Origin: Candidatus Methylomirabilis sp.
GTDB taxonomy: Bacteria; Methylomirabilota; Methylomirabilia; Methylomirabilales; Methylomirabilaceae
Assembly (NCBI RefSeq): GCF_028716865.1
Contig: NZ_JAQUOY010000001.1
Coordinates: 124,001-188,000 of the forward strand
Reading direction: 5' to 3'
Length of the DNA: 64,000 nt
Positions 1-64,000 of the stretch are shown piece after piece. Every line of letters begins with the position of its first letter. Position 1 is the first letter of the stretch. A program made the translations under genes and the position numbers. A model generated the notes under the pieces. It was not told where the DNA came from, ran no database searches, and saw nothing but the letters and a program-made list of their open reading frames with translations.

Positions 1-5
1 GCCAT

Positions 6-254
6 TTACCACGATTCTCTGCCGACTGGTTGTCCCCAATCAATTTCTTCTGTTTCATAGTCGCTAGGGATGCGAGAGACCAGTTTCTGAAGGCTATGTT
101 TTCCACGCACACGCCGCACAGGAGCAATGACGATGACACCATCTCTTGCGCGTACATCAACATCGTCACCAAGCGAGATGTGCGCTTCCTCAAGAACATG
201 CTTGGCTAGGCGAAGTCCTTGGCTATTACCCCATCTTTGGATCTTGGTCACCAT
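6..254 (-). CDS. mazE: MazE/AbrB-type antitoxin
   Basis: 82-residue protein with the N-terminal swapped-hairpin AbrB/MazE DNA-binding fold: RWGNSQGLRL near residues 7-16, then alternating strands up to VIVIAPV around residue 46. The acidic C-terminal tail (YETEEIDWG) is the part that usually wraps the toxin. The start is well placed, with AAGGAGGGT just upstream. The TAA stop is followed immediately by ATG (positions 5-3 on the minus strand), so a second gene, expected to be the MazF RNase toxin, begins at the window edge. A second MazEF pair lies at 41.4-42.0 kb. The toxin body itself cannot be seen. Confidence 0.85.
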   Translation of the reverse strand: MVTKIQRWGNSQGLRLAKHVLEEAHISLGDDVDVRARDGVIVIAPVRRVRGKHSLQKLVSRIPSDYETEEIDWGQPVGRESW

Positions 255-592
255 AATCGACCCTCCTTAGGATATACGCAGTATAGCCATTGACTTCAAT
301 CGTGTCAAGTCTTGTTAGGGTCCAGCTTGCTTGACAAGAACGAGGTTGGTTACTACATTCAATATGAAGGCGGCGATGTGTGAGTTGTGCCCCATGGAGA
401 AGAGGTAGTCCATGGGGGTACGGGAAGTAGAAATGCCTGAACGTTCGAATTCGCAAGAGGTCGAGGTACAGGTTACAGCCCTTCAGGTCCTGCCGCCTAC
501 CTGAGGGGCTGTACTGTTTCTGAGGCGGGGTGGTCGGAGGGGAGGAGATCGCCCTTTTCATGTTATCCGGTAGTTGCAAGGAGGGATAGAAG
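255..592. other. Intergenic region between mazE and a CBS gene
   Basis: 338 bases between divergent genes. The left end holds the mazE promoter. On the plus strand TTGACA (331-336) and TACATT (354-359), 17 bases apart, form a possible promoter for the CBS gene; that would leave a leader of about 230 bases. I see no convincing small gene or riboswitch in the leader. Confidence 0.4.
273..308 (-). promoter_or_regulatory. Promoter and likely autoregulatory operator of mazE
   Basis: On the minus strand a perfect -35 TTGACA (308-303) and a -10 TATACT (285-280) are separated by 17 bases. The -10 overlaps a TATAC-N3-GTATA palindrome (273-285). The spacer holds a second palindrome, ATTGA-N2-TCAAT (289-300 on the plus strand). 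AbrB-fold antitoxins usually bind such palindromes in their own promoter. The promoter is seen directly; the operator role is inferred. Confidence 0.75.
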
Positions 593-1054
593 ATGAAAGT
601 GCGAGAGGGTATGATGACCGAGTTGGTGACGGCTTCACCGTGGGAAACCGCCGCCGAGGTAGCGCGCAAAATGCGCGACCAGAAAGTGGGATGCGTGCTG
701 ATTTCTAACGAGGGTAAACTTCTCGGCCTCATTACCGACCGAGAGATCACGATCAAGTGCGTTGCCGAAGGATGGAACCCGCAAAATACACGGATCGAGG
801 AGATCATGACCCGGAATCCTTACACGATCGCTCCCGATTTTGAGATGGCTGAGGCCGCGCGGCTCTTTGGCCAGCGCAAAGTCAGGCGCTTCCCTGTTGT
901 CGAGGACGGCCAGAAGCTGCTTGGTATCCTCTCCATCGCCGATGTGGCCCCCGACTTTAAGACGTACTTTGACGGGATCTTCCACGAGCTCGTCGAATGG
1001 CGGCATGAGCCAAAGGGCCAGCACAGTGGATGGGAGAGCACCTGCACCCACTAG
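593..1054 (+). CDS. CBS-domain pair protein
   Basis: 153 residues consisting of two tandem CBS motifs: the first runs from VREGMMTELVTA to about residue 58 (GLITDREI), the second from IEEIMTRNPYTIA to about residue 122 (GILSIADV). CBS pairs bind adenine nucleotides (AMP, ATP, SAM) and act as energy sensors or regulatory subunits. A loosely conserved tail of about 30 residues follows. The start ATG has AAGGAGGG upstream. This is one of four stand-alone CBS proteins in the window and the only one outside the 14-30 kb stress block. The partner protein is unknown. Confidence 0.85.
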   Translation: MKVREGMMTELVTASPWETAAEVARKMRDQKVGCVLISNEGKLLGLITDREITIKCVAEGWNPQNTRIEEIMTRNPYTIAPDFEMAEAARLFGQRKVRRFPVVEDGQKLLGILSIADVAPDFKTYFDGIFHELVEWRHEPKGQHSGWESTCTH

Positions 1055-1120
1055 GAGGTCTTAGGTCAAACCGAAGTATCTCTGTTCGAAGAGGGACCAC
1101 TACCGGCCCCAAGGGGTTGG

Positions 1121-1177
1121 AAAAGCAGCTATCGGCCATAAGCTGTCAGCTCAGCTTATGGCTGGTAGCTGCTTTTT
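1121..1177. terminator. Bidirectional hairpin terminator
   Basis: Long inverted repeat AAAAGCAGCTA...TAGCTGCTTTTT whose arms also contain CATAAGCTG/CAGCTTATG. The plus strand ends in a T run and the minus strand in a run read as T, so it can terminate both the CBS gene and the convergent flavin-reductase-like gene. Confidence 0.85.
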
Positions 1178-1727
1178 AGAGGAGTCCAAGATTACACTGG
1201 GCGTCATGTTCGAGGAGCCGCCGCATGGTGGCGAAATCCTCCGGGGGTAACACTTCCGGCAAGTGGTGGAGGCAGAGCGGGTTTCGGTCGGCCACGATCT
1301 TCCCATCAATGACGTCAGCCAGGTAAAAGAGATGAGCGCCAGCCCCGGCATCGAGCACTGTCCTGACTTCGCACTCCAGGTAGCCGACAGTTCCCTGTAG
1401 GATGGGGCTGCCGGTCACCCCGCGCTCAAAGGGAACGGTCGCAAATTTGTTCATCTCTCGGCCGGACCGGAAGCCGAAGTGGGCCACCAATGGCCATTGA
1501 TCCTTCCCGAGCAGGTTCAGTGCGAACTTTCTGCTAACCTCAATAAGTTCGCGGGTAAAGGTCGTCCGGCCAATCCCGACCAGAATACGAGGGACCTGTG
1601 GGACGATCGTCGCCGGCACTACCCAGCATACAATCTGGCCGCTGGATCGGTCCTGATGGGCTGCCGTCAGGACAAAGATCTCATAATCCAGCTTACCGAG
1701 TACCGCCGCAATACTGTTTTCGTCCAT
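1176..1727 (-). CDS. Flavin reductase-like (flavoredoxin-type) protein
   Basis: 183 residues when started at the ATG preceded by AAGGAGG; an upstream in-frame start would add 31 residues but lacks such a site. The sequence matches the FMN-binding split-barrel flavin reductase family: LDYEIFVLTAA, then VPRILVGIGRTTFTRELI, a central F-A-L-N-LLGKDQ segment, and GYLECEVRTVLDAGAGAHLFYLADVIDG. Family members bind FMN and reduce flavins or serve as electron carriers. The exact substrate cannot be told. It is monocistronic and ends at the bidirectional terminator. Confidence 0.75.
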   Translation of the reverse strand: MDENSIAAVLGKLDYEIFVLTAAHQDRSSGQIVCWVVPATIVPQVPRILVGIGRTTFTRELIEVSRKFALNLLGKDQWPLVAHFGFRSGREMNKFATVPFERGVTGSPILQGTVGYLECEVRTVLDAGAGAHLFYLADVIDGKIVADRNPLCLHHLPEVLPPEDFATMRRLLEHDAQCNLGLL

Positions 1728-1931
1728 GGGCACCTCCTTGCTCGAAGGCGTCAAGTCAGCCAACTCTAACACACGTCCTGTTAGAGCCCAAGCCTGAGGA
1801 TGGATATTACCAGCGACCACCCACCACCTCCCTGTCCGTCTGGAAAAGGAAAGCGAGAAGGGTTTGCTCCCCCTCCCGCTTCGTCAACGAAAGTTTCGTT
1901 AAATCCGCATTCCACGAAAATCAGCCCAAAC

Positions 1932-1964
1932 GCCTCCGCGAGAGAACTCATCTCTCGCGGAGGC
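1932..1964. terminator. Perfect 14-bp hairpin
   Basis: GCCTCCGCGAGAGA and its exact complement flank the 5-base loop ACTCA. It lies just past the stop of the minus-strand toroid gene (ends 1992). There is no T run on either side, so factor-independent termination is uncertain; it may stabilise the 3' end instead. Confidence 0.55.
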
Positions 1965-1991
1965 TTCAGGACACACTGAAACTTGTGTCTT

Positions 1992-3029
1992 TCAGTCGTC
2001 CTCGTCGGCGGCGAAGAGCGCTTGGAGGACTTCGCCGTCCACTTCGCCATACTCAGTGGAATCGGTGGTGCCGGCGTTGAATCCTCCCAAGGAGTTTTGC
2101 TGGGTCAAGAGGAACCCGACAGCGGCCTTGATCGCCGTCCTAGTCGGTTTGCCTTGACTGGTCTCGGCGAGACCCATGACTATATAAGCTGTTGTCTGCG
2201 TATCGCCTCCCCAGGAGCCATCCAGCGACTGTGCGGCAAGGAGCTGGCCCTTCCAGGCATTGCGGGTACTTCGAATTGTCGGATCGCCCTGCAGCTCGTG
2301 GGTGGCTGCGAGGAAGAGACCTTTGGACAGGTTCTCGCAGCCAGGACAATCCGGATCGACAACATCCCAGTCGGAGGCACGCGCGATGACCTGGAGCGCT
2401 TCGGCCAATGCATAGGCGCGTTGGTGTACATCCATCGCAGCGCGTATATCCAACGATGCATCCCACGCGCCGAGGTTATTCAAGCCCTGGCTAATGCGGC
2501 CGCTGATGCGGTTATCGGCGCGTGCGGCGGCGGACGGGAAGTCGGCCATCACGCAAGCGAACCACGCCTTGGCGACATTCCGATAGTTCTTTTTGCCTGC
2601 GGGGCCAACGATGCTCCCCACCCTTCCAAGATGGGAGATGTCCATTAGAAATGATGTATCCACCGTATATGGCCGATCCGCGCTTGTCGAAGGGTTACTG
2701 TCGCAGACAGGCCCGGCCGCGTGCTTCGCGATGAGCGCGTCTGCCGCACGCGCTGCAGCAGCCAGTTGAGCGCTGTCGTGCGTGACACGGTAGGCATCAA
2801 CGAGGCCGAGCGCGGTCACGCCGAAAAGGTTAGGGCAGGATCCGCCGCAATCGGTAAAGCCGACGCGCCAGTCCCATCCTCCGTCTGGATTCTGGATATC
2901 GATGAGGCGGTCGGCGCCGGCATCGATTGCGGCCCGGATCGGATCGGGCGGATCAGCCATGACGGGCGTGACCGGCGCGGCGACGAATAGCGAGACCGCT
3001 AGAGCAGAAAGCAGTGTCGATTTCTTCAT
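1992..3029 (-). CDS. Secreted alpha-toroid (squalene-cyclase/prenyltransferase-like) protein
   Basis: 345 residues from ATG with GAGGAGG seven bases upstream; a TTG five codons earlier overlaps that site and is rejected. The protein starts with a Sec signal peptide (KKSTLLSALAVSLFVAAP, cleavage near VMA-DPP). The mature part has repeats typical of the alpha/alpha toroid of terpene cyclases and prenyltransferases: QNPDGGWDW, QSLDGSWGGD, QNSLGGFNAG. The catalytic DxDD motif of squalene-hopene cyclase is not evident, so it is probably not a classical cyclase. Several Cys pairs (CGGSC, CPGC) fit disulfides in the periplasm. Function unknown. Confidence 0.7.
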   Translation of the reverse strand: MKKSTLLSALAVSLFVAAPVTPVMADPPDPIRAAIDAGADRLIDIQNPDGGWDWRVGFTDCGGSCPNLFGVTALGLVDAYRVTHDSAQLAAAARAADALIAKHAAGPVCDSNPSTSADRPYTVDTSFLMDISHLGRVGSIVGPAGKKNYRNVAKAWFACVMADFPSAAARADNRISGRISQGLNNLGAWDASLDIRAAMDVHQRAYALAEALQVIARASDWDVVDPDCPGCENLSKGLFLAATHELQGDPTIRSTRNAWKGQLLAAQSLDGSWGGDTQTTAYIVMGLAETSQGKPTRTAIKAAVGFLLTQQNSLGGFNAGTTDSTEYGEVDGEVLQALFAADEDD

Positions 3030-3409
3030 AGGATTCCTCCTCAAATGTTAACCCGCCGATATCGCGGGGCCTTCACCCAAATATCCAGATACACCCAACG
3101 GGATACCACCTCCTTTGCGGTCGCGAAAACGTGCCAACATTTGTTGAGAACTGACGAAGCGGCTCCTGTAGGATGAAGGGGCTTTCGTAAAGAAATCCAT
3201 ATGAATGGCTTCTATGCACCATTATAGAGTATTAAAAGGCTGAATATATCACTTTAAGATCCATTGTACCGATGTACGCGGTTAGCGATACTATTTTGGC
3301 AGTCTACAGTAGATATGTACTTCAGTCAATACGCCAAATGGCGAATATTTGTGTTGGCATACCTCTTGCTTTTAGCACGGTGAGGCTCTAGATTGTAACA
3401 AAGGGGAAC
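3030..3409. other. AT-rich divergent intergenic region
   Basis: 380 bases between the toroid gene (minus) and the small membrane protein gene (plus). It holds the sigma-54-type element at 3354-3370 and a CGCCA-N2-TGGCG inverted repeat at 3332-3343 just upstream of it, a possible activator site. On the minus strand TGGCACG occurs near 3129-3135, but without a correctly spaced -12 element. No other gene seen. Confidence 0.5.
3354..3370 (+). promoter_or_regulatory. Sigma-54 (-24/-12) promoter candidate
   Basis: TTGGCATACCTCTTGCT matches the RpoN consensus TTGGCACG-N4-TTGCT with GG and GC exactly 12 positions apart. The predicted transcription start is about 3382, and the ATG of the next gene is at 3410. 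Confidence 0.65.
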
Positions 3410-3682
3410 ATGTCCGTGAGAGCGATAGCCCATCAAAAGACCGGCATGAAGATCGTTCTGATAGCGTGTCTCGCCGTAGCCTTGTGCATGATGCCTTGCG
3501 GTATGGCCGAGCAACACGGATCGACGGGTACTCCATCTATGCTGTGTACTGTTGATCTCCCCAAGGTCTTCCAGCTTGTAATCCTGATGAACGTGCTTCT
3601 CTTTGCCCTCTCACCATTGGTCATTGTTCCCCAGGCCCCCGCTTTTGCTCTCCTTAAACCCCCTCGGTTTGCTTTACTCTAA
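3410..3682 (+). CDS. Small predicted membrane/secreted protein, unknown function
   Basis: 90 residues, not recognised. It has a hydrophobic signal-like segment (KIVLIACLAVALCMM, residues 14-28), then a short polar stretch with His and Cys, then a second hydrophobic span (VFQLVILMNVLLFALSPLVIV, about 53-73). AAAGGGG lies at good distance before ATG 3410; an internal ATG at 3446 would trim the N-terminus to the signal sequence. A sigma-54-type promoter upstream and a hairpin with T run downstream frame it as its own transcription unit, which supports it being a real gene despite its size. Confidence 0.6.
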   Translation: MSVRAIAHQKTGMKIVLIACLAVALCMMPCGMAEQHGSTGTPSMLCTVDLPKVFQLVILMNVLLFALSPLVIVPQAPAFALLKPPRFALL

Positions 3683-3722
3683 CTGACGGCTCGTTAGAAC
3701 TTCAGCTTTACCCATTTATCCA

Positions 3723-3762
3723 TCAGGGCGGCGCATGAGGTGTCATGCCCTGAAGGATTTTT
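3723..3762 (+). terminator. Rho-independent terminator
   Basis: TCAGGG...CATGA pairs with TCATGCCCTGA (3743-3753), with a 5-base bulge, and is followed by AAGGATTTTT. It closes the transcription unit of the small membrane protein gene. Confidence 0.7.
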
Positions 3763-3818
3763 GGGAACTACTCTAAGACCGTAACCCCTAGGGACTCGTC
3801 TAGGAGGAGGTGAGCACC

Positions 3819-4154
3819 ATGACAATACGCCGCATCATTGTTGTGACGATCAGCCTACTGATTCTGGTTCCGATGGCCCTCTCTCCAGCGTTCGCCACTG
3901 ACGAGGAGGTTGTGGTGTTGCTGGGTTCCCTCAGGGAGGCCCATATCACGGTCAATCGAGGGGATCATGTGACATGGAGGAACGCCTCGGGGGAGAAGGC
4001 GCACATGGCCTTTACAGAGGGCTTAGGCGCCCCGCACCCCGAAGTCTGGATCGAAGGGACCGTGACGGTGAGCTTCGATCAGCCTGGAACCTATGAGTAT
4101 CACGTCCATCAGCCCCACGCTAAGATCCTTCATGGAAGGGTCATAGTGAAGTAA
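3819..4154 (+). CDS. Secreted cupredoxin-fold protein lacking the copper-ligand cysteine
   Basis: 111 residues; ATG 3819 has AGGAGGAGG eight bases upstream, whereas a GTG nine bases earlier overlaps it. A Sec signal peptide (VVTISLLILVPMALSPAFA) precedes a plastocyanin-like domain: ITVNRGDHVTWRN, VSFDQPGTYEYH, GRVIVK. In plastocyanin-type sites the C-terminal loop carries Cys-x-His-x-Met. Here it reads YEYHVHQPHAKILH, with four His (95, 97, 100, 105), and there is no Cys in the whole protein. A classical blue copper site is therefore impossible; a His-only Cu(II) or other metal site is plausible. It stands just upstream of the Cus-type operon, which fits copper handling. Confidence 0.75.
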   Translation: MTIRRIIVVTISLLILVPMALSPAFATDEEVVVLLGSLREAHITVNRGDHVTWRNASGEKAHMAFTEGLGAPHPEVWIEGTVTVSFDQPGTYEYHVHQPHAKILHGRVIVK

Positions 4155-4169
4155 CGAAGCACCCATCAA

Positions 4170-4191
4170 CGAGAGACAACGGCGTCTCTCG
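4170..4191 (+). terminator. Hairpin after the cupredoxin-fold gene
   Basis: CGAGAGAC-N6-GTCTCTCG, 8 bp perfect stem, 15 bases after the stop codon. It lacks a long T run, so it is a moderate terminator candidate. Confidence 0.5.
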
Positions 4192-4229
4192 CGCCATTAT
4201 CATAATAGGATACGCTAGAAACATTAGAT

Positions 4230-4250
4230 ATTACTTGAGACATTACTTGA
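4230..4250 (+). repeat. Tandem 9-bp direct repeat upstream of the efflux operon
   Basis: ATTACTTGA occurs twice with a 12-base period (4230-4238 and 4242-4250), about 65 bases before the TolC-like start. It could be the binding site of a metal-responsive regulator; no such regulator gene is in the window. Confidence 0.4.
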
Positions 4251-4313
4251 TGTCGGATTAATCGGGATTATCGGCTGAGTGGCAGGATTGTGCGTGAAAA
4301 TGGAGAGGTGGAG

Positions 4314-5594
4314 ATGACCAGACTATTGAGAATCGGGTTTCTCATCCTTGTGACAAGCACTGTAAATGTTGGAGTGGGAGGAGTGGCGGTTGCAGAGGAG
4401 GAGATGCTCCGTCTTCAGCCGCTCGTCCAGGAGGCCCTCGCTGCGAATCCGGAGATCAGAGCTGAAGAGAGGAAATGGGATGCAGCGCGAGAACGTCCTT
4501 CCCAGGAAGGGTCGCTTGACGACCCGATGCTGAGCTTTGAGATTGAAAACCTCCCCACCCGCTCTTTCGGCTTTACCCAGGACGATATGACGATGAAGAA
4601 GCTCAGTATCTCTCAGGCGCTTCCCTTCTTCGGGAAGTTGGACCTACGAAGCGAGGTGGCCCAACGGGAAGCCAACGCGATTGGCTTGGTGTATCGGGAT
4701 AAACGAAACGAGATTGTGCGGCGGGTCAAAGAGGTCTTCTACGGATTGTACGCCATCGATCGCTCACTGGAGATTATAGAGAAAAACCGTGAGCTACTGA
4801 GAGAATTCGTCAAAATCGCTGAGACGAAATACAGTGTCGGTAAGGGGATTCAGCAGGATGTTCTGAAGGCGCAGGTGGAACTGTCGAAATTGCTGGACGA
4901 GCAGATCCGGTTGGAACAGAGCCGTCAGGCTGCTGGCGCCAGGCTGAATGCGATTCTGAACCAGCCTCCCCAAGCGCCGCTCGGTCGGACTGAGGAGGTG
5001 GCGAAGGGCGAACTGCCGATGGAGCTTGCGGAGCTCCAGGCCAGAGCCGTGGAGAACCGGCCGCTGCTCAAGGGGCTTCAGGAGGAGATCGAGCGGAGCA
5101 AGGCGGCCAATGCGCTTGCCAGGAAGCGATACTTCCCGGATCTTACGATGAGCCTGGGTTATGCCTTTCGGGAAGACTCCGCTATCGTTAGGCGATCTGA
5201 CTTCTTCTCAGCGGGGTTTTCAATCAACATCCCCCTGTACTTCAGAACCAAACAGGACAGGCAGGTTGCAGAGACCTCGGCCTTGATCAATTCGGCTAGG
5301 GAGCAGCATCAGGCCGCCAAAAACGAGGTGGTCTCGATGGTGAAGGAATTGGTGGCTGATATCGAGAAGGGACACAAGCTCATTGATCTGCTGGAGACCG
5401 GCCTGATTCCACAGGCCCGACTCTCCCTGGATTCTGCTGTTGCCGGCTATCAGGTGGGTAAGGTCGATTTTCTCACCCTGTTGGATAGCCGACTGACGCT
5501 CTTTAATTTTGAGAAGGAGTACTATCGGACGCTGGGAGAGTATCAGACAAGCCTGGCGAAGTTGGAGTGGGTTGTCGGCGCCTCGGGATACTGA
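4314..5594 (+). CDS. Outer-membrane efflux channel, TolC/CusC family
   Basis: 426 residues from ATG 4314, which follows a purine-rich GAGAGGTGGAG site. Signal peptide (LLRIGFLILVTSTVNVGVGG...VAVAEEE), then two homologous halves of the outer-membrane efflux protein family, each with a long coiled-coil helix; LPFFGKLDLRSEVAQREANA and the second-half INIPLYFRTKQDRQVAETSA are the paired beta-strand/helix junctions. It forms the trimeric outer-membrane exit duct for the adaptor and RND pump encoded directly downstream (10-base gap), as in CusCBA. No N-terminal lipobox is seen, unlike E. coli CusC. Confidence 0.9.
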   Translation: MTRLLRIGFLILVTSTVNVGVGGVAVAEEEMLRLQPLVQEALAANPEIRAEERKWDAARERPSQEGSLDDPMLSFEIENLPTRSFGFTQDDMTMKKLSISQALPFFGKLDLRSEVAQREANAIGLVYRDKRNEIVRRVKEVFYGLYAIDRSLEIIEKNRELLREFVKIAETKYSVGKGIQQDVLKAQVELSKLLDEQIRLEQSRQAAGARLNAILNQPPQAPLGRTEEVAKGELPMELAELQARAVENRPLLKGLQEEIERSKAANALARKRYFPDLTMSLGYAFREDSAIVRRSDFFSAGFSINIPLYFRTKQDRQVAETSALINSAREQHQAAKNEVVSMVKELVADIEKGHKLIDLLETGLIPQARLSLDSAVAGYQVGKVDFLTLLDSRLTLFNFEKEYYRTLGEYQTSLAKLEWVVGASGY

Positions 5595-5604
5595 GGAGGA
5601 CTCC

Positions 5605-6894
5605 ATGAAAGAACGGATACGACGGATGAGGTGGGTCATCGCCTGGAGTGTTGTGATCGCCGCCGTCGGCGCAATCTTCATCGTGTGGTATGGCGGCGGG
5701 ATGCGACTCCAGGAGCGGCTGAGCGGCAGGACGCCGCCTCCTCGGGAGCCGATCGCCCAGGCCGTAGGCAATGGGGATCATGCCGGACATGAAGCGGCAT
5801 CGACCCCTGCTGCGCAGGGCAAGCCGCCGGTTGCGTCCGAGATGCAGATAGCCCCTGGAGCGGTAATGGTCAGCCCGGAGCGACAGCAGTTGATCGGGCT
5901 GAAGACCGGCGTAGTCGAATACCGGTCGATTGAGCGGACGATTCGGACGGTTGGGGTGGTGGAGTTCGACGAACGACGCCTCGCCGACGTCAATATCAAG
6001 ATCGAGGGGTGGATCGAGAGCCTGCTGGTGAACTTTACCGGGGAGCCCGTCAAGAAGGGGCAGCCGCTCCTCACCATTTACAGTCCGGATCTGGTCTCAA
6101 CCCAGGAGGAGTACCTGCAGGCATTGCGGGCGAAGGAGACGCTCGGCAAAAGCCGCTTCCCCGACATCGCGTCTGGAGGCGATACGCTCCTCAATGCATC
6201 AAGGCGGCGCCTTCAGTACTGGGATATCAGCGACGAGGAGATCGCCGATCTTGAGCGAACAGGGACGCCACGCAAGAGTATGACGATTTACTCGCCCATC
6301 AATGGGGTCGTGATCGAAAAGATGGCTGTTCGCGGTAAGAAGGTGATGCCCGGTGAGAACCTGTACAAGGTGGCCGATCTTTCCACCGTCTGGGTCCAGG
6401 GGGAGATCTACGAATACGAGGTTCCAGTGGTCAAGCTTGGCCAAGCGGCGAGCGTGACACTGGCCTCCTACCCCGGAGAGCTCTTTCGCGGCAAGGTAAG
6501 CTACATCTACCCTGTCCTGACGGAGAAAACCCGGACGGTGAAGGTCCGCTTCGAGTTTCCCAACACGAAAGACTGGAAACTGAAGCCGCAGATGTACGCC
6601 AATGTAGAACTGAAGATCCCCTTTGGCAAACGTCTCGTCGTGCCGGACGAGGCGCTCCTGGACAGCGGGACGAAACAGCTCGTCTTCATCGACAAGGGGC
6701 AAGGGACCTTCGAGCCGAGGGACGTGAAGGTGGGCGCGCGCGTGGAGGGCTATATCGAGATTCTGGCCGGTCTTTCGGCCGGCGAGCGGGTGGTGACCTC
6801 CGCAAATTTCCTGATTGATTCCGAGAGCCAGCTTAAGGCCGCCGTTGGTGTGGTAGGGGGCATGTCCGGCATGGGGATGGCTCCGAAGAAGTGA
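5605..6894 (+). CDS. cusB: Efflux RND periplasmic adaptor, CusB-like
   Basis: 430 residues; ATG 5605 follows TGAGGAGGA directly after the channel gene stop. One N-terminal membrane anchor (WVIAWSVVIAAVGAIFIVWYGG) is followed by a His-containing linker, a barrel-sandwich hybrid split around an alpha-hairpin (IEGWIESLLVNFTGEPVKKG ... MTIYSPINGVVIEK) and a C-terminal membrane-proximal domain. The YSPDLVSTQEEYLQAL segment is typical of the CusB/CzcB group. It bridges the channel and the inner-membrane pump and in CusB passes Cu(I)/Ag(I) through Met residues; a comparable N-terminal Met cluster is only weakly present here. Confidence 0.88.
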   Translation: MKERIRRMRWVIAWSVVIAAVGAIFIVWYGGGMRLQERLSGRTPPPREPIAQAVGNGDHAGHEAASTPAAQGKPPVASEMQIAPGAVMVSPERQQLIGLKTGVVEYRSIERTIRTVGVVEFDERRLADVNIKIEGWIESLLVNFTGEPVKKGQPLLTIYSPDLVSTQEEYLQALRAKETLGKSRFPDIASGGDTLLNASRRRLQYWDISDEEIADLERTGTPRKSMTIYSPINGVVIEKMAVRGKKVMPGENLYKVADLSTVWVQGEIYEYEVPVVKLGQAASVTLASYPGELFRGKVSYIYPVLTEKTRTVKVRFEFPNTKDWKLKPQMYANVELKIPFGKRLVVPDEALLDSGTKQLVFIDKGQGTFEPRDVKVGARVEGYIEILAGLSAGERVVTSANFLIDSESQLKAAVGVVGGMSGMGMAPKK

Positions 6895-6907
6895 GGAGCG
6901 AGCCAGC

Positions 6908-9900
6908 ATGATCTCGAAGTTGATCGAGTGGAGCGCCACTAACCGATTCGTCATCGGCCTCTTCACCGTCTTCGCTGTCGCCTGGGGGGTCTGGGCGCTG
7001 CGACACACGCCCTTGGATGCCATTCCCGACCTATCCGATGTCCAGGTCATCATTCAAACAGAGTGGGCAGAGCGAAGTCCGACGCTCGTGGAGGATCAGA
7101 TCACCTATCCGATTGTGGTTGCCCTCCTTTCAGCGCCGAAAGTGAAGGTGGTCCGCGGGTTTTCTTTCTTCGGGCTCTCCTTCGTTTACGCGATCTTCGA
7201 GGATGGTACCGATCTGTACTGGGCTCGATCGCGTGTCCTCGAGTACCTGCAAGGAGTCAAGGAGCGATTACCGCAGGGTGTGACGCCGATCCTGGGACCG
7301 GATGCCACCGGGGTGGGCTGGGGCTTTGAGTACGCCATCATGGATGAGACCGGGCGGCACGATCTGGCTCAACTCCGGACGGTCAACGATTGGTACGTTC
7401 ATCACTGGCTGCAGTCAGTTCCAGGCGTGGCCGAGGTGGCCCGCGTCGGCGGGTTCGTCAAGCAGTATCAGGTCTCCATCGATCCGACAACCCTCTTGGG
7501 CTACAAACTCTCACTGGATCGGGTGGTAGAGGCGATCCGGAAAGGGAACAACGATACCGGTGGCAGGGTAGTGGAGTTCAGCGGGCGGGAGTATATGGTC
7601 CGCGGATTGGGGTATATCAGATCCCTCAAGGATCTCGAGGCGATCGTTGTCGGGACTGATGACCACGGGACGCCGATCCTGGTCCGGGACATCGGCCGGG
7701 TCGGTCTTGGGCCCGACATCCGCCGTGGCGTCGCCGAGTTGGACGGCGAGGGCGACGTGGCCGGCGGAATCGCCGTGATCCGGTATGGCGAAAACGCCCT
7801 GGATGTGATCCAGCGGATTAAGGAGAAGATCAAGACGATCACCCCTTCACTACCGGAGGGTGTCAAGATCATTGCCACCTACGACCGATCCGACCTGATT
7901 CACCGTTCTATCGCCACCCTCAAGGAGAAGCTGATTGAGGAAAGCATCATCGTCAGCTTGGTGAGCATCCTCTTTCTCTTCCACTTCCGCAGTGCTCTTG
8001 TGGCGATCCTCACCCTGCCAATTGCCATCCTCATGTCGTTCATCACCATGTACTATATCGGGCTCGGTTCAAACATTATGTCGTTGGGCGGCATCGCCAT
8101 CGCCATCGGCGCCATGATTGATGCGGCCATCGTGATGATCGAGAATGCCCACAAGCGTCTGGAGCACGCCGCCCCAGGGAGTGACCGAAACCGGATCATC
8201 ATTGAGGCCGCCAAGGAGGTGGGCAAGCCGCTCTTCTACTCGCTCCTGATCATCACCGTTTCCTTTATTCCGGTGTTCACCCTGCAGGCTCAAGAGGGGC
8301 GGCTCTTCCGACCGCTGGCCTTCACCAAGACCTTCGCGATGTTTTTTTCATCTCTCCTCTCGGTGACCCTCGTGCCACTCCTGATGGTTCTGCTGATCCG
8401 CGGGAAGATCCATTCGGAGCAGAAGAACCCGATCAGCCGGTTCCTGATCTGGGTGTACAACCCGATCGTCCATGCCGTGCTCAGGTGGCGGAAAGCGACT
8501 ATCGCTGTTGCGTTCCTCTCGCTGCTGGCCACCATCCCGGATTTCATGAAGCTTGGGTCAGAGTTTATGCCGCCGCTGTACGAGGGGACCCTCCTCTACA
8601 TGCCGACGGCCCTGCCCGGCGCCTCGATCACCCAGGTCTCCCAGCTCTTGCAGATCCAGGACCGGATCGTCAAGCACTTCCCGGAGGTCGAGTCGGTCTT
8701 TGCCAAAGGAGGCCGCTCGACAAGCGCTACCGATCCGGCGCCCCTGGAGATGATCGAGACGGTGATCAACCTGAAGCCGGAGGCCCAGTGGCGGCGGGGG
8801 ATGACCGTGGAGAAGCTGATCGATGAGTTGGACAAAGCCCTTCAGGTTCCTGGCGTGACCAATGCCTGGACGATGCCGATCAAGGGAAGGACCGACATGC
8901 TGAGCACCGGCATCCGGACTCCAATCGGGATCAAGGTGCTTGGCCCGAAGCTGGAGACGATCCAGCGAATAGGGCAGGAGATCGAGGCATCGCTTAAGCC
9001 AGTTGCGGGAACGCGGAGCGTTCTGGCCGAGCGTGTGGCGGGCGGCTACTACCTCGATTTCGAGATCAAGCGGGACGAGATCGCCCGCTATGGCCTCACC
9101 GTGACCGACGTAGAAGACGTTATCGAGACTGCTATCGGCGGCAGCACCGTCACAACAACGATTGAGGGGCGTGAGCGGTTCCCTGTCAATGTCCGGTATT
9201 TCAGAGGCTTCCGCGATAGCCTGGAAGGGCTCAAGCGTGTGTTGGTGTCGACCCCCATGGGTCAACAAGTTCCGATCACCCAGCTTGTCGATTTGAAACT
9301 CTCCAGCGGCACCACCCTGATCCGCAGCGAGGCCGCTGAGCTGGTCGGCTACGTGTATGTCGATGTGGTCAACCGGGATATCGGAGGGTATGTTGCCGAG
9401 GCCCAGCGAGTTGTCGCCGAAAAGGTTAAGCTGCCTCAAGGGTATCACCTACTCTGGAGCGGTCAGTTCGAGTATATGGAGCGGGCGAAGGAGCGGCTGA
9501 AATACGTCATCCCATTGACACTGCTCATCATTTTCGTTCTGCTCTATTTTAACTTTGGTTCACTGGCCAAATGTCTGATCGTGCTACTGTCGGTTCCATT
9601 CTCGCTGGTGGGCGGGATCTGGCTTTTGTATCTTTTGGGCTATAACCTGAGTGTCGCGGTCTGGGTTGGGATCATCGCGCTGGCCGGGGTGGCGGCAGAG
9701 ACCGGCGTCGTCATGATCGTCTATCTGGATGAGGTCTATGAGCGGCGGGTGCGAGAGGGGAAGATGGCGAGCGCTCGGGATCTGTACGAGGCGATCATTG
9801 AGGGAGCGGTCATGCGGGTGCGCCCCAAGATGATGACGGTGATGGCCATTATGGCCGGCCTGCTTCCCATCATGTGGAGTCATGGGGCCGGTGCCGATGT

Positions 9901-10051
9901 CATGAAGCGGATTGCCGCCCCGATGATCGGCGGGATGGTGACCTCGACCATCCTGACCTTGGTCATTATCCCTGTGATCTACGAGATGTGGCGCAGCCGC
10001 CAGCTCACGCGAACTGCTATACTACAGACTCCTCACGAAAGGGAACCTTAA
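6908..10051 (+). CDS. cusA: Heavy-metal RND efflux pump, Cu(I)/Ag(I) type
   Basis: 1047 residues with the usual 12 transmembrane helices and two large periplasmic loops. The transmembrane signature IAIGAMIDAAIVMIENAHK (Asp405) is the monovalent-metal version, not the DFG-containing zinc/cobalt CzcA version. The three Met ligands known in E. coli CusA (573, 623, 672) have counterparts at Met565 (LLYMP), Met615 (APLEM) and Met664 (TDMLSTG), all offset by eight. Proton-relay counterparts Asp405, Glu931 and Lys974 are also present. It is the last gene of the three-gene operon and exports Cu(I)/Ag(I) by proton antiport. Confidence 0.93.
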   Translation: MISKLIEWSATNRFVIGLFTVFAVAWGVWALRHTPLDAIPDLSDVQVIIQTEWAERSPTLVEDQITYPIVVALLSAPKVKVVRGFSFFGLSFVYAIFEDGTDLYWARSRVLEYLQGVKERLPQGVTPILGPDATGVGWGFEYAIMDETGRHDLAQLRTVNDWYVHHWLQSVPGVAEVARVGGFVKQYQVSIDPTTLLGYKLSLDRVVEAIRKGNNDTGGRVVEFSGREYMVRGLGYIRSLKDLEAIVVGTDDHGTPILVRDIGRVGLGPDIRRGVAELDGEGDVAGGIAVIRYGENALDVIQRIKEKIKTITPSLPEGVKIIATYDRSDLIHRSIATLKEKLIEESIIVSLVSILFLFHFRSALVAILTLPIAILMSFITMYYIGLGSNIMSLGGIAIAIGAMIDAAIVMIENAHKRLEHAAPGSDRNRIIIEAAKEVGKPLFYSLLIITVSFIPVFTLQAQEGRLFRPLAFTKTFAMFFSSLLSVTLVPLLMVLLIRGKIHSEQKNPISRFLIWVYNPIVHAVLRWRKATIAVAFLSLLATIPDFMKLGSEFMPPLYEGTLLYMPTALPGASITQVSQLLQIQDRIVKHFPEVESVFAKGGRSTSATDPAPLEMIETVINLKPEAQWRRGMTVEKLIDELDKALQVPGVTNAWTMPIKGRTDMLSTGIRTPIGIKVLGPKLETIQRIGQEIEASLKPVAGTRSVLAERVAGGYYLDFEIKRDEIARYGLTVTDVEDVIETAIGGSTVTTTIEGRERFPVNVRYFRGFRDSLEGLKRVLVSTPMGQQVPITQLVDLKLSSGTTLIRSEAAELVGYVYVDVVNRDIGGYVAEAQRVVAEKVKLPQGYHLLWSGQFEYMERAKERLKYVIPLTLLIIFVLLYFNFGSLAKCLIVLLSVPFSLVGGIWLLYLLGYNLSVAVWVGIIALAGVAAETGVVMIVYLDEVYERRVREGKMASARDLYEAIIEGAVMRVRPKMMTVMAIMAGLLPIMWSHGAGADVMKRIAAPMIGGMVTSTILTLVIIPVIYEMWRSRQLTRTAILQTPHEREP

Positions 10052-10225
10052 AGTGATCAGACATCTCTCAAGGCTGATGACTGTACACCGGCTTTGCGCA
10101 AAGATCGACGTTCGTATGCCGCCCTTGCCTATATAGAAGAGGATTGATGCTTAACTTGCACCGGCGTACTATTTCTGCAAGCGTCAATCTCGACGCGCCA
10201 GGGATACGGGAGGGAGCACAAGCCT

Positions 10226-11626
10226 ATGAAAACAACAGCCGCCTCAATCGCAACTCTGGTTGTTGCACTGCTGGCCGTGACGGCCTGCGCCCCGCACATG
10301 CAATACCGTACCGTCCACCCGGACGTGTGCATCAGCCCGAAGCCGAACCCCACCCCCGAGTGTGAGACCCACGCACTGCAACGCCTACCCAGCGGTAATG
10401 GTTCCAGCTACCTGCTCGGGTTCATTGAATTCGACGACCAGGGCCAGCTTTGGGATCGCACGCAGATGGACGATGTCCTGATGACACTCCGGACCGAGGC
10501 CGGAACCCGCGATCTGCTGATGGTGGTGTTTGTGCACGGCTGGAAGCACAGCGCCGCACCCGGTGATGCCAACATCAACACCTTCCGCCAGGTGTTAGCT
10601 AATCTGAGCGATACCGAGGCCCATCTGGCCAAGGCTGCCAACACCCCAGCCCGTCAAGTGGTCGGCATCTACTTCGGCTGGCGCGGCGGCTCGTTACCGG
10701 TAAAATATCTTGAAAACGTGACCTTCTGGGACCGTAAAAACACCGCCCAGAAGGTTGGGTACGGCGGGGTCGCCGAGGCCCTGAGCCAGTTGGAGGATAT
10801 CAGGCTCAGCAAGGACAGCATGGAATGTCGCGAACATGCGGAGCGCAAAAACGACGACACGCTATGCAGCAGCAACACCCGGCTCGTGGTCGTCGGTCAC
10901 AGCTTTGGCGGCGCAGTGATGCACACCGCGCTTGCCCAGATCCTCGAAAACCGCTTTATCAAGACCACCGCCCAGGCCGGCAGCAAGGGTGACGTCGAGG
11001 GATTCGGCAACCTGGTGGTGCTGATCAACCCGGCGTTCGAGGCCAATCTGTTCACACCGATGAGCGACATGGCTGCCGAGCGGCCCACCTATTTCCCCTC
11101 ACAACTGCCGGTGGTACTGGTGCTGACCTCCGAGGCCGATGCCGCAACCCGTTACGCCTTTCCGTTCGGGCGCTGGTTCTCGACCATCTTTGAGCAAGAA
11201 CATGATCGCCAGCGCCGGAATACGGCGACCGGTCAGACGGAAACGATCAGCGAACATGACGCCAATGTCCGCGCCGTTGGCCATTTTGAACCCTATCGTA
11301 CCCACCGCCTCTACCCGACGAAGGAACGCAAACGCGAGGAACTCAAGGCCTCCAGCATTGCCGACAGCCTCCGGATGTTCGAGCGCTCCAGAACTGATTG
11401 GGTCTGCGACGCCCCCGGCAGCAAGATTACGTTCGGTGACGTGGTACTGGAACGCACCACCAACTCGGCTGGTCGCAACCCCTATCTCGTCGTCTATGTC
11501 GACGGGCGACTGATCCACGATCACAACGACATCGACGATTCTCGGGTCATCGAATTCGTCAAGCAGATGATCCTGATCTCGAGCCACAGCGAGAAGCAGG
11601 CTGCAGTAAACTGCGAAACACAGTGA
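10226..11626 (+). CDS. Lipoprotein with alpha/beta-hydrolase fold
   Basis: 466 residues. The N-terminus is a lipoprotein signal ending LLAVTAC with Cys21 as the lipidated residue. The body has hydrolase features: LLMVVFVHGWKHSA (oxyanion region) and a nucleophile elbow GHSFGG with Ser226. The C-terminal ~150 residues have no motif I recognise. It is most likely membrane-tethered and acts on an ester or lipid substrate, but the substrate is not evident. GGGAG precedes the start at modest distance. It is separated from the efflux operon by 174 bases and stands alone. Confidence 0.75.
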   Translation: MKTTAASIATLVVALLAVTACAPHMQYRTVHPDVCISPKPNPTPECETHALQRLPSGNGSSYLLGFIEFDDQGQLWDRTQMDDVLMTLRTEAGTRDLLMVVFVHGWKHSAAPGDANINTFRQVLANLSDTEAHLAKAANTPARQVVGIYFGWRGGSLPVKYLENVTFWDRKNTAQKVGYGGVAEALSQLEDIRLSKDSMECREHAERKNDDTLCSSNTRLVVVGHSFGGAVMHTALAQILENRFIKTTAQAGSKGDVEGFGNLVVLINPAFEANLFTPMSDMAAERPTYFPSQLPVVLVLTSEADAATRYAFPFGRWFSTIFEQEHDRQRRNTATGQTETISEHDANVRAVGHFEPYRTHRLYPTKERKREELKASSIADSLRMFERSRTDWVCDAPGSKITFGDVVLERTTNSAGRNPYLVVYVDGRLIHDHNDIDDSRVIEFVKQMILISSHSEKQAAVNCETQ

Positions 11627-11922
11627 CGATCAGGCCGTAAAGCCTCGCTGACCGATTCGTGTGACCGTGAGGCGGCTCGTCGTAGTCGCAAGTTGTGGCA
11701 AACTGTGAGCCATATTGCGGCGAGCAATCAAATCGAAAGTAGAGTAAAATGTGAGTATGCTAATCTTTGATTGGCGGCAGGAACTGTCAAGGGGATTGTG
11801 CAATGTCATTCTTGCGATCACAATCCTGAGTGTCGGCAGGCAATTGAGATGTGTATGTTGAGCGGAGAGACCGGCTGGTATCGATGTATTGAGAACCCCT
11901 CTCGGAAGAAGGAGGAATAAGC
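11627..11922. other. Intergenic region, no gene recognised
   Basis: About 300 bases, partly AT-rich (TAAAATG, TTTGATT). It must contain the promoter of the methionine-rich protein gene, but no strong -35/-10 pair stands out. Confidence 0.4.
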
Positions 11923-12396
11923 ATGAATCGTGTGAAGTGTGCGGGTGCATTGGCGGCAGCCGTAGTGTTGATCACGGCAGGGGCCGCGTCGGCGCAACAG
12001 TCTCAGCCCTGTGCGATGATGAAGGATCACCAAATGGGTGGTATGCAGCAGCAGGGGATGCCGGGTATGGGTATGGGCATGATGAAGCAGGATCAGCAGA
12101 TGGGCGGGATGCAGCAACAGGGGATGTCGGGCATGGGTATGGGCATGATGGAGATGTGTCAGAAGATGCAGGAGGGGACGGCTCAGGACTGCAAGATGAT
12201 GGAAGGAATGAAGGGACAGCACCAGTCCATGCTTGAGATGAAAAAACATCTACGCGAGATGAAAAAACATATGAACATGTTGGATGAGATGATGGACGGA
12301 ATGATGGAAAAAATGATGATGCAGCGCCAGCAGGGGATGACACCCTCGGGATCAGGGTCCGAGCCTCAAGAGCACCACCCTGCCGAGGACAAGTAA
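11923..12396 (+). CDS. Methionine-rich secreted protein, probable metal binder
   Basis: 157 residues with a Sec signal peptide (GALAAAVVLITAGAASA-QQS). The mature chain is dominated by Met, Gln and Gly in MQQQGM and MGMGMM patterns, then MKKHLREMKKHMNML, ending in an EHHPAED tail. Met clusters of this kind in the periplasm bind Cu(I) or Ag(I) in proteins such as PcoE, SilE and CopK; this is analogy, not homology. AGAAGGAGGAA precedes the start. Its closeness to the Cus-type operon supports a copper role. The internal duplication is described separately. Confidence 0.75.
   Translation: MNRVKCAGALAAAVVLITAGAASAQQSQPCAMMKDHQMGGMQQQGMPGMGMGMMKQDQQMGGMQQQGMSGMGMGMMEMCQKMQEGTAQDCKMMEGMKGQHQSMLEMKKHLREMKKHMNMLDEMMDGMMEKMMMQRQQGMTPSGSGSEPQEHHPAEDK
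12031..12150 (+). repeat. Two 54-base tandem coding repeats, 66-base period
   Basis: Copies at 12031-12084 and 12097-12150 encode QMGGMQQQGM-(P/S)-GMGMGMM, separated by a 12-base spacer. Most differences are in third codon positions, so the duplication is kept under selection for the protein. Confidence 0.85.
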
Positions 12397-12503
12397 GCCG
12401 AATCGCTTGACACATGCGCAATGACTCCGGTGTGCCGGCCTTGGATCATGGGTTTGAGAGTGCGTTGGAGGGTGTTGGGGGATTGGTCTAGGGAGTGAGC
12501 GCG

Positions 12504-14357
12504 ATGGAAAAGCAGCAACGGCAGTTTGCTCTATGGTACTTCGTGGCTGCCTTCATGCTTGTGCTGGGGATTCACGATTTCCTGATAGCCCGCCGTACTG
12601 AGACCCTCTTGTACAGCGATTTCAAGGTCCTCCTGAAGGCCGGCAAGGTGGAAGACCTGACCCTCGGTGAGCGTATCATCTCCGGGCGGCTGAAGCGGGA
12701 GGGGCTGGAAGGGCTCCTCCCTAAAACGAAGGTGGAGGAGATTCAACGGTTGGCCGGTGAGGAACATCGATTCGTGACCATCCGGGTCAGCGATTCGACC
12801 TTGATCCAGGACCTGGAGGCCTCGAAGGTGCGATTCACCGGCGAGGTGGAGAGCACGTGGTTTATTACCCTGCTCTCCTGGGTGCTCCCTGCCCTGGTCT
12901 TCGTTGGTGTGTGGATGTTTCTCATGAAGCGAGTCGGGGGACCGGCGAGCGGTCTGATGGCGATCGGCAAGAGTAAGGCCAAAGTGTACATGGAGAAAGA
13001 GACCGGCGTGACCTTCGCCGATGTGGCGGGGATCGACGAGGCGCGCGCTGAGCTGATGGAGATCGTCGAATTCCTGAAGACGCCCGAACGGTACCGTCGG
13101 CTTGGGGGGAAGATTCCCAAAGGGGTGCTGATCGTCGGGGCCCCAGGGACCGGGAAAACGCTACTGGCCAAGGCCGTAGCCGGGGAGGCAGGGGTCCCGT
13201 TCTTCAGCCTCAGCGGGTCGGATTTCGTTGAGATGTTCGTGGGGGTTGGGGCGGCTCGGGTGCGGGACCTCTTCGCTCAGGCTCAAGAAAAAGCCCCCTG
13301 CATCATCTTCATCGATGAGCTGGATGCCCTCGGAAAGGCTCGCGGGCTCAACCCGATGGGCGGACACGATGAACGCGAGCAGACCCTCAACCAACTGCTG
13401 GTGGAGATGGACGGCTTCGACACGAACAAGGGCGTGATCATCATGGCCGCGACCAACCGCCCGGAGATCCTCGATCCGGCCCTGCTCCGCCCCGGGCGTT
13501 TCGACCGACAGGTGGCCCTCGACCGTCCCGATATCAAGGGCCGGGAGAAGATCCTCCAGGTGCATGTCAAGCCGGTCACGCTTTCACCGGAGGTTGACCT
13601 CTCGGCCATCGCCGCGAAAACCCCGGGGTTCGTCGGCGCCGATCTGGCCAATCTGGTGAATGAGGCGGCGCTGTTGGCTGCGCGCAAGGGCAGGGATGCG
13701 GTGGTGATGGCGGACTTCGATGAGGCGATCGACCGGATCGTGGGCGGCCTCGAAAAGAAGACCCGGGTAATGAATCCCGCAGAGAAGGAAACCGTCGCCT
13801 ACCACGAGGCCGGCCATGCCTTGGTGGCGGAGTCGCGCCCTCGTGCCGATCGCGTCTCGAAGATCTCCATCATTCCTCGTGGCGTGGCCGCGCTTGGCTA
13901 CACGCAGCAGTTGCCCACGGAGGATCGGTACCTGCTCAAAAGGGCCGAGATCCTTGATCGACTTGACGTGCTCCTGGGGGGGCGGGTGGCCGAAGAGATT
14001 GTCTTTGGGGACGTCTCTACCGGGGCGCAGGATGATCTTCAGCGGGCTACCGATATGGCACGCCTCATGGTAACCCAGTACGGGATGAGCGAACATCTGG
14101 GCTTGGCGACGTTCGAAGAACCGCGCACTTCCTTCCTCAACATCCAGAGACCTCAAAGGATACGGGAGTACAGCGAGCAGACTGCTCAGGCGATTGATGA
14201 GGAGATCCGGAAGCTTCTGACTGATGCCCACACCCGAGTCGAGCAGACGCTTGCCGGTAGACGCGGTGAGTTGGACGCGTTGGCCAAGCTGCTGCTGGAA
14301 AAAGAGGTGGTCGATCGAGAGGCCCTGACGCAGTTGCTGGCGTCCCAAAGGGTTTAG
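12504..14357 (+). CDS. ftsH: ATP-dependent zinc metalloprotease FtsH
   Basis: 617 residues from ATG 12504 (GGGAG upstream); a GTG nine bases earlier is possible. Two N-terminal transmembrane helices ([34 protein letters not shown]) flank a periplasmic domain. The AAA module follows with Walker A GAPGTGKT (about residue 212), Walker [11 protein letters not shown] and the second-region-of-homology arginines, then the M41 protease domain with zinc motif HEAGH (His434 and His438). It degrades misfolded membrane proteins and short-lived regulators at the inner membrane. It lies 107 bases after the methionine-rich gene; co-transcription is possible. Confidence 0.95.
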
Positions 14358-14677
14358 GGGCCTAGATTCCGTTTGAGGGTATGTCGGATTCCCTTCTGCT
14401 ACTGGGACATCCAGTTTCTTCCTGGGGCATACGTGTCCCAAATGCCTTTCCTTTAGTTTTCAAGTAGTTACCTTCCTTCTCTGACTTTTCACTGGGACAG
14501 TTCCTCCCACCCTGGTACTGGGGCGCCAGAGCATGCCTTTAGATATCAGCGACCTCCTGGAAAAGGGATCTCATCATTTCAATAAGTTAGGCAACGTGCT
14601 TGGGCAGCAGAGCTTGTAGAATCGTTGGCCCAGGTATTGCTCCTCAAAAAATGAAAAGGCCGTATCGGATGACTATT
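14358..14677. other. Intergenic region with sigma-54-type promoter
   Basis: 320 bases after ftsH. Pyrimidine-rich stretches and repeats of CTGGGAC/ACTGGGACA (near 14383, 14491) could be weak activator sites. The clear element is the -24/-12 sequence at 14625-14641. No gene seen. Confidence 0.5.
14625..14641 (+). promoter_or_regulatory. Sigma-54 (-24/-12) promoter candidate
   Basis: TTGGCCCAGGTATTGCT fits the RpoN consensus with two mismatches in the -24 box, and its GG (14627) and GC (14639) are 12 positions apart. The predicted start is about 14652, upstream of ATG codons at 14669 and 14678. Confidence 0.6.
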
Positions 14678-15121
14678 ATGAGTAACCAGCGAAAAGTTTT
14701 GATCGTTACGCCGGAATTATCGGTTCGGCAGCAGATCCTCAGCCGTGTGTCGGCGAAGGGGTATGAGGCCGTTGCTGCCGAGAGAGGTTATGATGCTCTC
14801 CTCACTGTTGTCGAGCAGAACGTCGGGTTGGTAATTATCGATCTTTCGATCGACGAGTCCGCCGGCGTCAAGACCGTGGAGATCCTCCGAAAGATTCGGC
14901 CTCGCTTACCCCTGGTGGTCGTATCCGGCGACCGGTCGCTCGAAGCGGGTCGCCAGGTTCTCCAGCATGGCGTTTTCTATTATCTGCTCAAGCCTGTTGA
15001 TCTTGAGGAGCTCGACCAGATTATCCGGATTGCTCTTACCTCCAACAGGCAGCAGACTGCAGGAATGGAGCGGCAGGCTCAAGAATGGAGGCCGGCAGGA
15101 GAGAGGGGAGGGGTAGCATGA
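14678..15121 (+). CDS. Degenerate response-regulator receiver domain protein
   Basis: 147 residues from ATG 14678 (in-frame ATGs at 14651 and 14669 are alternatives). A single CheY-like receiver: VLIVTPELSVRQQIL at the start, phosphoacceptor Asp55 in VIIDLSID, Ser in LVVVSGD, and Lys105 in LKPVD. The paired acidic residues that bind Mg2+ (normally DD or ED after strand 1) are replaced by Thr-Pro-Glu, so phosphorylation may be weak or lost. No output domain; a short Gln-rich tail follows. It is the first gene of the pyruvate oxidoreductase operon, overlaps the next start by ATGA, and lies behind the sigma-54-type promoter. Confidence 0.8.
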   Translation: MSNQRKVLIVTPELSVRQQILSRVSAKGYEAVAAERGYDALLTVVEQNVGLVIIDLSIDESAGVKTVEILRKIRPRLPLVVVSGDRSLEAGRQVLQHGVFYYLLKPVDLEELDQIIRIALTSNRQQTAGMERQAQEWRPAGERGGVA

Positions 15122-16227
15122 CGGCAGTCCGGCGTGTCGTGACCATCGGTATCCTGGCGATAGCGTCACTGCTGATCGTTCGCTCGGCTGCGCTTGCGCA
15201 CGGGGCAGGTGTGCGCGGCACGCAGGCGCTCTACGTCGCGAATGAGGGCTCGGATACGGTTTCGGTGATCGATCTTGAGTCAATGAAGGTGACCGGCACC
15301 ATTACTGTGGGCTCCGGCCCGCAGCATGTCGCAATCAGCCCGGATCGCCGTCGCGCCTTTGTCACGTGTGGCCGTTCGGCTGAGGTCTGGATTCTGGACT
15401 TACCCACCCACGCTGTCCTGGCCACGGTGCCCAATGCGACCGGCCCAGAGGGCCAGACGGTTTTTGGAGCTGGCGCGACCTATGCCTACGTCACCAACAG
15501 TCTGTACAGCCGGGTTACGGTGATTGAGACTGCCACCGGAAAAAAGGTTGCGATGATTCCGGTGGGAGAAGCACCCACGAAGATCGGCATCTCCCCGGAT
15601 GGTAGCCACGCCTATGTTCCCAGCGAGCGGTCCCATTCCGTCGCTGCGCTGAACCTATCGCTGAATGTCGTCGCAGCCGAGCTACCGATCGCCGTGAGAC
15701 CTTATGCCGTCGAGATTTCTCCCGATGGCAAGTATCTGTTGGTCTCCAGTCCTGATTCAAACACCGTCACCGTCATCGAGGCCGCCACTCAGATGTCGTT
15801 GCGTAGAATCCCCGTCGGTGACGACCCGCATCACGTGGTGTTCGGCCCTGGTGGGGCCTTTGCGTACGTGCTGAATAGGGGCTCGAATAACCTGAGCGTG
15901 ATCCAGATGGCAAATCATCAGGTGGTGGCGACCATCCCCGTGGGGAAGGAGCCAAGCGATGCCGACATCACGCCGTCCGGCCACTACATCTATGTGACGA
16001 ATACGGGTGGGGACGACGTGTCGGTCATCTCAACGCGAACCAGCACTGTGGTAGGGACGATCCCTGTAGGGACCCGTCCGCATGATATCGTCATCTCGGG
16101 CGACGGGCGGTACGCCTTTGTGGCCAACACCGGATCGGATGATATCTCCGTGATCAACCTGCTCTCCCAGACAACGGTAGGGCGAGTGCCTGTCGGCAAG
16201 CGCCCCCGTGGGCTGGCCTTATGGTGA
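15118..16227 (+). CDS. Secreted YVTN-type beta-propeller protein
   Basis: 369 residues; the ATG overlaps the receiver stop. A signal peptide (IGILAIASLLIVRSAALA) precedes about seven 42-residue YVTN repeats of the pattern V-x-x-TIPVG-x-x-P-x-x-I-x-ISPDG-x-YAYV-x-N-x-GS-x-x-VSVI, which fold as a seven-bladed propeller. Proteins of this family occur in the periplasm or on the surface, often as binding scaffolds; no catalytic motif is visible. Its place inside an operon of cytoplasmic redox enzymes is unexpected and its job there is unknown. Confidence 0.85.
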   Translation: MTAVRRVVTIGILAIASLLIVRSAALAHGAGVRGTQALYVANEGSDTVSVIDLESMKVTGTITVGSGPQHVAISPDRRRAFVTCGRSAEVWILDLPTHAVLATVPNATGPEGQTVFGAGATYAYVTNSLYSRVTVIETATGKKVAMIPVGEAPTKIGISPDGSHAYVPSERSHSVAALNLSLNVVAAELPIAVRPYAVEISPDGKYLLVSSPDSNTVTVIEAATQMSLRRIPVGDDPHHVVFGPGGAFAYVLNRGSNNLSVIQMANHQVVATIPVGKEPSDADITPSGHYIYVTNTGGDDVSVISTRTSTVVGTIPVGTRPHDIVISGDGRYAFVANTGSDDISVINLLSQTTVGRVPVGKRPRGLALW

Positions 16228-16237
16228 GGAGCAACAG

Positions 16238-16654
16238 ATGACGCAGCTTTCGGAGATCATGAATCGGACGCTGATCACCGTGGACACGCGCACTTCCCTG
16301 CGCCGGGCTCAACGAATGCTGGATCAGCATCACATCCGCCATCTGTTCGTGATGGACGGCAAGCGTCTGGTTGGGATCGTCACCGATCGCGATCTTCGAA
16401 AGGCCGCCCCCTCCTCGAAGTCGCCTTTGACGACCAGTGAACGCGAGGAGTTCATGGACGAGTTGAAGGTCGTGGAGGTCATGTCGCGGAAGCTGATTAC
16501 GGCCTCCCCTACGACGACTGCGCGGGAGGCAGCAAAGGTAATGGTCCGCGAAAAGATCGGCTGCCTGCCGGTGGTGGATGGCAATACACTGGTTGGGATC
16601 GTGACCGAGACCGATCTGCTCGAGATACTGGTCCGGGGAGAGGAGGCATCATGA
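16238..16654 (+). CDS. CBS-domain pair protein
   Basis: 138 residues, ATG 16238 with GAGGA upstream, 10 bases after the propeller gene. Two CBS motifs: LSEIMNRTLITVD...LVGIVTDRDLRKA (residues 4-59) and VVEVMSRKLITAS...LVGIVTETDLLEIL (about 77-133). The linker KAAPSSKSPLTT resembles that of the CBS-ACT protein at 28.5 kb. The stop overlaps the ATG of the pyruvate oxidoreductase subunit, so the two are translationally coupled. It probably senses adenylate charge and may act on the oxidoreductase; that is inference. Confidence 0.87.
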   Translation: MTQLSEIMNRTLITVDTRTSLRRAQRMLDQHHIRHLFVMDGKRLVGIVTDRDLRKAAPSSKSPLTTSEREEFMDELKVVEVMSRKLITASPTTTAREAAKVMVREKIGCLPVVDGNTLVGIVTETDLLEILVRGEEAS

Positions 16655-18624
16655 CCAGCGAGCGTTTTCGTTTTCCAGGCATCCCGGCCACAGCAGACGG
16701 CTCGGCTGCAGTCGTCTGGGTCGACTCGCATATTACGCAAGGCGCTTGCGCCTATCCGATTACCCCCTCCACCAATATGGGAAGCGGGTACCAAGCGGAG
16801 GTTGCGAACGGCACACGCAACCTTTGGGGCGAGCCGCTCTTCTTTCTCGAGCCTGAGTCGGAGCATAGTTCCGCGTCCGCGTGCGAGGGGTTTGCCTTGG
16901 CTGGTGGGCGGGTCTCGAATTTTACCTCCGGTCAGGGGCTGGTCCTGATGAAGGAGGTCCTCTATACCATCGCCGGGAAGCGGCTCCCGGCGGTCTTTCA
17001 TATCGGTGCTCGCGCCCTGACCTCTCAGGCCTTAAACGTCCACGCGGGTCACGATGACGTAATGGCCGTGGCGGATGTCGGCTGGGGGATGCTCTTCGCG
17101 AAGAATGCTCAGGATGTGGCTGATCTGGCGCTCATCGCCCGCCGCGTTGCCGAGGAGGGGGAGACCCCGTTCATGACGGTCCAGGACGGTTTCCTCACCA
17201 CCCACACGATTGAGAATCTCCTGCTTCCGGAACCGGAGCTGATGAAGGAATTCATCGGCGACCCGCATGCCGGCACGCGCCTGCGCAATCTCATGAATCC
17301 TTTGAAGCCGATCATGAGCGGTGTCGTGCAGAATCAGGACAGTTACATGAAGGGAAAGATTGCTCAGCGGTTCTTCTACGATCGACTGCCGGCGATTGTC
17401 GAGCGGGTGATGGAGCAGTATTACTCCCTGACAGGCCGCCGGTATGGTCCGGTGGAGGCGTACCGGCTGGAGGATGCCGACTATGCCATCGTGGGGATGG
17501 GAGGGCTGGTCGAGACCGCCATGGCCACCGTCGATGATCTCCGAGCCCGCCGCGGCGTTCGGGCCGGCGCGCTGCATGTCACCTGCTTTCGCCCGTTTCC
17601 GGGCCCGCAAATCGTCGAGGCAATGAAGCACCTGAAGGCCATGGCGATCATCGAGCGGATGGACAACCCCACCGCTCAGTCAAACCCTCTCACTGCTGAG
17701 ATTAAGGCGGCGTTCGCCGATGCGCTGACGGGCACTCCGGGGTACCCGACGATTGACAGGATGCCGATCATCTATTCCGGTTCAGCCGGGCTGGGCAGTC
17801 GGGATATCCGTCCCGGTCACTTCGTGGCTGCTATCGAGCATATGCAACGGGACGATGGTGGATCTCGTTACTTTGTTTTGGGGATCAAGCACGACTTGGC
17901 GCTTGCGCCATCAGAGGATCCGAAGATCAAGCCGGCCGGCGCCTTCTCAATGCGCGGCCATTCGGTTGGTGGCTTCGGATCGGTGACGACCAACAAGGTG
18001 ATCGCCACGATTGTGGGCGATCTCTTCGGCTTGAAGGTTCAGGCCTACCCGAAGTACGGTTCCGAGAAGAAGGGCCTGCCTACCACCTACTATCTGACTG
18101 TGGCTAAGGAGCGGATCCGCACCCATTGCGAACTCGCGCAGGTCGATTTCGTGCCTCTCAACGACATCAATGCCTTCAATCTTGGCAACCCGTTGGCCGG
18201 CTTGGCGGAAGAGGGGATGGTCTTTATCCAGACCGACAAGACGACGCCGGAAGAGGTCTGGGCGCGGATCCCTGACTATGCGAAGAGAATCGTCCGGGAG
18301 CGGCATATTCGGGTCCTCGCCCTGGATACCGTAAAGATCGCGCGCGAGGTCGCCAGCTCCGCCGATCTGGAGCAACGGATGCAGGGGATTGTTCTCCTGG
18401 GAATTTTCCTCCGCTGTACACCGTTTCTCCGCGAGCAGCATCTAACTGAGGAGCAGGTCTTCTCGGCGGTCGAGCGGTCATTGCGGAAGTACTTTGGCAA
18501 GCGTGGTGAGCAGGTCGTTCGTGATAATCTGGAGGCGGTGAGACGAGGCTATACCGAGGTCTTCGAACTCCCAATGAAGCTGATGACGGCGGTTGGGGCT
18601 GGTCGCATAGGGTGCTCGTTCTGA
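16651..18624 (+). CDS. 2-oxoacid (pyruvate):ferredoxin oxidoreductase, alpha-gamma fusion subunit
   Basis: 657 residues. Residues 10-230 are the pyrimidine-binding domain (YPITPSTNM, SGQGLVLM, SARAL-type GARALTSQAL). Residues ~270-385 are domain II (VGMGGLVETA...). Residues ~430-630 are the gamma domain (MRGHSVGGFGSVTTNKVIA...). With the 570-residue partner (ferredoxin plus beta) this equals a single-chain PFOR cut in two. It oxidises pyruvate and CoA to acetyl-CoA and CO2 with ferredoxin, a low-potential anaerobic reaction, or runs in reverse for CO2 fixation. Sequence features favour pyruvate, but another 2-oxoacid is possible. A CBS gene sits on each side. Confidence 0.88.
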   Translation: MTSERFRFPGIPATADGSAAVVWVDSHITQGACAYPITPSTNMGSGYQAEVANGTRNLWGEPLFFLEPESEHSSASACEGFALAGGRVSNFTSGQGLVLMKEVLYTIAGKRLPAVFHIGARALTSQALNVHAGHDDVMAVADVGWGMLFAKNAQDVADLALIARRVAEEGETPFMTVQDGFLTTHTIENLLLPEPELMKEFIGDPHAGTRLRNLMNPLKPIMSGVVQNQDSYMKGKIAQRFFYDRLPAIVERVMEQYYSLTGRRYGPVEAYRLEDADYAIVGMGGLVETAMATVDDLRARRGVRAGALHVTCFRPFPGPQIVEAMKHLKAMAIIERMDNPTAQSNPLTAEIKAAFADALTGTPGYPTIDRMPIIYSGSAGLGSRDIRPGHFVAAIEHMQRDDGGSRYFVLGIKHDLALAPSEDPKIKPAGAFSMRGHSVGGFGSVTTNKVIATIVGDLFGLKVQAYPKYGSEKKGLPTTYYLTVAKERIRTHCELAQVDFVPLNDINAFNLGNPLAGLAEEGMVFIQTDKTTPEEVWARIPDYAKRIVRERHIRVLALDTVKIAREVASSADLEQRMQGIVLLGIFLRCTPFLREQHLTEEQVFSAVERSLRKYFGKRGEQVVRDNLEAVRRGYTEVFELPMKLMTAVGAGRIGCSF

Positions 18625-18637
18625 GTAGTTCGTCTGT

Positions 18638-18718
18638 GTAGGTCGGGTTAGCGTAGCGTAACCCGACATCCTCCGGTGAGCCGTCGGGTTACGGCCTTGA
18701 CGACCTAACCCGACCTAC
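18638..18718. repeat. Nested palindromic intergenic element
   Basis: Outer 14-bp inverted repeat GTAGGTCGGGTTAG (18638-18651) and CTAACCCGACCTAC (18705-18718) encloses an inner 10-bp pair GTAACCCGAC (18658-18667) and GTCGGGTTAC (18683-18692). The whole folds into a long hairpin. This GTCGGGTTA...TAACCCGAC family is widespread in bacterial intergenic DNA as a REP/MITE-like repeat. Only this copy is in the window; it lies inside the operon between two pyruvate oxidoreductase-related genes. Confidence 0.8.
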
Positions 18719-18739
18719 TATACCAAACAAGGAGTGGCA

Positions 18740-19135
18740 ATGGCGGAGGAGCTGGTCAGGGACTGGATGCACCGGGGTGTGATCACGTGTGGACCTGAGA
18801 CGTCTGTCCAGGTAGTAGCCGATACGATGAAAACGCGCGACATCAGCGCCCTGGTGGTGGTGGACGAGGCGGGAGACGCCATCGGCGTCATCTCTCGCAC
18901 CGATCTCGTCAACGCCCGGTTTGTCGAGCCGTATCTCAAGCATTGGCGGGGACTCACCGCCAAGCACCTGATGAGCTGCCCGGTCGTCAGCGTTTCGGAC
19001 GATACGTCGCTTGCTGAGGCTGCGACATGCCTCCGTGACAGGAAGATCCACCGGCTGGTTGTGACCGAGAGGCACGGGACACACGAAAAACCAATCGGCA
19101 TCCTCTCGGTGACCGATCTGGCCGGGAAGTTGTGA
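18740..19135 (+). CDS. CBS-domain pair protein
   Basis: 131 residues; ATG 18740 with AAGGAG upstream, a GTG six bases earlier being less well spaced. Two CBS motifs: VRDWMHRGVITCG...AIGVISRTDLVNA and AKHLMSCPVVSVS...PIGILSVTDLAGK. The stop codon overlaps the GTG of the downstream ferredoxin/beta subunit (GTGA), so the two are translationally coupled. Together with the CBS gene at 16.2 kb, each half of the oxidoreductase has its own CBS protein directly upstream. This arrangement argues for a regulatory or assembly role, but none has been shown here. Confidence 0.87.
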   Translation: MAEELVRDWMHRGVITCGPETSVQVVADTMKTRDISALVVVDEAGDAIGVISRTDLVNARFVEPYLKHWRGLTAKHLMSCPVVSVSDDTSLAEAATCLRDRKIHRLVVTERHGTHEKPIGILSVTDLAGKL

Positions 19136-20844
19136 CTGCACAGAAGAAAGGTTTCGTCATGGCAGATCAAGAGCGAGCATATAACCCTCTGGATGAGGAG
19201 CACGTCGAGCAGGCTGCCGGGACCAAGGCTCGCGGGATTGAGAAGGAGATCCACGAAAGCGCCTTGCCCCCGACCGGGGTTCTGGAGCTTGATCTTGAGC
19301 AGTACGTGGGCGACTTCAACGAGCGGATCATCGGGGCGTACGCGGCCGGGACAGGGGAACAGACACTTCCGGCTGATGTGGGGGTGGCCCGCAGTCTGAT
19401 CCCGCCGGGGACCGGCGCGCTGCGAGACTTCAGTTACATTGCGCCGGAGATTCCGCGGTTCGATCGGGATCGGTGTGTCGGGTGCATGGCCTGCGTCACG
19501 GAGTGTCCGGACACCGCCATCCTGGGAAAAGCCATTCCCAAGTCGCGTCTGGAGGCTGAGCTGAACAGCATCACCGACGACCGGGAGCGGGAGGCAATCC
19601 GGGCCCAGTGGGGCGAGACGAAAAAGTACTATGAGCTTTACGAGAAGAAAGGGGAGGAAGGTGCCCTCTTCGGCATCTTCGTCGATCCGACCAAGTGCAA
19701 GGGGTGCGCCGAGTGCGTCGAGGTCTGCGGGACCCTCGGCTATCATGCCCTCACGATGGTGAAGAAGGACGAGACGACGATCCCACGCTATCGAAACTAT
19801 TTTAACTTCTTCCGACAAGTCGGTGCCACTCCACGCAAGTATATCAATGAGCGGGCGCTCGCGGATATGATGCTCCATGAGGAGGCGGCGCTCCTTTACG
19901 TTGGCGGCGCCGGCTCGTGTATGGGGTGTGGTGAAGCGACGGCGATCCGAATGATGTTGGCCGCGACCGGATTCGTCTATGGCGCGGAAGCAATCGGAAT
20001 CGTAGCGGCGACCGGGTGCAACACGGTCTACGGCTCGACCTATCCGTACAACCCGTTTCTGGTTCCCTGGACCAACTCCCTGTTCGAAAACGCGCCGGCC
20101 ATGGCAATGGGTGTTCGCGCCAAATGGAATCAGCGCGGGTGGCAGGACAAAAAGCTCTGGGTCATCGGGGGGGATGGGGCGATGTACGACATCGGGTTCC
20201 AGTCACTCTCAAGGATGCTGGCCGCCGGGATGGACATTAACGTACTGATCCTGGATACGCAGGTCTACTCCAATACCGGCGGACAGGCCTCCTCGGCGAC
20301 CTATACCGGACAGGACGCAAAGATGGCTACGTTCGGCAAGACGGTGCCAGGCAAGCAGGAGCGGCGGAAAGAGCTGGCGCTTATCGCCATGATGCACCCG
20401 GATACTCTTGTCGCGCAGACTACGGCGGCCCACGTCAACCACTTTTATCGGGCCATCATGGCGGCCAATGAGTACCCGGGGCCGGCCGTAGTCACTGTCT
20501 ACACTACCTGCCAGCCCGAGCACGGCGTAGCGGACGACCGGTCCTCGCATCAGGCGAAGCTGGCGGTCGATTCTCGGGCATTCCCCCTCTTTATGTACGA
20601 CCCACGGAAGGGAGAGAGGATCAAAGAGCGACTCAGCCTGGCAGGTAACCCGGCGATGGGCGAAGACTGGTATAGACTGCCTCACACCGGAGAGGTGATC
20701 GACTTTCTGACGTTCGCCAGGACAGAGGGCCGGTTCGCGAAGCAGTTCGACACGGAAGGCCGTCCGTCTGATATCTTACGCTACACCCAGACCGAGCGAC
20801 TTCAGTACTGGCGGCGCCTGCAAGAGTTGGCCGGAGTGCGATAA
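19132..20844 (+). CDS. Pyruvate:ferredoxin oxidoreductase, ferredoxin-beta fusion subunit
   Basis: 570 residues from the GTG overlapping the CBS stop; ATG 19159 is an alternative. An N-terminal extension of ~110 residues precedes two [4Fe-4S] motifs, CVGCMACVTECP (from Cys115) and CKGCAECVEVCG (from Cys189). The beta domain binds thiamine diphosphate: CMGCGEA (Cys263), GGDGAMYDIGFQ, LDTQVYSNTGGQ. The last motif is typical of pyruvate-type enzymes. It completes the enzyme of the 657-residue subunit. The fusion order (delta then beta) equals the C-terminal half of single-chain PFOR. Confidence 0.9.
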   Translation: MTAQKKGFVMADQERAYNPLDEEHVEQAAGTKARGIEKEIHESALPPTGVLELDLEQYVGDFNERIIGAYAAGTGEQTLPADVGVARSLIPPGTGALRDFSYIAPEIPRFDRDRCVGCMACVTECPDTAILGKAIPKSRLEAELNSITDDREREAIRAQWGETKKYYELYEKKGEEGALFGIFVDPTKCKGCAECVEVCGTLGYHALTMVKKDETTIPRYRNYFNFFRQVGATPRKYINERALADMMLHEEAALLYVGGAGSCMGCGEATAIRMMLAATGFVYGAEAIGIVAATGCNTVYGSTYPYNPFLVPWTNSLFENAPAMAMGVRAKWNQRGWQDKKLWVIGGDGAMYDIGFQSLSRMLAAGMDINVLILDTQVYSNTGGQASSATYTGQDAKMATFGKTVPGKQERRKELALIAMMHPDTLVAQTTAAHVNHFYRAIMAANEYPGPAVVTVYTTCQPEHGVADDRSSHQAKLAVDSRAFPLFMYDPRKGERIKERLSLAGNPAMGEDWYRLPHTGEVIDFLTFARTEGRFAKQFDTEGRPSDILRYTQTERLQYWRRLQELAGVR

Positions 20845-20945
20845 AGACGGATTTATGACTCACTACACTGGGGAACTAGTTGAACACCGCGAAACGGAGA
20901 AACTTCCATTTTCCCGCTGCTGGCGGGTGGCTAAAGGAGGTTTCA

Positions 20946-21452
20946 ATGATTACACTCAAGAAGATTCTTGTGCCGACAGACTTTAGCGAGACCGCGAAGG
21001 TGGCGCTCACGTATGCTCGGGCGCTCGCCTCCACGTACCACGGCTCGGTGCATGTCCTGCACGTGTTGCCGGACGCCTCGGTTCAGCCTTGGGCGTTCGG
21101 GGTCGAGACCGAGACCATGGGGCTTTCAACCTCAGAGCGGTTGAAGCGGTGGGAGCAGAAGGCAAACGAGCAGATGAAGAATCTGCTCTCGGAGACGGAG
21201 CGGAAGCAACTCGATGTGCGATTTGTGACGCAGGTGGGCCATCCGGTCCAACAGATTCTTCAGTACGCCAAAGACCAGGCGGTCGATCTCATCGTGATGG
21301 GGACACACGGTCGAGGTACCCCTGCGCCCACATCGGGCGGGGCGTTCCCATGGAACGTACCAATGGGCAGCGTTGCCGAGCGAGTGGTTCGCCAAGCCCC
21401 GTGTCCGGTCCTCACCGTTCGACATCCGGAGCATGAGTTCGTTACGCCCTAA
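20946..21452 (+). CDS. Universal stress protein (UspA family)
   Basis: 168 residues; ATG 20946 follows a perfect AAAGGAGG. Usp fold: ILVPTDFSETAKVAL at the start, then VDLIVMGTHGRGT and MGSVAERVVRQAPCPVLTV. The ATP-binding loop G-x2-G-x9-G-(S/T) is interrupted by about eight extra residues (PAPTSGGAFPW), so nucleotide binding may differ. Last gene of the pyruvate oxidoreductase block, 101 bases after it, followed by a strong hairpin. Usp proteins promote survival during starvation or low oxygen. Confidence 0.9.
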   Translation: MITLKKILVPTDFSETAKVALTYARALASTYHGSVHVLHVLPDASVQPWAFGVETETMGLSTSERLKRWEQKANEQMKNLLSETERKQLDVRFVTQVGHPVQQILQYAKDQAVDLIVMGTHGRGTPAPTSGGAFPWNVPMGSVAERVVRQAPCPVLTVRHPEHEFVTP

Positions 21453-21476
21453 ACGTTTTCCGTAAAGTGTGGGCGA

Positions 21477-21503
21477 CTGGCGCCGGGCTCTAGCCGGCGC
21501 CAG
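21477..21503 (+). terminator. GC-rich hairpin after usp
   Basis: CTGGCGCCGG-N7-CCGGCGCCAG, 10 bp perfect, 24 bases past the usp stop. No T run, so probably factor-assisted or a 3'-end stabiliser. Confidence 0.55.
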
Positions 21504-21599
21504 TGCAGGGCGGAGCGGGACACCGCGGTCTCCTGCCAGCTTGCCGACGTCGCCGCTTGCTCCGCCCCAGCACCACCGGGCGGGCCGGCGAGAGAATGC

Positions 21600-21791
21600 G
21601 TGCAGTGCGGTGATGAAAAGAGGGTTCTTGCGGGCACTGTGGTCCCGGCCATCGGGATTGCGTTAATAATCGGGATGTGCCTGATGGTCGGCAACCCCAT
21701 ACTGACTCTTCCCGGATTGATTGCCATGGCCGTGGGGCTGGTTCAGCAATCAGAACGATTCGGCTCGACTCCGTGGCATCCAGCGTATTGA
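21600..21791 (+). CDS. Possible small CxxC membrane protein
   Basis: 63 residues from GTG 21600. A short zinc-ribbon-like start (QCGDEK; the open frame continues upstream as ECVQC, giving CxxC) is followed by one or two hydrophobic segments (VVPAIGIALIIGMCLMVG; LTLPGLIAMAVGLV) and a polar tail. No good ribosome binding site is seen and the upstream frame is GC-rich without a clear start, so both start and reality are uncertain. Function unknown. Confidence 0.4.
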   Translation: MQCGDEKRVLAGTVVPAIGIALIIGMCLMVGNPILTLPGLIAMAVGLVQQSERFGSTPWHPAY

Positions 21792-21942
21792 TATGGTATG
21801 CTTACATATATGATGCTGCCTTGTTGTGTGGGAGGATGGCGGGTGAAGGTAATGGATCGACCGATCCAGAGTCGGATAGGTAGGGCCCGGACCACGGTCT
21901 GGGTGGGAAAGAGGTCAGGCGTCAGTGTGCCGAAGGAGAGTT

Positions 21943-23076
21943 ATGTATCCTGTTATTACTGCATTTGATCACTTGGTCTTTGCGGAGGCCCCGAAGCTGA
22001 TCTATTGGGAGTTGACGCGGGCCTGCGACTTGGCCTGCACACATTGCCGTGCTGAAGCTATTGCGTTTCGCGACCCGTTAGAACTCAACACGGATGAGGC
22101 AAGGGCGCTGCTTGCGGAGCTTCGGGCATTCGGGGACCCGCCCCCACAACTGGTTATGACCGGCGGCGATCCATTGAAACGCCCGGATTTCTTTGATCTG
22201 GTGCGACACGGCAGAAGCATTGGGATGCCGGTATCCGTGGCTCCGAGCGGTACCCCGCTGCTCACACCGGACGCGATCGCGGTTTTGGCGGATAATGGCG
22301 TGATGAGTATGTCGCTCAGCATCGACGGCGCGACGGCCATGAGCCACGATCGGTTTCGCGGAGTCACGGGTTGCTTCGATACCACTATGCGTGCCATCCA
22401 GGCTGTCCGGGCAGCTGGGATCCCGCTGCAGATCAACACCCTCGTCACCCCGGAAACCATGACAGAGCTGCCCGGCGTGTTTCGGTTGCTGAAGGACCTG
22501 GGGATCATGCGATGGAGTCTCTTTTATCTGATCGCCACGGGGCGCGGTCGAGTACTGCGCGAGATCAGGCCCAGCGAGGCCGAGGCGTTGCACAACTGGA
22601 TCTACGACATCGTGAAGACGGCCCCATTTGCCATCAAGGCGACAGAGGCGCCGCACTTTCGTCGAGTGGCCTACATGCGGATGCGTCTGGAAGGCCTGGA
22701 CGATGCCGCGATCCGGCAGACGCCTATCGGACGGGGGTTCGGCATCCGCGACGGCAACGGGATCATGTTCATCTCGCACACCGGGGACGTCTATCCGTCC
22801 GGGTTCTTGCCGGTGACGGCGGGAAACGTACGCCGGCAGAGTCCCGTCACGATCTATCGCGATTCGGACATTTTTACGCGTCTTCGCGACGCTGATCAGT
22901 ATGGCGGCAAGTGCGGCATGTGCGAGTTTCGCTGGGTCTGCGGTGGGTCGCGGGCCCGCGCCTTTGCTGAGACCGGCGATCCGAATGGCAGTGATCCGCT
23001 GTGCGCCTACAGGCCGGAGGCTGCGCTGGTAGGGGCGACGGAAGGCGATCGAGGATGGGCGACGGGCGAAGAGTAG
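21943..23076 (+). CDS. Radical SAM/SPASM domain protein
   Basis: 377 residues; ATG 21943 follows AAGGAGAG. The radical SAM motif CDLACTHC (Cys28, Cys32, Cys35) is followed by the SAM-binding GGDP loop. The C-terminal SPASM-type region has CGMCEFRWVCGGSRARAF (Cys324, Cys327, Cys333) for auxiliary iron-sulfur clusters. The sequence is closest to the group related to haem-synthesis enzymes NirJ and AhbC/D, which act on tetrapyrrole side chains; other SPASM proteins modify peptides. Its last 22 bases overlap the start of a small four-cysteine protein, suggesting a functional pair. Substrate unknown. Confidence 0.85.
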   Translation: MYPVITAFDHLVFAEAPKLIYWELTRACDLACTHCRAEAIAFRDPLELNTDEARALLAELRAFGDPPPQLVMTGGDPLKRPDFFDLVRHGRSIGMPVSVAPSGTPLLTPDAIAVLADNGVMSMSLSIDGATAMSHDRFRGVTGCFDTTMRAIQAVRAAGIPLQINTLVTPETMTELPGVFRLLKDLGIMRWSLFYLIATGRGRVLREIRPSEAEALHNWIYDIVKTAPFAIKATEAPHFRRVAYMRMRLEGLDDAAIRQTPIGRGFGIRDGNGIMFISHTGDVYPSGFLPVTAGNVRRQSPVTIYRDSDIFTRLRDADQYGGKCGMCEFRWVCGGSRARAFAETGDPNGSDPLCAYRPEAALVGATEGDRGWATGEE

Positions 23077-23321
23077 GGGAGGATGGCGGGAGCCCAGGGG
23101 GAGGGTTTCATGGGCTCGGAGAGCCGATCTGTCCCTTCTTCGCGAGGGCCGGCACCGACTGGCTCTATCCGGTCACAGGTTATTGTCGAGGTCGGCCGGA
23201 TGGGAAGCTCATGATTCCCAGCGTTGCCGAGTATCGCGATTTCTGTACAACCGAGCGCTATCGATCCTGCCGATACCGCGGCAATGGACAAGCCATTAAG
23301 GTCACAGGACTGGATGGCTGA
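23055..23321 (+). CDS. Small four-cysteine protein, copy A
   Basis: About 88 residues from ATG 23055, overlapping the radical SAM gene by 22 bases; the open frame extends further up, so the start is uncertain. The first ~25 residues are Gly-rich and weakly conserved. The core reads ICPFF...YPVTGYC...PDGKL...AEYRDFCTT...SCRYR, with Cys spacing C-x17-C-x19-C-x7-C. The protein at 25.9 kb has exactly the same spacing and the same GYC, AE(F/Y)R and CTT motifs. Four invariant Cys suggest an Fe-S cluster or zinc site. I do not recognise the family. Confidence 0.7.
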   Translation: MGDGRRVGEDGGSPGGGFHGLGEPICPFFARAGTDWLYPVTGYCRGRPDGKLMIPSVAEYRDFCTTERYRSCRYRGNGQAIKVTGLDG

Positions 23322-23690
23322 GATGACGCCCGGCAGTTTTGCCTTCCGTCCCGGATGGATGTAGGGACATTTGTTGACCTGTATATGGAGTACGCCGGTC
23401 CATCAGGATCAGATCTGCGATTCTCACACGTGAAGCGCATCGACATCTGAGAGGTAAGGTGATGATGCTTCATCAGCGTGACCCTCAACAACGGTCGGCT
23501 CTGATGGCCGTCCGCAAACCCCAATCATTCCCTCAATCGACCTATTTTGGCATTCAGATGCTCTAGCCGATTAGTGGTATCCGGTATAGATTGTGTATAG
23601 AAGGTGCAGCGCGATAGTACCGGGCCGATAGTCTGTATGGCGTTTTAGCAAGGGCGGAAGGTCAGTGATTATAGCCGACAGGAGGGACGA
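23322..23690. other. Intergenic region before a universal stress gene
   Basis: 369 bases. A 31-codon open frame (23355-23450) encodes a plausible but unrecognised peptide (MDVGTFVDLYMEY...) and may be a gene remnant. The rest, including the AT-richer 23560-23600 part, probably contains the promoter of the stress operon; no clear consensus element is seen. Confidence 0.4.
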
Positions 23691-24149
23691 ATGCAGATCT
23701 CACGGATCCTTTTTCCGACCGACTTCTCCCATGATGCCGAACACGCGTTCCAGTATGCGCTGACCCTTGCTCGCCAGTTTGGTGCCGAGCTCTACCTTCT
23801 TCATGTCATCTATTTCCCTCCTCAGACGCCGGAGTACGATATCGGGCAGGTCATCGACGGCCTGGTCAAGAATGCGGAGGATAGCTTGGGCAAGCTGGTC
23901 GAGAGCGTTAAGGAGCCGAACCTGGTCTTCCACCGTGACGTGCAGGTCGGGGTAGAGCACGCCGAGATTACGAAGTATGCCGAGAAAGAAAAGATCGATC
24001 TCATCGTGATGGGGACCCGCGGACGATCCGGGCTGGCACATATCTTTCTTGGAAGTGTCGCCGAACGGGTGGTTCGCCACGCCTCTTGCCCCGTCCTGAC
24101 CGTGAAGCTCCCGGTGACGAAAGGCGCAGAGGCGGCGAAGAGGGGATGA
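23691..24149 (+). CDS. Universal stress protein (UspA family)
   Basis: 152 residues; ATG preceded by AGGAGGG. A textbook single-domain Usp: ILFPTDFSHDAEHAFQYAL, IDLIVMGTRGRSG, and the complete ATP-binding loop GTRGRSGLAHIFLGS followed by VAERVVRHASCPVLTV. The stop overlaps the ATG of the downstream kinase-like gene, so the two are translationally coupled. It heads the 23.7-37 kb stress operon(s). Confidence 0.92.
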   Translation: MQISRILFPTDFSHDAEHAFQYALTLARQFGAELYLLHVIYFPPQTPEYDIGQVIDGLVKNAEDSLGKLVESVKEPNLVFHRDVQVGVEHAEITKYAEKEKIDLIVMGTRGRSGLAHIFLGSVAERVVRHASCPVLTVKLPVTKGAEAAKRG

Positions 24150-25273
24150 GTGAGGTGACGGTGCAGCGCCAGGCGTTGGTCCAGTATCTCGAAGCCGCCC
24201 TCAGTGGCATCGTACAGGTACAGGCCCTTCGGCCGCTCACGGGCGATGAGCCCACCCTTGCCGTAAAGGAGTCCGGATCTCTGCGAGGTCACGACCTGAA
24301 GGCGTTCGGCTATGGCCAGCCGATCCAGATCGACCTGCTCCTGGACGGAATTCCCCGTTCGTATGTTTTCTCCACCATGCGAGGTGGCCGGGGCTTCGGC
24401 CACGACCACATGGCCGATAGGGCGGGCACCTTGATCTGGGCGCATGACGCCTACGGGAAGCTCGCTCGCCACGTCAAGAGCCTTGATGTCGGTTTCTTCA
24501 CGCGCGAGGGGCAGTTACAATCGGCTGGGCGCGCAGAGGAGTACTTCCTCCTCGTAGAGAAGGTCGAGGGGACCGCGTATCGGGTCGATCTCGAACGGAT
24601 TCGGACCGAAGGGAATGTAGCTGTTTCCGACTTCGACCGCGCCAGGGCGCTCTCGGAATATCTGGCGAAGATTCACGCGGTAAAGGGTCAGGATGTCCAG
24701 TTGTACTTCCGTCGGATTCGAGATCTGATTGGCCACGGTGAGGGGATCATGGGGATCCTTGATGGGTACCCAGTCGATTATCCTCTCCTCCCTTCCAAGC
24801 AGCAGTACCTTGTAGAGAGCGGATGCATGGCTTGGCGACACTATCTGAAAGCAAAGGCCAAGCGCCTGAGCATCGTTCACGGCGATTTTCACCCCTGGAA
24901 CATCCTCTTTCGAGAGGGGACTGATTTTACACTGCTCGACCGGAGTCGTGGGGAGTGGGGAGAGCCGGCCGATGATATCGCGGCCCTCAGTATCAATTTC
25001 CTCCTCTTCTCGCTCTTGCGGTCAGGACACATGGAGGGGCCATTCCAGGAGCTGTTTGATCTCTTCTACGGCGAATACCTTGAGCGGACCCACGATCTGG
25101 AACTGAACTCCGTAATACCACTCTTCTATGTCTTCCGGGCCCTTGTCATCGCGAGCCCGCGTTGGTACCCTGACCTTCCGGAGCAGGTACGCGTCAAACT
25201 GTTTCGGTTCGTCCGGGCGATGCTCCGTATCGAGCAGTTCGATCATAAGGATCTCAATCAATACCTGGTGTGA
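24146..25273 (+). CDS. Aminoglycoside-phosphotransferase-fold kinase
   Basis: 375 residues from the ATG overlapping the usp stop. The catalytic loop HGDFHPWNIL (His245, Asp247, Asn252) and the metal-binding LLDRSRGEWGEPADDIA place it in the protein-kinase-like APH/choline kinase superfamily. The usual DFG-type Asp is in LLD. Upstream residues ~50-110 form the N-lobe. Such kinases phosphorylate small hydroxylated molecules or proteins. Here the next gene encodes an APS-kinase-like protein; the two domains occur fused in COG2187/COG0645-type proteins elsewhere (recalled, not checked), suggesting a joint role. Drug resistance is not implied. Confidence 0.75.
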   Translation: MSEVTVQRQALVQYLEAALSGIVQVQALRPLTGDEPTLAVKESGSLRGHDLKAFGYGQPIQIDLLLDGIPRSYVFSTMRGGRGFGHDHMADRAGTLIWAHDAYGKLARHVKSLDVGFFTREGQLQSAGRAEEYFLLVEKVEGTAYRVDLERIRTEGNVAVSDFDRARALSEYLAKIHAVKGQDVQLYFRRIRDLIGHGEGIMGILDGYPVDYPLLPSKQQYLVESGCMAWRHYLKAKAKRLSIVHGDFHPWNILFREGTDFTLLDRSRGEWGEPADDIAALSINFLLFSLLRSGHMEGPFQELFDLFYGEYLERTHDLELNSVIPLFYVFRALVIASPRWYPDLPEQVRVKLFRFVRAMLRIEQFDHKDLNQYLV

Positions 25274-25283
25274 GGAGATCGCG

Positions 25284-25853
25284 GTGGCGTGGGTGGCGTG
25301 GCTCACAGGACTTCCAGGAAGCGGCAAAAGTAGCGTGGGGCGTGAGGTCGCTCGACGCCTGGAGGAACGCGGAATGCGAGTGCGGATGTTGGAGCTCGAT
25401 GAGATTCGCAGCGTAGTGACCCCCTCACCTCGCTATACAGCCGAGGAACGCGAGGTCGTCTATCGTGCTCTTGCCTACATGGCGTGGCTGCTCCACAACG
25501 AGGGGGTGAGCGTGATCATCGATGCGACTGCTCACAAACGACATTTCCGTGATGTCGCCCGTGCGCTGATCCCTGCCTTTGCCGAGATCTTTCTCCGTGC
25601 GTCGCTCCCGGCTTGTCGGGCGCGTGCGGGGGATCGGCATGGCGGCCACGCCCCTGCCGATGTCTATGGGCAAGCGGGCCGCAAGGGATCGACCGTACCG
25701 GGCGTCGATGAGATATACGAGCCGCCGCTTCACCCTGAACTCGTGCTTGATACCGAGGAGCTTCAGGTGACGCAAGCTGCAGATCGGGTGGTAAGGTTTC
25801 TTGAGGCATTTCAGGTTGGCCAGGCGACAGGCTCGTTGAACAGGGGATCGTGA
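25284..25853 (+). CDS. APS-kinase-like P-loop kinase
   Basis: 189 residues from GTG 25284, preceded by GAGGAG. P-loop GLPGSGKSS at residues 9-17, then LELDEIRSVVTPSPRYTAEERE and GVDEIYEPPLHPEL, which correspond to the LDGDxxR, SxxDR and DxYExPxxPE landmarks of CysC. APS kinase makes PAPS from adenylylsulfate, but there is no sulfate-assimilation gene nearby and the substrate-binding region is diverged, so another hydroxyl substrate is equally likely. It lies 10 bases after the APH-like kinase. Confidence 0.75.
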   Translation: MAWVAWLTGLPGSGKSSVGREVARRLEERGMRVRMLELDEIRSVVTPSPRYTAEEREVVYRALAYMAWLLHNEGVSVIIDATAHKRHFRDVARALIPAFAEIFLRASLPACRARAGDRHGGHAPADVYGQAGRKGSTVPGVDEIYEPPLHPELVLDTEELQVTQAADRVVRFLEAFQVGQATGSLNRGS

Positions 25854-25880
25854 GGATTGACTGATCGCGGAGGAAGGGTG

Positions 25881-26153
25881 ATGAGTGCGCCGTCGAACCT
25901 ACGAGTGTTGGATGCTGTTGACGAGCAGGGAGAACGAGGCCGGGCGTGCCCTTACCTGCAACGGGCCACTCAAGTTTTCCGGTATCCCATTGAGGGATAC
26001 TGTTTAGCGCATCCCTATGGAAGACTTCAGGTCGTCACGATTGCGGAGTTTCGCGAGCTCTGCACAACGATAGAACACGTTCAGTGCCAATTGTACCGCA
26101 GTCAGCGAAACCAAGCCCTGATCGAGGCGGATCCGGAACGCGCAGCAGCCTGA
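25881..26153 (+). CDS. Small four-cysteine protein, copy B
   Basis: 90 residues; ATG 25881 follows GGAGGAAGGGTG. Same family as copy A at 23.1 kb: ACPYL...RYPIEGYC...PYGRL...IAEFRELCTT...QCQLYR with identical Cys spacing C-x17-C-x19-C-x7-C. The N-terminal 30 residues are polar and not shared. It lies in the stress operon between the APS-kinase-like and Hsp20 genes, so the two copies sit in different neighbourhoods. Function unknown; metal or cluster binding is the best guess. Confidence 0.75.
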   Translation: MSAPSNLRVLDAVDEQGERGRACPYLQRATQVFRYPIEGYCLAHPYGRLQVVTIAEFRELCTTIEHVQCQLYRSQRNQALIEADPERAAA

Positions 26154-26238
26154 TCTGAAACGGGGTCTCCTCACGCCCTTTCGGAGGGACTGAGCGCTGA
26201 TTGCTGAACGCTATGTTCCAAGGAAAGGAGGAGCGACG

Positions 26239-26682
26239 ATGGCGCTCGTAAAGTGGACACCATTCGGAGACTTAAGTACGTTCAGGCGAGAGATGGACCG
26301 GCTGTTCGATCGGTTTTTGGGCGAGATGCCTCGACTGGACCTGTCCGGGATGGGGTGGACTCCGCATCTGGATGTAACCGAAACCAAAGAATCTCTGGTT
26401 ATCAAGGCCGAGCTTCCCGGTCTGGATGTCAAAGATCTGGACATCAGCATCTCCGGGAATATGCTGACCCTAAAGGGGGAGAAACGGCAGGCGAAAGAGG
26501 AGAAGGACGAGCACCACCACCTTATTGAGCGGTCCTATGGCGCCTTTACCAGGATGGTCGAGCTTCCGGCGCCGGTTGCCGCTGATAAGGTGAAGGCCGC
26601 TTTTAAAAACGGAGTACTGAGCATTACTCTCCCGAAGACAGAGGAGGCAAAGCGGAAGGCGATCTCGATTGAGGTTGAATAA
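26239..26682 (+). CDS. Small heat-shock protein Hsp20
   Basis: 147 residues; AAAGGAGGA upstream of ATG. A short N-terminal arm (WTPFGDLSTFRREMDRLFDRFLGEMP) precedes the alpha-crystallin domain: LDVTETKESLVIKAELPGLDVKDLDI...LTLKGEKRQ, then FTRMVELPAPV and the AFKNGVLSITLPK signature. The tail lacks a clear I-x-I motif, ending AISIEVE. It is an ATP-independent holdase that keeps unfolded proteins soluble in stress. Confidence 0.95.
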   Translation: MALVKWTPFGDLSTFRREMDRLFDRFLGEMPRLDLSGMGWTPHLDVTETKESLVIKAELPGLDVKDLDISISGNMLTLKGEKRQAKEEKDEHHHLIERSYGAFTRMVELPAPVAADKVKAAFKNGVLSITLPKTEEAKRKAISIEVE

Positions 26683-26782
26683 CACGGCGTTCCAAGGTCC
26701 TTGTTCAAGGGTCCACGTTTCAGGTTCTTCGAACCTGGTACCCGACACCTGGAACATGGCACCCCGTTATAGGGAGAGATCG

Positions 26783-27304
26783 ATGAAGACACCCATGGTT
26801 GTACGCAGGCGTTACGACACCGCATCGTCTAAGAAAAGCGTGGGTTCCGAGACCGATTCTTACCTGGCCAGGGGCGCTCTTGGCAAGATGGCGGTATGTC
26901 ACGGGTGCCATGCCATCTCGACGGGGAAGCGATGGTATCAGGATGAGGCGGTCTATGCCAAGCTTCTTAAAGCAGAAACGGTGAGAGAGGTGTTCTGTCC
27001 GGCGTGTGAAAAAATACGCGACGGCTACCCGAGCGGGCAGGTGACGCTCAAGGGCCCATTCCTGGCTGAGCATCGGGATGAGATCCTGCACATCATTACC
27101 AACGAGGAGAAACGGGCCAGAGAGCTCAATCCGCTTCATCGAATCATGAGCCTCAGTGAGGAGAACGGGCAGCTTGAGATTACGACAACCGATGAAAAGC
27201 TGGCCCAGCGGATCGGGCGGGAGCTTCGCAAGGCCTGCGGCGGGACCGTTGCGTACGGCTGGTCACACAATAATAAATTCCTCCGGGTTCAGTGGGAGCG
27301 TTGA
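26783..27304 (+). CDS. Zinc-ribbon protein, BCAM0308-like
   Basis: 173 residues from ATG 26783 (AGGGAGAG upstream). Two CxxC pairs, CHGC (residues ~52-55) and CPAC (~79-82), form a zinc ribbon. After it comes LKGPFLAEHRDEILHIITNEEKRARELNPL and a C-terminal alpha/beta domain (LEITTTDEKLAQRIGRELRKACGG) similar in style to the N-terminal part of archaeal NMD3. It resembles the family named after BCAM0308 of Burkholderia, a gene of the low-oxygen lxa locus (from memory, not checked). It is spaced 11 bases before the MAT gene. A ribosome or RNA role is possible. Confidence 0.65.
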   Translation: MKTPMVVRRRYDTASSKKSVGSETDSYLARGALGKMAVCHGCHAISTGKRWYQDEAVYAKLLKAETVREVFCPACEKIRDGYPSGQVTLKGPFLAEHRDEILHIITNEEKRARELNPLHRIMSLSEENGQLEITTTDEKLAQRIGRELRKACGGTVAYGWSHNNKFLRVQWER

Positions 27305-27315
27305 GGGGCAGACCG

Positions 27316-28521
27316 ATGCCGCCGATTCTTGTTCAGGCATTAGTACACCCGCCTATCGGCGAGCAGCGGATCGAGATTGTCGAGCGGAAAGGGTTGGGTC
27401 ATCCGGACTCGATCTGCGATGCGGTGATGGAGGAGGTGGCGCGGGCCATCAATGCCGAATATCAACAACGCTTCGGCCGGATCCTCCACAACAATATCGA
27501 CAAGGGGCTCCTGGTAGCAGGGCGGGTGCGCAGGCGGCTCGGCGGAGGTCGTGTGCTGCGACCGATGGAGTTGGTGATAGGCGATCGCGCCACCTTCCGC
27601 GTCGGCAGGGTGAGAGTTCCGATCAAGGAGATCGCGGTGGAGGCAGCGAAGGAGTGGTTCCGCAAGTCGCTGCGTCACGTGGACCCGGACCGGCACCTGC
27701 GCTACCGGGTTGTCCTCTCGGAGGGCTCAGACGAGTTGGCCGATATCTTCCGGCGGGAGGGGGTACGGGAAGCGAATGACACCTCAGCGGCCGTCGGCTA
27801 CGCCCCCCTGAGCGAGACCGAACAGATGGTCCTCTGGGTGGAGCGATACCTGAACTCCCCCGGCTTCAAGGCGGCATTTCCTGAAACAGGGGAGGATGTG
27901 AAGGTCATGGGGGTGCGCGCGGATCGGGAACTGAGCCTCACGATCGCCATGCCGCTCCTGTGCGAGGCGATTACGTCTGAAGCGGCCTATTTCCGCAAGA
28001 AGGCGGAGATTACGCAAGCCTTACGTCAGGGACTACTCCCCGTCTCGCCAGGTCTGAACAGCGTGAACGTGGTCGTGAACCCGCTTGATCGAGAGGGTCG
28101 CGGGATGGGTGGCATGTACCTCTCACTGCTCGGGACATCAGCGGAGGATGCCGATTCCGGGCAGGTGGGAAGGGGCAATCGTGTCAATGGGGTAATTCCC
28201 CTGAACCGCCCGGTGAGCGGAGAGGCGGCGGCCGGGAAGAATCCGGTCAGCCACATCGGTAAGATCTACAATGTTCTGTCGCATCGGATGGCCGATCAGA
28301 TCTATCGACAGGTCGATGGGGTGCGCGAGGTCTATGTCTGGCTTGTGGGTCAGATCGGCCACCCGGTCGATCAGCCGTGGGTAGCGGTCCAACTGATCCA
28401 GGCGTCTGATGCGGAGTGTGAGCGGATCAAGCAGGAATGTACGCTGGTGATCGATCAAGAACTGAACCGCTTGGACAATTTTTGTATGGAACTAACCGAG
28501 GGGAAGTATCCGGTTTGTTGA
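27316..28521 (+). CDS. Archaeal-type S-adenosylmethionine synthetase (MAT)
   Basis: 401 residues; ATG 27316. The sequence fits the archaeal methionine adenosyltransferase family (PF01941), not bacterial MetK: ERKGLGHPDSICDAV near the N-terminus, NVVVNPLDREGRGMGG in the middle, and GTSAEDADSGQVGRGNRVNG with GEAAAGKNPVSHIGKIYN toward the C-terminus. The enzyme joins ATP and methionine to make SAM. Its place in the stress operon, next to CBS-domain genes whose products can bind SAM, is notable. A normal MetK may exist elsewhere in the genome. Confidence 0.9.
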   Translation: MPPILVQALVHPPIGEQRIEIVERKGLGHPDSICDAVMEEVARAINAEYQQRFGRILHNNIDKGLLVAGRVRRRLGGGRVLRPMELVIGDRATFRVGRVRVPIKEIAVEAAKEWFRKSLRHVDPDRHLRYRVVLSEGSDELADIFRREGVREANDTSAAVGYAPLSETEQMVLWVERYLNSPGFKAAFPETGEDVKVMGVRADRELSLTIAMPLLCEAITSEAAYFRKKAEITQALRQGLLPVSPGLNSVNVVVNPLDREGRGMGGMYLSLLGTSAEDADSGQVGRGNRVNGVIPLNRPVSGEAAAGKNPVSHIGKIYNVLSHRMADQIYRQVDGVREVYVWLVGQIGHPVDQPWVAVQLIQASDAECERIKQECTLVIDQELNRLDNFCMELTEGKYPVC

Positions 28522-28542
28522 GGCCAAGGAAAGGAGCCGACG

Positions 28543-29190
28543 ATGCGAGTGAAGGATCGAATGAGGCGCTCACTGGTGAGTGTCGCACAGTCCGATACAC
28601 TGGATCATGCGCTGACAACGTTAAAGCGGTTCAATATCCGCCATCTCCCGGTGGTCAAGGGCGACCATGTGGTGGGGATTGTGTCGGATCGTGACGTGAA
28701 GAAGGCCGCCCCCTCTCCCTTTGACTATCCGACCGCGGAGGAGTTTCGAGCCTTTACATCCGCAGTGAGTATCAAGGAGATCATGACGAAGGAGGTGATT
28801 ACGGTTGCTCCGCTCACCCCCATCGAGGAGGCAGCCAGTCTGATGAGCCAGAAGCGTATCGGCGCGCTGCCGGTCGTCCAGGAGGGAAGGCTGGTCGGAA
28901 TGATTACCGAGACCGATGTCCTTGGTGTCATCACTGAGATGATGGGGGCGACACAGACCGGGTCTCGCATTGAGATCGAGATTCCCGCAAGTCCGGGAAC
29001 ACTCACCGAGGTGATCGGGATCGTCGAAGGGCAGCAGGTGGAGATTGCCAGTCTCGTGACGCTGCCGGCTCGTGAAGGAGCAAGGCGTCTTGTGATCTTG
29101 AGGCTTCGGACCATCAATCCGGATCCCGTCGTCAGAGCGTTGGAGGAGCGCGGCTATCCCCAGGTTGTCGGCGAGTTCGTGCACTCGTAG
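28543..29190 (+). CDS. CBS pair plus ACT domain protein (AcuB-like)
   Basis: 215 residues; AAGGAG upstream. Two CBS motifs (VKDRMRRSLVSVA...VVGIVSDRDVKKA; IKEIMTKEVITVA...LVGMITETDVLGV) are followed from about residue 147 by an ACT-like domain (RIEIEIPASPGTLTEVIGIVEGQQVEIASLV...VILRLRT). This order is that of AcuB-type proteins, proposed to sense nucleotides plus an amino acid or similar small ligand. It comes 21 bases after the archaeal-type MAT gene. Confidence 0.85.
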   Translation: MRVKDRMRRSLVSVAQSDTLDHALTTLKRFNIRHLPVVKGDHVVGIVSDRDVKKAAPSPFDYPTAEEFRAFTSAVSIKEIMTKEVITVAPLTPIEEAASLMSQKRIGALPVVQEGRLVGMITETDVLGVITEMMGATQTGSRIEIEIPASPGTLTEVIGIVEGQQVEIASLVTLPAREGARRLVILRLRTINPDPVVRALEERGYPQVVGEFVHS

Positions 29191-29197
29191 TATAAGT

Positions 29198-29226
29198 CCC
29201 CTCTCCCCACATTTGGGGGGAGAGGG
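29198..29226 (+). terminator. Hairpin after the CBS-ACT gene
   Basis: CCCTCTCCCC pairs with GGGGAGAGGG across a short loop. It is a GC-rich hairpin with no T run and may only attenuate the downstream usp-ATPase genes. Confidence 0.5.
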
Positions 29227-29276
29227 TAAGGGGGACCATAGCCAGCGGATATCCGACGGTGGACACGAGTGTCGTC

Positions 29277-30089
29277 ATGCAGAAGATCTTGATGATGGTA
29301 GATGGTTCATTCGCCGCAGAAGCGGGAGCGCGCTACGCCCTCGCCCTCGCCAAGGCCCTTGGTGCGGAACTCGATCTGCTCTTTGTCGCGGGCGACCAAT
29401 CGGCGCCCGCGATGAAACGCGCCGAGGAGTCGCTGCTGCGCCTGCTTCGGCAGGCGCATGCCCTTGGTCTTACCTCGCGAAGCGTGGTAGAGATCGGTGA
29501 TCCGATCCGAGTGATGCGGGACTACGTGGCGCGCGAAGGGATTACACTGGCCATGGCGTCCGTAACCGGACCGGAGGTGGCGCGTCGCCTCCTCCGGGAG
29601 GTCCCCTGCGCCATGCTGTTGGTGCGGGTGGTCCATCCCGGAAAGATGGCGTCACCGCACGAGATTCTGGTTCCGGTCTACGGCGGTGAGTTTGAAGGCG
29701 GTGGCCTCGAGGCGGCGGCCGATCTTCTGGCTCATCTCGGCGAGTTCTGGCATGCCCGCGTCGTTCTCTTCCGGTTGAGGCAGCCGCTGACGCGACTGTT
29801 CAATCGCCCGCGCTTTGGCGAGGAGACACCGGAACAGGCGGAACGCACGCTGCATCCGTTTATCACCGCGCTCGCCCGCCGTGGCCTGGCGCCGGGGACT
29901 CGGGTTTCGTGGGGCGGTCGCCACGGCCCGGGCATCACGGCTGAGGCTGCCGCCAGGCGCCATGATCTCATCTTTTTGGGAACGAAGGGGCCGCAGAGCT
30001 TCCTGCAGTGGCTGCGTCGCGGGACCGTTGACCATCTAGTGCGGAAGAGCCCGTGTGACCTGATGCTCTTCCGTCCCGCCGCGGCCTGA
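29277..30089 (+). CDS. Tandem universal stress protein
   Basis: 270 residues from ATG 29277 (a GTG 18 bases earlier is in frame). Two Usp-like halves: residues 1-125 (KILMMVDGSFAAEAGARYALALAKALGAEL...AMLLVRVVHPG) and 130-270 (EILVPVYGGEFEGG...LIFLGTKGPQSFLQWLRRGTVDHLVRKSPCDLMLFRP). Only the second half keeps a near-complete ATP-binding loop (GTKG...RRGT); the first has VTGPEVARRL instead. It lies 34 bases before the cation ATPase gene. Confidence 0.8.
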   Translation: MQKILMMVDGSFAAEAGARYALALAKALGAELDLLFVAGDQSAPAMKRAEESLLRLLRQAHALGLTSRSVVEIGDPIRVMRDYVAREGITLAMASVTGPEVARRLLREVPCAMLLVRVVHPGKMASPHEILVPVYGGEFEGGGLEAAADLLAHLGEFWHARVVLFRLRQPLTRLFNRPRFGEETPEQAERTLHPFITALARRGLAPGTRVSWGGRHGPGITAEAAARRHDLIFLGTKGPQSFLQWLRRGTVDHLVRKSPCDLMLFRPAAA

Positions 30090-30123
30090 GATCTGAGATC
30101 TTACGGGCGGGAGATGAGCGACT

Positions 30124-32880
30124 ATGCAGATTCACCGTCTGTCGGTCGAAGAGGCGCTGAAGGCCCTTGGAACCACCGATCAGGGGTTGAGCGAGGCCGA
30201 GGCAGCGAGGCGGCTCAGCGAATTCGGCCCCAACGAACTTCAGGCCGCAGACACAATACCGGTCCTTGCCATGCTGGGGCGGCAGTGTACGCACTTTCTG
30301 GCGCTTCTGCTGTGGGCGGCAGCGGCGCTGGCGTTCGTGGCGGACCGGATGAGGCCGGGCGAAGGGATGGATCTGCTCGGCTGGGCCATTATCGGGGCGA
30401 TTGGAGTGAATGCCCTCTTCTCCTTTGCGCAGGAGTATAAGGCAGAGCGGGCGATCATGGCCTTACGGCGCCTCCTGCCGATGCGCGTAAAGGTTGTTCG
30501 GACCGGCGAGATCACGGAGGTTCCGGCATCCGATCTGGCGCCCGGTGATCTCGCGATCCTGGCTGAGGGCGATCGGGTGCCTGCCGATGGGCGGGTGATC
30601 GCCGCGGTCCAGTTCCGTGTCGACAACGCGCCGCTGACGGGCGAATCGATTCCTAAGAGCCGCACATCCGAGGCCGCGGCGGAGGGGCCGCTTGTCGAGA
30701 GCGCCAACGTCGTGTTTGCCGGTACGACCGTCCTCTCAGGGACGGCGAGGATGATCGTCTTCGCCACGGGGATGAATACGGAGTTCGGCAGGATCGCCCA
30801 TCTGACGTCGGGGATCGAGGCTGAGATCAGCCCGCTGCAGCAGGAGATCCGAAAACTTACCCGACTGATCGCGGCGGTCTCTACGGGCATCGGGCTCGCT
30901 TTCTTCGGGTTCGGGGTGCTGATCGGTCGGAGCTTCTGGGAGAATTTTGTCTTTGCGGTAGGAGTCCTGGTTGCCAACGTCCCGGAAGGCCTCCTTCCTA
31001 CGGTGACCCTCGCATTGGCGGTGGGAGGGCAGCGGATGGCCAAACGGAAGGCCTTGGTAAAGAACCTGGTATCGGTAGAGACGCTGGGATGCGCTACGGT
31101 AATCTGTACCGATAAGACCGGGACTCTTACGGAGAATCGAATGGCGGTGACACGTCTCTATATCGACGGTCGCGAGATTCGAGTCTCGGGCAGTTCCGTG
31201 ACCACAGAGATAGGCGAACCAGTGGCTCCTGAACTACTGAGGCAGTGGGCGCCGCTCTTCGCCATCGCCGTCGGGTGCAACAACGCCAGTCGTCGTCGTA
31301 ACCAGGATGACTCGGGATCGACGTTCGTCGGTGACCCGACAGAGATCGCCTTACTGCAGTGTGCGGGTGGGTTGGTGCCGAACGGACCAGATGTAGCGCC
31401 TCGAGTTGGGGAGTTTCCGTTCGATGCCGACCGAAAGCGGATGACCACGATTCACGGGGCGTCGTCGTCGAGCAAGGTAGCCTACGTGAAAGGCGCTCCG
31501 GAGACAGTGCTGCCCATCTGTCGCTCTATCCTCCACGATGGGCGCGCGGTTCCGCTGGAAGGGGTTGATCGTGAGGCAATCATGGAGCGGCTGAATCTGT
31601 TTGCCGGATCGGCCCTGCGGGTCCTCGCCCTGGCCTACCGGGAGTTGCCGGAGGCCGGTCGGCTGCCGTTGATGGAAGAAGCGGAGCGGGATTTGACCTT
31701 TGTGGGGTTGGTGGCCATGATCGATCCACCCAGGCCGGAAGTTGCCGAGGCGATGGCCCGATGCAGGAAGGCCGGGATCAAGCCGATCATGATTACCGGG
31801 GACAACAGCCGCACGGCGCTGGCCATCGCGCGGGCCATCGGGATGGTCCGGAACGAGCAGGCGTCGGTTCTTGAGGGGAGCCGGATCGAACGGATGCAGG
31901 ACGAGGAGCTGAAGACCGCCCTTGCCGATCCGGAGATCCTCTTCGCCAGGATGACCCCCACTCAGAAGATGCGCGTCGTAACGCTTCTGAAGGAGATGGG
32001 AGAGGTGGTGGCGGTCACAGGCGACGGGGTGAACGACGCGCCGGCCTTGAAGAAGGCCGACATCGGGATCGCCATGGGGATCGCCGGGACCGATGTGGCC
32101 AAGGAGGCCGCCGACATCGTCCTGCTCGACGACAACTTTGCCACCATCGTCAACGCCGTCGAAGAGGGTCGGGCGGTCTACGAGAATATCCGCAAGTTCC
32201 TCAATTACATTCTGGCCCACACACTGCCCGAGTTGGTCCCGTATCTGGCCTCTGTGGTCTTCCGGCTCCCGCTCCTGCTGACGGTGATCCAGATTCTCGG
32301 GGTTGATCTGGGAACCGATCTGCTCCCGGCTCTTGGTCTCGGGGCCGAGCCGCCTGATGCGAACACGATGAATCGCCCGCCAAGGTCCAGAAACGAGCGC
32401 TTGTTGAATGTCCCTTCGCTGATCAGATCGTACCTGTTTCTCGGGCCGATCGAGGCGGTTGCGGCCATGAGTGCCGGACTCTGGTATCTCACGTACAGCG
32501 GATGGGAGTGGGGCATCGACCTGCCGGTCGCGAGTCCGCTCTACAGGCAGGCGACAACGGTGGCGTTTGCCGCGATCGTTGTGTGCCAAGTCGCAAATGT
32601 CTACGCGTGTCGGAGCCCGAGGGGATCGATCCTCTCTGCGGGTCTCTTCACGAATCGACTCATCGTATGGGGTATTGGGGTCGAGCTCTCCATCCTCGGC
32701 CTGATTGTCTACAGCCCGATCGGGCATCGGATCTTCGGAACCGACGTTTTTCTGGGAGGGTTCTGGTGGCTTCTGATCGGCTGTGCGATGCTGCTGCTTC
32801 TTCTGGAAGAGGCGAGGAAGGGGATCGTTCGCCGCTTCGATCCGGCGAAAGGACTTCGTTATCAGGAGGGAACCGCATGA
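30124..32880 (+). CDS. P-type cation-transporting ATPase, P2C-like
   Basis: 918 residues. N-terminal actuator region with LTGES; phosphorylation motif DKTGTLTEN (Asp330); FVGDPTEIAL in the nucleotide domain; TGDGVNDAPALKKADIGIAMG at the hinge; about ten transmembrane helices. The ion-site helix reads VANVPEGLLPTVTLALAVGGQRMAKRKALVKNLVSVETLG (PEGLL from Pro287) and helix 6 has VDLGTDLLPALGLGAEPP. Both resemble animal Na+/K+-ATPase (P2C) more than the SERCA-type PEGLP. Exported ion unknown; Na+/K+, Ca2+ or another cation are candidates. No beta subunit gene is visible. The stop overlaps the next gene's start. Confidence 0.88.
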   Translation: MQIHRLSVEEALKALGTTDQGLSEAEAARRLSEFGPNELQAADTIPVLAMLGRQCTHFLALLLWAAAALAFVADRMRPGEGMDLLGWAIIGAIGVNALFSFAQEYKAERAIMALRRLLPMRVKVVRTGEITEVPASDLAPGDLAILAEGDRVPADGRVIAAVQFRVDNAPLTGESIPKSRTSEAAAEGPLVESANVVFAGTTVLSGTARMIVFATGMNTEFGRIAHLTSGIEAEISPLQQEIRKLTRLIAAVSTGIGLAFFGFGVLIGRSFWENFVFAVGVLVANVPEGLLPTVTLALAVGGQRMAKRKALVKNLVSVETLGCATVICTDKTGTLTENRMAVTRLYIDGREIRVSGSSVTTEIGEPVAPELLRQWAPLFAIAVGCNNASRRRNQDDSGSTFVGDPTEIALLQCAGGLVPNGPDVAPRVGEFPFDADRKRMTTIHGASSSSKVAYVKGAPETVLPICRSILHDGRAVPLEGVDREAIMERLNLFAGSALRVLALAYRELPEAGRLPLMEEAERDLTFVGLVAMIDPPRPEVAEAMARCRKAGIKPIMITGDNSRTALAIARAIGMVRNEQASVLEGSRIERMQDEELKTALADPEILFARMTPTQKMRVVTLLKEMGEVVAVTGDGVNDAPALKKADIGIAMGIAGTDVAKEAADIVLLDDNFATIVNAVEEGRAVYENIRKFLNYILAHTLPELVPYLASVVFRLPLLLTVIQILGVDLGTDLLPALGLGAEPPDANTMNRPPRSRNERLLNVPSLIRSYLFLGPIEAVAAMSAGLWYLTYSGWEWGIDLPVASPLYRQATTVAFAAIVVCQVANVYACRSPRGSILSAGLFTNRLIVWGIGVELSILGLIVYSPIGHRIFGTDVFLGGFWWLLIGCAMLLLLLEEARKGIVRRFDPAKGLRYQEGTA

Positions 32881-33227
32881 AACCAAAGGCGACGCCGGCT
32901 CGTGGGCAGCGCTCAGGACGGACGCCACAGCGGCGAGAGCGATCGACAGCGGCTGAACCGTCGATGGATGTGGGGACAGAGGCGGAGAGGCCGCTCGATG
33001 CCGAGGATGTGGCGTTGGCCTCGCTCGATGCAAAGGTGCGGACAGAAGAGGCGCGGGCAGATCTCAGTTCGATAGAGCCGCACGCCGACTTGAGCGTGCG
33101 CCTTCCACGCGCTGTGATCTCCCGCCTCCTGGCAGAGGCTGATCAGTGTAACATTACCCCGTCAGAACTCATCAAGCGGGCCCTCATGCAGTATTTGCCC
33201 ATGCAGAAGGGCGGGGGCCGCAGGTGA
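32877..33227 (+). CDS. Small protein with ribbon-helix-helix-like C-terminus
   Basis: 116 residues from the ATG overlapping the ATPase stop. The N-terminal ~70 residues are basic, polar and probably disordered. The last ~40 (LSVRLPRAVISRLLAEADQCNITPSELIKRALMQYL) look like an Arc/CopG ribbon-helix-helix dimer. It might bind DNA or serve as a partner of the ATPase; tight coupling to the pump gene favours a regulatory link, but evidence is thin. Confidence 0.6.
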   Translation: MKPKATPARGQRSGRTPQRRERSTAAEPSMDVGTEAERPLDAEDVALASLDAKVRTEEARADLSSIEPHADLSVRLPRAVISRLLAEADQCNITPSELIKRALMQYLPMQKGGGRR

Positions 33228-33297
33228 TGACGGACACACAGGCATGGGCCACGACAGAAGAACGGCCCCCACGATACACGACAAAGGAGACTCTCTC

Positions 33298-33861
33298 ATG
33301 CTAGTCGGATTTCCACAGCAGGTCACACTTCAGACCGGAACAGAGGTTACGATTCGCCCAATGGTCCAAGAGGATGCAAAAAGGCTTCACGAATTTTTCT
33401 GCAGGCTGCCGCGTGAGGATCGTCTCTTTCTGCGAGACGATGTGTCCCTCCGGGAGGTAATCGATTCGTGGGCGGAAGAGTTGGACTACGAGAAGGTCCT
33501 GCCGCTCGTGGCAGAGGTGGACGACACTATCGTGGCAGACGCCACCTTGCACCGCCGAAAGTTCGGTTGGACCAGTCATGTGGGAAAGGTGCGCCTGGTT
33601 GTCGATACCGATTATCGGGGGAAGGGTCTTGGGACGCTCATGCTCGAGGCGCTGATCGAAACCGCCAAGAAGGTGGGTCTTGAAATTCTTGTCGCTGAGA
33701 TTATGAGGGATCAGACAGGTACGCTGAATGTCCTCAGGCGGTTGGGATTCGAAAGGGAGGCGGTCTTCTATAATTATGTCAAAGACCAGATCGGAGAGGA
33801 GCACGACCTCGTGGTCATGATGAAGAATCTGCAGATTGAGCCGGCCATGGTTCCCTTTTGA
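33298..33861 (+). CDS. GNAT-family N-acetyltransferase
   Basis: 187 residues; ATG 33298 follows AAAGGAGA. GNAT fold: VTIRPMVQEDAKRLHEFFCRLPREDRLFL at the start, acetyl-CoA loop VDTDYRGKGLGTLMLEALIETAKK, then RDQTGTLNVLRRLGFEREAVFYNYVKD. The substrate may be an amino group of a small molecule or a protein lysine. Lysine acetyltransferases with this pattern regulate central enzymes in related stress loci; that is inference here. 70 bases after the ribbon-helix-helix gene. Confidence 0.85.
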   Translation: MLVGFPQQVTLQTGTEVTIRPMVQEDAKRLHEFFCRLPREDRLFLRDDVSLREVIDSWAEELDYEKVLPLVAEVDDTIVADATLHRRKFGWTSHVGKVRLVVDTDYRGKGLGTLMLEALIETAKKVGLEILVAEIMRDQTGTLNVLRRLGFEREAVFYNYVKDQIGEEHDLVVMMKNLQIEPAMVPF

Positions 33862-33883
33862 TCCGGATCGTGAGGCATAATCG

Positions 33884-34033
33884 ATGAAGCTGGTGATCAG
33901 GCTGAAGCCACCCAAGAGACGGGCCCCCCATCGGCCGACAAAGGTGGAGCCGCAGCGGGTCCGTTACGATCGCAAACGTGGCAGGCAAGCGATTCGGGAT
34001 GAGTTGAAGAAGGCAGAGGGCGAGATCAACTGA
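33884..34033 (+). CDS. Possible 49-residue basic protein
   Basis: Open frame from ATG 33884 to TGA, in step with its neighbours (22 bases after the acetyltransferase, 36 before the protease). The peptide is very basic (MKLVIRLKPPKRRAPHRP...RYDRKRGRQAIRDELKKAEGEIN), about one third Lys/Arg. GTGAGG lies at plausible distance upstream. It may be an RNA- or ribosome-binding peptide. Not recognised. Confidence 0.45.
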   Translation: MKLVIRLKPPKRRAPHRPTKVEPQRVRYDRKRGRQAIRDELKKAEGEIN

Positions 34034-34069
34034 GATAGATATGCCACAATACGACGAGAGTGAGACGCG

Positions 34070-36487
34070 ATGATCGGTCCGTTGACACCTGATGCACTTC
34101 GTAAGATCTGCACGCCGGAGAGCCTCCCATTCGAAGGGACTGATGAGCTGAAGCCCCTGGAGGAGGTCGTAGCTCAGGACCGCGCGGTCGAGGCCATTAC
34201 CTTCGGTGTCGGCATCCGCAGCGAAGGATTCAATCTCTTCGTCCTCGGGCCTGCCGGAACAGGCAAGACCACAGCGATCAAACGCTTCCTCGCCAGCGAG
34301 GCGGCCAAGCTTCCTACCCCTCCTGATTGGTGCTATGTCAATAACTTTGCTGATCCGCAACGCCCCCGCGCGCTCTGTCTTCCGTCAGGCCGCGCCCGCC
34401 TGTTCCAGGCTGACTGCGAGCGGCTCCTGGAGGAACTGAAGACCGGAGTCCCCAGGGCCTTCGAGTCCGAAGCCTATGAGCAGAACCGCCACATCATCCT
34501 GGAGGAGTTGCAGCAACAGACGAGCGACGAACTGGAGGCCTTGCGGAAGCGCGCGGAGGCCCTGGGGTTCGGTCTTGCCAAGGCGGCCAGCGGTTTTATC
34601 ATCGTTCCCATGCTTCGAGGAAAGCCGCTGAAACCAGAGGGGTTTGAAGGCCTCGATGAAGAGACCAAGAAACAGGTCAACCTGAGAAGTGAGGAGGTAC
34701 AAAAGGATCTGGCTGCCACGCGCCGCCGAATCCGCGACCTGGAGCGGGAGGCGAAGAATCGCCTCGACGGGATCGACCGGGAGGTCGCAACCTCTGCGGT
34801 TGATCACCTGATCGAGGAGGTGAAAGAGCGTTACGCAGATCACCCAACGGTCCAGGCGTACCTCGAGGCGATACGTGAGGACGTCATCGCCAATGTGGAT
34901 CTGTTTCGTCGAGAGCAAAGCGGGGCACAAGGGCCACCGGAACTGACTGCCATGCTGCGGCAAGGGTTGGACCCCTTGGACCGGTATCGGGTCAATGTCC
35001 TGATCGAACATGGGGAAGATGGCGGCGCGCCGGTCGTAATCGAACCGCACCCGACGTGTCAGAATCTGCTTGGGCGAGTCGAACACCAAGTCCACATGGG
35101 TGCGCTCTACACCAACTTCCTGATGGCCAAGGCGGGCGCCTTGCACCGAGCCAATGGGGGCTTCCTGGTCCTGGAGGCTATGGAACTGCTCAAGCAATTC
35201 TTTGCATGGGACCAACTGAAGCGGACACTAAAAAACCGACGGATCAGAATCGAAGAGCCAGGGGAACAGTTCCGCCTCTATAGTACGGTGACACTTGAGC
35301 CCGAGCCGATTCCCCTCAATGTGAAGGTGGTCCTCATCGGCAGTCCCTGGCTCTACTACCTATTGCACGCCCTCGACCCGGAGTTTCAGGAGCTGTTTAA
35401 GGTCCAGGCTGAATTCAGCGATCGCGTGGCTCGAACCCCTGACACGATCCTGACCTTCGCCCGCTTGCTGTCGACCTGTTGCGAGGCCGAGAAGCTTAAA
35501 CCGTTCGACCGAGGTGCGGTGGCGAAGCTGGTAGAGCACAGCTCTCGCCTGGTGGAGGATCAAGAAAAGCTCGCTACGACGTTCAATCATCTCCTGGATG
35601 TGGCCCGAGAGGCCTGTTTCCTGGCCGAGCAGAATGGGCATCAGCGGGTCATGGCGGAGGACGTGCGGAGGGCCATTAACGCGAAGATCCGACGCGCCAA
35701 TCGACTTGAGGAACAGTTGCAGGAACTGGTCATTGAGCGGACCCTGCTTGTCGATACCGATGGGGCCGTAGTTGGTCAAGTGAATGGGATTGCCATTATC
35801 CCGCTTGGGGAGTATCACTTCGGCAAGCCGAGTCGAATTACGGCGCGAACCTTCCTCGGGCGCGGCGGCATCATCGACATCGAGCGAGAAGCTCGAATGG
35901 GTGGCCGCATTCACAGCAAAGGCGTGTTGATCCTTTCAGGCTATCTCGGCGGCCGCTATGTGCAGCAGGCGCCCCTTGCCTTGTCGGCGAGCCTCGCCTT
36001 CGAACAACTCTATGAAGAGGTGGAAGGCGACAGCGCCTCCTCAGCGGAGCTGTACGCGATCCTCTCAAGCCTGTCGGGGCTACCGATCAAGCAGGGATTT
36101 GCGGTTACGGGATCGGTTAATCAGCAAGGAGTGGTTCAGGCTATCGGGGCCGTTAACGCCAAGATCGAAGGATTTTTTGATGTCTGCCGCGCGAGGGGGC
36201 TGACAGGAGAACAGGGGGTCCTGATCCCGGCAAGCAATGTCCGACACCTCATGCTCAGGGAGGACGTCGTGGAAGCGGTCGCCGCGGGACAATTTCAGAT
36301 CTTTCCCATTCATACCATCGATGAGGGAATTGCCTTACTGACCGGGCGGCAAGCGGGCGAGTGCGGTCCGGATGGGACCTTTCCCGAAGGAAGCGTGAAT
36401 GCGCTGGTACATGGGCGGCTGCGCGAGATGGCGGAGCAGGCGAAGGCCTACGGAGCGGAGAGTCCGGCGCCGTCCCGCTCAGATTAG
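34070..36487 (+). CDS. Lon-type ATP-dependent protease (LonB/AAA_32-like)
   Basis: 805 residues. An N-terminal P-loop GPAGTGKT (about residues 59-66) is followed by a long insert rich in charged helices (residues ~125-300), then the rest of the AAA module with Walker B-like NGGFLVLEAMELL, and the C-terminal S16 peptidase domain with catalytic Ser655 in GDSASS and Lys698 in NAKIEG. The Ser-Lys spacing of 43 equals that of E. coli Lon. The N-terminal substrate domain of LonA is absent. No transmembrane segment like that of archaeal LonB is obvious. It is a stress protease in a stress operon. Confidence 0.88.
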   Translation: MIGPLTPDALRKICTPESLPFEGTDELKPLEEVVAQDRAVEAITFGVGIRSEGFNLFVLGPAGTGKTTAIKRFLASEAAKLPTPPDWCYVNNFADPQRPRALCLPSGRARLFQADCERLLEELKTGVPRAFESEAYEQNRHIILEELQQQTSDELEALRKRAEALGFGLAKAASGFIIVPMLRGKPLKPEGFEGLDEETKKQVNLRSEEVQKDLAATRRRIRDLEREAKNRLDGIDREVATSAVDHLIEEVKERYADHPTVQAYLEAIREDVIANVDLFRREQSGAQGPPELTAMLRQGLDPLDRYRVNVLIEHGEDGGAPVVIEPHPTCQNLLGRVEHQVHMGALYTNFLMAKAGALHRANGGFLVLEAMELLKQFFAWDQLKRTLKNRRIRIEEPGEQFRLYSTVTLEPEPIPLNVKVVLIGSPWLYYLLHALDPEFQELFKVQAEFSDRVARTPDTILTFARLLSTCCEAEKLKPFDRGAVAKLVEHSSRLVEDQEKLATTFNHLLDVAREACFLAEQNGHQRVMAEDVRRAINAKIRRANRLEEQLQELVIERTLLVDTDGAVVGQVNGIAIIPLGEYHFGKPSRITARTFLGRGGIIDIEREARMGGRIHSKGVLILSGYLGGRYVQQAPLALSASLAFEQLYEEVEGDSASSAELYAILSSLSGLPIKQGFAVTGSVNQQGVVQAIGAVNAKIEGFFDVCRARGLTGEQGVLIPASNVRHLMLREDVVEAVAAGQFQIFPIHTIDEGIALLTGRQAGECGPDGTFPEGSVNALVHGRLREMAEQAKAYGAESPAPSRSD

Positions 36488-36488
36488 A

Positions 36489-36641
36489 ATGACGAGCAGT
36501 CCGATGGATGACTTCGTGCGCTGGTTTGATGAGATCGACCTCACGGACATCTCGCTGGTGGGCGGCAAGAATGTGTCGCTCGGCGAGATGCATCAAAATC
36601 TCGAGGTGGATGGTGCCATCGACTGTCCGGTGATGGTCTGA
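36489..36641 (+). pseudogene. N-terminal remnant of phosphoenolpyruvate synthase
   Basis: 50-codon open frame one base after the protease stop. Residues 6-33 (DDFVRWFDEIDLTDISLVGGKN-VSLGEM) match the beginning of PEP synthase (PpsA: FDE...VPLVGGKNASLGEM), including the Gly-Gly-Lys-Asn ATP-grasp loop. The similarity then stops and the frame ends 17 codons later. A full enzyme has about 800 residues, so this is a truncated relic of a ppsA gene that once followed the protease gene. Confidence 0.75.
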
Positions 36642-36701
36642 TGGTGCAAGTTCCCGAAGTCGAGGCAGGCGACGGGAAATGCTTCACAGAGGAGGTGAGA
36701 G

Positions 36702-37226
36702 ATGGCAGGTCAGAAAGTTCCGGTCAAGTCGGTCAAGAAGGTTGGTTCGTTGCTGAGCGAGCTGCTTGAGGTCGAGCGGCGAGTGTCTGAGCGCGCCCAT
36801 GAGCTCTTCAGAGATCAGGGTTGGCAAGCCGGCCGCGAGTGTGAGTATTGGCTGCAGGCCGAAAAGGAGCTGCTGTGGCGACCGTGCGCGGAGTTGGTCG
36901 AGACCGACGGAGAGCTTCGAGTCAGCTTCGCCCTGGCCGGCCTGACTGCCAGGAATGTAAAGGTGCTGGTTGAACCCAACCACCTGACAGTGCGAGCGGC
37001 CACAGCGCACGAAGACAGGAAAGAAGAGGGGGCCTGCCACTTCTGCGAGTTTCATCGAGGGGAGCTGTACCGGTCAATGGCGTTGCCGAGCACGGTCATT
37101 CCGGAGAAGGCTCAGGCGGAGATGAAAGACGGTATGCTGACCGTTGTACTTCCAAAGGGGAACGGATCAGGAGGCGGGAAGGTCAGGATAAAGAGAGCGT
37201 CGGCGAGGACGCGCGTGGAATCCTGA
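36702..37226 (+). CDS. DUF2934-Hsp20 fusion protein
   Basis: 174 residues; GAGGTGAGAG upstream. The N-terminal part contains a DUF2934-like helical segment (RVSERAHELFRDQGWQAGRECEYWLQAEKEL). From about residue 65 a diverged alpha-crystallin domain follows: AELVETDGELRVSFALAGLTARNVKVLVEPNHLTVRA, FHRGELYRSMALPSTV and MKDGMLTVVLPK. It probably acts as a holdase with altered assembly. This is the second Hsp20 of the block. Confidence 0.8.
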   Translation: MAGQKVPVKSVKKVGSLLSELLEVERRVSERAHELFRDQGWQAGRECEYWLQAEKELLWRPCAELVETDGELRVSFALAGLTARNVKVLVEPNHLTVRAATAHEDRKEEGACHFCEFHRGELYRSMALPSTVIPEKAQAEMKDGMLTVVLPKGNGSGGGKVRIKRASARTRVES

Positions 37227-37358
37227 CGTGAGCGGACCAACGACCTCATCACATTAACCTGTCGCTATCGGTCACGATCGAGTCGGGTGTAAGACCATCG
37301 TAACGGCGCGCAGAGGTCTCGGTACAGAGGCTATCGCCTGCGGGCAGGAGGTGCGATC

Positions 37359-37844
37359 ATGACAATTCCAGCACGGATGCGCGAGTGGTTGGATCAGCAG
37401 CAGGTACGGTACGAGATCATTCCCCACAGGGAGGTGTACACGGCTCAGGAGGTGGCCGGCGCCACCCATATCCCCGGTCGAGCCTATGCCAAGGTGGTCA
37501 TTCTGAAAGGGCGGCAAGGCCTGACGATGGCGGTCCTGCCGGCCAAGTGTCGATTGGATGTCGTTCGGGTGCGGCAAGTCTTGAACGACAGTACGGCGAG
37601 TCTGGACCCGGAGGCCGATTTCGCGCAGACATTTGCCGGCTGCGAGCCTGGAGCCATGCCTGCCTTCGGCAACCTCTACGGGATCCCGGTATACTGCGAT
37701 CAGCACTTAACGAAGGAGACGATGATCGCCTTCCCAGCGGGAAGCCACCACGAGGTGATCCGAATTGCGTCCAAGGACTTTCTTCGGATAACGGGCGCTC
37801 AGGTACATGAGATGTGCACGATCGTGCACGAACAGGCCGCGTAA
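37359..37844 (+). CDS. YbaK/ProX-type aminoacyl-tRNA deacylase
   Basis: 161 residues. The YbaK fold is seen in VRYEIIPHREVYTAQEVAGATHIPG, the conserved Lys segment RAYAKVVILKG, and GCEPGAMPAFGNLYGIPVYCDQHL. Family members hydrolyse mischarged Cys- or Ala-tRNA(Pro) and related species. The C-terminal VIRIASKDFLRITGAQ is typical. A purine-rich GGGCAGGAGGTG precedes the start. Monocistronic by spacing. Confidence 0.85.
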   Translation: MTIPARMREWLDQQQVRYEIIPHREVYTAQEVAGATHIPGRAYAKVVILKGRQGLTMAVLPAKCRLDVVRVRQVLNDSTASLDPEADFAQTFAGCEPGAMPAFGNLYGIPVYCDQHLTKETMIAFPAGSHHEVIRIASKDFLRITGAQVHEMCTIVHEQAA

Positions 37845-38193
37845 ATTGAGTACACAAAGGCTCAGGCGGAAGGTCTTGCTTTCAGAGAGCGGGAAGCCAT
37901 GGAGTAGTATGATGCACTGAAAGCGGAACAGGTGACGGTTGGCAAAGAGATGCAGGCGAATACTTCCAGCGTCCAGCGTGATGAGTAAGTCTCTGCGGCC
38001 CCTTGGGCGAAAGTGCCTTAAGGGGCCGTTTCGCCCTTAGGGACGAGAGACGGCATCATTCGAATGCATAGCTCAAAAGATAAGGCCCGGAAAGTAAGCC
38101 CTCTTGCAGGAAGACCCGCCAAACTATCGACGCTTTGGCAGCGTCCCCGCAGCAGTGTGGGATTCTCTCCGAGACACCATTAAAGGAGAGTCT
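37845..38193. other. Intergenic region with gene remnant and hairpin
   Basis: 349 bases. Codons from 37848 read EYTKAQAEGLAFREREAME, a TAG at 37905-37907, then YDALKAEQVTVGKEMQ... to TAA 37986-37988. The whole reads like a helical protein fragment with an in-frame stop, possibly a decayed gene tail. A hairpin follows at 37996-38028. Confidence 0.4.
37996..38028 (+). terminator. Hairpin, possible terminator
   Basis: CGGCCCCTT pairs with AAGGGGCCG across a 15-base loop, followed by TTTCGCCC. Short T run, so termination is moderate. Confidence 0.5.
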
Positions 38194-40743
38194 ATGGGTA
38201 AACACACCCGTACCAGCCATCCAATCTACAACCTTCTCCCTATGGAAGTCGAGGGATTCGATGCCCTTGCCGAGCTGGCCTTGGATATGCGCTGGTCGTG
38301 GAACCATGCCGCCGACGAAGTGTGGCGGCAGCTTGATCCCGCGCTTTGGGAACTCACGCATAACCCATGGGTCGTCTTGCAGACGGTCTCGCGGGACCAG
38401 CTCGAGCGCGTGCTGGCCGATCCTATGTTCCACAAAAGCGTCGATGAACTTGTACAAGCCAAGCGGCAAGTGGCCGAGGCGTCCGCGTGGTTTCAGCACA
38501 CCTACCCGCAGTCTCCTCTGACCTGTGTCGCGTATTTCAGCATGGAATTCATGTTGAGCGAAGCGCTCCCTATCTATTCGGGCGGGCTTGGCAATGTGGC
38601 CGGCGATCAGCTCAAATCCGCCAGCGATCTGGGCGTACCGGTGATCGGCGTGGGACTGCTCTACCAGCAAGGCTATTTTCGGCAGGTCATCGACGAGGAC
38701 GGCGCGCAACAAGCCCTCTTTCCATATAACGATCCAGGACAACTGCCGATCACGCCGTTACGCCACCCGAACGGGGAGTGGTTGCGGTTGGAGATCGCTT
38801 TACCCAGTTACTCGGTCTGGCTGCGCGCCTGGCAGGTCCAGGTCGGCAGAGTACAACTCTACCTGCTGGACAGCAATGACGCGGCGAACTTTCCCGCTCA
38901 TCGAGGGATCACAAGCGAACTCTATGGAGGGGGGCCGGAACTGCGCCTCAAGCAAGAACTACTCCTCGGGATCGGCGGATGGCGGCTGCTCAGCGCGCTC
39001 GGCATCCAGCCGGAAGTCTGTCACCTGAATGAAGGACATGCAGCCTTCGCCGTGTTGGAACGCGCCCTGAGCTTCATGAAAGAGACGGGGCAGCCCTTCG
39101 ACGTGGCACTAGCCGTTACGCGAGCGGGAAACCTTTTCACCACCCACACGGCAGTAGCCGACGGCTTTGACCGCTTCGATCCTGCCCTCATCAAGCAATA
39201 CCTCGGTGGCTACGCCGAGCAGAAGCTTGGCATCACACTCCACGATTTGCTGGCCCTGGGCCGGCAGAACCCGGACGACTCGTCGGAACGTTTCAACATG
39301 GCCTATCTGGCGATCCGCGGAAGCGGGGCGGTCAATGGCGTGAGTCGATTGCATGGGAAGGTGAGCCGGCTCCTCTTTGAGTCTCTCTTTCCGCACTGGC
39401 CGCAAGACGACGTGCCGGTTGGACACGTGACCAACGGAGTTCATATGCCGAGTTGGGACTCGGCGGCAGCCGACGATCTGTGGACGAAGGCCTGTGGAAA
39501 AGACCGCTGGCTGAGGACAACAGAAACCCTGGATCAGGACATTCGCCGTATCTCCGATTCCAGGCTCTGGCAATTTCGCACCGCTGCCAGCCAGTCTCTC
39601 ATAGAATACGCTCGGGAGCGGTTGTCCCGGCAACTGGCCGCCTCCGGCGCGTCGCCCGAGGCGGTTGACGGGGCGACACATCTATTTGATCCCCACGCCT
39701 TGACACTAGGCTTTGCGCGGCGCTTCGCGACCTACAAGAGACCGAATCTGCTGCTGCACGACCCGGAGCGACTGCTTCGCCTGTTAACCAATCCAGAGCG
39801 ACCGGTGCAACTCATCATCGCCGGCAAGGCCCATCCGGACGACCGGGCGGGGCAGGCCTTGATCCATGAATGGATACATTTCATCCGCCAGCCAGATGCC
39901 AGACCCCACATCGTCTTCTTGAGCGACTACGACATGTTGTTAACGGAGCGCCTGGTGCAGGGGGTGGACGTCTGGATCAACACCCCACGACGACCCTGGG
40001 AGGCCTGTGGAACGAGCGGCATGAAGGTGCTCGTCAATGGCGGCATCAATCTGTCGGAATTGGACGGCTGGTGGGCGGAAGCCTACACCCCTGAAGTGGG
40101 GTGGGCGTTGGGGGATGGTCAGGAGCATGACGAGGATACTGCCTGGGACGCGGTTGAAGCCGCAGCGCTCTACGATCTGCTCGAACGCCAGGTGGTTCCC
40201 GAGTTTTACACCCGCAATGGGGAGGGCATCCCCACCGCCTGGGTGGCGCGCATGCGGGAAAGCATGGCGCGGTTGACACCGCGCTTCTCCGCCAACCGCA
40301 CGGTGCGCGAATACACCGAGCAACACTACCTTCCGGCTGCGTTAGCCTTTCGTGAGCGCGCTGCCGATCAAGGCGCAGTGGGAAGGCAGATGGTCGATTG
40401 GCTGCACAGTCTGGAGCAGAAATGGGCCTCGCTACACTTCGGCGAAGTGAAGGTTGAGACTCGTGACGAGCAGCACGTATTTGAAGTTCAGGTCTGTCTC
40501 AATGACCTCGACCCTAAGGCGGTGCGGGTAGAGCTGTACGCCGACGACGTCATGGGCAGTGCTCCCGTGCGGCAGGAGATGAAGCGCATTCGTCAACTGG
40601 CCGGCGCGTCAGGCGGCTACGTGTACAGCGCGGCTGTATCTGCTGCTCGCCCTTCAGCGGACTATACGGCGCGAGTCATGCCGCACTGCGACGGCGTTGC
40701 GATCCCACTGGAATGCGCTCACGTACTGTGGCGGCCCCGGTAA
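38194..40743 (+). CDS. glgP: Alpha-glucan (glycogen) phosphorylase
   Basis: 849 residues; ATG 38194 follows AAAGGAGAG. It is of the short bacterial/archaeal type with an N-terminal DUF3417 domain (LAELALDMRWSWNHAADEVWRQLDP). Phosphorylase motifs include YFSMEFMLSEALPIYSGGLG, HVTNGVHMPSW, FARRFATYKRP and the PLP-lysine region ACGTSGMKVLVNGG (Lys611). It releases glucose-1-phosphate from glycogen or maltodextrin. Within a survival locus it would supply energy from reserves, and the GalT-like gene at 46.6 kb may use the product. Transcribed alone. Confidence 0.93.
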   Translation: MGKHTRTSHPIYNLLPMEVEGFDALAELALDMRWSWNHAADEVWRQLDPALWELTHNPWVVLQTVSRDQLERVLADPMFHKSVDELVQAKRQVAEASAWFQHTYPQSPLTCVAYFSMEFMLSEALPIYSGGLGNVAGDQLKSASDLGVPVIGVGLLYQQGYFRQVIDEDGAQQALFPYNDPGQLPITPLRHPNGEWLRLEIALPSYSVWLRAWQVQVGRVQLYLLDSNDAANFPAHRGITSELYGGGPELRLKQELLLGIGGWRLLSALGIQPEVCHLNEGHAAFAVLERALSFMKETGQPFDVALAVTRAGNLFTTHTAVADGFDRFDPALIKQYLGGYAEQKLGITLHDLLALGRQNPDDSSERFNMAYLAIRGSGAVNGVSRLHGKVSRLLFESLFPHWPQDDVPVGHVTNGVHMPSWDSAAADDLWTKACGKDRWLRTTETLDQDIRRISDSRLWQFRTAASQSLIEYARERLSRQLAASGASPEAVDGATHLFDPHALTLGFARRFATYKRPNLLLHDPERLLRLLTNPERPVQLIIAGKAHPDDRAGQALIHEWIHFIRQPDARPHIVFLSDYDMLLTERLVQGVDVWINTPRRPWEACGTSGMKVLVNGGINLSELDGWWAEAYTPEVGWALGDGQEHDEDTAWDAVEAAALYDLLERQVVPEFYTRNGEGIPTAWVARMRESMARLTPRFSANRTVREYTEQHYLPAALAFRERAADQGAVGRQMVDWLHSLEQKWASLHFGEVKVETRDEQHVFEVQVCLNDLDPKAVRVELYADDVMGSAPVRQEMKRIRQLAGASGGYVYSAAVSAARPSADYTARVMPHCDGVAIPLECAHVLWRPR

Positions 40744-40768
40744 CGTGACTCGCACACCTCGTATGCCC

Positions 40769-41257
40769 TTACAGTTTATAGCCGAACCGGCGGAGCAGTG
40801 CCTTTCGTTCGGTGATGTCGGTCTCCTGCTCAATCCCCTTCGACGCCAACCCATCTACGACCCCGACGATACCACGTCCGGTGGCCGTTTCAGCCAGTAT
40901 CACCTCTACCGGATTGGCAGTTGCGCAATAGATACCGCAGACCTCCGGCACCTGGCGAATCACTGGCAGGACGTTGATCGGAAAGCTGTTCTGAAGGAAG
41001 ATCAGAAAACTGTGACCGGCCCCGATCGCGTAGGCGTTGTTGCGCGCCAGCTCTACCAGCGCCTGGTCGGTCCCGCTCCATCGCACCAGGCACGGCCCTG
41101 ACGACTCGCAGAAGGCGAGGCCAAAGGCGATACCAGGCACAGCCGTCACAAGGGCTTCGTGCAGGTCCTCAACAGTCTTGATAAAGTGGGCTTGTCCCAG
41201 GATCAGATTGATCGATTCAGGTTTCTGGATGGTCACGGAAATAAAATTGACCGCCAT
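40769..41257 (-). CDS. Adenosine-specific kinase family protein
   Basis: 162 residues; GGAGGAAG upstream. The sequence matches the adenosine-specific kinase family (PF04008): ILGQAHFIKTVEDLHEALV, FGLAFCESSGPCLVRWSG, AIGAGHSFLIFL, FPINVLPVIRQVPEVCGIYCATANPVEVILAETATGRGIVGVVDG. The family is best known from archaea; an adenosine-kinase activity has been proposed for one crystallised member, and the reaction in bacteria is uncertain. It is convergent with glgP (25 bases apart) and followed upstream by mazEF. Confidence 0.85.
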   Translation of the reverse strand: MAVNFISVTIQKPESINLILGQAHFIKTVEDLHEALVTAVPGIAFGLAFCESSGPCLVRWSGTDQALVELARNNAYAIGAGHSFLIFLQNSFPINVLPVIRQVPEVCGIYCATANPVEVILAETATGRGIVGVVDGLASKGIEQETDITERKALLRRFGYKL

Positions 41258-41374
41258 GGTTTCTTCCTCCGGGATGTTGTCTGGCCGATGATTGAGTATG
41301 CGATGTCGCCTAGGACTGCTCGCTGGCCTCGTATCAACCTACGCTCGATTGCCGTAGTGAGTTGGGTAGCGGGC

Positions 41375-41722
41375 TCATGGCGCAAACATCTCTTGCAGAA
41401 CCGCAAGCGTCCGGCCCAGTGTGGCGGGCGACAACTGTCCGAGTCGGCGCACCAGGCGTTCGCGATCGACCGTGCGAATCTGGTCGAGCACGATGCGACC
41501 CACCCGCCCTCCGAAACGGCATGGCACGCGAAATGGGTACGCCTGACCGCCCGTGGTCAGCGGTGCGACGATCACGGTGCGCAGGTGCTCATTGAGTTCG
41601 TCCGGGGAAACGACGACACAAGGCCGGGTCTTCTGAATCTCACTGCCTCGTGTAGGATTCAGATCAACCAGGAAGACCTCACCGCGACGGATGGCCTCGA
41701 AGGTTACCACCGCCACTCCCAC
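41375..41722 (-). CDS. mazF: MazF-type endoribonuclease toxin
   Basis: 115 residues from GTG, overlapping the antitoxin gene by 19 bases; the in-frame GTG 12 bases later is an alternative. PemK/MazF fold: RRGEVFLVDLNPTRGSEIQKTRPCVVVSPDELN, then TVIVAPLTTGGQAYPFRV and IVLDQIRTVDRERLVRRLG. The catalytic Arg of the TRPCVV region and the conserved DQ/TVD are present. It is expected to cut mRNA at short sequence motifs when not bound by MazE. Confidence 0.92.
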   Translation of the reverse strand: MGVAVVTFEAIRRGEVFLVDLNPTRGSEIQKTRPCVVVSPDELNEHLRTVIVAPLTTGGQAYPFRVPCRFGGRVGRIVLDQIRTVDRERLVRRLGQLSPATLGRTLAVLQEMFAP

Positions 41723-41958
41723 TCCTGCTCATCAAAATGTGTCGGAGTAGGCGGATTAAGTAAACTGTCTTCGTCTCGCTCGCGCAACTGTTTGGCTGCT
41801 TCCGCCCATCCTGAGCGTGGGGTTGCTGAGGGCGCGATGATGATAGCCCCCTCTCGTACCCGAACCTCTACCTCATCGGTGAGGCCGGCCTCCTCGATGA
41901 TGGGCTTTGGCAAGCGGATGCCGCGAGAATTGCCGATGCGAACCAAGCGAGTCTTCAT
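41704..41958 (-). CDS. mazE: MazE-type antitoxin
   Basis: 84 residues; GGGAGG upstream of ATG. AbrB-like DNA-binding N-terminus (RIGNSRGIRLPKPIIEEAGL...EVRVREGAIIIAP) and an acidic/aromatic tail (FDEQEWEWRW) for toxin binding. The stop lies within the toxin start. It is related to the antitoxin at the left edge of the window but only in the DNA-binding half. It represses its own operon; the promoter is listed separately. Confidence 0.92.
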   Translation of the reverse strand: MKTRLVRIGNSRGIRLPKPIIEEAGLTDEVEVRVREGAIIIAPSATPRSGWAEAAKQLRERDEDSLLNPPTPTHFDEQEWEWRW

Positions 41959-41987
41959 GAGCGCACACCTCCCATCAAGGTAATTAC

Positions 41988-42017
41988 ATTATAATCACAC
42001 CCGCGTAGATGTGTCAA
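41988..42017 (-). promoter_or_regulatory. Promoter of mazEF
   Basis: On the minus strand TTGACA (42017-42012) and TATAAT (41993-41988), both perfect, are spaced 18 bases. The -10 overlaps the palindrome ATTATAAT, a possible MazE operator half-site. Confidence 0.8.
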
Positions 42018-42061
42018 CGGTGGGCAGTCTGGCTAACCAGCGGTTGGGTCTGTCGGACTTC

Positions 42062-44344
42062 CTATAGATAGTGGCCGAGCGTGGAGTCCTGTTGTGGCAC
42101 AATCTGGCGCAGGCGCTTGCCGACCTCGGCGTACTCCCGCTCCATTGTCTCGGTGACAGACGGGAGTGTCTCGGCAAGAGCGGCCAGGAAGTCGGCGTGT
42201 GTGACCGCCTTGGCCTCCAGGTCCTTCCGCAGGGCAAGCTGGGCAGCCCGCATACAGACTAAGGCCAGGTCGGCCCCGGTAAAGTGGTCGGTCCTGCGGA
42301 CAAGATCCTTCAGGTCCACATCATCGGCGAGGGCCATACGATGGGTGTGCACAGCAAGGATTTCGTGGCGGGCGGCGGCATCCGGGACCGGAACGTACAC
42401 CAGCGCATCGAAGCGCCCTGGCCGCAGGAGCGCCGGATCGATGAGATCGGGCCGGTTCGTGGCCCCCAGGATGACCACTCCGCGCAGTTCCTCCAGGCCG
42501 TCCAACTCGGAGAGGAGTTGGTTCACGATCCGCTCGGTGACGTGCGGTTCGCCTGCCGCCGTCCCACGTCGCGGCACAAGGGCATCCACCTCGTCGAAGA
42601 ACACGATGGCGGGGGCCACTTGGCGGGCCTTGGCGAAGAACTCTCGAATCCGCTGCTCCGACTCGCCGTACCACTTAGAGAGCAGGTCGCTCCCTTTGGC
42701 CAGCATGAAGTTGGCCTTTGCCTCGTTGGCGACCGCCTTGGCCAGAAGCGTCTTGCCGGTCCCCGGCGGACCATAGAGCAGGACCCCTTTTGGTGGCTTG
42801 ATGCCGAGGCGCTCGAAGGCCTGAGGATGGGTCAGAGGCAGCTCCACAGACTCCCGAAGGGCCCTTTTCACGTCGGCCAGGCCGCCGACATCGTTCCAGG
42901 TGACCCGAGGGACCTCGATGAACAACTCCCGAAGGGCAGAAGGGCGGATCCGCCGCAAGGCCTGGTTGAAGTCCTCATGAGTGACGACCAGGCGCTGCAA
43001 CACCTCGGCCGGGAACGTCTCAAGCCTCAAATCCAGATCCGGGAGAACGCGCCGCAACGCATTCAGGGCGGCCTCACGACAGAGGGCAGCCAGATCTGAT
43101 CCGACGCATCCATGCGTAAGGTCCGCCACCCAATCCAGGTTTACGTCCGGGGCAAGCGGCATGGCCCGCGTGTGGATCGTGAGGATCTGGCGCCGCCCAT
43201 TGCGGTCCGGCACACGCAGCTCAATCTCTCGGTCGAAGCGGCCTGGGCGGCGCAATGCCAGATCGATCGCGCCGACTCGGTTCGTGGCCCCGATGACAAT
43301 CACGTTGCCGCGTGGCATGAGGCCATCCATTAATGTCAGAAGCTGGGCTACGACCCGCCGTTCCACTTCACCCATCACCGCCTCACGCTTGGGGGCGATG
43401 GAATCAAGCTCGTCGATGAAAATGATGGCGGGTGGGTTGTCTTGCCCCTCCTGAAAGATGGCTCTCAGCCGTTCCTCCGATTCGCCATAGAATCGCCCCA
43501 TGATCTCTGGTCCATTGATGGTGGCGAAGTGAGCCTTGGCCTCATTGGCCAAGGCCTGGGCCAGGAGGGTCTTGCCGGTCCCCGGCGGACCGTGCAGAAG
43601 CACGCCCTTGGGCGGTGCGATTCCAAGCCGATCGAACAGCTCCGGATGCTTGAGCGGTAGTTCGACGACCTCCCGAATTTCACTGATCACCTCGCCCAGC
43701 CCGCCGATGTCGTCGTAGGTGATATCCGGGAGGCGGGTCTCCTTGGTCTCCACGTACTCCGGCAGGAGTTCCACCTCGGTTTGGGGATTGATGCGCACAA
43801 TGCCGGACGGGACGGTGCCGGCGACGACCAGGCGCACCTCGCCAAGCCCGATCGCCAGGGAGCCGAGTAAGCCTCGGAAGAGCTCCTCCGGATACATCCC
43901 GGGTGGGACGATCTCCTTTGAGCGTGAGGCTGTTCCGACCGAGATCAGGTCGCCACGAACCACAGGACGGTAGAGGAGCGCCTGGCGGAGCACCTCGCCC
44001 GGAGCGACGGCGCGCAAGCCTTTGCGAGCGGGCGCCAGCGTCACCTTCTGCGCATCCCGCCAGGGAGCCTTTCGCACCTGCACGTAATCCCCTATACTGG
44101 CATGGGCATTGGTGCGAATCACGCCATCGACTCGGATCACGTCCAGGCCTTGATCGGCCGAGCGAGCCGCCGCCACCAGGGCAGCCGTTTCCCGCTCTCC
44201 GATAATGGAGACGATCTCACCCCGCTCCAGCTCCAGGACGGCAAAGGCCGCATCGCTGACGCGGACAATCCCGCGGCCGACGTCTTCCTGGCCTGCCTCG
44301 GCCACCTTCAGGCGGATCCCCTCCGTCACTTGAGCCTGTTGCAT
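42062..44344 (-). CDS. CDC48/VCP-like double AAA ATPase
   Basis: 760 residues. An N-terminal double-psi-beta-barrel/CDC48-type domain (residues 1-190, e.g. VTEGIRLKVAEAGQEDVGRGIVRV) is followed by two AAA modules, each with Walker A GPPGTGKT (near residues 251 and 523), Walker B ([24 protein letters not shown]) and RRPGRFD/LRPGRFD arginine fingers. This is the archaeal VAT/eukaryotic p97 layout, uncommon in bacteria. It unfolds or disassembles protein complexes. The C-terminus lacks the HbYX proteasome-docking motif (ends LGHYL). Confidence 0.9.
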   Translation of the reverse strand: MQQAQVTEGIRLKVAEAGQEDVGRGIVRVSDAAFAVLELERGEIVSIIGERETAALVAAARSADQGLDVIRVDGVIRTNAHASIGDYVQVRKAPWRDAQKVTLAPARKGLRAVAPGEVLRQALLYRPVVRGDLISVGTASRSKEIVPPGMYPEELFRGLLGSLAIGLGEVRLVVAGTVPSGIVRINPQTEVELLPEYVETKETRLPDITYDDIGGLGEVISEIREVVELPLKHPELFDRLGIAPPKGVLLHGPPGTGKTLLAQALANEAKAHFATINGPEIMGRFYGESEERLRAIFQEGQDNPPAIIFIDELDSIAPKREAVMGEVERRVVAQLLTLMDGLMPRGNVIVIGATNRVGAIDLALRRPGRFDREIELRVPDRNGRRQILTIHTRAMPLAPDVNLDWVADLTHGCVGSDLAALCREAALNALRRVLPDLDLRLETFPAEVLQRLVVTHEDFNQALRRIRPSALRELFIEVPRVTWNDVGGLADVKRALRESVELPLTHPQAFERLGIKPPKGVLLYGPPGTGKTLLAKAVANEAKANFMLAKGSDLLSKWYGESEQRIREFFAKARQVAPAIVFFDEVDALVPRRGTAAGEPHVTERIVNQLLSELDGLEELRGVVILGATNRPDLIDPALLRPGRFDALVYVPVPDAAARHEILAVHTHRMALADDVDLKDLVRRTDHFTGADLALVCMRAAQLALRKDLEAKAVTHADFLAALAETLPSVTETMEREYAEVGKRLRQIVPQQDSTLGHYL

Positions 44345-44954
44345 CTGTTCTTACGCCCTCCTGGCCTGGAAACGGATCTGACGATTACCGAAATATGCGA
44401 ACTTGGTAGGCAGTGTTCATTGGATCTTTCCTTGTCTCACGCACGGACTCTACCAAGGGCGGCAAGTTGCGTCAAGGCCGGAGTTATGTGGGCTGTGCCG
44501 GAAAGCCTGAGGAAAAGCAAAAGCCACAAGGCGTCAGAAGTTACATCACCTCCGGGCAGAAGCCCGACACCTTATGGCTCTCTCGAGGAAGCCTCACTCG
44601 AGCGGGTTCTGGTCCGGGGCTAAGCCCTCTTGCTCTGCAAGCCCACCTACTTAAGGCTTGCTCGCGGTTTCTTCGGCCATTGCCCAACTCACTAGGGCTT
44701 CCTCACTATTAATATGGTGCGATGCTCGATTATTTTCAAGGGCCATCCCTTCGACCCCATAAGACCCATCAATTAAGCGAGGAAAGCCGTATCTCAGTAG
44801 TCCAGTGACTGTGTCTTCTTCACAAAGGCGGCGATGGAGGTTATACTTGGGAAGCTTTCTCGGATGTTAACCTGACAGGCACGCCAGGAGTCCTCAGGAC
44901 GATCTTTCTAGCGGATAGTAGCATAACCTGCTTGACGGAAGGAGCCGACATACC
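44345..44954. other. 610-base intergenic region, no gene recognised
   Basis: Between the divergent CDC48-like and usp genes. Open frames exist but have poor codon quality and no credible start. The 44590-44690 part contains repeated GCTT/AAGC and CTCGAG words that could fold. Promoters for both genes must lie here, but none is clear. Confidence 0.45.
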
Positions 44955-45428
44955 ATGATACCGAGGTATCGGAAACTGCTGGTAACAACGGATTTCTCGC
45001 TCCTCGGAAACGCCGCCATCCCCTTCGCGTATGCTGTTCTCATGGAACAGGGCGGGACTATCATCCTCTGCCATGTGACTGAAGTGCACGGGCCGCCGAA
45101 CCCCCTCTACGCCCATTACTCGCCATGGAGCGCGCTCTCGGGGCAGGAGCGAGCAGAACTCCGGCAGACAATGCTCCGCTCGCTGGAATCACTTGTGCCT
45201 GCGGAGGCCCGCGCAGAGAAGATGGTGACAACGGAGGTACGGGTGGTAGAGACCCCTTTGCTGGTCCACGAGGCGATCTGCCAGGAGGCTACGGCCCTGG
45301 ATGTAGACCTCATCGTGATGGCATCCCATGGCCATTCCGGGATAGCTCACCTGCTCCTGGGCTCGGTGGCAGAGCATGTGTTGCGGTCAGCCGATCGCCC
45401 TGTCCTCATTGTCCGCGGGGCGGGGTGA
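44955..45428 (+). CDS. Universal stress protein (UspA family)
   Basis: 157 residues; GGAAGGAG upstream. Usp fold: KLLVTTDFSLLGNAAIPFAYAV, DLIVMASHGHSGIAHLLLGSVAEHVLRSADRPVLIV. The first Gly of the ATP loop is Ala (ASHG), so it may bind ATP weakly. It lies after a 610-base gap and before a rhodanese gene; 169 bases separate them. Confidence 0.9.
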   Translation: MIPRYRKLLVTTDFSLLGNAAIPFAYAVLMEQGGTIILCHVTEVHGPPNPLYAHYSPWSALSGQERAELRQTMLRSLESLVPAEARAEKMVTTEVRVVETPLLVHEAICQEATALDVDLIVMASHGHSGIAHLLLGSVAEHVLRSADRPVLIVRGAG

Positions 45429-45597
45429 GGTCTCTCGCGTTGGGGAAGACGCAATACTATTTGCCGGCGTCAGGTAGACATCGCCCTTGCGTCAAGTCTT
45501 GGTGGGAATCTATAATGCTTTTGAGAGTAGGCTGTTTGGCAAACAGAGGTGGCGAACCGGATGACTCTCCCGCAGTACCTGGTATAGGAGGGAAGCG

Positions 45598-46485
45598 ATG
45601 AAACGAATGGTGATGGCAGCGGTGGCAGTAATGATGCTGCTCGTCGCGACCCCAGGGTTGACCCTGGCTGTGGACTATGGTAACCCACAGTTTCTCGTGG
45701 ACACCGACTGGTTAGCCACACACCTCAATGACCGGGATCTGCGGATTATCGATATGCGCAACAGCACAGAGGAGTACGCGGCCGGACACATTCCGGGCGC
45801 GGTTCACCTTGCGGTCAATCAGGCCCGTCTGATCTTGAAGGAGTCCGGCTTCGCCCTGCCCCCCGATTATGAAATCGAGGAGCGTATGGGGCAGCTTGGC
45901 ATCACCAATGAGACGATGGTGGTTGTGTATGACGACCAGGGAGGGCTCAACGCATCGCGTCTTTTCTTTACCCTCGAATATGCCGGCCACAAAAAGGTGG
46001 CGCTTTTGAATGGAGGTATCGCGAAGTGGGCAGCCGAGAAGCGGGCCCTCTCTACTATGCTGCCACAGGTGAGTACGACGGTGTACCGGGTCCATACTGA
46101 GACCCAACGAGTCGCGCCGGCGAGTTGGATCGTGGCCAATCTGGGAAAGCCGAATCTTGCCTTGGTGGACGCCCGGTCATCCGGTGAGTTTCGTGGTGAG
46201 GATCTGCGGGCTAAGCGGGGGGGTCACATCCCAGGGGCCGTCAACATTGAGTGGACGCGAAACCTGACCGGCGGCAAGACATTCAAGCCGGCCGATGAAC
46301 TCCTGGCCCTCTATAGCCAGGCAGGGGTGACGAAGGACAAAACGATCGTGAGCTACTGCCAAACCATGCATCGCGGAGCCGTCACCTACTTTACGCTCCG
46401 ACTCCTCGGATATCCGGACGTTCGAGGGTACGACCGCTCATGGAGCGAGTGGGGTAACGACCCTACGTTGCCGGCGCAGCAGTGA
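45598..46485 (+). CDS. Secreted thiosulfate sulfurtransferase (double rhodanese)
   Basis: 295 residues; GGAGGGAAG upstream. A Sec signal peptide (MAAVAVMMLLVATPGLTLA) precedes two rhodanese domains: residues ~35-145 (inactive, DDQGG at the loop position) and ~160-290 with catalytic Cys254 in SYCQTMHRGA. The loop differs from the classic CRVGER or CGTGVTA, so donor preference may differ. It transfers sulfur from thiosulfate or a related donor in the periplasm. Confidence 0.88.
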   Translation: MKRMVMAAVAVMMLLVATPGLTLAVDYGNPQFLVDTDWLATHLNDRDLRIIDMRNSTEEYAAGHIPGAVHLAVNQARLILKESGFALPPDYEIEERMGQLGITNETMVVVYDDQGGLNASRLFFTLEYAGHKKVALLNGGIAKWAAEKRALSTMLPQVSTTVYRVHTETQRVAPASWIVANLGKPNLALVDARSSGEFRGEDLRAKRGGHIPGAVNIEWTRNLTGGKTFKPADELLALYSQAGVTKDKTIVSYCQTMHRGAVTYFTLRLLGYPDVRGYDRSWSEWGNDPTLPAQQ

Positions 46486-46587
46486 GTGGACGGTGGAGGT
46501 CAAAGATGCGCTGTAGCCGACGGCTGGAGGCGCGGTGTGCCACCACCCGTGCAGGCTGCGTCCTTTTGCGGTGGCATAAGGAGAGAT

Positions 46588-47586
46588 ATGGGTGAGTTGC
46601 GGCGCGATCCCGTGACGAATCGTTGGGTAATTATCGACCCAGAGCGGCCAGATCGAGAGGCGGCCCTGAAAGTAGAGGCGCAGCCACCTCCAGAGCTCTC
46701 TGAACCATGTCCGTTCTGCCCAGGCAATGAGCTGATGACCCCGCCAGAAATTGCGGCATTTGGCGAGTCTTCGCGCCAGCGGAATCAGCCTGGTTGGCTG
46801 GTTCGAGTCATCCCGGACCTGCACCCTCTTTGTCGGATAGAGGGTGATTTCGATCGAAGGCCGGAGGGGCCCTTCGACGTGATGAACGCTGTGGGGGCTC
46901 ATGAGATCGTCGTAGAGACTCCACAGCATCATTTAACGTGGGCAGAACTCCCGGAGCAACAGTTGGAGCGGGTCCTGCACGCCTATAGGCTGCGAAGCCT
47001 GGACCTGCGCCTGGATGAGCGATTTCGATCGCTGATCGTGGTGAAGAACCATGCAGACGCAGCGAGCATCTTCCGGCACCCCCATTCCCATGTGCTGGCT
47101 TTCCCGTTCGTTCCGTACGGGATTGAAGAGGAGTTACGCGGCTGTCGGGAATTCTATGCGAGAAAGGACCGCTGCGCCTTTTGCGACATCATGCTCCATG
47201 AGCGGGTCTCCCGCGTCAGAAGGGTGGATGAGACCGACCACTTCGTGATGCTGGCGCCTTTCGCCTCTCGCTTTCCTTTCGAGACGTGGGTGCTACCCCT
47301 CCGTCACGCCTCTGACTTCGCGAGCATCAACGATAAGGAATTGGTCGATCTCGCCGGCCTCATGAAGCGGATGATGCAGATGATCGGGAAGGTCCTCGGC
47401 AACCAATCCTGCACCATAGCCCTCCACACCGCCCCGTTTGACGAACCACATACCAATGACTATCACTGGCATCTTGAGGTGTTGCCGAAGACCGCGGCTG
47501 TGGCAGGGTTCGGATGGGGTGCGCGGCTCTTTGTCAACCCGGTTCCACCTGAGGAAGCAGCCGCCCTGTTGCGGCAGGCGATGTAG
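46588..47586 (+). CDS. galT: Hexose-1-phosphate uridylyl/nucleotidyltransferase (GalT)
   Basis: 332 residues; ATG 46588 follows AAGGAGAG; a longer frame upstream lacks support. HIT-superfamily GalT: RRDPVTNRWVIIDPERPDR, zinc region CPFCPGNE (first Cys near residue 36), and the active-site triplet HPH at residues 164-166. A second CAFC pair follows. GalT exchanges UMP between UDP-glucose and galactose-1-phosphate; related enzymes with this short form can use ADP-glucose. Located near glgP, consistent with sugar-phosphate salvage. Confidence 0.85.
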   Translation: MGELRRDPVTNRWVIIDPERPDREAALKVEAQPPPELSEPCPFCPGNELMTPPEIAAFGESSRQRNQPGWLVRVIPDLHPLCRIEGDFDRRPEGPFDVMNAVGAHEIVVETPQHHLTWAELPEQQLERVLHAYRLRSLDLRLDERFRSLIVVKNHADAASIFRHPHSHVLAFPFVPYGIEEELRGCREFYARKDRCAFCDIMLHERVSRVRRVDETDHFVMLAPFASRFPFETWVLPLRHASDFASINDKELVDLAGLMKRMMQMIGKVLGNQSCTIALHTAPFDEPHTNDYHWHLEVLPKTAAVAGFGWGARLFVNPVPPEEAAALLRQAM

Positions 47587-47595
47587 GGTGGCCCG

Positions 47596-48201
47596 ATGTG
47601 CCCGCTGGGACCTCAGACGCTCACCCTGAGCCTGGGTGACGCCCTGGTCGTGGTGGACGTCCAGAACGATTTCCTGCCCGGCGGCAGCTTGACGGTCTCG
47701 CGGGGCGATGAAGTGGTCCCGGTGCTCAATCGCTATCTAGCCGCTTTTATGCGCAGAGGGTTGCCGATCTTCGCCACCCGAGACTGGCATCCGCCCAATC
47801 ACTACTCCTTTCAGCCCTATGGCGGACCCTGGCCTCCCCACTGTGTGGCGGGGTCAGAAGGCGCGGCGTTTGCCCCCGCCCTCGCACTCCCCGCTTCCAG
47901 TATCCTCATCACCCTCAAAGGCACGCTGCCTGAGCAGAACGCTTATTCCGCATTCGACGGAACCGATCTGGACGCTCGCCTGCGCGCCCTGGGTGTGAGG
48001 CGTCTTTTCATCGGCGGCCTGGCGACCGACTATTGCGTGCTGTGCACTGTGGAGGACGGCCTGAAGGTCGGGTATGCGGTTGTCCTCTTGCAGGACGCGA
48101 TCCGGGCCGTCAATGTGCGACCGGGTGACGGGGAACGGGCGGAGGCGGAGATGATTCGACGGGGGGCCATACCGATCCGGCTGGAGATGCTGGCTGCATG
48201 A
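47596..48201 (+). CDS. pncA: Nicotinamidase
   Basis: 201 residues. The isochorismatase-like fold with catalytic triad Asp21 (VVVDVQNDF), Lys108 (TLKGT) and Cys147 (ATDYCV); metal ligands are in RDWHPPNHYSF. It converts nicotinamide to nicotinate. The stop overlaps the ATG of the nicotinate phosphoribosyltransferase gene, giving a complete two-step NAD salvage unit, the Preiss-Handler entry. Confidence 0.93.
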   Translation: MCPLGPQTLTLSLGDALVVVDVQNDFLPGGSLTVSRGDEVVPVLNRYLAAFMRRGLPIFATRDWHPPNHYSFQPYGGPWPPHCVAGSEGAAFAPALALPASSILITLKGTLPEQNAYSAFDGTDLDARLRALGVRRLFIGGLATDYCVLCTVEDGLKVGYAVVLLQDAIRAVNVRPGDGERAEAEMIRRGAIPIRLEMLAA

Positions 48202-49535
48202 ATCTTCCATCGAGCCTGCTGTTGACCGACCTCTATCAACTCACCATGCTGCAAGGATATGTCGAGCAGGGGATGGAGGAGCAGGCAACCTTCGAGTTCT
48301 TTGTGCGCAAGCTGCCGCCAACGCGTAATTTTCTGCTGGCGGCCGGGCTGGAGCAGGCGCTGTGCTTCCTCGAACAGTTGCGCTTCACGCCTGAGGAACT
48401 GGAGTGGCTGAACGGCTGCGGCCTGTTTCGGCGGGCACTTGTGGACTACCTTGAAAAGCTGCGTTTCACCGGCGATGTCCACGCGATGCCCGAAGGGACG
48501 GTCTTTTTCCCTGACGAGCCGATCGTGCGGATTACCGCTCCGCTCCCGCAGGCGCAACTCGTGGAGACACGCCTGATCAACCTCCTGCATTTCCAGACGC
48601 TGATCGCGTCCAAGGCAGCGCGTTCGGTGCTCGTCGCCCCCGGAAAGCTCCTGGTCGATTTCGGACTGCGCCGTGCTCACGGGGCGGAGGCCGGGCTGCT
48701 CGCGGCGCGCGCCAGTTACCTGGCTGGGTTTTCGGGGACTTCGGCGGTTCAGGCGGCGCCGCTGTTCGGCATACCAATCTACGGAACGATGGCGCACTCC
48801 TTTGTTCAGGCCCACGAGGATGAGACGGCCGCCTTCGAACGCTTTGCGTATGCCAATGCGGACAATGTTGTTCTGCTCATCGACACCTACGACACTGAGG
48901 CGGGTGCGGCAAAGGTGGTCTCGCTCGCGCCGCGGTTGCGGGAGAAGGGCATCGCCATCCAAGGGGTGCGCCTGGACAGCGGCGATCTTGCAGACCATGC
49001 CCGCAAGGTACGGCGTATTCTGGATGAGGGCGGGTTGTCCGACGCCGTGATCTTTGCCAGCGGGAACCTGGACGAGTCCAGTGTGGAGCAGTTGGTCGCC
49101 GCGCAGGCCCCGATTGATGGCTTTGGTATCGGGACGCGCATGAATACCTCCGCCGACGCCCCCTACCTGGATTGTGCCTACAAGCTCGAGGAGTACGCTG
49201 GGCAGGCACGTTGCAAGCGTTCGGAAGGGAAGGCCACATGGCCTGGCCGCAAGCAGGTCTATCGCCGGTATGACGCCGATGGCCGCATGTCCGGTGATAT
49301 CCTGACCTTGGAAGACGACCCACAGGCAGGCGAGCCATTGATCCAGCCGGTGATGCGCGCCGGTAAGCGCCTAGCCGATACTACCCCCCTCTCAACGCTT
49401 CGTAAGCGCGCGCGCAGCCAACTGGCGCACTTGCCGCAGGCGCTGCGGACGCTTGAGAAAGGGCCGGACTACCCCGTCCAGGTCTCTGTTGCGTTGTACG
49501 ATCTGGCCAAGGCCGTGGACGAACACCGTGTATGA
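48198..49535 (+). CDS. pncB: Nicotinate phosphoribosyltransferase
   Basis: 445 residues, ATG overlapping the pncA stop. NAPRTase type: LLTDLYQLTMLQGYVEQGMEEQATFEFFVRKLPPTRNFLLAAGLEQAL, then DFGLRRAHGAEAGLLAARASYLAGFSGTSAV, the AHSFVQAHEDE active-site strand, GVRLDSGDLADHARKVR and FGIGTRMNTS. It makes nicotinate mononucleotide from nicotinate and PRPP. Confidence 0.94.
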   Translation: MNLPSSLLLTDLYQLTMLQGYVEQGMEEQATFEFFVRKLPPTRNFLLAAGLEQALCFLEQLRFTPEELEWLNGCGLFRRALVDYLEKLRFTGDVHAMPEGTVFFPDEPIVRITAPLPQAQLVETRLINLLHFQTLIASKAARSVLVAPGKLLVDFGLRRAHGAEAGLLAARASYLAGFSGTSAVQAAPLFGIPIYGTMAHSFVQAHEDETAAFERFAYANADNVVLLIDTYDTEAGAAKVVSLAPRLREKGIAIQGVRLDSGDLADHARKVRRILDEGGLSDAVIFASGNLDESSVEQLVAAQAPIDGFGIGTRMNTSADAPYLDCAYKLEEYAGQARCKRSEGKATWPGRKQVYRRYDADGRMSGDILTLEDDPQAGEPLIQPVMRAGKRLADTTPLSTLRKRARSQLAHLPQALRTLEKGPDYPVQVSVALYDLAKAVDEHRV

Positions 49536-49696
49536 TGGCGGCTACCCTCTCCATCCCTGGATGGGACATACGAATCAGGATGGACTGGGGGACAATAGAC
49601 GCGGTGATCGGCTATAGGGCGCCGAGACAGGTCGGCGAAGCTGGCAGCGTCTGTCGGCCAGAATAGCCTTGACCGGTTGGGGTAAGTATGGGATAT

Positions 49697-49712
49697 AGCG
49701 AATAAATTCGCT
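49697..49712. promoter_or_regulatory. Palindromic operator candidate of the ParE/RelE-type module
   Basis: AGCGAAT-AA-ATTCGCT, a 7-2-7 perfect palindrome 65 bases before the antitoxin ATG. It is a likely binding site for the antitoxin. Confidence 0.5.
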
Positions 49713-49776
49713 GTTAAGAAGTGGACCGGCGCTTCACGCTGGCCATGTTATGCCCAATTTTTAGAGGGAGTGTGCT

Positions 49777-49962
49777 ATGTCAAATATTAAAGAGAAAATG
49801 ACCGAGGTGATCCAGTCGCAGCCTGAAGACGCGACCTATGAGGAAATCATGCGAGAACTCGCTTTTGAGCGAATGATCGAACGAGGTCTGGATGATTCAC
49901 GCAAGGGGCGCGTCATATCCAATGAAGACATGGAGCGTCGAATTCGTACATGGCAGAAATAA
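49777..49962 (+). CDS. Antitoxin of a ParE/RelE-type module
   Basis: 61 residues; GAGGGAG upstream. A short, charged helical protein (IKEKMTEVIQSQPEDATYEEIMRELAFERMIERGLDDSRKGRVISNEDMERRIRTWQK). The C-terminal G-R-V-I-S-x-E-x-x-x-R-I pattern is common in small addiction-module antitoxins paired with ParE/RelE toxins. It overlaps the toxin gene by 13 bases. Confidence 0.8.
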   Translation: MSNIKEKMTEVIQSQPEDATYEEIMRELAFERMIERGLDDSRKGRVISNEDMERRIRTWQK

Positions 49963-50246
49963 GGTGGACCGAAGAAGCACATCGCTGGCTTCGGGACATA
50001 CACGATTACATTGCCGAGGATAACTCAGCTGCGGCCCAGAAGGTCGTATCTGGAATCTACGAAAAGATACAGGTGCTGCGGAGGTTTCCGAAAATTGGGT
50101 ACAAGTATCGCACAGAAGCAGAAGGTGAAATCAGAATTCTGCTCTATGGGCATTACCGGATTGCCTACCTTCTGAGGTCAACCTCAGGTATTGATATATT
50201 GGGTGTGTTCCATGGTGCACTTGACATCGACAGGTATTTCCCATGA
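49950..50246 (+). CDS. ParE/RelE-family toxin
   Basis: 98 residues. The fold-defining elements are present: IRWTEEAHRWLRDIHDYIAEDNSAAAQKVVSGIYEKIQVLRRFPKIGYKYR, then RILLYGHYRIAYLLRSTSGIDILGVFHGALDIDRY. The C-terminal H-G-A-L/R region matches ParE proteins, which poison gyrase; an mRNA-cleaving RelE activity cannot be excluded. Confidence 0.88.
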   Translation: MAEIRWTEEAHRWLRDIHDYIAEDNSAAAQKVVSGIYEKIQVLRRFPKIGYKYRTEAEGEIRILLYGHYRIAYLLRSTSGIDILGVFHGALDIDRYFP

Positions 50247-50360
50247 CGCAGTCTAATCCGCCGATGGACCAGACCGGCTTGATCTGCGCTGATCTTTGCG
50301 ACGCATCCTGCGCTGGCGGGTCATCGCCAGGTCGTCGTTACAACTCTCAAGGAGAACCCG

Positions 50361-50918
50361 ATGAGTAACCATGGATCATTTTCCGGCAATCCAAAGACGG
50401 AATGGCTGGTTGACGAAAGCGGTGCTGATCGTAATATGCGCCTTCTTGAAGACTTCTTGTACACCGATCCCGATGGAAAGAAATGGCTCGCACCATCGGG
50501 CAGCATTATTGACGGGGCAAGTATTCCGCGTCCCTTATGGTCTACGGTGGGCAGTCCATATACCGACGATTACCGGCGTGCGTCAGTCGTTCACGATGTC
50601 GCCTGCGACAGCCCAACCATTCCACGAAAGGACGCTGACGTCATGTTTTACCACGCGTGCATAGCGGGCGGATGCTCATTTCTTCAGGCCAAGTTGCTGT
50701 ATGCGGGTGTTCGCATTGGCGCATGGACAAGCAGTTCGCTTGCCCCCAATGCTCTATCAAGACATCGGCTTCTCTTTCGCGTCCCGTTCAAATCGGTGGC
50801 TGATGAACAATTTGTACAAGACAAATTTCAAGAGCTTGCTGTCGATATGAAATTACTGCGCGATGACGCGACGATTGCGGAGTTGGACGCTGTGATTGAC
50901 AAGCACCTTCAGTTCTAA
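50361..50918 (+). CDS. DUF1353-family protein
   Basis: 185 residues; AAGGAGAACC upstream. The family core is present: YTDPDGKKWLAPSGSIIDGASIPRPLWSTVGSPYTDDYRRASVVHDVACDS, then DADVMFYHACIAGG. The conserved Asp-Gly-Ala-Ser and His-Asp pairs are typical. DUF1353 proteins occur mainly in phages and mobile DNA; their function is unknown. Its presence between two toxin-antitoxin pairs fits an accessory segment. Confidence 0.8.
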   Translation: MSNHGSFSGNPKTEWLVDESGADRNMRLLEDFLYTDPDGKKWLAPSGSIIDGASIPRPLWSTVGSPYTDDYRRASVVHDVACDSPTIPRKDADVMFYHACIAGGCSFLQAKLLYAGVRIGAWTSSSLAPNALSRHRLLFRVPFKSVADEQFVQDKFQELAVDMKLLRDDATIAELDAVIDKHLQF

Positions 50919-50997
50919 CATCGCGGTTGGTCTTCCTGTTCGGTGCAGTGCTGCGCAGCGCGCTGAGGGCCAGGCTTTTTAAGCCTGAGAGATGGGC

Positions 50998-51399
50998 TTA
51001 TCGAGCCCTGGGCGAGTAAGGCGACGTGTACAGTTTAAGGTCTGGAATTTGCTTGAAGTGCGTATCGAGAGTATACACCCGGTACCCATGTTCTATAGCA
51101 AGGGCACCGATGATAAGGTCTGACAGGGGAAGCGTGATGCCTTTCCGCCGGAGCGAAGCCGAAAACTCCCCGGCTCGCTTCCAGGTCGAGAAGCTGGTTT
51201 CCAAGTAGCGGAGGCCGGCGAGATTTGAGAGGATTGTATCGACATCCTCAGAGGATCGGCACCCCTGAAGTAGTTCGGCCAGCACTACGCCCACGAGCAC
51301 GACCTGTTCAGTCCGGATCAGGGTCCGCAGTGCCGCCCGGGCCGACTCGTTGCCTCCTTTGAAGTACTCGATCCAGAGGGATGTATCAGCGATGACCAC
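50998..51399 (-). CDS. vapC: VapC-type PIN-domain RNase toxin
   Basis: 133 residues overlapping the antitoxin by 14 bases. PIN acidic residues: Asp5 (IADTSLWIEYF), Glu43 region (VVLAELLQG), Asp93 region (PLSDLIIGALA) and Asp112 (YTLDTHF). It cuts RNA, often tRNA, when released by VapB. Confidence 0.92.
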   Translation of the reverse strand: MVIADTSLWIEYFKGGNESARAALRTLIRTEQVVLVGVVLAELLQGCRSSEDVDTILSNLAGLRYLETSFSTWKRAGEFSASLRRKGITLPLSDLIIGALAIEHGYRVYTLDTHFKQIPDLKLYTSPYSPRAR

Positions 51400-51625
51400 G
51401 CCAGCGTCCCTCGCGTTCTGCCTGGGCCTTCAGTTCCTGTTCTTCCAGCTTGCGCCAATCGAGATCCAAGTGGACCTTGCCCTCGAGGGCCAGTAATCCC
51501 TCGATCTTCTTTCTTCGAAGAAACTCAGAGATCGCCAGGTGGATGGCCTCCCTCTTCTGCTTGACCCCAGACACACGCATCAGCTCTTTGATGAGATCGT
51601 CATCTAGATTGATCGTGGTGCGCAT
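51386..51625 (-). CDS. vapB: VapB-type antitoxin
   Basis: 79 residues from ATG 51625, with AAGGAG nine bases upstream; an ATG nine bases earlier is too close to that site. N-terminal ribbon-helix-helix (MRTTINLDDDLIKELMRVSGVKQKREAIHLAISEFLRRKK) and a C-terminal charged tail that binds VapC. Confidence 0.9.
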   Translation of the reverse strand: MRTTINLDDDLIKELMRVSGVKQKREAIHLAISEFLRRKKIEGLLALEGKVHLDLDWRKLEEQELKAQAEREGRWRGHR

Positions 51626-51651
51626 CGCAAACATCTCCTTCTGATGCCTAC

Positions 51652-51679
51652 AATATATGCCTCTAGGAAGTGCTGTCAA
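51652..51679 (-). promoter_or_regulatory. Promoter of vapBC
   Basis: Minus-strand TTGACA (51679-51674) and TATATT (51657-51652) with a 16-base spacer, just upstream of the vapB ribosome binding site. Confidence 0.65.
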
Positions 51680-51738
51680 GGGAATCGGGTGGGCGACAGT
51701 CTGCGGCCCAAGTTGTCGCAGTGAGTTCGCGTCCGTTG

Positions 51739-53211
51739 TTACGCCCGCGCAAAATCGATGAACCCTTGCTCCACATTGGCGTCGATCAGCTCGACGCGGA
51801 CCCGATCGCCGACATCAAGCCCCTCGAACCCATGGATAACCTTACCCTCTGCGGCAGGGTGAACGATGCGCACCCAGGTCCCCTTCCTGGACGCGCCGGT
51901 GACGATGGCGTCGAAGTGCTGCCCGATCTTCGATTCGAGGAGCAGCGCGGCCGCCGATTTCCGGACCCGCCGCTCGACCTTGCTCGCATGGTCTTCCTGT
52001 TCGGTACAGTGCTGCGCGAGCACGCCGAGTTCCTCAAGGCTGTAGGGGATTCGGTGTCCAGCCAGCGAGGCCTTGAGTAGTCGCTGCGTCAGCAGATCAG
52101 GGAAACGCCGGTTCGGGGCCGTGGAGTGCATGTAGGCCCGGACCGCCAGGCCGAAGTGGCCCGGCGCCGTCTTGTTGTCGGGATCCTCCACCACGTACTC
52201 GCCCCGTCCGATCAGCTTGACGACGGTCAGCGAGAGATCGGGAAACCGTACCGGGTCTATCCGGCGCCGCTTCGACAGAAACGCCTCCAGAGCAACGGCG
52301 TCCGGCTCGGGTGGGAGCCGCTCCCCCAGGTGGGCCGCCAGCTCTACGATTCGCTGCCATCGGTCCGGCGAACGCAAGATTCGGCGCAGCGACGGCAGGC
52401 CTCGCGACTCGAGGTATCGGGCCGTGACACGATTCGCCGCGATCATGAGGTCCTCGATCAGCTCCTGGGCCCGGTTCTTGCCCTCTACGCGAAGATCGGT
52501 CAGCATATCGTTCTCAAACACGGCGCGCGGCTCGATCGTCTCCAGACTGAGCGCGCCGTGCATGTGTCGCACGGTCCGAAGTGTCTGAGCCGCCTGATCC
52601 TGGATGCGCAACTGCTCGTCGAGCCCGGCCACGGTGGCTACTCGCCCTGGGGCGGACTCTCTGCCATCGAGCCAGGCGGCCACACTGTGATAGGTGAGCT
52701 TTGCGTGGTTGACGACCCAGGCGCGGTAGATATCCGAACTCCCGAGCGAGCCATCCTGGTTGACCACTACCTCGATTACGATGGCCGGCCGGTCTCCATC
52801 CTCGTTTAGCGACGTGAGATCGGTGGAGAGGGGCAGGGGGAGCATCGGAAAGATCTCGGCCGCCGTGTAAACAGACGTGGTGTTGTGCTGAGCGTGGGCA
52901 TCGGTGGCGGACCCCTTGCGTACCAGCGCGTCGACGTCCGCGACCGCCACGAGGATCTTCACTGTCCCGCCGCCGAGGGACTCCGCGACCGTAAGCTGAT
53001 CGAGATCGCGGGAGTCGTCATTGTCGATCGAGCACCAGAGCAGGTTTCGCAAATCCCGAACGACTGGGGTAGACTTGGCTGCCGGAGGTGTAAGGCCGCT
53101 GAGCTCCCGGACGACTGCGGGTGAAAAATCCGGGAGCAGCCCGCGCGCCAGCATCGCGCGGCGCGCTATCGCCTGGAGATTATGGCGGTGTCCTTGTCCG
53201 GTATGACTCAT
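51739..53211 (-). CDS. RNase II/R-family (RNB domain) protein
   Basis: 490 residues. The RNB domain starts near residue 50 and carries SIDNDDSRDLDQL. Aligned with E. coli RNase II Asp201-Asp207-Asp209-Asp210, it keeps Asp63, Asp69 and Asp71 but has Gln72 in the last position. Later motifs (VFENDMLTDLRVEGKNRAQELIEDLMIAANR, APNRRFPDLLTQR) are present, and an S1-like OB fold ends the protein. The N-terminal cold-shock domains of RNase II/R are missing. It may be an exonuclease with changed metal binding or an RNA-binding relative. Confidence 0.8.
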   Translation of the reverse strand: MSHTGQGHRHNLQAIARRAMLARGLLPDFSPAVVRELSGLTPPAAKSTPVVRDLRNLLWCSIDNDDSRDLDQLTVAESLGGGTVKILVAVADVDALVRKGSATDAHAQHNTTSVYTAAEIFPMLPLPLSTDLTSLNEDGDRPAIVIEVVVNQDGSLGSSDIYRAWVVNHAKLTYHSVAAWLDGRESAPGRVATVAGLDEQLRIQDQAAQTLRTVRHMHGALSLETIEPRAVFENDMLTDLRVEGKNRAQELIEDLMIAANRVTARYLESRGLPSLRRILRSPDRWQRIVELAAHLGERLPPEPDAVALEAFLSKRRRIDPVRFPDLSLTVVKLIGRGEYVVEDPDNKTAPGHFGLAVRAYMHSTAPNRRFPDLLTQRLLKASLAGHRIPYSLEELGVLAQHCTEQEDHASKVERRVRKSAAALLLESKIGQHFDAIVTGASRKGTWVRIVHPAAEGKVIHGFEGLDVGDRVRVELIDANVEQGFIDFARA

Positions 53212-53280
53212 CTTACCGTCTGCCTCCTTCGACAGCTCACCTGCCGGCGCTTCGAGGTTGAAGCACGAGAGCCAGTCGCG

Positions 53281-55983
53281 TCACTTGTTGAGTTTTTCGA
53301 TGGCGACGGCGCAGACTTTGTACTCCGGGATCTTGGCGGCAGGATCGTAGACCGAGTTAGTCAGGATATTGGCTCCCGACTCGGCAAGCTTCACAAAGGG
53401 GATGAAGACCTCGCCTGCTCGCACGGCCTCGGTGATCTGGGCGTAGGCGGTCAGCTCGCCGCGACGGGAGGTGAGTCGAACGAGCGTTCCCTGATCGAGG
53501 CCAAGTCGCCGGGCATCGTCCGGGTTGATGGCGACCTCGAGTCGTGGCGCTAGTTCGAGGAGCCCCTGGACCCGCCGGGTAAGCGTCCCGCCGTGCCAGT
53601 GGTAGAGGGTGCGACCGGTGTTCAAGAGGAACGGGTAATCGCGGTCTGGTAGTTCGGCAGCCTCAGCCGTTTGCACCGCGGGGACAAATTTCGCCTTTCC
53701 GATGGGGAACGACTCATCATACAGGAAGCGGGTGCCAGGATGGTCCGATGTTGAGCAGGGCCACTGAATTCCCCCTTCCCGGTCCAGTCGGTCGTGTGAG
53801 ATCCCACCAAGAAACGGGACCAGCCTCGCCATCTCGTCGAAGACCTCAGCCGGGTTGGAGTACCCGAATCCCGAATCTGGTACACCGAGTCTCCGAGCTA
53901 CACGTTGCGCTAACTCGCCGGTAATCCACCAGTCCGGCCTGGCCTCTCCCGGTGGATCGAGCGCCTTTCTTACTCGCTGGACCCGCCGCTCTGAGTTAGT
54001 GAATGTTCCCTCCTTCTCGGCAAAGGTTGCCGTGGGGAGGAAGACATGGGCCAGCTCTGCCGTCTCGTGCAGGAACAGCTCCTGGACCACAAGGCAGTCG
54101 AGGTTGGAGAGCGCCTTCTTCGCGTGATGAAGATCGGGTTCTGTGAGGAGGGGGTTTTCGCCGACCATGTACATCGCCCGGATCGATCCATCCAGGCATC
54201 CGTCCACCATTTCAGTGAGGGCCATTCCTGTGCTGTTGGGAAGTCGAACGCCCCAGACCGAGTGGAACTTTTCCAACGTCTCAGGAGTATAGGTCTGGTA
54301 ACCAGGGAGGTGAGTAGGGAGGCAGCCGGCATCACAGCACCCCTGTACATTATTCTGGCCTCGAAGCGGCGAGATGCCTGAACCGGGGAACCCCATCTGT
54401 CCGGCGACAAGGGAGAAGTTCAGGAGGGCATGGGCGTTGGCGGTGCCGTTGGTGTGCTGGGTTACCCCCATCCCCCAGAGTAGGCACGAGCCTGAGAAGG
54501 CGGGCTTGGCATACCAGCGGGCAGCCTGAACGATCTGCTCCTGTGGGACGCCGGTTACCTGTTCGGCGAACTGCAGTGTGTACGGTTCCAGTGACTCGCG
54601 CCATGCCTCGAACCCTTCGGTTCGGTTCCGCACGAACTCAAGGTTGGCTAATCCTTCACCCGCGATCACCTTCGCCATTGCGTTAAAAAGCGTCACGTCG
54701 GTGCCGGGTCGCTGCCGCAGCCAGAGGTCTGCCTGATCGCACAGCTCGATTCGCTTCGGGTTCACGACGATGAGCCTGGCGCCACGGCTGACGGCCTGCC
54801 GAAGGCGGACGGCGATCACCGGATGGTTCGACGACGGATCCGATCCAACGACCATGAGACAGCCGGCCTCCTCGTAATCGTCGTAGGAGTTAGATGTGGC
54901 CCCAGAGCCCAGTGAGCGCAGCATTGCCACCACCGAGGGCGAATGGCAGAGGCGCGCGCAGTGGTCGATGTCGTTGGTGCCCATCACCGCCCGGACGAAT
55001 TTCTGGACGATATAACTCTCTTCATTGGTAGCCTTCGCCGAGGCCAGCGCGCCGAAGCGACCCCGGTTTCGAGCGATCCCTTCAGCCGCAGCATCCAGCG
55101 CCTTGTCCCACGAGACCTCCTGCCAGCGTCCACCATTCCGAATCATTGGGCGCGTAATCCGGTCGGTGGCATGAACGAATCCCGTTCCGAACCGGCCCTT
55201 CACGCACAGCATGCCGAGACTCGATCGATTCGTGGGTACGTCGTCGGCCATGACGGCGAGGCGCCCATCGGCGCGAACACGAAGGGTAATGCCGCAGCCG
55301 ACGCCGCAGTAGGGACAGGTCGTCTCGACTTCCCGTGCGACGACTGCGGGCCATTCCTTCGGACGGAAGGCCCCCGTTGGGCAGGTGGCAACGCACTGCC
55401 CGCATGAGGTGCAGACGGAGGAGGCGAGGAAGCCGTCGCCGAAGACCCCGACCTTGGTTTGGCTGCTGCGCCCCAACAGGGCGATGGCGCCGATCTGCTG
55501 TACGTCATCGCAGGCGACAGTACAGCGGCCACAGAGAATGCAGGCATCCCGATCCAGGACGAAGAACGATTTGGTGTCGTCTACGGGCGTGTGTCGCGAT
55601 GGCGTAGGCATATGGTGGCGCTGGAAGAACCCAAGTCTGGAGCAGGCATCGGAGAGATGACCGAACCCCGGTCGATCGAACGAAGGGATCGCCATACCAC
55701 ACGTGAGGTCAAGCACCCCCCTCCGGATCCGCGTGAGAACGGGATCGTTGGTTGAGACCACCATCCCCTCGCGGGCGGGGAGATGGCAGGACGCCGGGAA
55801 GCCGCGAACTCCTTCGACCTTGACCAGGCAAGTTCGGCAGGCGCCGAGGGGAGGCCGATCCGGATCCTTGCACAACTGCGAGAGCGGGATGCCGAGTCGG
55901 TTCACGGCGTCGAGGACTGTCGCGCCGGGCTGGACGGTTACGCTGGTTCCGTCGATAGTGAGGCTGATGACCGCATCGCCCAT
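53281..55983 (-). CDS. NAD-linked formate dehydrogenase, catalytic (molybdenum) subunit
   Basis: 900 residues. N-terminal [2Fe-2S] domain (CKDPDRPPLGACRTCLVKVEG), a His-Cys cluster, a two-cluster ferredoxin region (CILCGRCTVACDD; CTSCGQCVATCPTGAF), then the molybdopterin domain beginning with CPYCGVGCGI. The active-site residue is Cys346 (HCARLCHSPS) where others have selenocysteine. The C-terminal molybdopterin dinucleotide-binding domain starts near residue 790. It oxidises formate to CO2, or runs in reverse, in FdsA/FdhF fashion. Two bases separate it from the upstream diaphorase gene. Confidence 0.93.
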   Translation of the reverse strand: MGDAVISLTIDGTSVTVQPGATVLDAVNRLGIPLSQLCKDPDRPPLGACRTCLVKVEGVRGFPASCHLPAREGMVVSTNDPVLTRIRRGVLDLTCGMAIPSFDRPGFGHLSDACSRLGFFQRHHMPTPSRHTPVDDTKSFFVLDRDACILCGRCTVACDDVQQIGAIALLGRSSQTKVGVFGDGFLASSVCTSCGQCVATCPTGAFRPKEWPAVVAREVETTCPYCGVGCGITLRVRADGRLAVMADDVPTNRSSLGMLCVKGRFGTGFVHATDRITRPMIRNGGRWQEVSWDKALDAAAEGIARNRGRFGALASAKATNEESYIVQKFVRAVMGTNDIDHCARLCHSPSVVAMLRSLGSGATSNSYDDYEEAGCLMVVGSDPSSNHPVIAVRLRQAVSRGARLIVVNPKRIELCDQADLWLRQRPGTDVTLFNAMAKVIAGEGLANLEFVRNRTEGFEAWRESLEPYTLQFAEQVTGVPQEQIVQAARWYAKPAFSGSCLLWGMGVTQHTNGTANAHALLNFSLVAGQMGFPGSGISPLRGQNNVQGCCDAGCLPTHLPGYQTYTPETLEKFHSVWGVRLPNSTGMALTEMVDGCLDGSIRAMYMVGENPLLTEPDLHHAKKALSNLDCLVVQELFLHETAELAHVFLPTATFAEKEGTFTNSERRVQRVRKALDPPGEARPDWWITGELAQRVARRLGVPDSGFGYSNPAEVFDEMARLVPFLGGISHDRLDREGGIQWPCSTSDHPGTRFLYDESFPIGKAKFVPAVQTAEAAELPDRDYPFLLNTGRTLYHWHGGTLTRRVQGLLELAPRLEVAINPDDARRLGLDQGTLVRLTSRRGELTAYAQITEAVRAGEVFIPFVKLAESGANILTNSVYDPAAKIPEYKVCAVAIEKLNK

Positions 55984-55985
55984 CT

Positions 55986-58118
55986 TTATCCCTTTCCGGA
56001 GATTTTAGGTGGGTTGGAGGCTATGTCTTCTGGAAACTGTTGGAGCGCCGAGAGGAGCGAAAGCGGCGCTGATTGACCGAGACCGCACAGCGACGCCAGC
56101 CGTATCACCTCAGCCAGTTCCTCAAGCTCCCGCCTGCGACCCGAGTTGGGAGGCTGCTGGAGAAGCGAGAGCAGGCGGCCTGTTCCCTCCCGGCATGGCG
56201 TACATTTGCCACATGACTCCTGCGCATTGAAGGCGAGGAGCGTCCGGGTGACGTCGCCGATTGAGACGCTCTCATCGAGCGCGACCACACCTCCGCTTCC
56301 CGGCGAGAGGTTGCTGCCTGGAATCGGCGGCTCATCGAACCGACTGGAGTGTACGACGACGCCGGAGGGCCCGCCGACGAGCGCAGCCTTGAGGACTTGT
56401 CCATCCTCAGTTCCACCGCCGATCTTCTCAATCAGGTGACGGAGAGTAACACCCATCGGCACCTCCACGATCCCCGGTCGGGCGAGGTGGCCGGAGAGAC
56501 CGAACAGCTTAGTTCCCTTCCCTCCGCCGAGGGCCGCAAACCACGCGGCGCCTCTGCCCACGATAAGCGACACAGCCGTGAGCGTCTCCACATTATTGAT
56601 CACCGTTGGCTGTCCCCATAGCCCTGCCTCTACCGGGAATGGAGGCTTGGGGCGAGGCATGGCGCGTTTCCCTTCGATCGCTTCCATGAGGGCCGTCTCT
56701 TCTCCGAGGATAAAGCCGCCCGATCCGCGTCGAAGCTCAAGATGAAAGGAGAAATCGCTGTCCAGGATTCGCTCGCCGAGTAGACCGACGGCTTCAGCCG
56801 ATCGAAGCGCGTGCTCCATTCGGCGCGCCGACAGCTCCGCCTCGCCGTTGATGAAGAGAATACCGCGGCTGGCATCAGAGGCGAAGGCCGCCAGGAGAAT
56901 CCCTTCCATGAGCCGATGGGGGTCTCCCTCCATTAGATGGCGGTCCTTGAAGATACCGGGCTCACCCTCCTCACCGTTGATTACGAGATACTTGGGGGAC
57001 CCTGTCGCGTTGCGGCAGGCCTCCCATTTGTGCGCGGCTCCAAAGTACGCCCCGCCCCGCCCGGCAAGGCCGGACGCCTTGACCTCGTTAATGACCGCCA
57101 GTGGATCATTCTGCTCCAGGACGCGAGCGAATGTCGCGTAGCTTCCCTGACGCAGGGCGTCGGCCAGGTCGTTGACATCCACCATATCGCAGCGCTCAAG
57201 GACAGCGCGGTGCTGGCCGCCGAGGAAGGGCTCCTGGTCAAGGCCAGAGATCCCGCGCCAGGATGATTCCTGCCAGGCCACCGCCTCAATTCCAGTGGGA
57301 CAGCGGTCAGCCTTCAGCGCGGAGACCAACGAGGGGATATGCTCCAACGTGACCCTCTTGAGGCTGATTCGTGGCCAGCCAGGTCGGTACAGTTCTACGA
57401 CGGGAGCGGCATAGCACATGCCATTGCAGCCCCCCTCCACGACGGTCGCGGACAACCCTTGGCGCTTAATCTCCGCTGTGAGCTGATCCATCAGGCGGTC
57501 GGCCCCGACCGACGCGCTACAACTTCCCACGCCGACGACGAGTCGGAGTTCTGATGGAAGATGAGCAAGCGATTGTTCGACGAGCCGCCCGAGAGCAGCT
57601 ACAGGAGTATCGCCGATGGGCTTCAACAGAGAAGGGACGGAGGCAAGAGATTTCCGAGGAGATGGAGAATCAAAGATGCTGTCAAGTTGGTCGACGGTGA
57701 GCCGTCCATAGCAACGACGATCCACCTCGACCAGGGGGGCCATGGAACACCTGAAGAGGCAGTCGACCTCCTCGAGGGTGACGCTGCGATCCTGCGACGT
57801 TTCGCCGGCCCTAAGCCTAAGGCGGTCCTGCAGGGCGTGGAGCAGTGTAAGACCCCCCTGGATGCGACAGCTTACGCCTGTGCATACCCGAACCAGGCGA
57901 GATCCCGGCTTGGCAAGGCGAAACTCCGGGTAGTGGCCGGCAACGCCGTACACCTCGCTCTGGGGAACCCGAAGGTGCAGGGCCACCGCCGCGAGACTCT
58001 CCGGACTTAGCCAGCCCTCGGCCTCTTGCGCCGCTTGCAATGCCGGCAGGAGCCAGGTTCGCTCCCGTGGGAACTGCGCAATCAGGACGCCAACAGTATG
58101 TAGCTCCGGCGAGGCCAC
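55986..58118 (-). CDS. Formate dehydrogenase diaphorase subunit, NuoE-NuoF fusion
   Basis: About 710 residues. GTG 58118 has GAGGGA at good distance; GTG 58133 is an alternative start. Residues ~20-150 are the 24-kDa NuoE-type [2Fe-2S] domain (CTGVSC...CLFRCSMAP). A second thioredoxin-like ferredoxin segment follows (GSCSASVGAD...GGCNGMCYAAP). From ~290 comes the NuoF-type domain with FMN/NADH loop (GLAGRGGAYFGAAHKW; NGEEGEPG) and the [4Fe-4S] motif ESCGKCTPCREGT. It passes electrons from the formate-oxidising subunit to NAD+. Fusion of the gamma and beta parts explains the two-gene operon. Confidence 0.9.
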   Translation of the reverse strand: MASPELHTVGVLIAQFPRERTWLLPALQAAQEAEGWLSPESLAAVALHLRVPQSEVYGVAGHYPEFRLAKPGSRLVRVCTGVSCRIQGGLTLLHALQDRLRLRAGETSQDRSVTLEEVDCLFRCSMAPLVEVDRRCYGRLTVDQLDSIFDSPSPRKSLASVPSLLKPIGDTPVAALGRLVEQSLAHLPSELRLVVGVGSCSASVGADRLMDQLTAEIKRQGLSATVVEGGCNGMCYAAPVVELYRPGWPRISLKRVTLEHIPSLVSALKADRCPTGIEAVAWQESSWRGISGLDQEPFLGGQHRAVLERCDMVDVNDLADALRQGSYATFARVLEQNDPLAVINEVKASGLAGRGGAYFGAAHKWEACRNATGSPKYLVINGEEGEPGIFKDRHLMEGDPHRLMEGILLAAFASDASRGILFINGEAELSARRMEHALRSAEAVGLLGERILDSDFSFHLELRRGSGGFILGEETALMEAIEGKRAMPRPKPPFPVEAGLWGQPTVINNVETLTAVSLIVGRGAAWFAALGGGKGTKLFGLSGHLARPGIVEVPMGVTLRHLIEKIGGGTEDGQVLKAALVGGPSGVVVHSSRFDEPPIPGSNLSPGSGGVVALDESVSIGDVTRTLLAFNAQESCGKCTPCREGTGRLLSLLQQPPNSGRRRELEELAEVIRLASLCGLGQSAPLSLLSALQQFPEDIASNPPKISGKG

Positions 58119-58146
58119 TAATACTTCCCTCACAGACTCAGCGTAA

Positions 58147-58234
58147 TGTATCGGGTGACGAGCTTGCAGTACTCGGACAGTCGCATGAAGACCGCCTCCA
58201 TGTCAAGAGTGATGACGATGTATTGTATCGGGTG
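58147..58234. repeat. 11-bp direct repeat upstream of the formate dehydrogenase operon
   Basis: TGTATCGGGTG occurs at 58147-58157 and 58224-58234, 77 bases apart, in the divergent region before the formate dehydrogenase start and the Lrp-domain gene. It may be a regulator-binding site. Confidence 0.35.
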
Positions 58235-58393
58235 CAGTGAGGGGGGAGATGAAGTGTGTTGGAAGATATTTATTTGTTGCAGTGTGGCTCTGAAGGTGCT
58301 AGATAAACTGTAAAGGTGTAGGGTTGCGTAGCTCTGTACGTCCTGTTCGGGTGAGGGTGTGACGCCTATCGTCCTAGGCTAAGGAGGGTGAGA

Positions 58394-58627
58394 GTGGCGG
58401 TATCTGCGTTCGTCTTCCTTGAGTGTACGGCCGGCCGGTCCAAAGACGTGGCCAAGCAGGTGTCCAGTATTCCCGGCGTGAGACTTTCTCATGCCGTGAC
58501 CGGGCCACACGATGTCATCGCCTTTGTGGAGGGGCCCGATATCAATGCGTTGGGGATCACGATCATCTCAAAGATTCAGGCGGTGTCCGGGGTACTCCGC
58601 ACCACTACGAATGTGGTTGTGGAATAG
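58394..58627 (+). CDS. Stand-alone Lrp/AsnC-type ligand-binding (RAM) domain
   Basis: 77 residues from GTG 58394, six bases after AAGGAGG. The whole protein is one RAM domain: AFVFLECTAGRSKDVAKQVSSIPGVRLSHAVTGPHDVIAFVEGPDINALG...ISKIQAVSGVLRTTTNVVVE. There is no DNA-binding domain. Such small proteins bind amino acids as oligomers and may modulate full-length Lrp regulators. No partner is evident nearby. Confidence 0.88.
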   Translation: MAVSAFVFLECTAGRSKDVAKQVSSIPGVRLSHAVTGPHDVIAFVEGPDINALGITIISKIQAVSGVLRTTTNVVVE

Positions 58628-58742
58628 CGCTTTTCCTTAGTCGCCCTCGATTTTCTTTCCCCTGGCCGCTCTACACAGGTGACGGGCGGCCTATGCTAAA
58701 AGGCTAAATGATGGCATCGGTGGCTGGACTGTCAGAAAATAC

Positions 58743-58772
58743 TTGACAAGGCTAGTCTTCGCCATCTAAAGT
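58743..58772 (+). promoter_or_regulatory. Weak sigma-70 promoter candidate
   Basis: TTGACA (58743-58748) and TAAAGT (58767-58772) with an 18-base spacer, about 115 bases before the excisionase-type gene. The -10 is poor. Confidence 0.35.
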
Positions 58773-58886
58773 TACGCGCTGTGATTGCAAAGACAGATCG
58801 GGGTAGATCATCTCAATAACAACTGCTAATGACGGCACCGGTGGGTAATGGAGCCCACGGATTCAGTCGATGAAGGGGGGCGACGC

Positions 58887-59102
58887 ATGCAGAAGCAGGA
58901 GAGACGGCCAACGATCATGACGCTGGAGGAGGTGGCTCGCTTCCTCCGACTCAACAAATCAACGATCTACCGGATGGCGCGGGAAGGGACGCTCCCGGCC
59001 TGGAAGCTAGGGAACGTCTGGCGGTTTAAGAAAGAGGCGATCGAGGATTGGATCGTCAACAGCCAGCGAGCCCACGAGCAAAAGTCTCACCGCAAATCTT
59101 AG
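58887..59102 (+). CDS. Excisionase/MerR-type helix-turn-helix protein
   Basis: 71 residues from ATG 58887 (GGGGGG upstream); ATG 58848 is in frame and would add 13. The central part (TLEEVARFLRLNKSTIYRMAREGTLPAWKLGNVWRFKKEAIEDWI) is the winged helix-turn-helix of the excisionase family (helix_turn_helix_17), common in small regulators as well as mobile elements. No integrase lies nearby. It is followed by a hairpin. Confidence 0.85.
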   Translation: MQKQERRPTIMTLEEVARFLRLNKSTIYRMAREGTLPAWKLGNVWRFKKEAIEDWIVNSQRAHEQKSHRKS

Positions 59103-59123
59103 GTTACCGCGCAGGGCGGTAAC
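59103..59123 (+). terminator. Hairpin after the excisionase-type gene
   Basis: GTTACCGC-N5-GCGGTAAC, 8 bp perfect stem, starting directly at the stop codon. No T run. Confidence 0.55.
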
Positions 59124-59451
59124 GGCCTGCACTTTCCCATTGACATCGCAGTCAGGCAGACTCGGAGGGGTCCCTGCTGCTTTCAATCCATCGGCGGGGC
59201 CGTAGCTTGGCGCCAAGCCCCTCGTCCCCCATCACCACGATCGCCTTGCCTATTCAATGAGTTATGCCTACGACGTCACCAAACAGTGCGCGGATGTGCT
59301 GAGCCTTCAGTTCGTACAGACCGGTTGAGATGCTGATATCGATGCCGATTCTCTGGTGTCCGTGACGAAGTCTTGGTAAGGTCAAGAGGTAGTGCCGGTT
59401 TGCCGCCACGCAAGAAATCAGCAAGCATGGCTTTACAAGAGAGATTGCGGT
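59124..59451. other. Intergenic region, no gene recognised
   Basis: About 330 bases before the histidine kinase. On the minus strand, 59254-59380 reads as a plausible protein tail (GIDISISTGLYELKAQHIRAL), but it has no start of its own and runs into the kinase gene, so it may be only a decayed fragment. Confidence 0.35.
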
Positions 59452-60669
59452 ATGGCAGGGAGAGCTGAAAAGGGAGAGAAACCCAGTGCGTCGGAACTGA
59501 AAGGGCTTAGGCGACGTTGTGAGGAACTCAGCGCCTCCATTGAATCGATGCGGGCCTATTACGAAGATCTGCTGGGTAGCCTGCAAGACGGCATTATTAT
59601 CGTCGAGCCGGATGGGCATATCCGCTCAATCAATCAGGCGGCGGAGGAACTGACCGGACTATCGGCCCAGACGCTTCACGGCAGACCCTTCGAGCAGATA
59701 TTGCCGAATGATCGCTCGCTGCCGGAGTTGGTTCGAAAGACCATGGAGAGCGGCCGGCCCCATGCTGATTTCGATGCCAGACTGACGAGGCAGGATGGCT
59801 CGCAGGTGGTCATCAGCGCCGTTGCCTCCCTCATCAGTGATGGCATGGGGCAGGCGCGGGGCACGGTCCTAGCGCTCCGTGACCAGACAGGGATCAGAGA
59901 ACTTGAGGAGCGTCTGCAGCGATCGGACCGCCTAGCAGCTCTCGGGACGGTAGCCGCGGGGGTAGCTCACGAGATCCGGAATCCGTTGGCCGGCCTCAGA
60001 GGAGCGGCGCAGTTACTCGAGGGCGATCGTGACTTTCCTCCCGCGCTGAGAGAATACACCTCGGTCATCGTGAAAGAGGTGGATCGGCTCGGCGCGATCG
60101 TCGAACAGCTCCTGTCGTTTGCCACGCCTCGAGGTCCGGTCCTTCGCTCATGCAACCTGCACGAGATCCTCGACAGCCTCCTCTTTTTGGAGCGGGCGCC
60201 GCTAGGCGCTGCCGATATCACTGTTCAGCGTCAGTACGACCCGCAGCTTCCTGAAATCCTCGCTGATCCCTCCGAAATCCGACAGCTCTTTCTGAACCTG
60301 ATCCGTAATGGGATAGAGGCGATGCCGGATGGAGGGGAACTCATCGTTCGAACTCGGTATGAGCGGTCTGCCAAGCGCTGCGGGGGCCGATCGGTGGCCG
60401 TAGCCGAGATTGTGGATCAGGGAAGCGGCTTCGATCCTGAGATCGAGCGCCACCTGTTCACCCCTTTCTTTACCACAAAAGAGAGAGGGACCGGGTTAGG
60501 GCTAGCCATCTGCCTCCGGATTGTAGAGGACCATGGCGGGGCCATGGAGGCGACAAGCTCACCAGGCCGGGGCAGCCGGTTTCGAGTGTTGCTTCCCCTG
60601 GCGAAGCAATCCGAGACCGTTTCATCGCATGATGAATCTCATCGAACTATGCAAGGTGCCAGGCCATGA
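59452..60669 (+). CDS. PAS-domain histidine kinase, NtrB/AtoS type
   Basis: 405 residues from ATG 59452; an earlier in-frame start (59392) adds 20. A short coiled segment precedes a PAS domain (LGSLQDGIIIVEPDGHIRSINQAAEELTGLSAQ...). The HisKA box AAGVAHEIRNPLAGLR contains phospho-His173. The ATPase has N-box NLIRNGIEAMPDGG, G1 DQGSGF and G2 GTGLGLAI. No transmembrane segment, so it is a cytoplasmic sensor. The stop overlaps the start of the partner regulator (ATGA). Confidence 0.92.
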   Translation: MAGRAEKGEKPSASELKGLRRRCEELSASIESMRAYYEDLLGSLQDGIIIVEPDGHIRSINQAAEELTGLSAQTLHGRPFEQILPNDRSLPELVRKTMESGRPHADFDARLTRQDGSQVVISAVASLISDGMGQARGTVLALRDQTGIRELEERLQRSDRLAALGTVAAGVAHEIRNPLAGLRGAAQLLEGDRDFPPALREYTSVIVKEVDRLGAIVEQLLSFATPRGPVLRSCNLHEILDSLLFLERAPLGAADITVQRQYDPQLPEILADPSEIRQLFLNLIRNGIEAMPDGGELIVRTRYERSAKRCGGRSVAVAEIVDQGSGFDPEIERHLFTPFFTTKERGTGLGLAICLRIVEDHGGAMEATSSPGRGSRFRVLLPLAKQSETVSSHDESHRTMQGARP

Positions 60670-62129
60670 TCGGAACACGACAGATCCTCGTCGTTGATGA
60701 TGAAGAAAGCATCCGTTGGACCCTGCGCAAGGCGCTGGAACGCGAAGGGTATCGGGTCGCGTTGGCTGCCGATGGGGTAGAAGCGCTCAGGCGGGCAGCG
60801 GACCCGGATGTCGACCTTGTCCTCATGGACATCAAGATGCCGGGCGCAGATGGGCTGGAGACCCTCAGTCGGATCAAGGAGGCCCGTCCCGAGCTTCCCG
60901 TCATTATTATGACCGCCTTTGCCACACTCCAGGCTGCGGTCCAGGCGATGAAGCGCGGGGCCTACGATTACATTACGAAGCCGTTTGACTTCGATGAACT
61001 CACGATTCTGGTTCAGCGGGTTTTCGAGATCCGTGAGCTCACCGAGCGGGTGGCGCAGATGGAGGCCTCCGGTGGCCGGCCCTTTGACTTTGGAGGCGTG
61101 GTTGGCCTCTGCCCTGCTATGCAACAGATCTTCAAGCTGGTTGGAAAAATGGCCGCCAGCGACCTGACAGTCCTCATCAGGGGGGAAAGTGGCACCGGCA
61201 AAGAACTCCTGGCTAAAGCGATCCATTATAACAGCCGACGCTCTGCGCGTCCGTTTGTAGCCGTCAACTGCGCAGCCATCCCTCGTGAGCTTCTGGAGAG
61301 CGAGCTGTTCGGCCATGAGCGGGGCGCTTTTACGGGAGCCAGCGCCCTTCGACATGGCAAGTTCGAGCTGGCTGAGGGCGGATCAATCTTCCTCGATGAG
61401 ATCGGGGATATGGCCATCGGCCTTCAGGCCAAAATCCTGCGCGTGCTGCAAGAGCGGCAGTTTGAGCGAGTAGGGGGCGAGCGGTCGCTCTCTGCTGATG
61501 TGAGGGTCATTGCTGCCACCAACCAGAATCTGGAGGTTGCCGTCGAGCAGAAGAGCTTCCGAGAAGACCTGTACTACCGCCTGAATGTGGTGGCCATCAA
61601 CCTCCCACCCCTCCGAGAGCGAACCGAGGACATCCCGCTGCTTGTGAACCACTTCCTCCACCTGTTTGCAGAAGAGCAGAGGCAGGAGCCAAAGACCGTA
61701 CCGTCCGAGACGCTTGAGTTGATGCTCGCGTATCGCTGGCCCGGAAATATCCGTGAGCTGGAGAATGCGGTCAAGCGGGCCTGCGTACTTGCCCCGACCT
61801 CTCTCATCCTGCCGGAGCATTTACCTGCCGCTCTCCTGGGCGCAGAGGAGCTCGGCGCTGCCGGTGGCAGATCGTCCTTTGAGCGGATGCTGTCTCAGGG
61901 GATTACGGGCGAACTGTCCCGCCTGAAACAGGAACGGGACGGACAGATCTATTCGCACTTCCTGTCCACGCTCGAGCGACCCCTCCTGTTGCGCGTCCTG
62001 GAGAGAACCGGCGGCAACCAGCTTCGGGCGGCTGAACTGCTTGGGATTAATCGCAATACGCTTCGCAAAAAACTCCGTGAGCTTGGAATCGCGCCTGTCC
62101 GCGGTGACGAAGAACAGACGGAAGGATGA
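60666..62129 (+). CDS. Sigma-54-dependent response regulator, NtrC type
   Basis: 487 residues. Receiver domain with Asp55 (DLVLMDIKMPG) and the acidic pair in LVVDDEESIR; AAA+ domain with Walker A GESGTGKE (about residue 174) and the sigma-54 contact loop GAFTGA (220-225); Fis-type helix-turn-helix at the end (LLRVLERTGGNQLRAAELLGINRNTLRKKLREL). Phosphorylated by the upstream kinase, it should activate RpoN promoters. The two sigma-54-type promoters at 3.35 and 14.6 kb are possible targets. Confidence 0.95.
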   Translation: MIGTRQILVVDDEESIRWTLRKALEREGYRVALAADGVEALRRAADPDVDLVLMDIKMPGADGLETLSRIKEARPELPVIIMTAFATLQAAVQAMKRGAYDYITKPFDFDELTILVQRVFEIRELTERVAQMEASGGRPFDFGGVVGLCPAMQQIFKLVGKMAASDLTVLIRGESGTGKELLAKAIHYNSRRSARPFVAVNCAAIPRELLESELFGHERGAFTGASALRHGKFELAEGGSIFLDEIGDMAIGLQAKILRVLQERQFERVGGERSLSADVRVIAATNQNLEVAVEQKSFREDLYYRLNVVAINLPPLRERTEDIPLLVNHFLHLFAEEQRQEPKTVPSETLELMLAYRWPGNIRELENAVKRACVLAPTSLILPEHLPAALLGAEELGAAGGRSSFERMLSQGITGELSRLKQERDGQIYSHFLSTLERPLLLRVLERTGGNQLRAAELLGINRNTLRKKLRELGIAPVRGDEEQTEG

Positions 62130-62179
62130 GTGCCGAAGCGAGGTGGTGATCGCCTTTCTTGACAAGCGGCCGTTGCGGC

Positions 62180-63118
62180 TCAGTCGCGCGGGTGGCCTTT
62201 GACGCGCTGGGGTTGACCTGTAAATGCCAAGACCGCCTCGGCCGAGGTAAGGAGGAAGGCTTTGAAGGCGATTGCCGCTCGACTGAGATGCTTATCTTCT
62301 CGGTGTACCACAAACCACTGCCGCCGCAGGGGAAGCCCCTGAACATCCAGTACGACCAGGCGCTTGAGTGTCAATTCCATGCGAAGAACATGGCGGGAGA
62401 GCATGGCAATCCCGAGCCCGGCGGCCACAGCCTCCTTCACGGCGCTATTATCCCCCAGTTCTAATCCAACCCGTAGCTGTACCCCTTGCTGGCGGAAGAA
62501 TTCATCGGCATTGAGACGGGTCCCGGAGCCTACCTCGCGCGCGATAAAGACCTCCAGGGCCAGGCGATCTACCGGAATCCGCTTGGCCGTAGCGAGCGGA
62601 TGAGATGGGGCGGCGACGACCACAATCTCGTCGGCGAGAAACGGCTCTGCCACATGCGGAACTTCCTCGGGAGGACGCCCCATGACGACGAGGTCAACCT
62701 CATTGTGCAGGAGGCGGTCTCGCGCAAGCGCGCGGTTGGTGACCTCCAGGTTGATACTGATGCCGGGGTATCGCTTCTGAAACGCCCCGAGCAATGAAGG
62801 CAGGACATAGGCGCCGGCAGTACTCACGGCGGCGACGGCAATCCGTCCGCGCTTCAGGCCGTCGAGCTCTTCCATTGCAAGTCTGGCTTCATCGATCAGT
62901 ACGCAGATCCTTTCGGCGTAGGCCATAAGCTCCTTACCCGCCTCGGTCAAGACAATGGTCCGACCAACCCGTTCGAAGAAGGTCGTATCGAGGGCCCGTT
63001 CCAACTCCCGGACCTGCGCCGAGACGGCAGGCTGGGTCAGGAGGAGCTCCTCGGCCGCGCGAGAGTAGCTCTGGTGTCTGGCGACCGCCAGAAAGACGCG
63101 AAGCTGATGAAAGGTCAT
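62180..63118 (-). CDS. LysR-family transcriptional regulator (CbbR/CysB-like)
   Basis: 312 residues from the ATG at 63118, chosen because MTFHQLRVF is the usual LysR beginning; a longer frame adds 11 residues. N-terminal winged helix (FHQLRVFLAVARHQSYSRAAEELLLTQPAVSAQVRELERAL) and a periplasmic-binding-type effector domain (GRIAVAAVSTAGAYVLPSLLGAFQKRYPGISINLEV). The effector region resembles CbbR proteins, which control carbon fixation genes. An AT-rich upstream region (63145-63200) could hold its operator. Target genes are not evident. Confidence 0.88.
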   Translation of the reverse strand: MTFHQLRVFLAVARHQSYSRAAEELLLTQPAVSAQVRELERALDTTFFERVGRTIVLTEAGKELMAYAERICVLIDEARLAMEELDGLKRGRIAVAAVSTAGAYVLPSLLGAFQKRYPGISINLEVTNRALARDRLLHNEVDLVVMGRPPEEVPHVAEPFLADEIVVVAAPSHPLATAKRIPVDRLALEVFIAREVGSGTRLNADEFFRQQGVQLRVGLELGDNSAVKEAVAAGLGIAMLSRHVLRMELTLKRLVVLDVQGLPLRRQWFVVHREDKHLSRAAIAFKAFLLTSAEAVLAFTGQPQRVKGHPRD

Positions 63119-63335
63119 AATGATAATCCGTCTCTCTATTTGTGCCTGCAATTATAAACAATTGTCTATAGATATTTCAAAAATTTCTTATTTGACTTTA
63201 TACTGATACCGTTGCACACTGGGCAGCACCGGAGCGAATGCCGTAGCGCTGCGATGATTCCGCACCAGAATCTGAAGGTGCAGCGCATGATTGTATGTAT
63301 AATTACGGGGCGTAGTAGAAACAACCTCGATTGAC

Positions 63336-64000
63336 ATGACCGAACCGGTAGTACATTACACGGAATTTCCGGACTTGGCCCTCTATGCGAGGGGGAAGGT
63401 CCGGGATATCTATGACTTCGGTGATCGCCTTCTGTTGGTGGCGACAGACCGGATTTCCGCGTTCGATGTCGTCTTGCCGACGGCTATTCCAGGGAAGGGA
63501 AGTGTCCTCACCGCTCTGTCGGCGTTCTGGTTCCAGATGACAGCGGATCTGGTGCCAAATCACCTCATTACCACGAAGGTGGAAGCGTACCCGAAGGCCT
63601 GCCAACCCTATCGAGAAAAGCTTGAGGGGCGGAGTATGCTGGTCAGGAAGACGAAACCCCTCCCCATTGAGTGTATTGTTCGGGGTTACCTCTCCGGATC
63701 GGGCTGGGCGGAGTATAAGAAGACCGGAGCAGTCTGCGGCATCCCGCTGCCGGCCGGCCTCCTGGAGTCATGCCGCCTCGACCCGCCGCTCTTTACCCCT
63801 TCAACGAAGGCGGAGCAGGGGGCGCATGATGCTAACATTACTTTTGACGAGGCAGCGGCTCAGCTTGGCCTGGAGCTGGCCGAACGGGTGCGGGACTTGA
63901 GCCTGGCTCTGTATGAACGGGCACGGGCATATGCGTTAGAGCGGGGAATCATCATCGCCGACACAAAGTTCGAATTTGGACTGCTTGACGACAGCCTCCT
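63336..64000 (+). CDS. purC: SAICAR synthase, partial (runs off the window)
   Basis: 221 codons are visible from ATG 63336; the gene continues past the end. The sequence is the phosphoribosylaminoimidazole-succinocarboxamide synthase of the longer Ade1 type: [96 protein letters not shown]. It joins CAIR and aspartate in purine synthesis. No strong ribosome binding site is seen before the start. Confidence 0.95.

Follow-up and report, generated by a model that had tools for sequence, protein, structure and literature searches.

A so far unnamed family of four-cysteine proteins in a putative low-oxygen/stress island of Candidatus Methylomirabilis and its relatives

What are the two small four-cysteine proteins encoded at this locus of a Candidatus Methylomirabilis sp. 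genome, and is the one whose gene overlaps that of a radical SAM/SPASM enzyme a substrate or partner of that enzyme? The window (the whole stretch of DNA analysed, 64,000 nucleotides of contig NZ_JAQUOY010000001.1) encodes copy A (88 aa, 23055..23321, + strand; cysteines C26, C44, C64 and C72) and copy B (90 aa, 25881..26153, + strand), and '4C' is used here as a label for the four-Cys protein family of copy A and copy B. As described in the initial annotation, the arrangement C-x17-C-x19-C-x7-C occurs exactly in both copies, with agreement between alignments, and all of the motifs quoted there (YPxxGYC, PxG(K/R)L, AE(F/Y)R and CTT) were found in both. BLASTP aligned the two proteins at 53 bits (E=6e-16, 40% identity over 58 aa), and this significant similarity, together with the invariant residues common to both, places them in one homologous family. 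Profiles of 4C, which include both proteins, recovered copy A and copy B when run against the whole genome, and these two are the only 4C copies in it.

The only in-frame ATG close 5' of the first Cys codon of copy A is at 23055 and the stop codon of the radical SAM gene is at 23074-23076, giving the 22-base overlap that had been reported. Because the reading frames differ, the two are overlapping genes and not, as had been worded, a fusion. The ATG at 25881, common to orthologues, is likely the start of copy B. Across the genus, dN/dS of copy B was 0.14-0.23, and for the core of copy A, compared with its orthologue in G003, it was 0.20; these values support coding status and purifying selection for both copies.

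Copy A and copy B were compared with Pfam, NCBIfam, PHROGs and the PDB (by sequence and by fold) and matched nothing, and every member of a 22-row 4C alignment was searched against Pfam and NCBIfam with no family assigned. Membership of an already-known family by profile was accordingly rejected for the libraries searched; 'unnamed' refers to Pfam, NCBIfam, PHROGs and the PDB, and UniProt, InterPro and eggNOG, which lay outside the search, may hold an identifier. The first profile search found 4C in 41 of the 95 genomes of the phylum Methylomirabilota, and broader profiles, run on a sample of 388, found it in 44-45 Methylomirabilota genomes and in 10 to 14 from other phyla, which amounts to about half of the Methylomirabilota genomes and a sparse occurrence elsewhere. 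The genomes compared are partly incomplete, so that absence from a draft genome is weak evidence. Genes in relatives were called in this analysis using per-locus codon models and checked by tblastn of reference proteins. A search of plasmids found no relatives.

Across 76 distinct sequences, C1, C2, C3 and C4 were retained in 96, 97, 99 and 97%, respectively, Pro directly followed C1 in 91%, and the C3-x7-C4 spacing was almost fixed, with the C1-C2 spacing ranging from 10 (short forms in other phyla) up to 20; the core pattern is C-P-x(9-19)-C-x(16-20)-C-x(6-8)-C-x2-[YF]. Sequences without all four cysteines were fragments, a stop-interrupted frame, a remnant, a partial or misaligned match, and one diverged copy in G087. 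The suggestion that the family was new-looking thus survived comparison with the four libraries, and its cysteines proved to be conserved in wider homologues. Judged by their sequences, copy A and copy B belong to a genuine family that so far has no name and whose four cysteines are near-invariant. Neither copy was placed in a known cluster-binding family: the 4C spacing of 17/19/7 does not contain the CxxCxxCxxxC of 4Fe-4S ferredoxins and no Fer4 match was obtained, and neither copy has a CxxC motif or a rubredoxin or zinc-ribbon match in Pfam or by fold. AlphaFold models of two 4C proteins had mean pLDDT values of 63 and 72, a moderate confidence attributable to the alignment of only three sequences, and predicted strands plus short helices; C3 lies where one helix ends and C4 just after the next helix. 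A fold search with both models against solved structures returned nothing below E=3.

The genes around the two copies form a long run on the + strand. It begins with a POR-type (pyruvate:ferredoxin oxidoreductase) alpha/gamma subunit with POR_N, PFOR_II and POR domains (16651..18624), a CBS-type protein between both POR genes (18740..19135), a POR beta subunit with 4Fe-4S ferredoxin domains (19159..20844), a universal stress protein (Usp; 20946..21452), the radical SAM/SPASM protein (21943..23076), copy A and a further universal stress protein (23691..24149). It continues with an APH-type phosphotransferase-like protein (24146..25273), an APS-kinase-like P-loop protein (25284..25853), copy B, the Hsp20 small heat-shock protein (26239..26682), a BCAM0308-family protein (ORF 26669..27304; NF040826 lxa_BCAM0308, 140 bits, cut-off 100), methionine adenosyltransferase (AdoMet synthetase; 27316..28521), a CBS-pair protein with an ACT domain in relatives (28543..29190) and a Usp-like protein without an NCBIfam match, assigned to a cluster named 'Usp2' from its context, whose place is conserved in the genus (29259..30089). 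The BCAM0308-family match spans 26846-27301, and the true start probably lies inside the ORF. Save for copy A (see below), the order of the run is conserved in the genus; copy B, which does lie between the APS-kinase-like gene and hsp20 as annotated, holds this place in nearly all genus genomes. A response regulator is encoded at 14669-15121, and the island also holds a P-type cation ATPase, a Lon-like protease, at least two Usp and several CBS proteins. An Rfam search of 20800-27400 returned no match, and a scan of the window for FNR-like boxes, allowing one mismatch, gave none, a result that is not decisive.

The low-oxygen-activated (lxa) locus of Burkholderia cenocepacia comprises BCAM0275-0323, BCAM0308 thus lying within it, and includes six Usp and a heat-shock protein (PMC6127331); those parts of the lxa literature that were consulted report no 4C protein. 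By gene content (Usp, Hsp20 and the BCAM0308 family), the locus groups with lxa/low-oxygen stress loci, and its Usp, Hsp20, CBS and BCAM0308-family genes suggest a putative low-oxygen/stress island.

Copy A had been proposed as a possible substrate, a peptide to be modified, or as a dedicated partner of the radical SAM enzyme. The enzyme (377 aa) is a member of TIGR04053 (461 bits, cut-off 395) with the CxxxCxxC radical SAM motif as CDLACTHC and SPASM cysteines in the C-terminal CGMCEFRWVC; its next best profile was heme b synthase AhbD (327 bits, under the cut-off of 500), and its nearest relatives by profile are the AhbD and NirJ group, not peptide maturases, which speaks against the proposal. 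A search of viral contigs with the protein gave no match. Intact copy A was found in only 2 of 15 genus genomes, the window genome and G003, where the orthologue (75% over 52 aa) sits by a second TIGR04053 gene; directly behind the radical SAM stop of G009 lies a remnant that lacks C1 and C4. Copy A is lost or decayed across most of the genus whereas the enzyme is retained, and copy A is therefore not needed by the enzyme. In favour of the proposal are the 22-base overlap and a recurrent proximity: of about 26 genomes outside the genus that have both genes, 11 carry 4C and a TIGR04053/AhbD-type gene on one strand at a distance of about 2 kb or less (G017, G020, G031, G066, G073, G075, G076, G077, G078, G079 and G085, from six genera), where a random-position model expects about 0.003 per genome; at the genus level this proximity has P ~2e-11, a value for which related genera are not fully independent and operon structure is ignored. 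In G123 and G389, which belong to another phylum, a TIGR04053-type gene (472 bits in G123) immediately follows 4C, and in G123 an AhbC/NirJ1-like gene stands on the other side of 4C.

This proximity is not matched by obligate co-occurrence of the kind expected of a RiPP precursor or SPASM substrate. G028 (completeness 100%) has 4C and no TIGR04053 gene at E<=1e-60, the reverse is found in G063 (99%) and G039 (100%), and among 23 genomes sampled from outside the phylum that carry a strong TIGR04053 gene, 22 lack a 4C neighbour, only G123 having one within 1.5 kb. In addition, the cysteines of 4C fall within a conserved domain and a leader/core layout is absent. The co-occurrence analysis called for by the initial annotation therefore cut both ways: adjacency beyond chance was found in several genera and in another phylum, but each gene also occurs where the other is missing. 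Loss in the genus and genomes with one gene only weaken the case for copy A as a dedicated substrate of the enzyme, and we regard the substrate or partner explanation as distinctly unlikely.

The broader gene context is more telling than the link to the radical SAM gene. In five genera other than that of the window (G072, G076, G084, G085 and G094), 4C lies on the strand of a POR-beta gene, 17-360 bases away and directly 3' of it. Citrate synthase follows 4C by 9-52 bases in G073, G075, G076, G078 and G079, and G076 has a single run of POR-alpha, CBS, POR-beta, two 4C genes, citrate synthase and radical SAM; in G195, from another phylum, 4C is again near POR. Single-domain response-regulator genes are located 53-86 bases 5' of 4C in G015 and G017, and CBS genes 29-65 bases 3' of it. 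Outside the phylum, receiver, NtrC or histidine-kinase genes were present within 3 kb in 9 of 17 4C loci, as against 2 of 40 stretches drawn as controls from these genomes (Fisher P=1e-4). A single open frame in G003 encodes a receiver-like domain and a 4C domain, the only such in-frame fusion observed; its receiver-like part was detected by profile comparison (hhalign, P=2.7e-6) and not by Pfam or single-sequence BLAST. GcvH-like proteins of G095 and G108 have an N-terminal CPFLEE...C...C...C that matches the 4C profile weakly (E ~1e-6 to 1e-5), but differ from 4C in carrying a GcvH domain (PF01597). With these varied neighbourhoods and fusions, 4C behaves like a mobile domain accessory to signalling and stress loci, and not like the private part of one enzyme.

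The explanation that we favour, at a probability of roughly 0.42, is that 4C is a small protein that serves a low-oxygen/stress island as accessory or sensor and has a putative metal or cluster site made up of its four cysteines. It draws on the family itself, the conservation of its cysteines, purifying selection, gene context and the one fusion to a receiver-like domain. From the cysteine conservation a metal or Fe-S site is plausible, and the four cysteines would bind one metal ion or one Fe-S cluster. Gene context would make 4C a small accessory or sensor part in stress and two-component signalling loci. In Methylomirabilota it would have become part of a low-oxygen/stress island centred on POR, citrate synthase and the TIGR04053 enzyme. 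In the mechanism judged most likely, the metal or cluster would be lost, oxidised or exchanged, contact with partners of the receiver, CBS or Usp type would change, and altered contact would in turn tune expression or activity of the POR/citrate-synthase branch. Several observations count against this explanation. The cysteines, which include no CxxC motif, could instead pair in disulfides or hold zinc in a purely structural role; Pfam does not recognise the receiver-like part in G003; many 4C loci in f5 and f7 lack all of the tested neighbours within 3 kb; and the lack of an FNR-like box, the moderate AlphaFold models and the failure to match a solved fold weigh on the same side.

Among the alternatives, 4C may be a nucleic-acid- or protein-binding regulator that has no sensing role and holds zinc structurally through its four cysteines. 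Four near-invariant cysteines in a domain of ~55 aa with predicted strands and short helices, encoded near regulators, speak for it; the lack of a CxxC zinc knuckle and of any match to a zinc-ribbon family or fold speaks against it, and we consider it unlikely. That 4C instead serves POR as a small subunit for electron transfer, maturation or protection, shielding or repairing it under oxygen, for example, is suggested by the same-strand closeness to POR-beta, by the run in G076 and by the occurrence near POR in G195, but most 4C genes are away from POR, others being beside NtrC or histidine-kinase genes or alone, and the ferredoxin-type Cys motif is absent; we consider such a role unlikely. 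A stronger form of the favoured explanation, in which 4C would be a dedicated single-cluster redox or metal sensor coupling two-component receivers to POR and citrate synthase, and would hence exert a control, so far undescribed, on the entry of carbon into the TCA cycle of methane-oxidising and other little-known bacteria, with the heme-type radical SAM enzyme belonging to the regulon, is improbable. More doubtful still is a metal-free disulfide redox switch, for which the even number of conserved cysteines and the stress context can be cited; against it, the proteins would be cytosolic in bacteria that would mostly live with little oxygen, and the nearly fixed C3-x7-C4 spacing and the Pro after C1 look more like a ligand set.

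Whichever chemistry applies, genes for POR, citrate synthase, stress proteins and response regulators recur as neighbours of 4C throughout its range, which covers Methylomirabilota and, thinly, other phyla. Should 4C prove to be a metal or Fe-S sensor, it would offer a small and testable component of the handling of oxygen and redox stress by these methane oxidisers. The case of copy A also advises caution, in that a small Cys protein beside a SPASM gene is not automatically the substrate of that enzyme.

Compared with known systems, the window locus resembles the lxa locus of Burkholderia cenocepacia in its universal stress proteins, small heat-shock protein and BCAM0308-family protein, a likeness drawn by gene content, and differs from it in the addition of POR, the radical SAM enzyme, AdoMet synthetase and 4C. 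The likeness to TIGR04053 and AhbD (TIGR04545) concerns the neighbour of copy A, which is a TIGR04053 member, and not 4C itself, and TIGR04053 genes mostly occur without 4C. Sactipeptides, ranthipeptides and SCIFF are precursor peptides of radical SAM/SPASM maturases. Copy A is like these precursors in being small, Cys-bearing and encoded beside a SPASM enzyme; 4C differs from them in existing without the enzyme, in being a conserved domain, and in being joined to GcvH-like and receiver-like domains.

The non-coding segment of the window between copy A of the small four-cysteine (4C) gene (23055-23321) and the next universal stress protein gene, positions 23405-23690, was found to be 75-80% identical to DNA of genomes from the same genus that lack copy A. 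This segment is probably promoter or leader DNA and possibly an RNA element; an Rfam search with it returned no match. A deletion remnant of copy A lacking the first and fourth cysteines lies 3' of the stop codon of the radical SAM/SPASM gene in G009 (L068, about 11000-11109), and a receiver-like domain and a 4C domain are encoded in one open frame in G003 (contig C12, L070:1991-2794), directly 3' of a second gene of the same radical SAM family, TIGR04053. The stress island of the window that carries the 4C copies also includes a Lon/LonB-like protease gene (34070-36487), for which the best match, TIGR00764, scored 127 bits, far under the cut-off of 516.

In many Methylomirabilota genomes, citrate synthase genes and those of the heme-type radical SAM enzyme TIGR04053 are immediate same-strand neighbours (L174-L176, L180, L181 and L097-L099), with 4C present or absent and with pyruvate:ferredoxin oxidoreductase, CBS-type protein and response regulator genes often nearby. 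Weak matches to the 4C profile were obtained with the N-terminal cysteine segments of two GcvH-like proteins (L222:4917-5759 and L156:6004-6918), the former adjoined by NtrC and histidine kinase genes.

Radical SAM genes accompany 4C genes in another phylum as well: an AhbC/NirJ1-like gene and a TIGR04053 gene flank the 4C gene of G123 (L221:4057-6709), and the 4C gene of G389 (L295) immediately adjoins a TIGR04053-type gene. In genome G017 (L073:3-1947), a radical SAM gene close to two 4C genes is preceded by another radical SAM gene and followed by a gene for an Fe2+-transport-type protein; its top-scoring match was heme b synthase AhbD, at 467 bits, just short of the AhbD cut-off of 500.
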